DNA from: Verrucomicrobiota bacterium
Lineage (GTDB): Bacteria; Verrucomicrobiota; Verrucomicrobiia; Opitutales; Opitutaceae
Direction of reading: 5' to 3'
Assembly: GCA_016222805.1 (NCBI GenBank)
Contig: JACRQG010000038.1
Location: forward strand, 1-33,871
Length of the DNA: 33,871 nucleotides
The position numbers and the translations under genes were made by a program. Each line of letters starts with the position of its first letter. The stretch's first letter is position 1. Shown here in pieces: positions 1 through 33,871 of this stretch. The notes beneath the pieces were generated by a model. The model worked only from the letters and a program-made list of their open reading frames with translations. It made no database searches and was not told where the DNA came from.

Positions 1-1431
1 TACTTCTACCTCAACGGCAACAACAACGCCCTCACGCTTGGGCCCACGTCCTCGATCACGGGCGACGTCTCGATCTACCCCAGCGGCAGCAGCGGCACTG
101 CCTTCACCAACCAGGGCACCCTCACCCACACCGGCGGCAGCAGTTCGATCTACGCCGGCACCTTCACCAACTCCGGCACCATCACCGCCAACGCCGGCAC
201 CCTTTTCCTCGGATCCACCAGTGGTTCCTACAGCTCCGCCAATTCGGGCACCGTCACCGCCAACGGCTCCGGCACCACCGTCTACCTGCGCGGCAACTTT
301 GCGAACACCGGCACCCTCGCCGCCCAGAACGCCGGCATCCTGCGGTTCGACGGCACCAACTCTTCCGGCAACCTCGGCACCGTCCAGCTCTCCACCGGCG
401 GACGCGCCCAACTCGCCGGCACCCTGGTCAACTCCTCGCTCGCCGCGCCCTCCGGTGGCATCTTCGAACTGACGGGCGGAACCTTGCAAGGCGGCACGAT
501 CGCCCCCGGTGCCCTCACCTTCACCAACTCCGGCGGATACCTCGACGGCGCCACGCTCAACGACAACCTGAACCTCCCCGCCAATTCCTACGTGCGTTTC
601 ACCGGCGGGGCCTCCTTCACCGGCGCCACCGGCAGCTTTGCCTCCAACTCCGGCGTGTATTGGGAGCAGGTCGGCACGCTTTCCAACAAAGCCTTCACCT
701 TTGCCACCGGCGCCTACTTCTACCTCAACGGCAACAACAACGCCCTCACGCTTGGGCCCACGTCCTCGATCACGGGCGACGTCTCGATCTACCCCAGCGG
801 CAGCAGCGGCACGGCCTTCACCAATCAGGGCACCCTCACCCACACCGGCGGCAGCAGTTCGATCTACGCCGGCACCTTCACCAACTCCGGCACCATCACC
901 GCCAACGCCGGCACCCTTTTCCTGGGTTCGACCAGTGGATCCCACAACTCCGCCAATTCAGGCACCATCACCGCCACCGGCTCCGGCACCACTGTCTACC
1001 TGCGTGGCAACTTTGCGAACACCGGCACCCTGGTGGCCCAGAACTCCGCCGCCCTGCGGTTCGATGGCGACAACACCACCGCCAACTTCGGCAACGTCCA
1101 GCTTGCGTCCGGAGGCCGCGCGCTCCTGTCCGGAAACTTCTCCAACAGCCATCTCGCCGCCCCAACCGGAGGGGCGTTCGAACTCGCCGGCGGCACCCTC
1201 ACGGGAGGCACCGTCGCCCCCGGCGCCCTTGGCTTCACGAGCAGTGGCGGCTATCTCGATGGGGTCACCCTTTCCGGCAATCTGACCCTGGTCGCCGGCA
1301 GCAGTTACGTGCGGTTCCTCAACGGCACGACCTTCACGGGCAGCTCCGCCTCCATCGCCTCCAACGCCGGCATCTACTGGGACCAATCGGGAACGCTCTC
1401 CGGCAAGTCTCTCACGCTCGGCAGCAGTGCC
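1..1431 (+). repeat. Coding tandem repeat, period about 714 bp
   Basis: Base 1 onward aligns with base 715 onward. In the first 180 bp of each copy I count only two differences, both silent; identity then falls. The period of 714 bp is a multiple of three (238 codons). A third, diverged copy begins near 1432 and decays after about 120 codons. The near-identical patch beside diverged flanks suggests recent duplication or gene conversion within one part of the unit. Confidence 0.85.
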
Positions 1432-2310
1432 TACGTCTACGTGGTCGGAGCAGGTCACTCGCTCGCCTTGGATTCCGCCACCACGGCCACCGGTGCCCTC
1501 AACTTCTACTCGGACGGCTCCACCGGCACCGTCATTTCGAATCAGGGCAATCTCACCCACACCACCGGCTCCGGGTCGTTGTACGCCGCCGCCTTCACCA
1601 ACTCCGGCACCATCACCGCCACGGCCGGCACGCTCTACCTCGGTTACAACTCGGGCACCTCCTCCTTTGCAAACCTGCCCAGCGGCACCATCGCGGTCTC
1701 CGGAGGCACCGTCCAACTCCGCGCTTCCTCCGGCAACTTCGTCGTGAATCAGGGTGCCATCAACGTCCAGGGTGGAACCCTGCAGACCAACAATGTGCTC
1801 ATCAATGCACCGGGCGGCACCGTTTCCGGGGCGGGCACCCTGAGCGGCGGAGTCACCTTCACCGGCGGCACGCTCGCCCCCGGAAACTCCGTCGGCACCC
1901 TCACCCTGACCAACAGCACGTTCGCGGTCACCGGCGCCACCACCTTCGCGGTCGAACTGGGCGGCGCCACCTCCGACCTCCTCCTGTTTCAGAATCCCCC
2001 GACCAACGTCAACCTCGGCAGCGGCCTCGTCTCGCTGAGCCTGACCCTGCTCGCCCCTCCCACCGCCGCCACCTACGACCTCATCCGGATTGGTTCCGGT
2101 TCGAATGTGATCACGGGCAACTTCGCAGGCCTTCCCGCCTCCGGAGCCACGCTCAACGCCTCCTTCGGCGGCAATCCGTACACGTTCTCGATCACCTACC
2201 AGCCTTCGGTGATCCAGCTGAACTTCGTCGCGATCCCCGAGCCGTCCACCTACGCCCTGCTCGCAACGGGCGCCGCCGCCGTCCTTTTCCTGCGCCGGCG
2301 CCGCCGCTGA
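1..2310 (+). CDS. Secreted tandem-repeat PEP-CTERM protein (5' end missing)
   Basis: The reading frame is open from base 1, so the protein starts upstream of the window; 769 residues are visible. The whole length is low-complexity and rich in Gly, Thr, Ser and Asn, with recurring phrases such as FTNSGTITANAGTLFLG and GGTLTGGTVAPGAL, typical of beta-helical 'autotransporter-associated strand repeat' proteins. Two full repeat units of about 238 residues are followed by a third degenerate partial unit and a GGTLAPGNSVGTLTL segment. The C-terminus is a PEP-CTERM sorting signal: IPEPSTYALL, a short hydrophobic helix and a terminal Arg cluster. Proteins with this tail are known to be processed by an exosortase and handed to the envelope or matrix. 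The likely role is a surface or matrix structural protein; no enzymatic motif is seen. An internal ATG at 484 is not a credible start because the repeat continues upstream of it. Confidence 0.85.
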   Translation, partial: YFYLNGNNNALTLGPTSSITGDVSIYPSGSSGTAFTNQGTLTHTGGSSSIYAGTFTNSGTITANAGTLFLGSTSGSYSSANSGTVTANGSGTTVYLRGNFANTGTLAAQNAGILRFDGTNSSGNLGTVQLSTGGRAQLAGTLVNSSLAAPSGGIFELTGGTLQGGTIAPGALTFTNSGGYLDGATLNDNLNLPANSYVRFTGGASFTGATGSFASNSGVYWEQVGTLSNKAFTFATGAYFYLNGNNNALTLGPTSSITGDVSIYPSGSSGTAFTNQGTLTHTGGSSSIYAGTFTNSGTITANAGTLFLGSTSGSHNSANSGTITATGSGTTVYLRGNFANTGTLVAQNSAALRFDGDNTTANFGNVQLASGGRALLSGNFSNSHLAAPTGGAFELAGGTLTGGTVAPGALGFTSSGGYLDGVTLSGNLTLVAGSSYVRFLNGTTFTGSSASIASNAGIYWDQSGTLSGKSLTLGSSAYVYVVGAGHSLALDSATTATGALNFYSDGSTGTVISNQGNLTHTTGSGSLYAAAFTNSGTITATAGTLYLGYNSGTSSFANLPSGTIAVSGGTVQLRASSGNFVVNQGAINVQGGTLQTNNVLINAPGGTVSGAGTLSGGVTFTGGTLAPGNSVGTLTLTNSTFAVTGATTFAVELGGATSDLLLFQNPPTNVNLGSGLVSLSLTLLAPPTAATYDLIRIGSGSNVITGNFAGLPASGATLNASFGGNPYTFSITYQPSVIQLNFVAIPEPSTYALLATGAAAVLFLRRRRR

Positions 2311-2593
2311 CGACTTGCTCTGGCGCCCGATTCCCGGGCCGCAAAGGCGGGAGCGTCCGCGACCAGAACCGGGCGCCGCCCCGCCGTCCCTCGCTCCGGG
2401 CGGTCCACCTTCGCCCGCGCACCTTCGGAGGAAGTCGTTCGTCTTGCCCCGCGATCGTGCTCCCCACCGCCGCCACCACTCGCCGCCGCACCCCGCTGGA
2501 GAAGGGATCGGCCGCAGCCCGCCACCCGCAGGACGAGGTCGTCCCGCCTGCAGCCCGATGGAGCGGACTTCAACCACCCCGCCCTGACGGGCA

Positions 2594-2656
2594 CCCCTCC
2601 CTGGAGGGGATCTTCTCGACCGTTCCCCTCCCGGAGAGGGGTGGCGCGCCAGCGCC
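2594..2656. repeat. REP-like cluster of three small hairpins
   Basis: Three inverted repeats lie in 63 bp. CCCCTCC and GGAGGGG (2594-2600 / 2603-2609) are nearly contiguous. CCCCTC and GAGGGG (2625-2630 / 2636-2641) flank CCGGA. GGCGC and GCGCC (2643-2647 / 2652-2656) flank GCCA. The first two stems have almost the same sequence, so this looks like a dispersed palindromic repeat rather than a simple terminator. No T-run follows. It could still end or stabilise the upstream transcript. Confidence 0.5.
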
Positions 2657-2713
2657 GGGGTGTATACCTTCAACCCGCCTCAGCTTCCCGTCCCTCGTCC
2701 CCTGACTACGGTA

Positions 2714-2755
2714 CTGACCCCTGATCACCGATTACTGATCACTGTTTACCGAACT
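2714..2755 (+). repeat. Degenerate heptanucleotide tandem repeat (CTGATCA-like)
   Basis: Six consecutive 7-mers read CTGACCC, CTGATCA, CCGATTA, CTGATCA, CTGTTTA, CCGAACT, ending 9 bp before the ATG at 2765. TGATCAC occurs twice exactly 14 bp apart. A shorter run of the same family lies upstream of the aminotransferase gene at the far end of the window. Function is unknown; the base composition is more AT-rich than the surroundings. Confidence 0.6.
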
Positions 2756-2764
2756 TCGATCCCC

Positions 2765-4087
2765 ATGCTCTGCCGCGCCCTGCCCCTCGTCGCTTGCGTC
2801 GCCATCGCCTCCACCGCCCGGTCCGCCGCGGACGCGCTTCCATCGGATTGGATCGACCCCCGCACCGGACATCGCGTCATTCGGCTTTCCCCGGATTCCG
2901 GGGCCGGCAGCCTCTATTTCCACCAGCGCGGCTACACGCCGGAGGGAGACCGGATTGTCCTGCGTTCCCGCGAAGGCATCCTCGCGGTCGACCTCAGCAC
3001 CCTGGGCCGTTCCGCCCCCCGCGCCGAACTCGTCCTCGCCGGCGCGGCGCCGATCGCCACCGCCTGGCGCACCCGCGAGGCCTACTTCTTCGACCGCGAA
3101 GCCAATACCCTGCGCGCGGTCCACCTCGACACGAAGGTCGTCCGGGAGGTCGTGAAACTCCCGCCCCTGGCCCGCGGAACGCAGTTCGCCCTAAATTGCG
3201 ACGAAACCCTGCTCGTGGCCATCGGGCCCGATCCTGATGGCGTCGCCGTCCCGCGGACTGCTCCCCCGGGCGGCATGGGCGGCACCCTCGAAGCCCAGTG
3301 GGCGGCCGGCACGCCGAAGAGGATCTATACCATCAACGTGCGCACGGGGGAGATGCGCGTCCTGCACCGGGAGAACGACTGGACCAACCACCTGCAGTGC
3401 TCCCCGACCGACCCGCAGCAGATCCTCTTCTGCCACGAAGGACCCTGGCACTTCGTCAACCGCACGTGGACACTGCGCGCCGACGGCGGCCCGCCCCGGG
3501 CCCTGCACCAGCGGACGATGAACATGGAGATCTGGGGGCACGAGTTCTTCAGCCACGACGGAAAGACGGTCTGGTTCGATCTGCAGACTCCCCGCAGCAC
3601 GGTGTTCTGGCTGGCGGGCGTCGAACTCGCGACCGGACGCCGCACCTGGTACCACCTCAAGCGCGAAGAGTGGTCCGTCCACTACAACATCTCCCCCGAC
3701 GGCAAGCTGTTCGCCGGCGACGGCGGCGGCCCCGGCAGCGTGGCGGCGCGCTCCCCGGACGGTGAGATCCTCAACCCACCGGGCAACGGGATGTGGATCT
3801 ACCTGTTCCGACCCGTGATGGTCCGCGGAAATTCCTTCCGCGACGGCGGTCCGCTGATCGACATCGGGGAGTTCCGCTCCGAACGCCTCGTCGACATGTC
3901 CAGGCACGACTACAGCAAGGATCGCGGCGTGGAACCCAACCTCACCTTCACTCCCGACGGCAAGTGGATCATCTTCAGCGGCAACTTCCACAGCCCCCGC
4001 GATGAGCGCGGACGTGCCGTCACTCACACGTACGCCGTGGAGCTTGCCCGCCGCCGGGATCCCGCGGCATCCTCCCCAACGCCATGA
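2765..4087 (+). CDS. Secreted oligogalacturonate-lyase-like (PL22-type) beta-propeller protein
   Basis: 440 residues, close to the family length. The start at 2765 gives a clear signal peptide (MLCRALPLVACVAIASTARSA); an in-frame ATG 105 bp upstream would add an unnatural leader. The body resembles oligogalacturonate lyases of family PL22, which cleave oligogalacturonides by beta-elimination. Visible motifs are DWIDPRTGHRVIRLS near the N-terminus, WGHEFFSHDG with His259 and His264, HYNISPDG with His306, RHDYS with His381, and FTPDGKWIIFSGN. In characterised PL22 enzymes the FTPDG motif is preceded by Q-x-x-H-P-H-P-S, supplying Mn ligands. Here the segment is R-G-V-E-P-N-L-T, so three expected ligands are absent. 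The protein may act on another uronide or be a non-catalytic propeller. It overlaps the next gene by 4 bp (ATGA), so the two are probably co-translated. Confidence 0.7.
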   Translation: MLCRALPLVACVAIASTARSAADALPSDWIDPRTGHRVIRLSPDSGAGSLYFHQRGYTPEGDRIVLRSREGILAVDLSTLGRSAPRAELVLAGAAPIATAWRTREAYFFDREANTLRAVHLDTKVVREVVKLPPLARGTQFALNCDETLLVAIGPDPDGVAVPRTAPPGGMGGTLEAQWAAGTPKRIYTINVRTGEMRVLHRENDWTNHLQCSPTDPQQILFCHEGPWHFVNRTWTLRADGGPPRALHQRTMNMEIWGHEFFSHDGKTVWFDLQTPRSTVFWLAGVELATGRRTWYHLKREEWSVHYNISPDGKLFAGDGGGPGSVAARSPDGEILNPPGNGMWIYLFRPVMVRGNSFRDGGPLIDIGEFRSERLVDMSRHDYSKDRGVEPNLTFTPDGKWIIFSGNFHSPRDERGRAVTHTYAVELARRRDPAASSPTP

Positions 4088-4656
4088 ATCTCCCCGCCCC
4101 TGCGCTGGTGGCGCTGGCCCTGCTTGCCGCGGCGGTTCGCGCCGAACCCGAGTTCACCGGCGTCCTGGCCACGTCGAGCGGCACGCTTTTCGCGCTCCGC
4201 GATCCGGCAATCCCTCGGACCGACTGGGTGGCCCTCCAGGGCCGGTTCGCCGACTGGGTCGTGGCCGCCTACGATCGCCCCACCGACACCCTGACACTCA
4301 CGCGCGCCGGCGAGAGCCGCCGTATCCGCCTGAAGGACGGCGCCCCCGTCCAGCCGGCGCGGCTCGAGCTTGCCGGGGAGATCTCCTTCGGCTCCGGCGA
4401 GAAACTTCGCGTGGAGCGCGCCACCCTCGCCTACGATCAGGAGAACGCCTTTCCCCTGAAGGAAGGCCTCGTTTATCGCATCACTCCCACGCGCCGCCCC
4501 GACGGCAACCTCCAGTACCGGATCCTCCTCGAGCAGACCGGACCCGGCAACCGCGTCGAGCGGGTCTCCGCTCCCAGCGTGGTGACGCGCCCCGGGGACC
4601 AATTCTCCCTCCGCGTCGGAGATCACGAGATCCACTTCAAGCCACTCGCCCCCTGA
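4084..4656 (+). CDS. Small secreted protein of unknown function
   Basis: 190 residues with a signal peptide (MNLPAPALVALALLAAAVRA). The mature part reads as a small all-beta protein: it opens with EFTGVLATSSGTLFALRD and continues through DWVALQGRFADWVV and DTLTLTRAGESRRIRLKD. The pattern resembles periplasmic or secreted proteins of Verrucomicrobia that recall the periplasmic domains of type II secretion or pilus assembly factors, but I cannot name a family. The ATG overlaps the stop of the PL22-like gene, indicating coupled expression. The next gene follows after 24 bp. No catalytic motif is visible. Confidence 0.7.
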   Translation: MNLPAPALVALALLAAAVRAEPEFTGVLATSSGTLFALRDPAIPRTDWVALQGRFADWVVAAYDRPTDTLTLTRAGESRRIRLKDGAPVQPARLELAGEISFGSGEKLRVERATLAYDQENAFPLKEGLVYRITPTRRPDGNLQYRILLEQTGPGNRVERVSAPSVVTRPGDQFSLRVGDHEIHFKPLAP

Positions 4657-4680
4657 TCCGTCGACCGCCCTTTCTTCGCC

Positions 4681-5460
4681 ATGAAACATCCCGCCCTATC
4701 CGGCCTCGCCCTGACTCTTGCCGCCGCGTTCGCCCACGCCGGTCCATCCGAGGATCTCACCGCCGCCGCGGCCAAAGTCGCCGCCGCGCCCTCCTACGCG
4801 TGGACGGTCACGATGGAGTTCGCCAATTCCCAGTTTCCGGCCGTGCCCGTCCAGGGAGTGACGGAAAAGGGAGGCTGCACGCTGACCACGATGACTTTCA
4901 ACGGCAACACGCGCCAGACCGTGCGTCAGGGCGAAAACGTCGTCACCCAGAATCGGGAGGGTGAATGGATGACCATGGAGGAACTCCGGCAGCAGTTTGC
5001 CCCCAACAGCGGTGGCGGAGGGGCCGGCGGCGCGACGGGCGGAGGGCAAGGGGGACGCGGAGCGGGTCGCGGAGGCTTCGGCCTGCTTGGCGGCGGTGGC
5101 ATGCGGGAACCTGCCCGCGACGCGCAGCAACTCGCGGGCAAGCTGCGCGACCTGAAGATCGCCGACGGCGCCATCACCGGGGATCTGGCCGCGGAAGACG
5201 CCGCGGGGCTGCTCGCATTTGGCCGCGGTGGACGCGGCGGCAACCAGCCGGCCCCCGGCGTGAAGAACGCCTCGGCCACGGCGCGCTTCTGGCTCAAGGA
5301 TGGCGCGCTGGCCAAGTACGCCGTCAGCGTAAAGGGCACGGTCACCACGCCCAACGGCGACGAACGCGAGGTCGACCTGACCACGACGACCGAGTTTGCC
5401 GAGGTCGGAACCGCCAAGGTCGCGATCCCGGAAGCGGCCCGCAAGAAACTCGGCCTGTAG
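4681..5460 (+). CDS. Secreted protein with Gly/Arg-rich linker, unknown function
   Basis: 259 residues. A signal peptide (MKHPALSGLALTLAAAFAHA) is followed by a domain beginning SEDLTAAAAKVAAAPSYAWT. A low-complexity Gly-rich stretch at about residues 111-140 (with GGGQGGRGAGRGGFG) and a second short one near 182-190 separate this from a C-terminal part with TARFWLKDGALAKYAVSVKG and a final PEAARKKLGL. The C-terminal segment reads like an outer-membrane-lipoprotein-sorting or LolA-like half-barrel strand pattern, but that is only an impression. It lies in the run of four plus-strand genes with the PL22-like protein and the esterase. No function is assigned. Confidence 0.7.
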   Translation: MKHPALSGLALTLAAAFAHAGPSEDLTAAAAKVAAAPSYAWTVTMEFANSQFPAVPVQGVTEKGGCTLTTMTFNGNTRQTVRQGENVVTQNREGEWMTMEELRQQFAPNSGGGGAGGATGGGQGGRGAGRGGFGLLGGGGMREPARDAQQLAGKLRDLKIADGAITGDLAAEDAAGLLAFGRGGRGGNQPAPGVKNASATARFWLKDGALAKYAVSVKGTVTTPNGDEREVDLTTTTEFAEVGTAKVAIPEAARKKLGL

Positions 5461-5572
5461 GCTGAAACGGTTCCCGGATACCTCCTCGCGCGAGGGTACC
5501 CGCAGTCTGCGCTCCCAGCCAGGCCCGCGCGCCTGGCACTTCTTATCCTCCCGCTTCCCTTCGTCCCACTCC

Positions 5573-6460
5573 ATGAACCTCCGCAGCACCGCCCTCCTTG
5601 TGATCAGTCTCGGCGGCACCTTCGCCGCATCCGCAGCCGAGCCCCAGGTTGTCCCCCTCTGGCCCGACGGCGCGCCGGGCTCAGCCGCGCGCCGGACCGA
5701 ACCGGAGAAGGTCACGGGCACCAATGTCTCCAACATCCATCACCCATCGTTGCTCGTCTACCTTCCGCCTCCTGCGGAATCCACGGGTTGCGCCGTGGTG
5801 GTCGCGCCCGGCGGCGGCCACGCCCGCCTCGCGATTCACCACGAGGGTTACAACGTCGGCACCTGGCTGGCCCGCCACGGCATCGCCGCCTTCATCCTGA
5901 AGTACCGGCTCGCCAAGGACGACGCGACCCCGGCCGGCGCACCCCAACCCTATACCGTCGACCGGGACTCGCTCGCCGATGCCCACCGCGCCCTTCGCCT
6001 CGTCCGGGCCCGCGCCTCCGAATGGCGGGTCAATCCCGCCGCCGTCGGCATCATCGGATTCTCTGCGGGTGGCGAAGTCGCCCTGGTAGCGGCCCTCCAT
6101 GCGCCGCTGCCACCCCAGGGCAGACCGGACGCCATCGACAGCCAGAAGGCACGGCCCGACTTCTACGGACTCATCTACCCCGGCGGCCTTTCGCGCACCG
6201 ATCTCGCCCTCACGAAAGAAGCCCCGCCTGTCTTCCTCACCGCCGGCTATGCGGACCGCCCGAACATCTCGGAGGGGCTCGCCGAGTTCTATCTGAAGAC
6301 CAAACGCGCCGGCGCCACTGCCGAGCCCCATATTTTCGCCGGGGCGGGCCACGGCTTCGGCGTGCGCGAAACCAACCGCGGACCGCAGGCCGAGTGGCTC
6401 GCTCGCTTCCACGAATGGCTGGCCGAACGCAAGTTCCTCGCCGCGGCGCGCGCACGCTGA
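5573..6460 (+). CDS. Secreted alpha/beta-hydrolase, probable carbohydrate esterase
   Basis: 295 residues. The start at 5573 gives a signal peptide (MNLRSTALLVISLGGTFAASA); a longer frame upstream encodes an Arg/Pro-rich leader and is rejected. The domain is a BD-FAE/acetyl-xylan-esterase-like alpha/beta hydrolase. It has an oxyanion-type segment APGGGH near residue 80, the nucleophile elbow GFSAGG with Ser164, a likely acid Asp228 in TAGYADR, and His260 in GAGHGFG. Enzymes of this kind remove acetyl or related esters from plant polysaccharides and often sit in lyase/glycosidase clusters. Here it follows the PL22-like gene and precedes a TonB receptor and a fucosidase, which fits de-esterification of a pectic or other fucosylated glycan. 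The substrate is inferred only. Confidence 0.8.
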   Translation: MNLRSTALLVISLGGTFAASAAEPQVVPLWPDGAPGSAARRTEPEKVTGTNVSNIHHPSLLVYLPPPAESTGCAVVVAPGGGHARLAIHHEGYNVGTWLARHGIAAFILKYRLAKDDATPAGAPQPYTVDRDSLADAHRALRLVRARASEWRVNPAAVGIIGFSAGGEVALVAALHAPLPPQGRPDAIDSQKARPDFYGLIYPGGLSRTDLALTKEAPPVFLTAGYADRPNISEGLAEFYLKTKRAGATAEPHIFAGAGHGFGVRETNRGPQAEWLARFHEWLAERKFLAAARAR

Positions 6461-6736
6461 ACATGCAGCGATAGCTTCCGGACGCTGGCTCGGCGCGGTC
6501 GCCGGCCCCGCCCCATCCCTTCGACGCGCCCAACCGGTGGGGCGCGTGACCTGCCATCGACCTGAAGGGAGACCGGTCGGGGCTTCCAGCGGGCCGGCCG
6601 CACCTCCGCGCCCGGCCCGGCAGTATCCGAGGCCTGGATTCCCGGCGCGGCTTCCGGCCCGAAATCGCCGCCCGGCTTGACAAGCCGGCGTTCCGCGGGT
6701 GCGTTCCGCGCCCCCGTTTCGATCCACCCACCTCCG

Positions 6737-9169
6737 ATGCCCGACCGCCCGAACCGCCTCCGACCCGTTCTTCCGGTGCTTGCCGCCCTGCTGCTCCCGG
6801 CCGGCGGCGCCAGCGCCGCCTCACCAGCCACCACCCCGGCCCCCCGGCCCGTCGTGCTCAGTCCGTTCGAGGTGAAGAGCGCCCAGGACTACGGCTACCG
6901 CGCCGGCGCCGCCGTCACGGGCACCGGCACCGCCGGCCTGATCAAGGACACACCGCTCAACATCAGCATTGTCGCCCAGGAACTGGTGGCCGACCAGTCG
7001 GGCAACCAGCTCGTCGACGTCCTGCGCTCCGCGAGCTCGGTCGCCCTGCACGTCAAGGATGAGAGCATGATTCTCATCCGCGGCTACACCGGACCGCAGT
7101 TTGTCAACGGCCTCCCGGCCGGCCAGGGACTCGCCCTCTACGACATCGACCGGATCGAGGTGGTGAAGGGACCCAACGCCGTCTTCGCCGGCATCTCCAA
7201 TCCGGGCGGCACGGTGAACCTGATCAAGTTCCGGCCCTCCTTCGCCGAGCCGCGCCATTCCCTCGACATCAGCGCCGGCTCCTTCGCGCACCGCCGCGCC
7301 GTCCTGCGCTCCACCGCCCCGGTCCTGCCCGGGCGCCTGGCCTACGCCCTCGTTTACGGCACGACCGACGAGGAGAGTTCGATCGACTCGATGTTCACCC
7401 GGGAGCAGTTTGCCAGCGGCAGCCTGGCCTGGCGTCCGCTTCCGAATCTGACGTTCAGCGCCCGGTACAGTCTTCTCGACCGCGAGGCCGGACGCCGCCC
7501 CCACACCGTGGTCAGTCACCCGCTCTTCCAGGAGCGCGACCGGGAGGCGATCCGGCTCTTCGATCGCCTCGGCCTGCCCCGGCCCGCGAGCTATCCGCAA
7601 CTCGAGAACGGCGCCGTCCGCACCCCCGCCGGCGTGCCCATCACCACCGGCCGGACCGCCCCGGAGGGAGTCGATGCGTTCATCGCCCGCACGCTCGGCG
7701 CCGATGTCCCCCCCTACCCGGGCGTCTACTCGCGGGACTTCTTCCCCGATGATGCGTTCAACTACAACGGTCCCGACGGCCGCGACAACTATCGCAACCA
7801 GAACACCGGCTTCGAGGCCGAGTGGGTGCAGTCGCCTTTCTTCGCCGTCCATGGCCTCTTCCAGCAGGTCGACAGCCACCGCCTCCGGCGCGAGTTCAAC
7901 GGCCTCCGGCCCGTCGCTGGCCAGCGGCTGCGCAGCACGATCTCCGACTTCAAGCCGGGCGGTCTCACCTTCTCCGCCCGCCTCGAGGCGGTCGCCAAGC
8001 TCGACCTCCGCCGCGCCGGCCGGCACGACTTCCTGGCCGGCTTTCAGCACGACGGCGGCAAGGAGGTCATCTCCCCGATCACCGTCGCGACAACGCGCGT
8101 CCACACGTTTGCCCCCGGGGATCGCCCGTTTCCCAGCCTGCTGCAACTCCTGCGCGACCAGTACGGATCGACGTACCATGAACCCGGGGTGATCCGGAAA
8201 GGCGGCAGCCACTCCAACTCCTGGTACGGCGTCGTCCAGTCCTCCTTCCTCGGCGATCGCCTCCGCACGCTCGTCGGCGGTCGCGCCATCGCCAATCACC
8301 GGCCGGTCGACGACAACCGCGACGGCCGCGACGAGGACTTCAAGACCAGCAAGGTCGTGCCGCAGCTCGGCGCCCTTTTCCGCGTCAACCCGCACCTGAG
8401 CCTCTACGGCAGCATTAGCCGCACCTTTGTCCCGCAGCGGCAGCAGACCGCGGATCTGGAGGCCATCCGCGCCAGCCAGGGCGACCCCCTGTCGCCCGGC
8501 TATCGCCCGCCGGCGGTGGTTCCAGTCAAGTTCCTCGCCGCCGACCTCCTGGGTCGCGGTTGGGAAGGGGGCGCGAAGATCGATCTCCGGGACGGCGCGC
8601 TGCTCGGCACCGTCACCTACTTCTCCAACGAGGAATCCTCCAAGCTCGACCTCGACATCGCCAATCAGGTCCTTTTCCAGCTTCCGGGTGCCACCGTGCG
8701 CGTCGCCGCCGGCCGGACCCGCGCGCGCGGGGTCGAGTCCGAGTGGATCTGGACGCCACGGCGCAATTACCAGGCCCTGCTCAGTGCCAGTTACTTCTTC
8801 GAGAAGAACGAACTCTCCAACCCCGCCGAGCGCCGCGAGGTCGGCTCGCATCTCGAATCGGTGCCGCGATACACGGTCAACTTCTGGAACAAGTACACCT
8901 TCACCTCCGGCGCCCTCGATGGCCTCTATGTCGGTGGCGGCGTGAACGTCCTCGGCGAAACCTACATGCACCCGAGCTGGACCATTCCCATCGTCGGCGA
9001 GCGCGTCGTGCTGCTCGACGCCATGGTGGGCTACGCCACCCGTTTCGGGAATCTGCCGGTGAACTTCCGCCTCAACGCGCGCAATCTCGCCGACAAGCAC
9101 TACCTCAACGGCACCTTCCAGTACGGCGAACCCCGCACCCTGATCGCGAGCGTGGGCCTGCAGTTCTGA
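6737..9169 (+). CDS. TonB-dependent outer-membrane receptor
   Basis: 810 residues. The ATG at 6737 gives a Pro-rich signal peptide ending GGASAAS; an alternative start 60 bp upstream adds a non-signal extension. The mature N-terminus has VVLSPFEVKSAQDYGY, the signature seen in many verrucomicrobial TonB receptors. A plug domain follows (KDTPLNISIVAQELVADQ, ILIRGY, IDRIEVVKGPNAVFAG, NPGGTVNLIK), then a 22-strand-type barrel ending in NLADKHYLNGTFQYGEPRTLIASVGLQF-type strands with a terminal Phe. It imports a ligand across the outer membrane using TonB energy. No SusD partner is adjacent, as is usual outside Bacteroidetes. The lyase, esterase and GH95 neighbours suggest an oligosaccharide, though a siderophore or cobalamin cannot be excluded. 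No cobalamin-riboswitch consensus was seen in the 276 bp upstream. Confidence 0.9.
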   Translation: MPDRPNRLRPVLPVLAALLLPAGGASAASPATTPAPRPVVLSPFEVKSAQDYGYRAGAAVTGTGTAGLIKDTPLNISIVAQELVADQSGNQLVDVLRSASSVALHVKDESMILIRGYTGPQFVNGLPAGQGLALYDIDRIEVVKGPNAVFAGISNPGGTVNLIKFRPSFAEPRHSLDISAGSFAHRRAVLRSTAPVLPGRLAYALVYGTTDEESSIDSMFTREQFASGSLAWRPLPNLTFSARYSLLDREAGRRPHTVVSHPLFQERDREAIRLFDRLGLPRPASYPQLENGAVRTPAGVPITTGRTAPEGVDAFIARTLGADVPPYPGVYSRDFFPDDAFNYNGPDGRDNYRNQNTGFEAEWVQSPFFAVHGLFQQVDSHRLRREFNGLRPVAGQRLRSTISDFKPGGLTFSARLEAVAKLDLRRAGRHDFLAGFQHDGGKEVISPITVATTRVHTFAPGDRPFPSLLQLLRDQYGSTYHEPGVIRKGGSHSNSWYGVVQSSFLGDRLRTLVGGRAIANHRPVDDNRDGRDEDFKTSKVVPQLGALFRVNPHLSLYGSISRTFVPQRQQTADLEAIRASQGDPLSPGYRPPAVVPVKFLAADLLGRGWEGGAKIDLRDGALLGTVTYFSNEESSKLDLDIANQVLFQLPGATVRVAAGRTRARGVESEWIWTPRRNYQALLSASYFFEKNELSNPAERREVGSHLESVPRYTVNFWNKYTFTSGALDGLYVGGGVNVLGETYMHPSWTIPIVGERVVLLDAMVGYATRFGNLPVNFRLNARNLADKHYLNGTFQYGEPRTLIASVGLQF

Positions 9170-9258
9170 GGGGTTGATCGCGCCGCAATCGCCGGCGGCG
9201 CCCGGGCCTGCTGCCGTGGTTGCCTCTGCCTGGAGCCCCGCCCATGCTCCACGGCACC

Positions 9259-11661
9259 ATGCTGCGTTTCATCGCTCCGCTCCTTTCCTGCCTGCTGATT
9301 CCAGTCGCGCTGGCCGCCCCTGAACACCTGCTCCGCTACGATCAGCCTGCCCGGAAGTGGGTTGAGGCCCTTCCGCTCGGCAACGGCCGGCTCGGTGCCA
9401 TGGTCTTTGGCGGCACCGCCAGCGAACGGCTCCAGTTGAACGAGGCCACCCTCTGGTCGGGAGGCCCGCGCGAATGGAACAACCCCGGCGCCCGCGCCAT
9501 CCTGCCCAAGGTCCGCGCCGCCGTCTTTGCCGGCCGCTACCAGGAGGCCGGGGAACTCTGCAAGCAGATGCAGGGCCCGTACACCGAGTCGTATCAGCCG
9601 CTCGGTGACCTGCGGCTCGACTTCGGTTTTGCCACCCCGGTCACCGGGTACGAGCGCACCCTCGACCTGGATCGCGCCGTCGCCACCACCCGCTTCAAGG
9701 TCGGTGACGCCACCATCACCCGGGAGGTCTTCGTCTCCGCTCCGGACCAGGTGATCGTGGTGCAACTGGGCACCGATCGCCCGGGATCCCTGTCGTTCCT
9801 GGCCACCCTCGACTCCCTCCTGCAGCACGAGTCGCCCGGAGTCGGCGGGGCCGCGCTCGTCCTCCGGGGCCGGGCGCCCTCACACGTCGATCCCAACTAC
9901 ATCCGCAACACCCCGCAGCCCGTCCGTTACGACGACGGCGGCGGCATGCGGTTCGAGATCCATCTGGAAGCCGTGGTCGACGGTGGCACGGTCAAGGGCG
10001 AAGCCGCGGCCCTGCGCATCGAGCGTGCCCATCGCGTCACGCTGCTGCTCACGGCCGCCACGAGCTTCAACGGCTACGACCAGCCGCCCGCCCGACCGGG
10101 ACGCGATGCCGCCGCGCTGGCCCGGGCCGCCCTCACCGCCGCGCGGGCGCGGCCCTACGCCGACCTCCTCGCCCGGCACCTCGCCGACCACCAGGCGCTC
10201 TACCGCCGCGTGTCGCTCGACCTCGGCGACACCCCGGAGGTCGGCCCGCTGTCCACGATCGCGCGGCTCACGCGCTTCGCGAAGGGCGCGGCCGACCCCG
10301 GGCTCGCCACGCTGCTCTTCAACTACGGCCGGTACTTGCTCATCGCCAGTTCCCGCCCCGGCGGCCAGCCGGCCAATCTCCAGGGGATCTGGAACGACCT
10401 CATCCGTCCGCCGTGGAGCAGCAACTACACGATCAACATCAACACGCAGATGAACTACTGGCCGGCCGAGGTGGCCAACCTCGCCGAGTGCCACCAGCCG
10501 TTGCTCCAGTTTGTCGCCGAACTTGCCGCCAACGGACGCCGCACCGCCGAGGTCAACTACGGCGCCCGCGGCTGGGTTTCCCATCACAACTCCGATTTGT
10601 GGCGCCATTCGGCCCCGGTGGGCGACGGCTCCGGCAATCCCGTCTGGGCCAACTACGCCCTCAGCGGTCCCTGGCTCTGCCAGCATCTCTGGGAACACTA
10701 CGCCTTCGGCGGCGACCGCGAGTTTCTCCGCCAGGCCTGGCCCGTGCTCAAGGGTGCGGCGGAGTTCTGCCTCGACTGGCTCGTCGAGGACGGCCACGGC
10801 CACCTGGTCACTGCCCCCGCCGCCTCGCCGGAGGTCGGTTTCATCACCCCCGACGGCGTCCGCGGAGTCGTCACCCATGCGACCACGATGGATCTCTCGA
10901 TTATCTGGGAGCACTTAACCAACACCATCGCCGCCGCCCGTGAACTGGGCATCGAAGCCGACTTCGCCTCGCGGATCGAGACGGCGCGCGCCCGCCTGCT
11001 GCCCTTGCGCATCGGGAAACGTGGCAACCTCCAGGAGTGGGCGGAGGACTTCCTCGAACAGGAAGTGCACCATCGCCACGTGTCGCACCTCTTCGGGCTG
11101 CACCCGGGCCGACAGATCACCCCGGCCACGCCGGAGATCTTCGCCGCCGCGCGCCGTGCCCTGGAACTCCGGGGCGACGATGGCACCGGCTGGTCGCTGG
11201 GCTGGAAGGTCAACTTCTGGGCCCGCTTCCATGACGGTGACCGGGCCCACCTCCTCGTTCGCAACCTGCTCCGCCCCGTGGGCCTCGACGACGGCGTCCG
11301 TTACGGACCCGGCGGCGGTGTGTACCCGAATCTCTTCGACGCCCATCCTCCCTTCCAGATCGACGGCAACTTTGCGTTTACCGCAGGTCTCTGCGAACTG
11401 CTCCTGCAAAGCCACCTCGGGGAACTGCACCTGCTCCCGGCCCTCCCTTCCGCCTGGCCGACCGGCCACGTCCGGGGCCTTCGCGGCCGGGGCGGCTTCG
11501 AGATCGACCTTGCCTGGCGCGACGGCGCGCTGCAGGAGGCGACGATCCGCTCCCGGCTGGGAAGGCAGCTCCCGGTCCGGTACGGTTCGCACACCACTTC
11601 CCTGACCCTTCCGGCCGGCGGCTCGGCGTCCTTCGGGCCGGGGCTCACGCGCCGGGACTGA
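9259..11661 (+). CDS. GH95 alpha-L-fucosidase (or alpha-L-galactosidase), secreted
   Basis: 800 residues from the ATG at 9259, which begins a good signal peptide ([20 protein letters not shown]). An ATG 15 bp earlier is also possible. The order matches GH95: an N-terminal beta-sandwich ([24 protein letters not shown] type opening, [10 protein letters not shown]), a helical linker, an (alpha/alpha)6 barrel with the strongly conserved [13 protein letters not shown], and a C-terminal sandwich. Asn393 and Asn395 in the NIN motif correspond to the Asn pair that activates water in the Bifidobacterium enzyme. Glu525 (SPEVGF) is a candidate general acid and Asp702 (QIDGNF) the conserved Asp. These enzymes invert and release L-fucose, or L-galactose in some members, from glycan ends. 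The 89 bp gap after the TonB receptor suggests co-transcription. Confidence 0.9.
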
Positions 11662-11672
11662 CCTGACGGGCA

Positions 11673-11698
11673 CCGCGGGCCTGCTCCGGCTCCCGCGG
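11673..11698. terminator. GC-rich hairpin after GH95 gene, possible terminator
   Basis: CCGCGGG (11673-11679) pairs with CCCGCGG (11692-11698) around a 12-nt loop, 11 bp past the fucosidase stop and 60 bp before the CotH start. There is no T-tract, so it may be a Rho-dependent or mRNA-stabilising structure rather than an intrinsic terminator. Confidence 0.35.
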
Positions 11699-11757
11699 GT
11701 CCCGGTCATCTGCGATTGCCAGCCGGCATGGTTCTGGCTGCACTCCCCCACCCCTTC

Positions 11758-14700
11758 ATGCGCCCCTTCTCCCGCCTGTCGCAGCTTGTCCGACGCGGTG
11801 CGCTCGTGCCGTTGCTGGCCACCGCCGCCCTGCGCGCCGATCCGGTCATCTCCGAGTTTCTCGCAATTAACGACACGGGTCTGGTCGACAACGATGGCCG
11901 CCGATCGGACTGGATCGAGATCCGCAATCCCGACCCGGTGCCGGTGAACCTCGAAGGCTGGTACCTCACCGACAACGCCGCCAACAAGGACAAGTGGAAG
12001 TTCCCCGCGGTCACGATTCCCCCCGACGGTTATCTTGTCGTCTACGCCTCCAACCAGAACCGCCGCGATCCGGCGAAGCCACTGCACACCAACTTCGTGC
12101 TGGAGGGTTCCGGTGAATACCTGGCGCTCGTGAAGCCCGACGGCTCCACCGTGGCGAGCGAGTTTGCCCCGGCCTTTCCGGAGCAGTTCGCCGACATCTC
12201 GTACGGTCTGACCTCTCCCCGCACGGCGGGCGAGACGGCCCGGACCGGCTTCTTCCGCACGCCGACACCGGGTGCCCGCAATGGCGACGCGGCCTCCCTC
12301 CTCCTGCTGGAGAAGGTGACCTTCTCCCGCGCGCCGGGCACGTTCACCGGCACCATCACCGTCAGCCTGGCAGGCGCCGCGGCCGGGCAGCGGATCCGCT
12401 ACGTCCTCGGGGCGCCGGCCGCCGCCGGTACTGCGGTGGCCGAGCCGACGGCGGCGTCGCCGGCGTACACCGGTCCACTGACGGTCAGTTCGTCCGTGGT
12501 CATCCGCGCCGCGGTGTTTTCCGACACCGATGCCCAGCGCGGTCTCTCCACATCGGCGCAGTATGTGCGCCTCGCCAATTCGGGCACGACCCGGGTCGAC
12601 ACCTTTGCCAGCCAGCTTCCCCTTCTGGTCATCGACACCCACGGCACCGGCGCGCTGGAGAAGGAGAGCGGCGAGAAGCCCGCCTGGATCTACGCGTGGA
12701 ACCGGCCGTCGTCCGGCAACACCACCCTTGTCACCGCCCCGGCCGTCGCCAGCCGCGGTTCCGCCAATGTGCGCGGCTCCTCCTCGTCCGAGTTTCCGAA
12801 GAAAAGTTACACCGTCCGGTTTACCGATGCCAACGGCGAGGCCTCCCCGGTCGGGATCTTCGGCCTGCCGCCGTTCTCCTCGTGGGCGTTGATCGGTCCC
12901 TGGGCCTTCGATCGCACCTACCTGCACAACGTCTTCACCTATGAACTGAGCAACCGTCTCGGCCGCTGGGCCCCGCGGACGCAGTTGGTCGAGGTCTTCC
13001 TGAATGCCAACGGGGGCAACCTCGATACCGCCGACTACCTCGGCCTCTACATCCTCACCGACCGCCTGGAAGTCGACCCCCAGCGCGTGAAACTCACCGC
13101 ACTCGAGACTAACGACACGGGCGACAAATCCATCACCGGCGGCTACCTCCTGAAACTGGATGTGCCGGACGCCGACGAGTTCAGCTTCCGGACCTCGCGC
13201 AACTACCCGCCGATTCCCTCGCAAATCTGCCTCGCCTCCCCCAAGGCCGCCGACCTCGCCCCCTCCCAACGCAGCTACATCCAGGGCTACATCCAAGCCT
13301 TGGAGGATGCGCTCCACGCCGATCAGGCGACGGGCTTCCAGCAGCGCACGCACCTCGACTACATCGACCGCGCCTCGTGGGTGGACCACCATCTCCTCAA
13401 CGTCCTCACCGAGAACGTCGATGCCTTCTTCCGCAGCGCCTCCTTTACCAAGGACCGTCTCGGCCGCATGGTAGCAGGGTCGATCTGGGACAACGACCGC
13501 TCGATGCATGGCGGCGACGATCGCTCGCAAACCCCGGAGGAATGGAACGGCGGAGGCGGCGCCACGGACCTCTGGAACTTCGGCTGGTGGGGCATCATCG
13601 CCCGCGATCCCGACTACCTCCAGGCGTGGATTGACCGCTGGCAGTCGCTGCGCGCGACCGAGCTCGCCACCCCCGCCCTGCTCGCCCTCGTCGACGCGTC
13701 CGCCGGCAAGATCGGTGCCGCCGCAGCTGCGCGCGACGCCGCCCGGTGGCCCAACGACGTCGCCGGCCAGGGCAACACCCCGCGCTTTCCCGGTGCCTGG
13801 CAGGGAGAGGTCGACAACCTGAAGTCCTGGCTCACGCGCCGGGTCGCGTGGATCGACACCCAGTTCACCGCCCGTCCGATCGTCACGCGGGCCGCCGGAC
13901 AGGTCACCCTCACCCCGGCACCGGGAACCCAGCTGGCCTACACCCTGGATGGCACCGATCCCCGCGGCGCCAGCGGACGCCTCTCTTTCGCCGCCCGGGT
14001 AACGTCCGCGCCCGTGACCATTACCGAGACTGTCGACGTCCAGGCGCGCGGCTACCAAGCCAATGTCCCGCCCAACCGTTTCCCCGCCAGTGCGTGGAGC
14101 GGACCGGTCGGAGGCCCCAAATCCTCGGCGCTGGCTCCCGCGGTCCGGCTCGCCAACCTCTCCAGCCGCGGATTCGTCGGGGCTGGAGAGAACATCCTGA
14201 TCGCGGGGGTGGCGGTCAACGACACAGCGGGAAAGACCTACCTCGCCCGCGCAGTCGGCCCGGCGCTGGGCGCCTTCGGCATCGGCAACGCCCTGGCCGC
14301 ACCGATCCTCCGCATCGTCGATTCCGCCGGGCGGGAGGTGGCGCGCAACGCCGGTTGGGATTCCGGCAATGATGGTGACGAGATCGCCGATCTCGCGAAA
14401 TCCGTCGGGGCCTTTCCCTTCGAGAAGAAGAGCCGCGATGCCGCGTTGCTCACCCGCCTGCCGTACGGTCAGTACACCCTGCAGATCTCCAGTTCCACGA
14501 GCGCGACCGGGGTGGCGCTCGCGGAGCTCTACGAGGCCGACGCCAACACCGGGCGCACGGTCAACCTCTCGACGCGCGGCAGCGTGCGGGCGGGCGAAGG
14601 ACTCCTGATTGGAGGGGTGGTCGTCAGCGGCCCCGGCCCGAAGCGGCTGTTGATTCGCGCCGTCGGTCCGACGCTCGAGATGTTTGGAGTCGGATCGACG

Positions 14701-14961
14701 CTGCCCGATCCCGTGCTCACCCTTTTCTCCGGTTCGACAGTCGTGGCGCGCAATGACGACTGGAGCGCCACCGCGGCCAACGCCCCGACCGGGAGCGAGG
14801 TCGCCTCCGCCGCCAGCACCGTGGGCGCCTTTGCCCTGCCGGCCGCCAGCCGCGACTCCGCGCTGCTCCTCACGGTCGCTCCCGGAGCCTACACCGTGCA
14901 GGTCGAAGGCAAGGCCAACGCCGAGGGCGTGATCCTCTTCGAAATCTACGAAGTGCCATAG
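11758..14961 (+). CDS. Secreted CotH-kinase protein with lamin-tail and C-terminal repeats
   Basis: 1067 residues. The ATG at 11758 gives a signal peptide (MRPFSRLSQLVRR then a hydrophobic core). Domain order by eye: lamin-tail fold about 27-150 (SDWIEIRNPDPVPVNLEGWYL type); a chitobiase-C-like sandwich about 180-280; a CotH kinase region about 285-650 with GSANVRGSSSSEFPKKSY, YLGLYILTDRLEVD, GGYLLKLDVPD, ENVDAFFRSASFTKD and SIWDNDRSM (Asp578/Asp580); a second chitobiase-C-like sandwich (QLAYTLDGTDPRG) about 705-790; then two roughly 135-residue repeats from 797 and 933. CotH of Bacillus is an atypical protein kinase that phosphorylates spore-coat proteins, and the WDND Asp matches its metal-binding Asp. 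This is therefore a candidate extracellular kinase. Its C-terminal repeats match those of the phytase-like protein downstream, tying the two into one surface system. Confidence 0.85.
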   Translation: MRPFSRLSQLVRRGALVPLLATAALRADPVISEFLAINDTGLVDNDGRRSDWIEIRNPDPVPVNLEGWYLTDNAANKDKWKFPAVTIPPDGYLVVYASNQNRRDPAKPLHTNFVLEGSGEYLALVKPDGSTVASEFAPAFPEQFADISYGLTSPRTAGETARTGFFRTPTPGARNGDAASLLLLEKVTFSRAPGTFTGTITVSLAGAAAGQRIRYVLGAPAAAGTAVAEPTAASPAYTGPLTVSSSVVIRAAVFSDTDAQRGLSTSAQYVRLANSGTTRVDTFASQLPLLVIDTHGTGALEKESGEKPAWIYAWNRPSSGNTTLVTAPAVASRGSANVRGSSSSEFPKKSYTVRFTDANGEASPVGIFGLPPFSSWALIGPWAFDRTYLHNVFTYELSNRLGRWAPRTQLVEVFLNANGGNLDTADYLGLYILTDRLEVDPQRVKLTALETNDTGDKSITGGYLLKLDVPDADEFSFRTSRNYPPIPSQICLASPKAADLAPSQRSYIQGYIQALEDALHADQATGFQQRTHLDYIDRASWVDHHLLNVLTENVDAFFRSASFTKDRLGRMVAGSIWDNDRSMHGGDDRSQTPEEWNGGGGATDLWNFGWWGIIARDPDYLQAWIDRWQSLRATELATPALLALVDASAGKIGAAAAARDAARWPNDVAGQGNTPRFPGAWQGEVDNLKSWLTRRVAWIDTQFTARPIVTRAAGQVTLTPAPGTQLAYTLDGTDPRGASGRLSFAARVTSAPVTITETVDVQARGYQANVPPNRFPASAWSGPVGGPKSSALAPAVRLANLSSRGFVGAGENILIAGVAVNDTAGKTYLARAVGPALGAFGIGNALAAPILRIVDSAGREVARNAGWDSGNDGDEIADLAKSVGAFPFEKKSRDAALLTRLPYGQYTLQISSSTSATGVALAELYEADANTGRTVNLSTRGSVRAGEGLLIGGVVVSGPGPKRLLIRAVGPTLEMFGVGSTLPDPVLTLFSGSTVVARNDDWSATAANAPTGSEVASAASTVGAFALPAASRDSALLLTVAPGAYTVQVEGKANAEGVILFEIYEVP

Positions 14962-15052
14962 CGTTCGCTCCGCTTCTGTCGTACCCTCCGGGAACGCTCG
15001 ACACGCTCCCTGGCCGCTTTTTCTTCCTGCCGCGGTGCGTTCATCGCCGATC

Positions 15053-16363
15053 ATGAACTCGGTCCTCCTCGAACTTTCCCTCATCCTGATTCTGCTCCTC
15101 GCCAACGGGGTCTTTTCCATGGCCGAAATCGCCATCGTCTCCGCCCGCAAGGCGCGACTCCGCCAACTGGCCACGGATGGCGACGACCGGGCGCGCCTGG
15201 CCCTCGCGCTGGCCGAGTCGCCCAACACGTTCCTCGCCACCGTCCAGGTGGGAATCACCCTCGTGGGTGTCCTGACCGCGGCGTTCAGCGGGTCTTCGAT
15301 CGCGAGCCGGCTCTCCGTGTTGTTGCAGGGCATTCCCGGGCTGGCTCCGTACGCCGACCAGATCGCCTTCGGAGTCGTGGTCGTGGTCCTCACCTACTTC
15401 ACCCTGGTGATTGGCGAACTCCTGCCAAAACGCATCGGCCTCGGCAATCCCGAGGGGGTCGCCAGCCTGCTCGCCGGCCCGATGGACAAACTCGCGCGGG
15501 CCAGCGCTCCCCTGGTCTTCCTGCTCGGCCGTTCCACCGATGCCCTGCTCCGCCTGTTCCGCGTGAAACCGGAAGCCGAGCTCAAGGTGACCGAGGAGGA
15601 GGTGCGGCTGCTGGTCCGGGAGGGCATGCGGGCGGGGGTCTTTCACCCGCAGGAACCGGCGATGATCGAGGGCGTGATGGCGTTTGACCGCCGGCCCGTG
15701 CGGGACCTGATGACCCCTCGGGCGAAGATCATCTGGATCAACGTCAACGATCCCCATGAGGTCATCTGGCACCGCATCGTCGTCAGCGCCCACACCACGT
15801 TCCCGGTTTACGAAGGGAAACGCGACAACGTGCTGGGTTTTGTCACCGTCAAGGCAATCTACGCCAACCTGGCCGCCGGAGTTCCGATCCGGGTCCGCGA
15901 TCTCACCACTCCCGCGCTGATCGTCCCGGCCTCGCTGACCACCAGCGCGCTCCTGGAGAAATTCAAGGCCACAGGCCGGCACGTCGCCCTCGTCTCGGAC
16001 GAGTTCGGCGCGATCGTCGGCCTCATTTCCCTGCATGATCTCATGGAGGCCATCGTCGGCGAAATTCCTTCACCGAGCGATCGCCTGAAGCCCAAGGCCG
16101 TCCGCCGCGACGACGGCTCGTGGCTCGTCGATGGCATGCTGGGGGTTGCCGAGTTCGAACACGCCGTGCAGGACTTTCCGCTGCACCCGGCGACCGAACG
16201 GGATTATGAGACGTTTGGAGGTTTCGTCATGAAGCACCTCGGCCATGTGCCGAACGAAGGCGAGACCTTCTCCCACCACGGCTACCACGTGGAGATCATC
16301 GATCTCGACGGACACCGCGTGGACAAGGTCCTGCTTATTCCCCACACGAAGCGTACCGCCTGA
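15053..16363 (+). CDS. CNNM/HlyC-CorC family membrane protein with CBS pair
   Basis: 436 residues. The start is set at 15053 (MNSVLLELSLILILLLANG), so that the first transmembrane helix follows immediately. The order is an N-terminal DUF21/CNNM membrane domain of three to four helices (residues 1-180, with FSMAEIAIVSARKARL and LVIGELLPKRIGL), a two-CBS regulatory module beginning VRDLMTPRAKIIWIN and containing FPVYEGKRDNVLGFVTVK and VALVSDEFGAIVGLISLHDLMEAI, and a CorC_HlyC domain to the C-terminus. Family members are annotated as haemolysins, but the better supported role is Mg2+/Co2+ export or homeostasis, with the CBS pair binding adenine nucleotide. It sits between the CotH gene and the convergent HlyD/DUF4956/VTC operon. 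Whether it belongs to that system or is a bystander cannot be decided from sequence. Confidence 0.9.
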   Translation: MNSVLLELSLILILLLANGVFSMAEIAIVSARKARLRQLATDGDDRARLALALAESPNTFLATVQVGITLVGVLTAAFSGSSIASRLSVLLQGIPGLAPYADQIAFGVVVVVLTYFTLVIGELLPKRIGLGNPEGVASLLAGPMDKLARASAPLVFLLGRSTDALLRLFRVKPEAELKVTEEEVRLLVREGMRAGVFHPQEPAMIEGVMAFDRRPVRDLMTPRAKIIWINVNDPHEVIWHRIVVSAHTTFPVYEGKRDNVLGFVTVKAIYANLAAGVPIRVRDLTTPALIVPASLTTSALLEKFKATGRHVALVSDEFGAIVGLISLHDLMEAIVGEIPSPSDRLKPKAVRRDDGSWLVDGMLGVAEFEHAVQDFPLHPATERDYETFGGFVMKHLGHVPNEGETFSHHGYHVEIIDLDGHRVDKVLLIPHTKRTA

Positions 16364-16430
16364 GGTTCCCGGAGCGGTCCCCCCGTAGCCTGTCGCCCAG
16401 GCTTCGCAGGGAAAATCCTCCGTACTCCGG

Positions 16431-16458
16431 CAGCGCGGTTCCTGAGGGAACCGCGCTG
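16431..16458. terminator. Strong hairpin between convergent genes
   Basis: A perfect 12-bp inverted repeat, CAGCGCGGTTCC / GGAACCGCGCTG, encloses the tetraloop TGAG. It lies between the stop of the CBS-domain gene and the stop of the oppositely directed HlyD-like gene. A smaller stem, AGCCTG / CAGGCT (16387-16392 / 16398-16403), lies just upstream. Position and symmetry suit a bidirectional terminator, though neither side has a T-run. A dispersed palindromic repeat is the alternative. Confidence 0.55.
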
Positions 16459-16537
16459 TGGTCTCCCTCGTCGCGGCGCTCCAGTGCGGCCACGCCAGAC
16501 CGACTGCCGCCACGCCAGGGTCGACTCCGACGCTGAC

Positions 16538-17644
16538 CTACGGCACGAGGACGTCCACGAATTCCCCCGGCTTCACGACGAAGCCCTCCGGGATCGCGAT
16601 TTGGATCCGCAGCCCGGGTTCGGGCAGCGGGGCCGGGGGCAGCCGCATCGCCGCCACGATTGACGGGGTGAGCGTCTCCATCCCGGCGCCGACGTTCAGG
16701 ATCGCCGCGCGCGCCGATTGTCGGCTCCCCGCGCGAGAACGAATCTCCACCGGCATGCCAACCTTTGGCTCAAAGGGCAGCGGCTGCCGCATGAAGCCGC
16801 TGAGACGATCCGGCTTTTTCGCGGTGATCCGCAGGATCGGTTCCCCTGCCACCACCGCTTCCCCCGTGCGCCGGAAGACTGCCGCCACCACCCCGGCGAT
16901 GGGCGACACCAGTGGCACCGGAGTGAGTTGTTGCTCGGCCAGCTTCAGCTTGGCGTCCTGTACCTTGATCGCCGTCGCCAGCGCGGAGTCCGGCGACGTG
17001 GCCGCGCCTCCCTCCCCGACGCCGGCGAAGCTCCGGATCGCCGGTTCAAGCCGAGCCACGAGCTTGGTCTGCTCCGCCACCTGCTCCACCAGCGAATCGC
17101 GAACGGCCTTCAACTGCGCAAAGTTCTCCTCCGAGACCACCCCGGAACGGTGCAGGGGCGTCATCCGATCGAGGTCCCCTTCCGCGACCTGCAATTTGCC
17201 GCGCAGCGCCGCCAATTCCACACGGGCGGTCATCCACTCCACCTGCAAGCGCTCGAACTCGAGCGCCACCCGGAGCCGATCCGTCGCCCCCGCCATGGTT
17301 GAGGAAAGCATCCCGACCTCGGCCCGGATGACCGCGAGGGTGGCCTCGAGCAGCTTCGGATCCACCGTCGCCACGTGGCCGAGCACCTCGTTGGCCTGCA
17401 CCTCCTGGAAGGCGGCGACCTTCAGCCCCAGCAGCGTCCCGGCCTGCGCCGACCGCACCTCCGCCTGGACCGCCTCCGCCTCGGCCACGATGGTCGCGGG
17501 GGCCACCCAGCGGGACCACAGCAGCACCACTCCGACCACGCCGAGGGCGAAGACCGTGCGTGGCAGGTACAGGAGCCGTACTTCACGCCAGCGCTGGGCG
17601 GGAGGGACCGGAATCGGGGGCAGGGGCGCTTGATCGTCTGGCAT
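16538..17644 (-). CDS. HlyD-like membrane-fusion / periplasmic adaptor protein
   Basis: 368 residues. A short cytoplasmic N-terminus is followed by one membrane helix (about 29-48, TVFALGVVGVVLLWSRWVAP). The first half-lipoyl segment comes next (EVRSAQAGTLLGLKVAAFQEVQ), then long helical hairpin segments rich in Ala/Glu/Leu (about 85-230). The second half-lipoyl follows (VPLVSPIAGVVAAVFRRTGE with GEAVVAGEPIL), and then a beta-barrel part ending PGEFVDVLVP. Such adaptors link an inner-membrane partner to envelope export or act as scaffolds. No ABC or RND pump gene is adjacent. Instead it is the last gene of a minus-strand operon, 3 bp after the DUF4956 stop. The likely membrane partner is therefore the DUF4956 protein, which would be an unusual pairing. 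Confidence 0.85.
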   Translation of the reverse strand: MPDDQAPLPPIPVPPAQRWREVRLLYLPRTVFALGVVGVVLLWSRWVAPATIVAEAEAVQAEVRSAQAGTLLGLKVAAFQEVQANEVLGHVATVDPKLLEATLAVIRAEVGMLSSTMAGATDRLRVALEFERLQVEWMTARVELAALRGKLQVAEGDLDRMTPLHRSGVVSEENFAQLKAVRDSLVEQVAEQTKLVARLEPAIRSFAGVGEGGAATSPDSALATAIKVQDAKLKLAEQQLTPVPLVSPIAGVVAAVFRRTGEAVVAGEPILRITAKKPDRLSGFMRQPLPFEPKVGMPVEIRSRAGSRQSARAAILNVGAGMETLTPSIVAAMRLPPAPLPEPGLRIQIAIPEGFVVKPGEFVDVLVP

Positions 17645-17647
17645 GGT

Positions 17648-18331
17648 TCAGATCTCCGATTCGTCGGCTGCCTGCACACTTGAAACCCGCTCGACGCCCG
17701 GCAGCGCCGCGAGTTCCTGCAGCATCTCCGCCGCCCGCGCCGGATTGCGTAGCAGGAGCCGGTAGGAAAGGTCGATACCCTCGACGCCCTGGCCAAAGTG
17801 CTGGTTGGCCACGTGCACCCGCAGGCAGTGCCGCTGCAGCAACCGCGCCAGCGCCCCCATCTCCCCCGCCGGCCGCATCCACTTCACATTGAGGATCAGG
17901 TCGAATCGGTGGCGGGTTCCCGAGGCGGTCGCCCACAGGAAGATGAACAGCGCCCCCAGCACCACACACCCGACCACCGCCGAGGAGAATTTCTGCGTGC
18001 CGCAGGCCGTCCCGAGGATGATCGAGGCCAGGACGTAGCACGTGTCGAGGGTGTCCCGAAGCACGTTGCGGAACCGCACCACGGCGAAGACTGCAATCAG
18101 GCCGAACGCGGTGATCAGGTTGTTCGACATCACCATCAGCACGAGGGCGACGAGGACCGGCAGCACCACCAGCGAGACGACATACGACCGCGAATACGAC
18201 ACCCCCGAGTGGGTGAACACATACACCCAGGCGATCGCCTGCCCACAAAGGTAGGACAGCAGCAGCGCCAGCAGGAGGGCCTGGAAACTGGTCGGCGCCA
18301 GGCCATAGTCGCCTTGGAGGAGGGCGTTCAT
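17648..18331 (-). CDS. DUF4956 polytopic membrane protein
   Basis: 227 residues. The ATG at 18331 overlaps the VTC stop codon by 4 bp, which favours this start over a longer frame. Membrane segments are visible at about 17-38, 50-70, 72-88, 98-113 and 115-135. Between the third and fourth lies the conserved AVVRFRNVLRDTLDTCYVLASI stretch (charged Arg/Asp in the membrane-proximal region), characteristic of DUF4956. The C-terminal 90 residues are soluble and ferredoxin-like in pattern (LRVHVANQHFGQG, AAEMLQELAALPGVERVSSVQ), resembling the ACT-like tail also seen in MgtC/YhiD-type proteins. The function is unknown. As I recall, DUF4956 genes recur next to VTC-domain and CotH genes in other bacteria, which is the arrangement seen here. 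It could be a channel or anchor for the polymerase. Confidence 0.85.
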   Translation of the reverse strand: MNALLQGDYGLAPTSFQALLLALLLSYLCGQAIAWVYVFTHSGVSYSRSYVVSLVVLPVLVALVLMVMSNNLITAFGLIAVFAVVRFRNVLRDTLDTCYVLASIILGTACGTQKFSSAVVGCVVLGALFIFLWATASGTRHRFDLILNVKWMRPAGEMGALARLLQRHCLRVHVANQHFGQGVEGIDLSYRLLLRNPARAAEMLQELAALPGVERVSSVQAADESEI

Positions 18332-19182
18332 TGACGGTTGGGACCCAGAGCACCGCGCAAAGCGGCGGAATTGTCGAGCCAAGGCGCGCTGGTCAGCGTG
18401 TTCGTGATCGCGCTGCCCCATTCGAAGCCGGTCATCCGCCGGGCCACCTTGTGCACCCCCAGAATCTCCACGCCGCGCACATACTTGGCCGCCCCGCAGC
18501 TCTTCAGCTCAAAGCCGCGGACCATCTCGATCATCCACATGGGCATCCGATCCGTGAACTTGAGTTCAAGGATCACCACGCCCCCGAACACCTCCACCGG
18601 ATTGGTCATCCGGGCGCTGAGGATCCCGCTGAACTCCGGCTCGATCCGCACCGCCCGATCGATCGTCACCCGGACGTTGCCCTTGCCGGGACTCACGTAG
18701 GCCTCGCGCAAATACGCGTTGTGGGCCCGCGGAGCGGCCTCCAGCTTCTCGACCAACTGCCAGAAATCGAGCAGATCGACCCACTGCTGGCCGCTCTCCG
18801 CATAGAGGAACTCCCGGCGCGGCGGCTCGCCCAGGAGCAAGGCCTTCACCGCATCGCGCTTCACCCGCGCCCGCTGCTTCACGATGCCCTCGCTCAGCCG
18901 CCGCTTGATCTCAAAGAAGACCGGTGAAAGCGGGTCATCGTCATAGTAGCGGATGCGCAGCTTGAACCGGTTGCGCTCGCCGTCGTTGGCCGCGTGAAAC
19001 GTCCGCAGGTGATTCGAGTCCAGATACAGCGTGTGGACTTCGTACGAGTTGTTCGGCTTCCCCTCCGCATTCTCGTCCGGCAGCAGGTAACACTGCACGA
19101 AGGCCCTCACCGCCATCGCCTTGTTCTCGTCGATGATGTACTTGATCTCACGACGCTGGCGTTGGGCGCGGTCGATTTTCAT
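18328..19182 (-). CDS. VTC-domain protein, candidate polyphosphate polymerase
   Basis: 284 residues from ATG 19182; ATG 19212 (10 codons more) is also possible, and the longer frame to 19551 is a shadow extension. It is the bacterial form of the VTC domain (CYTH/triphosphate-tunnel relative). In yeast Vtc4 this domain makes polyphosphate from ATP inside a basic tunnel. The key pattern is complete: REIKYIID with Lys14, YLDS, RFKLRIRYYD (Arg72, Lys74, Arg76, Arg78), FFEIKRR (Glu91, Lys93), VKQRARVKR, VRVTIDRAVRIEP, VILELKF with Glu206 as likely metal ligand and Lys208, and Lys233 in CGAAKYVRG. The protein has no membrane segment, so membrane targeting would come from the DUF4956 product, translated from an overlapping ATGA. 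Polymer synthesis is predicted from the motifs and not shown. Confidence 0.85.
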   Translation of the reverse strand: MKIDRAQRQRREIKYIIDENKAMAVRAFVQCYLLPDENAEGKPNNSYEVHTLYLDSNHLRTFHAANDGERNRFKLRIRYYDDDPLSPVFFEIKRRLSEGIVKQRARVKRDAVKALLLGEPPRREFLYAESGQQWVDLLDFWQLVEKLEAAPRAHNAYLREAYVSPGKGNVRVTIDRAVRIEPEFSGILSARMTNPVEVFGGVVILELKFTDRMPMWMIEMVRGFELKSCGAAKYVRGVEILGVHKVARRMTGFEWGSAITNTLTSAPWLDNSAALRGALGPNRQ

Positions 19183-19303
19183 TCCGGAGGGGGCGACGTT
19201 CCTTCTCTCCATGACACCGGACACGCAACAGCAAAACGCGCGCCACTGGGCCCGCGCAAATCGCGTCGACTCTCCCGCCCTCCGCCGCCAGAACCTCCCG
19301 CCG

Positions 19304-21865
19304 ATGTCCTTTTTCCGCCTGCCCACGATTCTGGTGACCGGCCTCGCCGTCGGGGCGATCGGCGCCGTTCCCGCCCGGGGACAGACGGCGACTCTGGGCG
19401 GGGTGACCTTCACCAACCAGGGACTCGTGGGCGTCGGTCGCGTGCCCGCCTCGCAGCGGGATCGCCTCAACGAGACCTTTGGTTCGCTCTCCGGACTCGC
19501 CCTCGACGTCCGCACGTGGCGCCGCTCCCCGGACGGCACGTACTCCGGCACCCTCTATTCCCAGCCCGACCGGGGCTACGTGAAATCCGGGGTCACGACC
19601 AACTATCGCCCGCGCCTCCACCAACTCGCCTTCACCTTCGCCCCCGCCCCGGCGGGTTCGACGAGCCAGACGCAGGCCAGGTTCTCGCTGAACGACACGG
19701 TGCTGTTCGCGGAGGCCAACGGCACGCCGCTGACCTCCCTCGATCCTTCCCCCACGGTCTCGGGAGTGCGCACCGGCTTCCCTCCCCTCCCGCAGGCCTA
19801 CAACGGTCGCCTCTCCCTCGACGCCGAAGGGCTGGCCCGCCTGCCCGATGGCACGTTCTTCGTCAGCGACGAATATGGCCCCTACCTCCACCGGTTCTCC
19901 GCGGCCGGTGTGCTCCTCCAATCGATCCGTCCACCGGAGGCGTTCGTTCCCAAGCGCAACACCCGCGACTCGTTTTCCTCCGACAATCCGGCCAAGGACC
20001 AGCCTTCGCCCTCGCCGTCGGAACCCGCCGTCGGACGCGAGAACAACCAGGGTTTCGAAGGGCTCACCCTTTCTCCCGACGGCACGACCCTCTACGCCCT
20101 GATGCAATCCGCCCTCCGGCAGGACGGGGGCGAGGACGGCAACTCCCTGCGGCGCTACACGCGCCTGGTGGGCTATGACATCAGCAACCCGGCGGCTCCG
20201 GTGCTGCGCAGCGAGTGGATTCTGCCGCTTCCGCTCTACCTCGATGGCACCACGCAACAAGTCGCGTCGGTGGGGGACTTCGTCGCTCTGAACGGGCGTC
20301 AGTTCCTGGTCCTGGTCCGCGACGGCATTGGCCGCGGAGCCGACCGTACCGCTTCCCAGTACCGACGGGTGCTCGTCTACGACGTCGCGGGGGCGACCAA
20401 CCTGGCCGGCTCCACGTTCGACAACCCCAATTTCCCCGCCGCGCCCAAGGGGGTGCTGGCCGGCAGCATCGTTCCGGCCACGTCCACCGTGTTGATCGAC
20501 CTCAACGACTCCGCCCAGCTGTCCAAGTTCGGGCTCAACAATGGACCGTCGGACAACTCCAACACGCTGTCGGAAAAATGGGAGAGCCTGGCGCTGGCCC
20601 CCACCCTCGATCCAGCGGCGCCCGACGATTTCTTCCTCCTCGTCGGCAACGACAACGACTACTCGACCACCGACGGCCGCCAGGATGGCGACAACTACCG
20701 CGCGGACCTCAACATCGACACCATGGTCCTGGTCTACCGCCTGACGCTGCCCGGCACCGGAACCGCGACCGCCCCCGCAATCCTGACCCAGCCCGGCAGT
20801 CTCCACGTCAGCACCGGAGGCGCCGCCTCGTTCAGCGTCGTGGCGAATGCGGGCGGCGGAGCCCTCACGTACCAGTGGAAACGAAGCGGTGAAGCAATCC
20901 CGGGAGCCACGCTGTCACTGCTCGCGCTGACCAACGTCCGCGCCGCCGACATGGGCTTCTACACGGTCTCCGTCACGTCGCGCGTCGGCACGATTGAGTC
21001 CACGCCCGCCATCCTCACCGTCGCCACGGGAACCACCAGCCGGCTGGCGAACGTTTCGACGCGCGGATTGGTCCGCGCCGGCGAGGCGCTGACCCCGGGT
21101 TTTGTCCTGAAGGGCAATGGCACCAAGTCGCTGCTGATCCGCGCGATTGGGCCGACGCTGGGAGCCTTCGGCGTGGCCGGAGCCCTGGCGGACCCGCGGC
21201 TGGAGGTCATCCGCTTCGGCGAGTCATCGCCGTTCACTGCCAACGACGACTGGGTCGTCGGACAAGCCCTTCGCGATGCCTTTGCCGCCGTCGGAGCGTT
21301 TGCCCTGCCGTCCACCGGGTCCAAAGATGCGGCGCTGCTGGCTTCGGTCTCCTCCACCGGCGGCACCGGCTACACCGTGCGCATCACCGCGACCAGTGCG
21401 TCCGCCACGGGCATTGCGCTCGCCGAAGTCTACGATACCGAATCGCCCTCGACCCCGGTGCGGTTGGCCAACGTCTCCACGCTCGGATTTGCCGGGATCG
21501 GCGCCGAGGGCCTGACTCCGGGCTTCGTGATCGACGGCACCGCGCCCAAACTCGTGCTAATCCGCGTGGTGGGCCCCGGCCTGGCGGCGTTCGGAGTTAC
21601 CGGCGCCCTCGCCGACCCCCAACTCGCCGTGGTCCCGCTCGGCTTTCCCCAGGTCATCGCCTCCAACAATGACTGGGGGGATGGCGGCCAGGCGGTCGCG
21701 CTGCAATCGGCGTTCAGTGCGGCCGCCGCGTTCGCCCTGCCCTCCGGCAGTAAGGACGCCGCGGTCCTGCTTCGCCTGCCCCCGGGCGGTTTCACCGTCC
21801 AGGCCAGCGGCGCCAACGCGAGCACCGGCACCGCCTTGGTCGAGGTCTACGACTTGGATCCGTAG
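19304..21865 (+). CDS. Secreted esterase-like-phytase protein with Ig and C-terminal repeats
   Basis: 853 residues. The ATG at 19304 gives a signal peptide (MSFFRLPTILVTGLAVGAIG... PARGQ). About residues 28-485 form an 'esterase-like activity of phytase' propeller (PF13449 type), with DAEGLARLPDGTFFVSDEYG, NNQGFEGLTLSPDGTTLYAL, and EKWESLALAP followed by FLLVGNDNDY. An Ig-like domain follows (about 490-575, LTYQWKRSGEAIPGA, DMGFYTVSVTS). Two C-terminal repeats begin at 580 and 720 with RLANVST. The family is linked to phosphomonoester hydrolysis by name and distant homology, but substrates are mostly unknown. It is divergent from the VTC gene across 121 bp. Its C-terminal repeats match those of the CotH protein, so it is likely delivered to the same place and may remove phosphate groups or cleave a phosphorylated polymer. 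Confidence 0.85.
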   Translation: MSFFRLPTILVTGLAVGAIGAVPARGQTATLGGVTFTNQGLVGVGRVPASQRDRLNETFGSLSGLALDVRTWRRSPDGTYSGTLYSQPDRGYVKSGVTTNYRPRLHQLAFTFAPAPAGSTSQTQARFSLNDTVLFAEANGTPLTSLDPSPTVSGVRTGFPPLPQAYNGRLSLDAEGLARLPDGTFFVSDEYGPYLHRFSAAGVLLQSIRPPEAFVPKRNTRDSFSSDNPAKDQPSPSPSEPAVGRENNQGFEGLTLSPDGTTLYALMQSALRQDGGEDGNSLRRYTRLVGYDISNPAAPVLRSEWILPLPLYLDGTTQQVASVGDFVALNGRQFLVLVRDGIGRGADRTASQYRRVLVYDVAGATNLAGSTFDNPNFPAAPKGVLAGSIVPATSTVLIDLNDSAQLSKFGLNNGPSDNSNTLSEKWESLALAPTLDPAAPDDFFLLVGNDNDYSTTDGRQDGDNYRADLNIDTMVLVYRLTLPGTGTATAPAILTQPGSLHVSTGGAASFSVVANAGGGALTYQWKRSGEAIPGATLSLLALTNVRAADMGFYTVSVTSRVGTIESTPAILTVATGTTSRLANVSTRGLVRAGEALTPGFVLKGNGTKSLLIRAIGPTLGAFGVAGALADPRLEVIRFGESSPFTANDDWVVGQALRDAFAAVGAFALPSTGSKDAALLASVSSTGGTGYTVRITATSASATGIALAEVYDTESPSTPVRLANVSTLGFAGIGAEGLTPGFVIDGTAPKLVLIRVVGPGLAAFGVTGALADPQLAVVPLGFPQVIASNNDWGDGGQAVALQSAFSAAAAFALPSGSKDAAVLLRLPPGGFTVQASGANASTGTALVEVYDLDP

Positions 21866-21967
21866 ACGTCCGGCGCGGAAATGCTCATTCGTTGCCGCCT
21901 GTCCCGCGCCCGGGGTTGAGGGTGCACGTTCGCCGCCCGGCGGGCGACCTTTGCCAACGAGGTCCGG

Positions 21968-22714
21968 CTATCGGGTGGATTCGGTCCGACCGGCGCCAAT
22001 CCGGAGGAGGTCCCCCAAATCGACTTTCTTTTCGTACAGCGCCTTGCCGACGATGACGCCATCCAGGTTCGCCCGCCGCTGCGCCAGATCCGCCAGTGCG
22101 ACGACGTCCTCGCGACGGCTGACTCCCCCGCTGGCAATGACGTTGAAACCGCCGAGTCCCAGCAGCGCTTCCTGCGCCGCCAGATTGGGACCCGTGAGCA
22201 TGCCGTCGGTACCGATGTCCGTGTGGATGAGCGTGCGCACACCCAACGCCCGCATCCGCCGGGCCAGTGCGTCGACCGTCAGGTCGGCCGTCGCCACCCA
22301 TCCTTTCACCGCCACCTGGCCATTCCGCGCATCAATCCCGACCGCGATCTTCTCTCCCCAGCTCTGGACCAGGTCTCCGACAAACTCGTCGCTTTCCGCC
22401 GCCCGGGTGCCAATCACCACGCGACTCACTCCCAGGGCAACCGCCCGCTCCACCGCCGCGCGGGTCCGCAAGCCGCCCCCCAACTGCACGTGCATCCCCA
22501 AGGCCACGATGCCCTGCACGGCCGCGTGGTTCTTCGGTTCGCCGGCGAAGGCGCCATCGAGGTCCACCACGTGTACCCAACTGCTGCCAGCATCGCGGAA
22601 CTGCCGCGCCACCGCCACCGGGTCGGCCGCGTAGACGGTCTCTTGATCCGCCCGCCCCTGCAGCAGCCGCACACAACGCCCGCCCTTGATGTCGATTGCC
22701 GGATAGATGGTCAT
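21968..22714 (-). CDS. hisA: Phosphoribosylformimino-AICAR ribotide isomerase HisA
   Basis: 248 residues, the normal length. The start at 22714 gives MTIYPAIDIKGG, the canonical N-terminus; a 23-codon upstream extension is Ala/Gly/Arg-rich and rejected. The TIM barrel has the catalytic Asp8 (AIDIKGG) and Asp128 (VGIDARNG), plus the phosphate-binding GGGLRT, IGTRA, TDIGTDGM and IASGGVS segments. It catalyses the Amadori isomerisation of ProFAR to PRFAR, the fourth step of histidine biosynthesis. No other his gene is in the window, so it is a stand-alone copy, divergent from the M42 peptidase gene across 189 bp. It is convergent with the phytase-like gene. Confidence 0.95.
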   Translation of the reverse strand: MTIYPAIDIKGGRCVRLLQGRADQETVYAADPVAVARQFRDAGSSWVHVVDLDGAFAGEPKNHAAVQGIVALGMHVQLGGGLRTRAAVERAVALGVSRVVIGTRAAESDEFVGDLVQSWGEKIAVGIDARNGQVAVKGWVATADLTVDALARRMRALGVRTLIHTDIGTDGMLTGPNLAAQEALLGLGGFNVIASGGVSRREDVVALADLAQRRANLDGVIVGKALYEKKVDLGDLLRIGAGRTESTR

Positions 22715-22903
22715 GAACGGGCGAGTGAGGGAAAAACCACGGCGGGGCGCAAGGGCGTTCGCCCCGGAACCGCCTCCCGCCAATCAGGGAGGCCCGAGGA
22801 CCTGTCGGGGGCGCCCACGTGGTCCTCTTCGGCGACGCCGGCTACCCGAGGCGTTTTTTGTATTCCTCCGGTCTCGGGTTCTCCCCAGTCTCCCGCTCAT
22901 CCG

Positions 22904-23971
22904 ATGTCTTCCTACCACGTCCCCCCCTTCCTCGCCGATCTGCTCCACGCCCGTTCCCCCTCCGGCTATGAAGCCGAGGCTCAGGCCGTCTTCGATCGGT
23001 ATGTGAAACCGGCAGCCGATACCTACACCGGCGACGCCCTCGGCAACCGCCTCGCGACCCTCAATCCCAAAGGGGATCCGGTCCTGATGCTGGCGGGGCA
23101 CATGGACGAACTCGGCCTCATCATCACCTATGTCAACAAGGAGGGCTTCCTTTACTTCGACACGATCGGCGGCCACGACCTGAGCGTGATTTCCGGTCGC
23201 CGGGTGATCATCCAGACCGCCAAGGGACCGGTTCGGGGCGTCACCGGCAAACGCGCGATTCACCTGATGGACGAGGAGGACCGGAAGAAGGTACCGAAGA
23301 AGCACGAGATCTGGATCGATATCGGCGCGCGGAGCAAGGACGAGGCGCTGGAGTGCGTGAGCATCGGCGACGTCGCCACCTACGACCACGAACTCGAGTT
23401 GATTCGGGGCAGTGTCGGAACCGCGCGGGCCTTCGACAACAAGGTCGGAGCCTATGTGGTGGGCGAGACCCTCATCCGCCTCTCCCGGGGCCGGGGCAAA
23501 CTCGCCGCCCGGGTGGTCAGCGTCGCAACCGCCCAGGAAGAAATCGGCGTGCGGGGCGCCACCACCTCCGCCTATCTCGCCGACCCGCATATCGCCGTCG
23601 CGGTCGACGTCGGTCACGCCACGGACCATCCCGATTGCGACAACCGCAAGTTTGGCGAAACCCGGCTCGGGGCGGGTCCCATCCTCTGCCGCGGCGCCAA
23701 CATCAACCCCAAGGTCTTCGACCGGCTTCTCAAGGCGGCGAAGAAGCTCGGCATCCCCTACCAACTCGAGGCGGATCCCCGGCCGACCGGCACGGACGCG
23801 CGCGCCATCCAGATGGGCCGCGGCGGAGTCGCCACCGGCCTGGTGAGCATCCCGCTTCGCTATATGCACACGCCCAGCGAGGTCGTCGACCTCGAGGACG
23901 TCGAGCGCTGCGTCCAGCTGCTCGTCGAATTTGCCCGCGGTCTGGAAAAAGGCGACTACCTGCACTGGTAA
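22904..23971 (+). CDS. M42-family metallo-aminopeptidase
   Basis: 355 residues. The ATG at 22904 begins MSSYHVPPFLADLLHARSPSGYE, the standard opening of M42 peptidases; the much longer open frame upstream is not genuine. The di-metal ligands and catalytic Glu are all present: His66 (AGHMDELGL), Asp178 (FDNKVG), Glu212/Glu213 (QEEIGVRG), Asp235 (VDVGHATD) and His322 (YMHTPSE). Members are cytoplasmic, tetrahedral dodecamers that trim N-terminal residues from peptides (glutamyl or general aminopeptidase; some are annotated FrvX or endoglucanase M). Next to clpXP it could finish peptides released by that protease, but this is inference only. Confidence 0.92.
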   Translation: MSSYHVPPFLADLLHARSPSGYEAEAQAVFDRYVKPAADTYTGDALGNRLATLNPKGDPVLMLAGHMDELGLIITYVNKEGFLYFDTIGGHDLSVISGRRVIIQTAKGPVRGVTGKRAIHLMDEEDRKKVPKKHEIWIDIGARSKDEALECVSIGDVATYDHELELIRGSVGTARAFDNKVGAYVVGETLIRLSRGRGKLAARVVSVATAQEEIGVRGATTSAYLADPHIAVAVDVGHATDHPDCDNRKFGETRLGAGPILCRGANINPKVFDRLLKAAKKLGIPYQLEADPRPTGTDARAIQMGRGGVATGLVSIPLRYMHTPSEVVDLEDVERCVQLLVEFARGLEKGDYLHW

Positions 23972-24007
23972 CGACGGCTCGCCGTCTCCAACCTCGCCCG
24001 CTCGTTC

Positions 24008-24976
24008 ATGCACCCCCAGCCCCACCCCTTCTCTCGAACCGGGCGCACCGCCGCTGCCTCGCGGATCGTCGGACGCCCGCTTTCCTGCGCCCTTCTGCTG
24101 CTCTCGCTGATTGGCGTGCCGGCTGTGCGTGCACTCGACGTCTTCGGCTACTCCGCGACGACAAACGAGCGCTTCGGTTCCGGCTTCCCCAGTTCGCCGG
24201 TGGCCAACCCGTCGTTCTTCCTCGGCAGCTATGATCTGTCCGGAATCGGCTGGGGCGCCGGGAACTTCGGCGTCACCCTGATCTCCCCCCAGCACTTCGT
24301 CACAGCTGCCCACGTCGATCCCGGCAGCAGCGTGTCGTTTCTCAGTTCCACCGGCGTGCTTCGCACCTACACGGTCGACAGCACCTTCACGATCGAGCAC
24401 GCCAGCGGGGTCCCGACCGACCTGCTCGTGGGCCGGCTCACCAGTCCGATCGCCGCCGGCGACAATGTCACGTACTACTCCACCGTGTTGCTGAGTTCGG
24501 TCAGCGCCTACAACGGACTTACGGTCGCCGCCTTCGGGCAGGGACAGCGCGCCGGCACGAACACGATCGACACGACGGGTGTCACGGATCTCCTGCCTTT
24601 CGGTTCTCCCAACGGGACCTTCGACAACGTAGTTTTCGTCACGGACTTTGATTCGGTGTCAGGCCAGACGCAGGGCCAGGCAGGTGACTCCGGCAGCCCG
24701 AGTTTCGTCAGCGTCAACGGCAGCCTGGCCTTGGTCGGCACGCACTCGGCCGTCAACACCTCGGTCTCCCCGAACCAGACGGTCGATGTGCTCGTCCCTT
24801 ACTATTACTCGCAAATCAATGCCCGGCTTGCCCTCGACGGGTACACCTTTGGCGCCTTTGCGGCGATCCCCGAGCCGTCCGAGTTGGCTGCGCTCACGGG
24901 TGCCGGCGCCCTGGGCGTGGCCACGTACTTGCGCCGACGGCGGCGCACCTCGACGACAGACCGGCCGGCGCCCTGA
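24008..24976 (+). CDS. Secreted trypsin-like serine protease with PEP-CTERM tail
   Basis: 322 residues. The N-terminus has a long basic n-region and a hydrophobic core (LSCALLLLSLIGVPAVRA); no later ATG would keep the signal. The body is a chymotrypsin-fold protease with a full triad: His102 in FVTAAH, Asp138 in PTDLLVGRL and Ser228 in GQAGDSGSPSF. The C-terminus carries IPEPSELAALTGAGALG followed by an Arg-rich end, a PEP-CTERM sorting signal. The enzyme is therefore expected to be exported and processed by an exosortase. It begins 36 bp after the M42 gene and runs convergently into clpX with a 16 bp gap. The substrate is unknown. Confidence 0.88.
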   Translation: MHPQPHPFSRTGRTAAASRIVGRPLSCALLLLSLIGVPAVRALDVFGYSATTNERFGSGFPSSPVANPSFFLGSYDLSGIGWGAGNFGVTLISPQHFVTAAHVDPGSSVSFLSSTGVLRTYTVDSTFTIEHASGVPTDLLVGRLTSPIAAGDNVTYYSTVLLSSVSAYNGLTVAAFGQGQRAGTNTIDTTGVTDLLPFGSPNGTFDNVVFVTDFDSVSGQTQGQAGDSGSPSFVSVNGSLALVGTHSAVNTSVSPNQTVDVLVPYYYSQINARLALDGYTFGAFAAIPEPSELAALTGAGALGVATYLRRRRRTSTTDRPAP

Positions 24977-24992
24977 ACCGCCGCCCCAATCC

Positions 24993-26267
24993 TCAGGCTG
25001 CGTCCTGACTGGGTTCCGCCTTGCTCGTGCGGCGCAGCGTCGGCCGGCGCCTCCCGCCGACGACGCCGGCGTCGATCACCACCTCCGCGACATCATACAT
25101 CACCTCGAGCATGAGTCCTTCCATGATCGAGCGGAGGGCCCGGGCTCCGGTCTTCAATTCGATCGCCCGCTGCGCGATGGCCTTTACTGCGTCCGGCGTA
25201 AACTTCAGTCGCACGCCATCCATCGCGAAGAGCTTTGAGTACTGCTTCACCATGGCGTTCTTGGTGCGCAGCAAAATCTTCTCGAGATCCGCCACCGCGA
25301 GCTGATCCAGCACCGAGACGACCGGCAGCCGTCCGATGAACTCCGGGATCATCCCGAAACGGATCAACTCCTCCGGCGCGAGCGACTTCATCATCTGCTC
25401 CGGATTCAACGACGCCTCCTGCTGCGCTCGGATCGAGGAGAATCCGAGGCTTCGCGTCCCCATCCGTCGCTGCACGATTCCATCCAATCCCACGAAGGCC
25501 CCGCCGCAGATGAACAGGATGTTGGTCGTGTTGATCTGGATATACTCCTGGTTGGGATGCTTCCGCCCGCCCTGGGGCGGCACGTTGCAGGTCGTTCCCT
25601 CCAGAATCTTGAGGAGCGCCTGTTGCACGCCCTCGCCCGACACATCGCGCGTTATCGAGACGTTCTCCGTCTTCCGCCCGATCTTGTCGATTTCGTCGAT
25701 ATAAATGATGCCGCATTCGGCCTTCTTGACGTCGTAGTTCGCCGCCTGCAGCAGGCGGAGCACGACGTTTTCCACGTCCTCACCCACGTAGCCCGCCTCG
25801 GTCAGGGTGGTGGCATCCGAAATCGCGAACGGTACGTCGAGAATCTTTGCCAGCGTCCGGGCCAGCAGCGTCTTGCCCGAACCCGTCGGCCCCACCAGCA
25901 GGATGTTGCTCTTCTCCACCTCCACTTCGCTGAATTCCGGCGAAACCGTTGGCGCGTCCTTCGCCTGCCCGGAATCGAACATCAGCCGCTTGTAGTGGTT
26001 ATAAACGGCGACCGACAGGACCTTCTTGGCGTGGTCCTGCCCGATCACATAGTCATCCAGGGTCTTCTTGATCTCGGACGGCTTGACCAGGCGGAACGCC
26101 GGTCTCGCCTCGACCGCCGGGCTCTTCACCTCCCGATCGATGATCGTCTTGCAGACGTTGACGCACGAATCGCAGATGTAGACGCCTGGTCCGGCGATGA
26201 TCTTCTTCACTTCCGCCTGGGATTTCCCGCAGAAGGAACAGAGGGTCATGCGTGCGGACTTGGCCAT
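24993..26267 (-). CDS. clpX: ATP-dependent Clp protease, unfoldase subunit ClpX
   Basis: 424 residues, the usual length. The N-terminal zinc-binding domain has Cys10, Cys13, Cys32 and Cys35. The AAA+ core has Walker A GPTGSGKT (126-133), pore loop GYVG (159-162), Walker B IIYIDEID (Asp191, Glu192), the arginine-finger region IPEFIGRLP, and sensor-2 KTGARALRS. The ClpP-docking tripeptide is LGF (274-276) rather than the commoner IGF, an acceptable variant. ClpX unfolds tagged substrates and feeds them to ClpP. It is the last gene of the tig-clpP-clpX set, 138 bp after clpP. The C-terminal tail ([18 protein letters not shown]) is basic and variable. Confidence 0.97.
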
Positions 26268-26405
26268 AATCCCAAGGTTGCCGCGGGTCGCGCCCTAGTC
26301 GAGGAAAGACTTTCCGATCGGCCGCAGTGCCGCCGTCGCTTCCGCCCCGGGGAAGATCACCTCCCGAAACGCCGGGTCTGCGCCACCCCCGGGGTATCGA
26401 GCCGC

Positions 26406-27023
26406 TCAGGCCGCGGTCTGGACCGCCGCCTGGGCTTCGCGCGTCGATACCACGACATGATCCACGATGCCGTAGTCCTTCGCCTCGTTCGCGCTCATGT
26501 AGTAGTCGCGATCGGAGTCCTTCTCAATCTGTTCCGGCAACTTGCCGGTGTGGCGCGACAGGGCGTCATTCAGGGTCTTGCGCCACCGCAGGATTTCCCG
26601 CGCCGCAATCGCGATGTCCGCCGTCTGGCCGCCCGCCCCGCCGCTCGGCTGGTGGATCATCACGCGGCTGTTCGGCAGTGCGAACCGCTTTCCCTTCGTC
26701 CCGGCAGCCAGCAGCACCGTGCTCATGCTCGCCGCCATACCCACGCAGTACGTCACGATATCGCACTGCAGGAAGTTCATCGTATCGTAGATCGCCATCC
26801 CTCCCGTGACCACGCCGCCCGGGGAGTTGATGTAGAGGTGGATGTCCTTCTTCGAATCCTCCATCTGCAGGAACAGCATCTGCGCGATGACGAGGTTGGC
26901 CACCATGTCGTCGATCGGCGTCCCGATGAAGATGATTCGGTCCTTCAGAAGTCGCGAATAGATGTCCATCGACCGCTCGCCGCGGCCGGTGTTTTCCAGA
27001 ACGATGGGAACGTAGTAGCTCAC
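26406..27023 (-). CDS. clpP: ATP-dependent Clp protease proteolytic subunit ClpP
   Basis: 205 residues. The catalytic triad is Ser99 (GMAASMS), His124 (MIHQPSGG) and Asp173 (SDRDYYMSA). Other family marks are YINSPGG, the axial N-terminus [10 protein letters not shown] with [17 protein letters not shown], and [10 protein letters not shown]. The residue after the Ser-Met pair is Ser rather than the usual Gly, a mild variation. ClpP forms the double-ring peptidase chamber that works with ClpX. It follows tig by 26 bp on the same strand and precedes clpX, the classical order. Confidence 0.97.
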
Positions 27024-27049
27024 GAGGAATGGCAGGATCGCCGTCCCGC

Positions 27050-28291
27050 TCAGGCCTTGGGCTCGGCGACGGTGACCTTAGCTTTGGAGATCAGAAAATC
27101 AACCGCCTTGTCGAAAATGATCGACTGCTGCACCGAGCGCAGCCGTTCCCGATCGCCGGCCAGCACCTTCGCCACCTTGTCCGGCTTCTGCTGGGAACGC
27201 ATCGCCTCGCGGTAGATGAAGTTGTTCAGGTCGTCGTTCGTCACCTCGATCTTCTCCTGCTCGGCGATCTTGGCGAGGATGAGCTGGAGCTTGACCCGGT
27301 TGGTGGCCGCCTTCTTCGCGCCTTCGAACAACTCCCGCTTATCCTTCTCAAACTGCTCCTGCGGCACGCCACGGCGCATCTGCTCCTCGAGGAAATTCCG
27401 GAGCACTCCCTGCGTCTCCACCTCGACGAGCGACTCGGGCACCGGAAGATCAATCATCATCCCGAGGCGTTCCGTCACCTGCCGGCGCTGGGCCGCCCGG
27501 TTCTGATACTCCTTCTGCAGCTTCAAGTCGGCCTGGACTTTCTTCTTCAGCGCCTCGAGGTCCGCGACGTTCTGCGCCTGGAAGAAGGCCGCATCCAGCG
27601 GCGGAAGCACCCGCTCGCGGATCTCCTGGATCTCCACCGCATAGGTCGCGGTCTTTCCGGCCAGCACCGGCACCGCGGCAAAGTCCGCCGGGAAGGTAAT
27701 CTTGATCTCTTTCTTGTCCCCCGCCTTCAAGCCCGCCAGTTGCCGGCCGAGCCCGGGGATGACCCCTTCGTTCTCGCCTTCCACTTCCTCCCAGGTCTGC
27801 GGCACCTTGCCGTAGAGCTGCTTGTCGGGAGCCAACTCGGTGATGGCCTTGCCTTCGCTCGTTCCCTCATAGGCGAGCTTCACGTAGTCGCCCTTCTGCG
27901 AGGCGCGGTCGGCGGTCTTGAAATCAGCCCGGTCGGCCCGCAGGCCTTCGATCACGCGATCAACCTCCGCCTCCGTGGCGTCGGTCGGCATGACTTCGGT
28001 CGGGAGGTTCTGGTAGTCGGGAAGGGTGAACTCCGGCCGGACGTCCACGACAAAGGTCACGCTCGCCGCCGTCCCCTGGGCAACGGTGCCCTCCTCGACC
28101 TTGACGATGTTGATCACGTCGACCTTGTCCTGCTCCACCGCCGCGCGATAAGCCTTGGCGACGACCTTCTGCTTGAACTCGTCCGCAATCTCCTTGGCCA
28201 CCTCCCGGTGCTCGGCGTCAACCTCGCTGGCCTCGAGGGACACGACGATGTTCTTGCGCGTAACGGAGACGTTGTTCGATTGGACGTTCAC
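27050..28291 (-). CDS. tig: Trigger factor lacking the ribosome-docking loop
   Basis: 413 residues; relatives have about 430-445. The PPIase domain (about 145-235, [28 protein letters not shown]) and helical C-terminal chaperone domain ([13 protein letters not shown] to the end) are intact. The N-terminal domain begins normally ([30 protein letters not shown]), but at residues 30-33 it jumps to [19 protein letters not shown], the helix that normally comes after the loop. The stretch with the signature G-F-R-x-G-K-x-P and the following helix, about 25-30 residues, is missing in frame. That loop docks trigger factor on ribosomal protein L23, so this product should bind ribosomes poorly, if the gap is real. 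The gene heads the tig-clpP-clpX operon. An assembly error is possible, but the frame is preserved. Confidence 0.93.
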
Positions 28292-28490
28292 AGCGGAAGG
28301 TAGGAGCGGGAATTTGGAATGAAGAATTGGTCACGCTACGCCGCGTGCCAGCACGGTCAATGCCGTTCTCTGGGCGTCGCCCGCTGCCGGCAAAGAGCCC
28401 TCTCCGCCGCCGGCCGCGTCCGTCTCCACGCCGGAGTTTCACCACTCCTCCGCACTTGCCGCGGAGGACACACCCGCTGAAATCGCGCGG

Positions 28491-29123
28491 ATGCCAACCC
28501 TTCGCGAAGCGCTCGCCCACGGCGGTGCTGTCTGCCTCGACGCCGCCTCCGCCCGAATCCAGGTGGGACGCCTCAACGCCGACGGCACGGGAACTTGGTG
28601 CGTCAGCGAGGAGGAGGCGGGAATCGGGGTATTCGACTGCCTGCGCCGTCTCGAAATCTCGCCCCGGGAGGTCTCCACGTGGATCTACTGCGACGGCCCG
28701 GGGTCTGTCTTGGGAATCCGGACCGTGGCCGCCGCCCTGCGAAGCTGGCGGGTTCTCGGAAATCCGTCCGTATTCAGCTACTGCAGCCTGGCCTTGGTCG
28801 CGCACACCCTGCCGGATCAGGGTGAGATCGGCGTCATCGCCGACGCGCGTCGGGATTCCTGGCACCACTACCAGGTCGGTCAGGGGCTGCGCCGGGTGGT
28901 TGGCTCCGGACTGAGCGGACGGCTCGTGATGCCCGAGGGATTCCGATCCTGGAGCAACCATCCTCTGCCCTTCGATCGCGTCCCCTACGACCTCGCCCTG
29001 TTGATGCCGCGCGCACTGGACGCACCTCTCCTTCGCGGGAGCGATGAGCCGGACGCTTTCCTGCATGAGGAACCCTCCTATGTCACCTGGACACCGCAGA
29101 TTCACCGCGGTCCGGTGAAGTAA
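28491..29123 (+). CDS. TsaB-like protein (M22 / YeaZ family, divergent)
   Basis: 210 residues. The ATG at 28491 is the only in-frame ATG near the domain start. The recognisable part is the N-terminal actin-like fold: CLDAASARIQVGRL, then CDGPGSVLGIRTVAAALRSW (69-88), which matches the GPGSFTGLR-type segment of TsaB. TsaB partners with TsaD in making N6-threonylcarbamoyl-adenosine at tRNA position 37, and acts as a structural subunit rather than the transferase. The C-terminal half (ending YVTWTPQIHR) is less typical. It is divergent from tig across about 200 bp. It could be the genuine TsaB of this lineage or a paralogue, which depends on whether another tsaB exists elsewhere. Confidence 0.65.
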   Translation: MPTLREALAHGGAVCLDAASARIQVGRLNADGTGTWCVSEEEAGIGVFDCLRRLEISPREVSTWIYCDGPGSVLGIRTVAAALRSWRVLGNPSVFSYCSLALVAHTLPDQGEIGVIADARRDSWHHYQVGQGLRRVVGSGLSGRLVMPEGFRSWSNHPLPFDRVPYDLALLMPRALDAPLLRGSDEPDAFLHEEPSYVTWTPQIHRGPVK

Positions 29124-29211
29124 ATCCCCGCTCACGACGAAAGCGGAATTGGGCGCAGTGCGCCACGCGACGGATTCCGGGGTTTCGGGGTCCTCTACCG
29201 TCGTGAAAATT

Positions 29212-29235
29212 TCAGTACGCATTCCTGCGTACTGA
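29212..29235. promoter_or_regulatory. Perfect 10-bp inverted repeat, tetraloop TTCC
   Basis: TCAGTACGCA and TGCGTACTGA flank TTCC, 89 bp past the TsaB-like stop. No T-run follows, so an intrinsic terminator is doubtful. The symmetry and moderate AT content would also suit a dimeric regulator's operator. Confidence 0.45.
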
Positions 29236-29323
29236 TTCCGACGCTCGGCCCAGAGTAGCAGTCGTCGCTATTCGCGACCTGCACGCCGAATTAGCGCTTG
29301 TGCAATCTTTTACTGAGGCAGCC

Positions 29324-29342
29324 GTGCCGGGCACACCGGCAC
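29324..29342. promoter_or_regulatory. Small hairpin with an alternative partner
   Basis: GTGCCGG (29324-29330) pairs with CCGGCAC (29336-29342) around GCACA. The downstream arm can instead pair with a following CCGGT (ACCGG CACTT CCGGT), giving two mutually exclusive stems. Function is unknown and it may be fortuitous in GC-rich DNA. Confidence 0.3.
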
Positions 29343-29640
29343 TTCCGGTGACCCAACCGTAATTTGAAAAATCTTGCAACTACCAGTTTCGAGACGGACT
29401 GTCGCCCCTCCCACGTGGCACCTGCCTCTCCAGCTCCCACATCCGGTACCACTTCAAGAACATCGCGTTGGTCGCGGCGTCTTCACCCGCGGCTGCCCGT
29501 TCTTGCCGGGTTGGCCCTGCAGGTGCTGCGCAAAACCACCCCTGCAGCCGGCAGATTCGGTCGGAGTGCGGGCTGGCGGTCGGCGGTTCCGCCGGCCTGA
29601 GCGCCATGGGGCGCAGACGCCGGGTGTCTGCCGGTGACGC

Positions 29641-29669
29641 TTGGCGACGTTCGACGGAAAATCTATCCA
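29641..29669 (+). promoter_or_regulatory. Candidate sigma-70-type promoter
   Basis: TTGGCG and TATCCA are separated by 17 bp inside an AT-rich patch (29658-29679) that stands out from its GC-rich setting. Matches to consensus are partial (4/6 and 3/6). If used, transcription would start near 29676-29680 and the ops-like 12-mer would be transcribed about 40-55 nt later. This is a prediction from spacing and composition only. Confidence 0.3.
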
Positions 29670-29720
29670 TTTTACCATCAGCGGCATCCGGAATCAGAGA
29701 TCGTCTTCCGGCACCGAAAT

Positions 29721-29732
29721 GGCGGTAGCATG
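29721..29732 (+). promoter_or_regulatory. ops-like element GGCGGTAGCATG (RfaH recruitment site type)
   Basis: The sequence matches the operon-polarity-suppressor (ops) core of enterobacterial JUMPstart leaders, GGCGGTAG followed by C-N-T; compare the E. coli form GGCGGTAGCGTG (11/12). In E. coli, RNA polymerase pauses at ops and the exposed non-template strand recruits RfaH. Here it lies on the coding strand 190 bp before a gene for an RfaH/UpxY-type NusG paralogue that heads a polysaccharide locus. The bare 8-mer is not rare: it also occurs antisense inside two genes (10200-10207, 20734-20741), but without the C-N-T extension. The case rests on position plus extension. Confidence 0.5.
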
Positions 29733-29773
29733 CCCCAATGACGCGAATCCGAGCTTGGCAGGTAACCAGGTAG

Positions 29774-29788
29774 CCGGGTTTCACCCGG
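29774..29788 (+). promoter_or_regulatory. Hairpin overlapping a Shine-Dalgarno
   Basis: CCGGGT (29774-29779) pairs with ACCCGG (29783-29788) around TTC. Its 3' arm shares two bases with the GGAGG (29787-29791) that precedes the small ORF at 29801. Folding could therefore reduce translation of that ORF. It begins 42 nt after the ops-like element. Confidence 0.35.
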
Positions 29789-29800
29789 AGGAAACCGCGC

Positions 29801-29986
29801 ATGACCGAGGGCTCGCACCCAGCGAAGGAGAATTCCGGGCCGCGAGGGTTAAAACAAACCGGTGGGCCCCCAGCAACTTCGCACTCGCCAGAAACGCCGC
29901 GCCTATCGAAAAAGGCCGGACGTGAACTGGTATTGTATCCACACCAAGCCCCAAAAAGAGGCCCAGGTCGCCGCTTTCTGCCATGA
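29801..29986 (+). CDS. Possible 61-codon leader ORF overlapping the RfaH-like gene
   Basis: ATG 29801 has one of the best Shine-Dalgarno sequences in the window (GGAGG, 9-nt spacing). The 61-residue product (MTEGSHPAKENSGPRG... ending GRRFLP) resembles no family and is Pro/Arg/Lys-rich, as shadow frames are. It runs past the GTG start at 29922 in another frame and stops 65 bp inside that gene, so its translation could couple to or interfere with that start. I list it as a candidate leader peptide only. Confidence 0.25.
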   Translation: MTEGSHPAKENSGPRGLKQTGGPPATSHSPETPRLSKKAGRELVLYPHQAPKRGPGRRFLP

Positions 29987-30422
29987 GCAGCTCGGCTTGG
30001 AAACGTACCTTCCGCGCCTGCGGGAATACCGCACAATTCGCCGGGTGCGTCGCCTGACTACCCGCCCGCTGTTTCCGCGATACCTGTTCTGTCACTTCGA
30101 CCTCACCACCGACTACCGATCAGTCCGGTATGCGCCTGACGCGCTCAACCTCGTCCACCACGGTAGTTGGCCGGCGGTCGTTCCCCACGTTCTCATCGGT
30201 GAACTCAGGGCTTGGGCGGGCCAGGAACACGACATCATCACCCTGGATTCGCCCTTGCGGCCCGGCGACAACGTGGAAATCACCTCCGGCCCCCTCCGGG
30301 GGCTGTCGGCCGTGATCCTCCGGGCCACCAGCGATCGCGACCGCGTCGCCGTGCTGCTTTCGGTCCTGCAGGAGAATACCCTCGCCACCATCAGCCGGAC
30401 GCAGCTCCGCAAGGTGGAATAG
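29922..30422 (+). CDS. RfaH/UpxY-type NusG paralogue (antitermination factor)
   Basis: 166 residues from GTG 29922, which yields the typical opening MNWYCIHTKPQKEAQ; AAAGG lies about 8 bp upstream. An earlier GTG at 29862 adds an unlikely Arg-rich leader. The NGN domain (1-105) contains ETYLPRLREYRTIRRVRR and RPLFPRYLFCHFD, the last matching the PLFPNYLF of RfaH. A KOW domain follows (about 112-166, LRPGDNVEITSGPLRGLSAVI). It is not the housekeeping NusG, which sits by secE and rplK. Such paralogues bind RNA polymerase and suppress termination in long polysaccharide operons, usually their own. The gene leads a sugar transferase and nucleotide-sugar genes, and an ops-like sequence lies in its leader. 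Confidence 0.88.
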   Translation: MNWYCIHTKPQKEAQVAAFCHEQLGLETYLPRLREYRTIRRVRRLTTRPLFPRYLFCHFDLTTDYRSVRYAPDALNLVHHGSWPAVVPHVLIGELRAWAGQEHDIITLDSPLRPGDNVEITSGPLRGLSAVILRATSDRDRVAVLLSVLQENTLATISRTQLRKVE

Positions 30423-30688
30423 GTCCGCCACCGCCCCGGTTCCCGCCCGGCGGCCGCCCAGTGGTGGCGACGTATCCATTCTTCGATGACATAGAGGGAC
30501 GGCGCGGCCGGAGCCTCCGGCGGTAAGTAACCACCGTCCCGTCGCGGCGTTTCGGGCCGGCTACGCAATCCTACCCAAGCCCGGTGTGCGTTTCCCGCGC
30601 GCCCACACACTGGACGCCACGGTGGCGGCCGGTTTTTCCTCAACGCCGTCACCACCCACCTTTCGTTCCAAGGTTCCCACTGTCACCC

Positions 30689-31447
30689 ATGCTGGTCGCA
30701 ATCAACGAGCCCGAGATGACCTCCGCCCCTGCCGCTTCCCTGCCTGGCTGGAAGCGCGCCCTTGACCTCCTTTGCTGTGCCGCCGCCTTTCCGCTCCTGG
30801 TGGTTCTCACGGCCTTTGCCGCCCTCCTCATGCGGTTGACCTCCCCCGGGCCCATCTTCTTCCGGCAGGAGCGGGTGGGGTTCCGCGGACGGCGTTTCAA
30901 AATCTACAAGTTCCGGACGATGCATGCGGGCTCGGACACCAAGGGCCACCAGCAGTATTTCGCCCAGTTGATGCAGACCAACACCCCGATGCAGAAGCTT
31001 GATTCCCGGGGTGACTCCCGCCTGATCCCGGGGGCGTGGCTCCTTCGCTCCACGGGTCTCGATGAGCTTCCCCAGATTCTCAACGTCTGGCAGGGAGACA
31101 TGAGCATCGTCGGGCCCCGCCCCTGCATTCCCTACGAGTACGAGAACTACTCCGAGGAACAGAAACGCCGCTGCGAAAGCCACCCCGGGCTCACCGGCCT
31201 GTGGCAGGTTTCCGGCAAGAACCGAACCACCTTCGCGGCGATGATCCGCCTGGACTGCGATTACGCCCACAAGCGGAGCCTCCTGCTTGATCTCCGGATT
31301 ATCCTGCTTACTCCCGTCGCCCTTTTCATTCAGGTGGGAGATGTGGTGCGTGGTCGGCGCCGCCACGCGGTCGCCCATGCGAGCACCAACCTCAAGGTCG
31401 GCATCGGCGCCACCCTGCCCGAGCGACTGGCACGCTCTGAAACCTGA
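30689..31447 (+). CDS. Initiating sugar-phosphate transferase (WcaJ/PglC-type)
   Basis: 252 residues; start at 30689, with ATG 30716 as an alternative. It has the small monotopic phosphoglycosyl transferase fold. A re-entrant membrane helix lies at about 26-50 (LDLLCCAAAFPLLVVLTAFA), followed by RQERVGFRGRRFKIYKFRTM (59-78), the catalytic Asp125-Glu126 dyad in GLDELPQILNVWQGDMSIVG, PRPCIPYE, and PGLTGLWQVSGK. It moves a sugar-1-phosphate from a UDP-sugar to undecaprenyl phosphate, the first membrane step of exopolysaccharide repeat-unit assembly. The N-terminal four-helix region of full-length WcaJ is absent, so this is the short form. A 266 bp gap after the RfaH-like gene holds a small stem (GCCGG/CCGGC, 30507-30521) but no gene. 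Confidence 0.92.
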   Translation: MLVAINEPEMTSAPAASLPGWKRALDLLCCAAAFPLLVVLTAFAALLMRLTSPGPIFFRQERVGFRGRRFKIYKFRTMHAGSDTKGHQQYFAQLMQTNTPMQKLDSRGDSRLIPGAWLLRSTGLDELPQILNVWQGDMSIVGPRPCIPYEYENYSEEQKRRCESHPGLTGLWQVSGKNRTTFAAMIRLDCDYAHKRSLLLDLRIILLTPVALFIQVGDVVRGRRRHAVAHASTNLKVGIGATLPERLARSET

Positions 31448-31612
31448 AGCGGTGGCGCCGTTTGCGCGCCCGCAATTGCCTTGGACAATCCTGCAAGAAT
31501 GTTGCCATAGTCGGCGTTCTACCCACCCGGACACGATCCCCGCCTGCCTCGCACCCAGCTGCGCAGCAGTCATGTGACCAGGCTCCTCCCGTCACCCATT
31601 CTCTACCCACCC

Positions 31613-32737
31613 ATGAAGAAACCGCTCAACGCCGCAGTTGTCGGCCTAGGATACTGGGGCCCCAACCTCGTCCGAAACCTCCGCTCTCTCCCCGACTGCC
31701 GCGTCAAGACGATCTGCGACCTCAGCGAGGATCGCCTCCGGCACCTTCGCTCTCTCTACCCGGAGGTCAATGGCGAGACCGACTTCCAGCGGTTGGTCGC
31801 TGACCCGGAACTCGATGCCATCGTCATCGCCACCGCGGTGCGGCTTCATTACCCGATGGCCAAGGCCAGCCTCCTGGCCGGCAAACACACGTTCATCGAG
31901 AAACCCATGGCCGCCTCCACGGCCCAGTGCGAGGAACTGGTGGAGATCGCCCGCCAGAAGGGCCTCACCCTGATGGTCGGGCACACCTTCCTGTATTCGG
32001 CACCGGTTCGGAAGATCAAGGAGATCATCGAAAACCGGGACATCGGTGACCTGCGATATATCTCCGCCCGCCGGCTGAACCTCGGCCTGTTTCAGAAGGA
32101 CATCAACGTCACCTGGGATCTCGCACCGCACGACATCTCCATCATCCTCTATATCATGCAGGAGCTGCCCTCGAGCGTGAACTGTCGCGGCGGGGCGCAT
32201 ATCACCAAGGGCATCGAGGACGTGACCTCGATGAGCCTCACCTTTGCCAAGGAGCGCACCGCGATTATCCAGAGCAGCTGGCACGATCCCCGAAAGGTGC
32301 GGGAAATGACGATCGTCGGCAGCAAGCGTATGATCGTCTATGACGACATCGCGACCCAGGAGAAGATCAAGGTATTCGACGTCCGCGTCGAGCGCCCACC
32401 CCACTATGATTCCTTCGCGGAATTTCATTACGCGTATCACTACGGGGATATCTACAGCCCCTATATCAAGCAGGACGAACCGCTCAAGACCGAGTGCGCC
32501 CACTTTGTGGACTGCATTCAGACGGGACGCCTGCCCCTGACCTCCGGCGAAGCCGGACTGGAGGTCGTCCGCATCCTCGAAGCCTCCTCCGAGTCGTTGC
32601 GGATGAACGGCGCTCCGGTGGCCCTCTGGACCGAACCGCAGTTGAGCCATTCGGCCGCACCGTTCAGTCCGCGTCCGGTCCGCCCTCCGGCGTCTCCCAC
32701 CAACGCCTCCGCCACTCCGGCCGCCGCCGGCCGCTAA
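31613..32737 (+). CDS. Gfo/Idh/MocA oxidoreductase, WbpB/WlbA-like
   Basis: 374 residues; the ATG at 31613 starts MKKPLNAAVVGLGYWGPN with the Rossmann glycine motif at 9-18. Catalytic features are Lys97 in IEKPMA and His173 in DLAPHDISI. The GLGYWGPN opening and DLAPHD motif are typical of UDP-N-acetylglucosamine(uronate) 3-dehydrogenases, which oxidise C3 before transamination. Residues from about 345 form a Pro/Ala/Ser-rich tail (PRPVRPPASPTNASATP) not seen in the core family. It is followed by a WbpD-like acetyltransferase and a WbpE-like aminotransferase, which together would install a 3-acetamido group. The exact sugar is not determined. Confidence 0.85.
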   Translation: MKKPLNAAVVGLGYWGPNLVRNLRSLPDCRVKTICDLSEDRLRHLRSLYPEVNGETDFQRLVADPELDAIVIATAVRLHYPMAKASLLAGKHTFIEKPMAASTAQCEELVEIARQKGLTLMVGHTFLYSAPVRKIKEIIENRDIGDLRYISARRLNLGLFQKDINVTWDLAPHDISIILYIMQELPSSVNCRGGAHITKGIEDVTSMSLTFAKERTAIIQSSWHDPRKVREMTIVGSKRMIVYDDIATQEKIKVFDVRVERPPHYDSFAEFHYAYHYGDIYSPYIKQDEPLKTECAHFVDCIQTGRLPLTSGEAGLEVVRILEASSESLRMNGAPVALWTEPQLSHSAAPFSPRPVRPPASPTNASATPAAAGR

Positions 32738-32793
32738 TCAGCAATCTGAGCCGTACCGAATCACCGGCACTCGCGCCCTCGCTGTCCCTCCCG

Positions 32794-33285
32794 ATGTCTC
32801 CCTCTGCCGAATCCCTCCGCCTCATCGCGCCCACGGTGAAATTTGGGCGCGACGTCCGCGTCTTTGGCTTCACCAATCTGTACGGCTGTGAGATCGGCGA
32901 CGAAACCAAGATTGGTACGTTCGTCGAGGTCCAGAAGGGCTCGAAGATCGGACGCCGCTGCAAGATCTCCAGCCACACCTTCATCTGTGAGGGCGTGACG
33001 ATTGAGGACGAGGTATTCATCGGCCACGGTGTGATGTTCACCAACGACCTCTTTCCCCGGGCCACCAGTGCGTCCGGCACCCTCCAGACCGAGGCCGACT
33101 GGAAGGTGATCCCGACGGTCGTCAAACGCGGCGCGTCGATCGGCTCCAATGCCACCCTGCTCTGTGGCATCACCGTGGGCGAAGGCGCGATGATCGGCGC
33201 CGGCAGCGTGGTTACCAAGGACGTGCCGGCCGGCGCCGTGGTGGCGGGCAATCCCGCTCGCCTCATGCGAAAGGCCGGCGCTTAG
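32794..33285 (+). CDS. Left-handed beta-helix N-acetyltransferase, WbpD/WlbB-like
   Basis: 163 residues from ATG 32794 (MSPSAESLRLIAPTVKFG); the longer open frame upstream is a shadow of the oxidoreductase gene. It is built of hexapeptide repeats (GCEIGDETKIGTFVEVQKG, SKIGRRCKISSHTFICEG, VTIEDEVFIGHGVMF), then the loop TNDLFPRA, equivalent to the FINDRYPRA loop of UDP-2-acetamido-3-amino sugar acetyltransferases, then further repeats ending GAVVAGNPARLMRK. It would transfer acetyl from acetyl-CoA to the 3-amino group made by the aminotransferase. It lies 56 bp after the oxidoreductase gene on the same strand. Confidence 0.88.
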   Translation: MSPSAESLRLIAPTVKFGRDVRVFGFTNLYGCEIGDETKIGTFVEVQKGSKIGRRCKISSHTFICEGVTIEDEVFIGHGVMFTNDLFPRATSASGTLQTEADWKVIPTVVKRGASIGSNATLLCGITVGEGAMIGAGSVVTKDVPAGAVVAGNPARLMRKAGA

Positions 33286-33390
33286 GCGATGACCGGAACC
33301 AGACGCCTCGTGGCCGTCAGGAGTCCCTTGCGCGCTCCGCGCCGCCCGGTTCCCCGGGTTTCCGGGATACTGCTGGCTGGTAACCGGCCG

Positions 33391-33411
33391 GCGATTGCTG
33401 TTCACTGACCA
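33391..33411 (+). repeat. Short run of the CTGATCA-like heptanucleotide repeat
   Basis: GCGATTG, CTGTTCA and CTGACCA lie head to tail, the same degenerate 7-mer family as at 2714-2755. This run is 80 bp before the aminotransferase start. The intervening DNA is pyrimidine-rich (several TCCC blocks). Confidence 0.4.
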
Positions 33412-33491
33412 AACTCCCGTCCCTTTGTCCCGGATTCCCCAATCCCAGGCCGCCCTTCTTTTCCCTGTCCCGAATTCCCGCTTCCTCCCGC

Positions 33492-33871
33492 ATGAACGTC
33501 CCGTTCCTTAACCTCCGCGCCCAGCACGATCCGATCCGCGCCGAACTCATGGCGGCCTTTTCCGAGGTCATCGATGCCAACGCCTTCGCCGGCGGACCCT
33601 TCGTGGCAAAATTCGAGGAAGACTTTGCACGGTTCTGCGGCGCCAGCCATGCGGTGGCTTGCGGCAACGGCACCGACGCGCTCTGGCTGCCCTTGCTGGC
33701 GCTCGGGGTCGGCCCTGGCGACGAGGTCGTGACGGTTGCGCACACCTTCATCGCCACCGCCGAGGCCATCAGCTACTGTGGCGCCAAGCCGGTGTTCGTC
33801 GATGTCGATGAGAAGACCTACACGATGGACCCGTCCAAACTCGAGGCGGCCATCACCCCGCGTACCAAGGC
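33492..33871 (+). CDS. DegT/DnrJ/EryC1 sugar aminotransferase, WbpE-like (3' end missing)
   Basis: The ATG at 33492 opens MNVPFLNLRAQHDPIRAEL and the frame runs off the window after about 126 codons. Visible family features are GGPFVAKFEEDFARFCGASH, the PLP phosphate-cup motif CGNGTDALWLPLLALGVG, and VTVAHTFIATAEAISYCGAKPVFVDVD. The PLP lysine lies beyond the end. The enzyme would transfer an amino group to the 3-keto sugar produced by the WbpB-like dehydrogenase. It follows the acetyltransferase after 206 bp, so the trio is probably one operon, although the gap is large enough for a separate promoter. Confidence 0.93.
   Translation, partial: MNVPFLNLRAQHDPIRAELMAAFSEVIDANAFAGGPFVAKFEEDFARFCGASHAVACGNGTDALWLPLLALGVGPGDEVVTVAHTFIATAEAISYCGAKPVFVDVDEKTYTMDPSKLEAAITPRTK

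Follow-up and report, generated by a model that had tools for sequence, protein, structure and literature searches.

A VTC–DUF4956–HlyD gene unit recurrent in Verrucomicrobiota and a candidate route for polyphosphate export

Gram-positive pel clusters carry genes for CotH, poly-phosphate polymerase and DUF4956 proteins, and the portion of the paper that describes them names no adaptor (PMC7112168). The authors of a study on S. intermedius state, in the sections available from their paper, that they did not find the three-gene arrangement outside the Pel locus (PMC12345266). In Clostridium perfringens NELoc-2, VTC genes occur that are each followed by a gene annotated tubulin/FtsZ and then by a CotH gene, as far as the excerpt of the report goes (PMC2879425). 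The yeast VTC complex couples polyphosphate synthesis to translocation via a channel lined by basic residues, with the vacuole as destination, and the complex with R264A/R266A/E426N is catalytically impaired, according to the extract of PMC9911596. In tripartite systems as described, the inner-membrane transporter is of the ABC, RND or MFS type, the MFS-type systems usually borrowing their outer-membrane component (OMF), and the accessible text of that source mentions no polyphosphate, DUF4956 or MgtC (PMC8277102). The Gram-positive set of CotH, polyphosphate polymerase and DUF4956 is, in short, already published. A literature search, with preprints absent and few subscription papers covered, gave no report of this set with an adaptor and outer-membrane parts, a negative that carries little weight at such coverage; it returned nothing relevant on bacterial VTC with HlyD, on polyphosphate export or on Verrucomicrobia with VTC and, for CotH with polyphosphate as donor, no mention of CotH among the 10 papers listed of 145.

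The window locus and its second copy

The window, by which we mean the whole analysed stretch of 33,871 nucleotides, is contig C24 of a 7.9 Mb genome and contains the following genes at and around its VTC gene.

11758..14961, plus strand: LTD-CotH kinase-domain protein (Pfam: PF08757 CotH 128 bits, LTD 59 bits), convergent with the operon
15035..16363, plus strand: CNNM/CorC-family membrane protein (PF01595, 160 bits), between the CotH and HlyD genes
16538..17644, minus strand: HlyD/EmrA-like predicted periplasmic adaptor, 368 aa (HlyD_3 21.9 bits; family profile matches EmrA)
17648..18331, minus strand: DUF4956 membrane protein, 227 aa (PF16316, 43.6 bits)
18328..19182, minus strand: VTC-domain protein, predicted polyphosphate polymerase, 284 aa (PF09359, 123 bits)
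19304..21865, plus strand: PF13449 phytase-like protein (PF13449, 133 bits)

On the minus strand an ATGA at 18331-18328 is common to the stop of the VTC gene and the start of the DUF4956 gene, giving a 4-bp overlap, and 3 bp separate DUF4956 from HlyD; the VTC and PF13449 genes are divergent, with 121 bp between the chosen starts. Inspection of their N-termini predicts the CotH and PF13449 proteins to be secreted. An earlier note on this DNA had listed the CotH gene, a minus-strand VTC/DUF4956/HlyD-like operon and the divergent PF13449 gene, all of which are confirmed by Pfam and by the coordinates; Pfam and NCBIfam add the CNNM/CorC-type gene between CotH and HlyD, which that list lacked. We considered this gene as a part of the system and rejected it, its own profile matching the window only among the 62 loci surveyed below. 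At the syntenic locus of another genome (L011, in G160), CotH and HlyD abut with no CNNM gene between them.

Two further regions of the window may be recorded. Positions 2660-11661 hold oligogalacturonate-lyase-like, esterase-like, TonB-dependent receptor and GH95 genes and are probably a glycan-utilisation region, and positions 30584-33285 hold bacterial sugar transferase, Gfo/Idh/MocA oxidoreductase and hexapeptide-repeat genes that form the start of a polysaccharide cluster, some 11 kb from the VTC operon.

VTC and DUF4956 each have two matches in the window genome. At its second unit (L003), an LTD-CotH gene (CotH 33 bits), VTC, DUF4956 and HlyD lie on one strand, a further CotH gene (137 bits) is divergent, and no PF13449 gene is found beside VTC. 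Only two proteins of this genome match the HlyD profile strongly, at 373 and 351 bits and both by VTC; the next match reaches 89.6 bits. The DUF4956 tree places the window with L011 and the second unit with L037, and because these pairs are separate we do not regard the two copies as the outcome of a recent duplication.

The VTC, DUF4956, HlyD and CotH proteins

When compared with the PDB, a profile built from 22 VTC sequences has Vtc4 as its nearest match (1e-23), ahead of Vtc2 and Vtc3. In the alignment of these sequences with 8i6v, the columns of K200, R264, R266, E279, K281, K294, Y359, R361, D377, E426, K428 and K458 (Vtc4 numbering) are invariant and those of R296 and R373 are at least 90% conserved; that the aligned Vtc4 residues are the catalytic ones is in part our own assumption. 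Retention of the Vtc4 active-site residues, on which the earlier note had staked its polyphosphate reading, is upheld by alignment, not by superposition. In the 284-aa window protein the VTC domain is all that Pfam finds, and no segment of the protein is hydrophobic over the threshold used. We predict the protein to be a Vtc4-type polyphosphate polymerase. The bacterial VTC domain might instead be some other tunnel-fold enzyme, for instance a triphosphatase, and polymerase activity is indeed a prediction for the VTC members used here; this we judge very unlikely, however, given that the best PDB match is the catalytic Vtc4 and that conservation holds for all Vtc4 residues that were checked. 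Of the 57 VTC genomes of our survey, 46 also have PPK1, among them the window genome, and this coexistence makes a role for VTC other than ordinary storage plausible.

The DUF4956 protein of the window has four hydrophobic segments, and among 26 diverse members of the family Y36 and R85-F86-R87 are invariant. Weak similarity to MgtC is seen in 15 of these 26 (E up to 5, best 1.9e-4), the window protein showing none, and agrees with the naming of an MgtC-type domain in S. intermedius SIR_1592 in the sections available from PMC12345266. Against PDB sequences DUF4956 gives two chance-level matches only. The protein may act as a channel. A table in PMC10434189 lists a B. thetaiotaomicron DUF4956 gene alongside one for DUF2490.

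The window HlyD protein stands close to the Pfam cut-offs (HlyD_3 21.9 bits, cut-off 22.2; Biotin_lipoyl 22.8 bits, cut-off 22.1) and scores 54.7 bits with the NCBIfam EmrA/EmrK model, whose cut-off is 390.8, while the 25-sequence profile of its family matches EmrA (4tko) in the PDB at 5.5e-31. It has an N-terminal hydrophobic segment at 22-40 and a second stretch, 239-257, that is also over threshold. For CotH, a 16-sequence profile matches 5jd9 at 4.5e-37; the whole window protein, searched against the PDB by phmmer, found no chain. The Asp of NxD and the Asp of WDxD are present in at least 90% of the 16 sequences and lie 23 residues apart in the window protein, as in 5jd9; we take these signature residues to be D228 and D251.

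Neighbourhoods across the phylum and in monoderm bacteria

We sampled 288 genomes of the phylum in the broad sense (Lentisphaerae, Kiritimatiellae, Verrucomicrobia), and PF09359 was found in 57 of them. Sixty fetched stretches, together with the window and its sister unit, make up 62 loci with 63 VTC units; these take in 63 of the 69 VTC match rows, those left out being two pieces in G056, the matches of G074 and G233 and the second matches of G107 and G136. DUF4956 lies at most 4 kb from VTC in 60 of the 63 units, on the same strand in all 60, and is missing from L006, L024 and L055, two of which have VTC at a contig end. HlyD lies at most 4 kb from VTC in 34 of the 63 units, again on the same strand each time (34/34), and the order VTC, DUF4956, HlyD with gaps of at most 500 bases occurs in 34 of the 62 loci, that is, in every HlyD-bearing unit. 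HlyD as a recurrent partner of VTC-DUF4956, as claimed in the earlier note, is thus borne out, and conservation of the neighbourhood in related genomes, which had been set beforehand as the check that could refute the claim, is found in these 34 loci. With the ordered trio in 34 of 62 loci and a second such unit in the window genome, the neighbourhood is more than chance. Two of the genes, phytase-like and CNNM, do resemble local companions, as they would in a chance neighbourhood of unrelated genes, but the second copy and the recurrence across the phylum refute that explanation for VTC-DUF4956-HlyD, and we accord it next to no probability.

At 1e-40 the 25-sequence HlyD profile is positive in 34 of the 288 genomes, comprising 33 of the 57 VTC genomes and one of the 231 others (G242, with the match at a contig start). 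As the profile was made from VTC-linked proteins, presence in VTC genomes is to be expected, and it is the near absence elsewhere that is informative. For the same reason, and with relatedness ignored and seven candidates scored per genome, the hypergeometric value of 9e-27 is unusable as a test. The scan misses the broken-up HlyD of G032 and finds in G177 a second match of the subfamily away from the VTC unit. Profile counts throughout this survey ignore relatedness, some contigs end close to the unit, and since the studied loci themselves supplied the seeds of the HlyD and OMF profiles, part of the linkage arises by construction.

On the DUF4956 tree the HlyD label changes three times, compared to a mean of 21.2 for shuffled labels, so that presence or absence of HlyD in a unit goes with the DUF4956 lineage; two main groups are seen. 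The HlyD-less unit L034 (G148) sits inside the HlyD clade of this tree, and an HlyD of the subfamily is encoded on another contig of its genome. A divergent VTC-DUF4956 group (L051, L052 and L059-L065) has CotH after DUF4956 on the same strand and neither HlyD nor OMF. One genome, G206, carries three VTC units of differing architecture, the first (L007) with a TPR-like gene and CotH downstream, the second (L020) with HlyD and the third (L022) with CotH upstream.

Clustering of the neighbour genes yielded recurrent families directly after HlyD or DUF4956, among them the OEP/TolC-like family PF02321 and a second family that has no Pfam match and merges with the first on iteration. An 18-sequence OMF profile matches OprJ, SilC, OprM and TolC in the PDB (best 5e-17). 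OMF is linked to 21 of the 34 HlyD units versus none of the 29 others and is next in order after HlyD in 20 of the 21, lying on the other strand in L038. Porin_O_P, by contrast, is linked to six of the 29 HlyD-less units and to none of the 34 HlyD units; its matches are modest (33-37 bits in three members scanned) and its profile found no PDB chain. The remaining 23 of the 63 units, some of them at contig ends, are without HlyD, OMF and Porin_O_P, and 17 of these have CotH. No linked OMF is found at either unit of the window genome, which has PF02321 matches elsewhere, a situation that OMF borrowing of the kind known from MFS-type systems would fit.

We also examined GTDB relatives, taking the best 80 of 334 by likeness to an HlyD-type DUF4956 query, so that the counts (VTC 79, HlyD 77, OMF 62 and CotH 18, with the trio in order in 75 and all four genes in order in 57) describe this selection and 77 of 80 is not a prevalence. 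They are not additive to those of the 60 fetched loci either, as the two sets overlap, with 22 contigs apparently common. All four genes (VTC, DUF4956, HlyD and OMF) are present in Pontiella sulfatireligans F21 (L115); HlyD and OMF lie upstream of VTC in L090, and L071 and L074 have no HlyD although the contig runs on.

With an OMF gene so often following HlyD, the envelope coupling proposed in the earlier note gains strength and now reads as a possible trans-envelope conduit. VTC and DUF4956 might rather feed a periplasmic polyphosphate pool, with HlyD as a mere scaffold and the OMF gene serving another pump. Yeast VTC, which puts polyphosphate into the vacuole as far as the extract of PMC9911596 describes it, offers a parallel to such a pool, and 13 of the 34 HlyD units are without linked OMF; against this stand the link of OMF to 21 of 34 HlyD units versus none of 29 others and its ordered place in 57 of the best 80 (of 334) GTDB loci, which leave the periplasmic pool improbable in our estimation. 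For comparison, four monoderm records (three Bacillota and one Actinomycetota) were retrieved from a plasmid collection by tblastn of VTC. In these 13-15 kb stretches the same profiles find VTC in 4/4, DUF4956 in 4/4 and CotH in 3/4, and HlyD and OMF in 0/4 each. Four loci are a small set; the missing HlyD and OMF are what one would expect if the extra parts serve outer-membrane crossing.

A CotH profile made from the window alone found two loci; the counts given here come from a second profile, seeded with 18 places that Pfam confirmed. CotH appears in 26 of the 62 loci, where the CotH densities of the individual genomes would predict 1.0; density derives from Pfam matches, observation from our own profile, and loci are taken as independent. 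CotH is therefore a real neighbour of VTC, as had been supposed. It is linked to 10 of 34 HlyD units and to 17 of the 23 units with neither HlyD nor Porin_O_P, but to none of the six Porin_O_P units. This ties it to VTC-DUF4956 as such and not to the adaptor; a pairing of CotH with HlyD does not prove to be the rule. We regard CotH as a frequent neighbour and, possibly, as a partner of the operon.

The neighbours also bear on a reading in which the unit is an accessory module of a surface polysaccharide, VTC/DUF4956 making polyphosphate or a signal that would regulate or energise polysaccharide export and HlyD/OMF carrying the polysaccharide or a small molecule instead of polyphosphate. The Gram-positive set adjoins pel genes in the clusters that PMC7112168 describes in the portion available, and S. 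intermedius mutants in SIR_1592 and SIR_1594 have changed Pel levels and reduced aggregation according to the available sections of PMC12345266, where SIR_1592 (an MgtC/ACT-type membrane protein) is taken by us for the DUF4956 gene and SIR_1594 is CotH. The loci of Planococcus and Pseudobutyrivibrio include glycosyltransferases, three loci of the phylum have a DegT aminotransferase family of a type found in sugar pathways, and sugar genes lie 11 kb from the window operon. The families that adjoin HlyD or DUF4956 are, however, OMF, Porin_O_P and CotH, and no glycosyltransferase is among the eight families scanned of the 14 neighbour families found in at least three loci; the polysaccharide reading, though the foremost of the alternatives, seems to us unlikely.

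PF13449 is found beside VTC in two of the 57 VTC genomes, namely the window genome and G160, where the arrangement resembles that of the window, and not at the second unit. The phytase-like gene is accordingly a local companion and not core, and its proposal as a part of the system falls. The earlier note had held the locus to be more than the Gram-positive VTC/DUF4956/CotH set on account of two additions; the HlyD subunit stands as such (34/63 units) and the phytase-like partner does not. A C-terminal repeat of ~130 aa that has no Pfam family occurs in the window CotH protein (14155-14958), in the phytase-like protein (21026-21856) and in the LTD-CotH protein of the second unit. We rejected it as a functional link between the CotH and phytase-like proteins, since at least 150 matches occur genome-wide in the window genome (150 of 224 candidates scored), often several per protein; it is a genome-wide surface or sorting repeat.

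Polyphosphate export and comparison with known systems

What is read from sequence here, that is, the families, the active-site residues, the recurrent gene order, the adaptor/OMF linkage and the coexistence with PPK1, would be most economically explained by a VTC-DUF4956 module in a form proper to diderms, with polyphosphate exported via adaptor and duct. On balance we favour such a synthesis-coupled polyphosphate exporter of diderm bacteria, made up of VTC, DUF4956, adaptor and outer-membrane duct; the enzymatic activity, the channel role of DUF4956, the assembly, the direction of transport, the substrate of the duct and any role of CotH are what we infer. Cytosolic VTC would polymerise phosphate from nucleotide triphosphate, and the chain would be threaded through an inner-membrane oligomer of DUF4956, much as happens in yeast, where Vtc4 supplies the Vtc1/3/4 channel. 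From there the EmrA-like HlyD adaptor would bridge the periplasm to an efflux duct in the outer membrane, which is encoded adjacently in many relatives and, in the case of the window, is presumably borrowed from another place in its genome. Surface or released polyphosphate could then act as a polyanion or as a phosphate reserve. Against this reading speak the missing OMF link at both units of the window genome and in 13 of the 34 HlyD units, the 23 units that have none of HlyD, OMF and Porin_O_P, the modest Porin_O_P matches, the seeding of the profiles from these loci and the fact that no energy source besides polymerisation is apparent. One may go further and think of trans-envelope machines of a kind not yet described, where the polymerase itself powers polyphosphate export through DUF4956 channel, adaptor and duct and the exported polyphosphate is the phosphoryl source for extracellular CotH kinases, ATP being scarce there, a proposal that we regard as improbable.

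Polyphosphate at the surface of bacteria and outside their cells is a known phenomenon. Its export route is, to our knowledge, unsettled, and a conserved operon with a polyphosphate polymerase, an adaptor and an outer-membrane duct makes the question directly testable; the operon likewise gives DUF4956 a concrete hypothesis.

Compared with EmrAB-TolC tripartite efflux, the likeness resides in the EmrA-like adaptor and, in many relatives, in an OprJ/TolC-like OMF, whereas DUF4956 and a polymerase take the place of the ABC, RND or MFS transporter. Such an inner-membrane transporter was sought and found neither among the 25 window ORFs scanned nor among the scanned families directly after HlyD, and because it is the defining component we do not file the unit under tripartite efflux. 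An ABC ATPase family occurs in three loci, outside the operon. In L015 (12424-15871), HlyD is followed by another HlyD-type match and by MacB, which probably belong to a MacAB-type pump of their own.

NELoc-2 of C. perfringens is resembled in gene order by the Planococcus locus L146, which has DUF4956, and we consider that CP4_0461 and CP4_0464, annotated as tubulin/FtsZ GTPases in the excerpt of PMC2879425, occupy the DUF4956 place and are probably misnamed. NELoc-2 differs from the diderm units in being monoderm, and that excerpt names no adaptor or OMF for it. With the Gram-positive pel accessory set, the window and its second unit share VTC, DUF4956 and CotH side by side, to which many diderm units add an EmrA-like adaptor, often with OMF, or else have a Porin_O_P gene; a Pfam scan of 25 window ORFs finds no Pel family. 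In contrast to the restriction to the Pel locus reported in the available sections of PMC12345266, VTC, DUF4956 and CotH share a neighbourhood in the window, in its second unit and in other loci. The eukaryotic VTC complex (Vtc1/Vtc3/Vtc4), finally, has in common with the unit a cytosolic tunnel polymerase, predicted as such here, with the same active-site residues and a membrane partner, but that partner is here DUF4956, and in many units genes for an adaptor and an outer-membrane duct are added to it.
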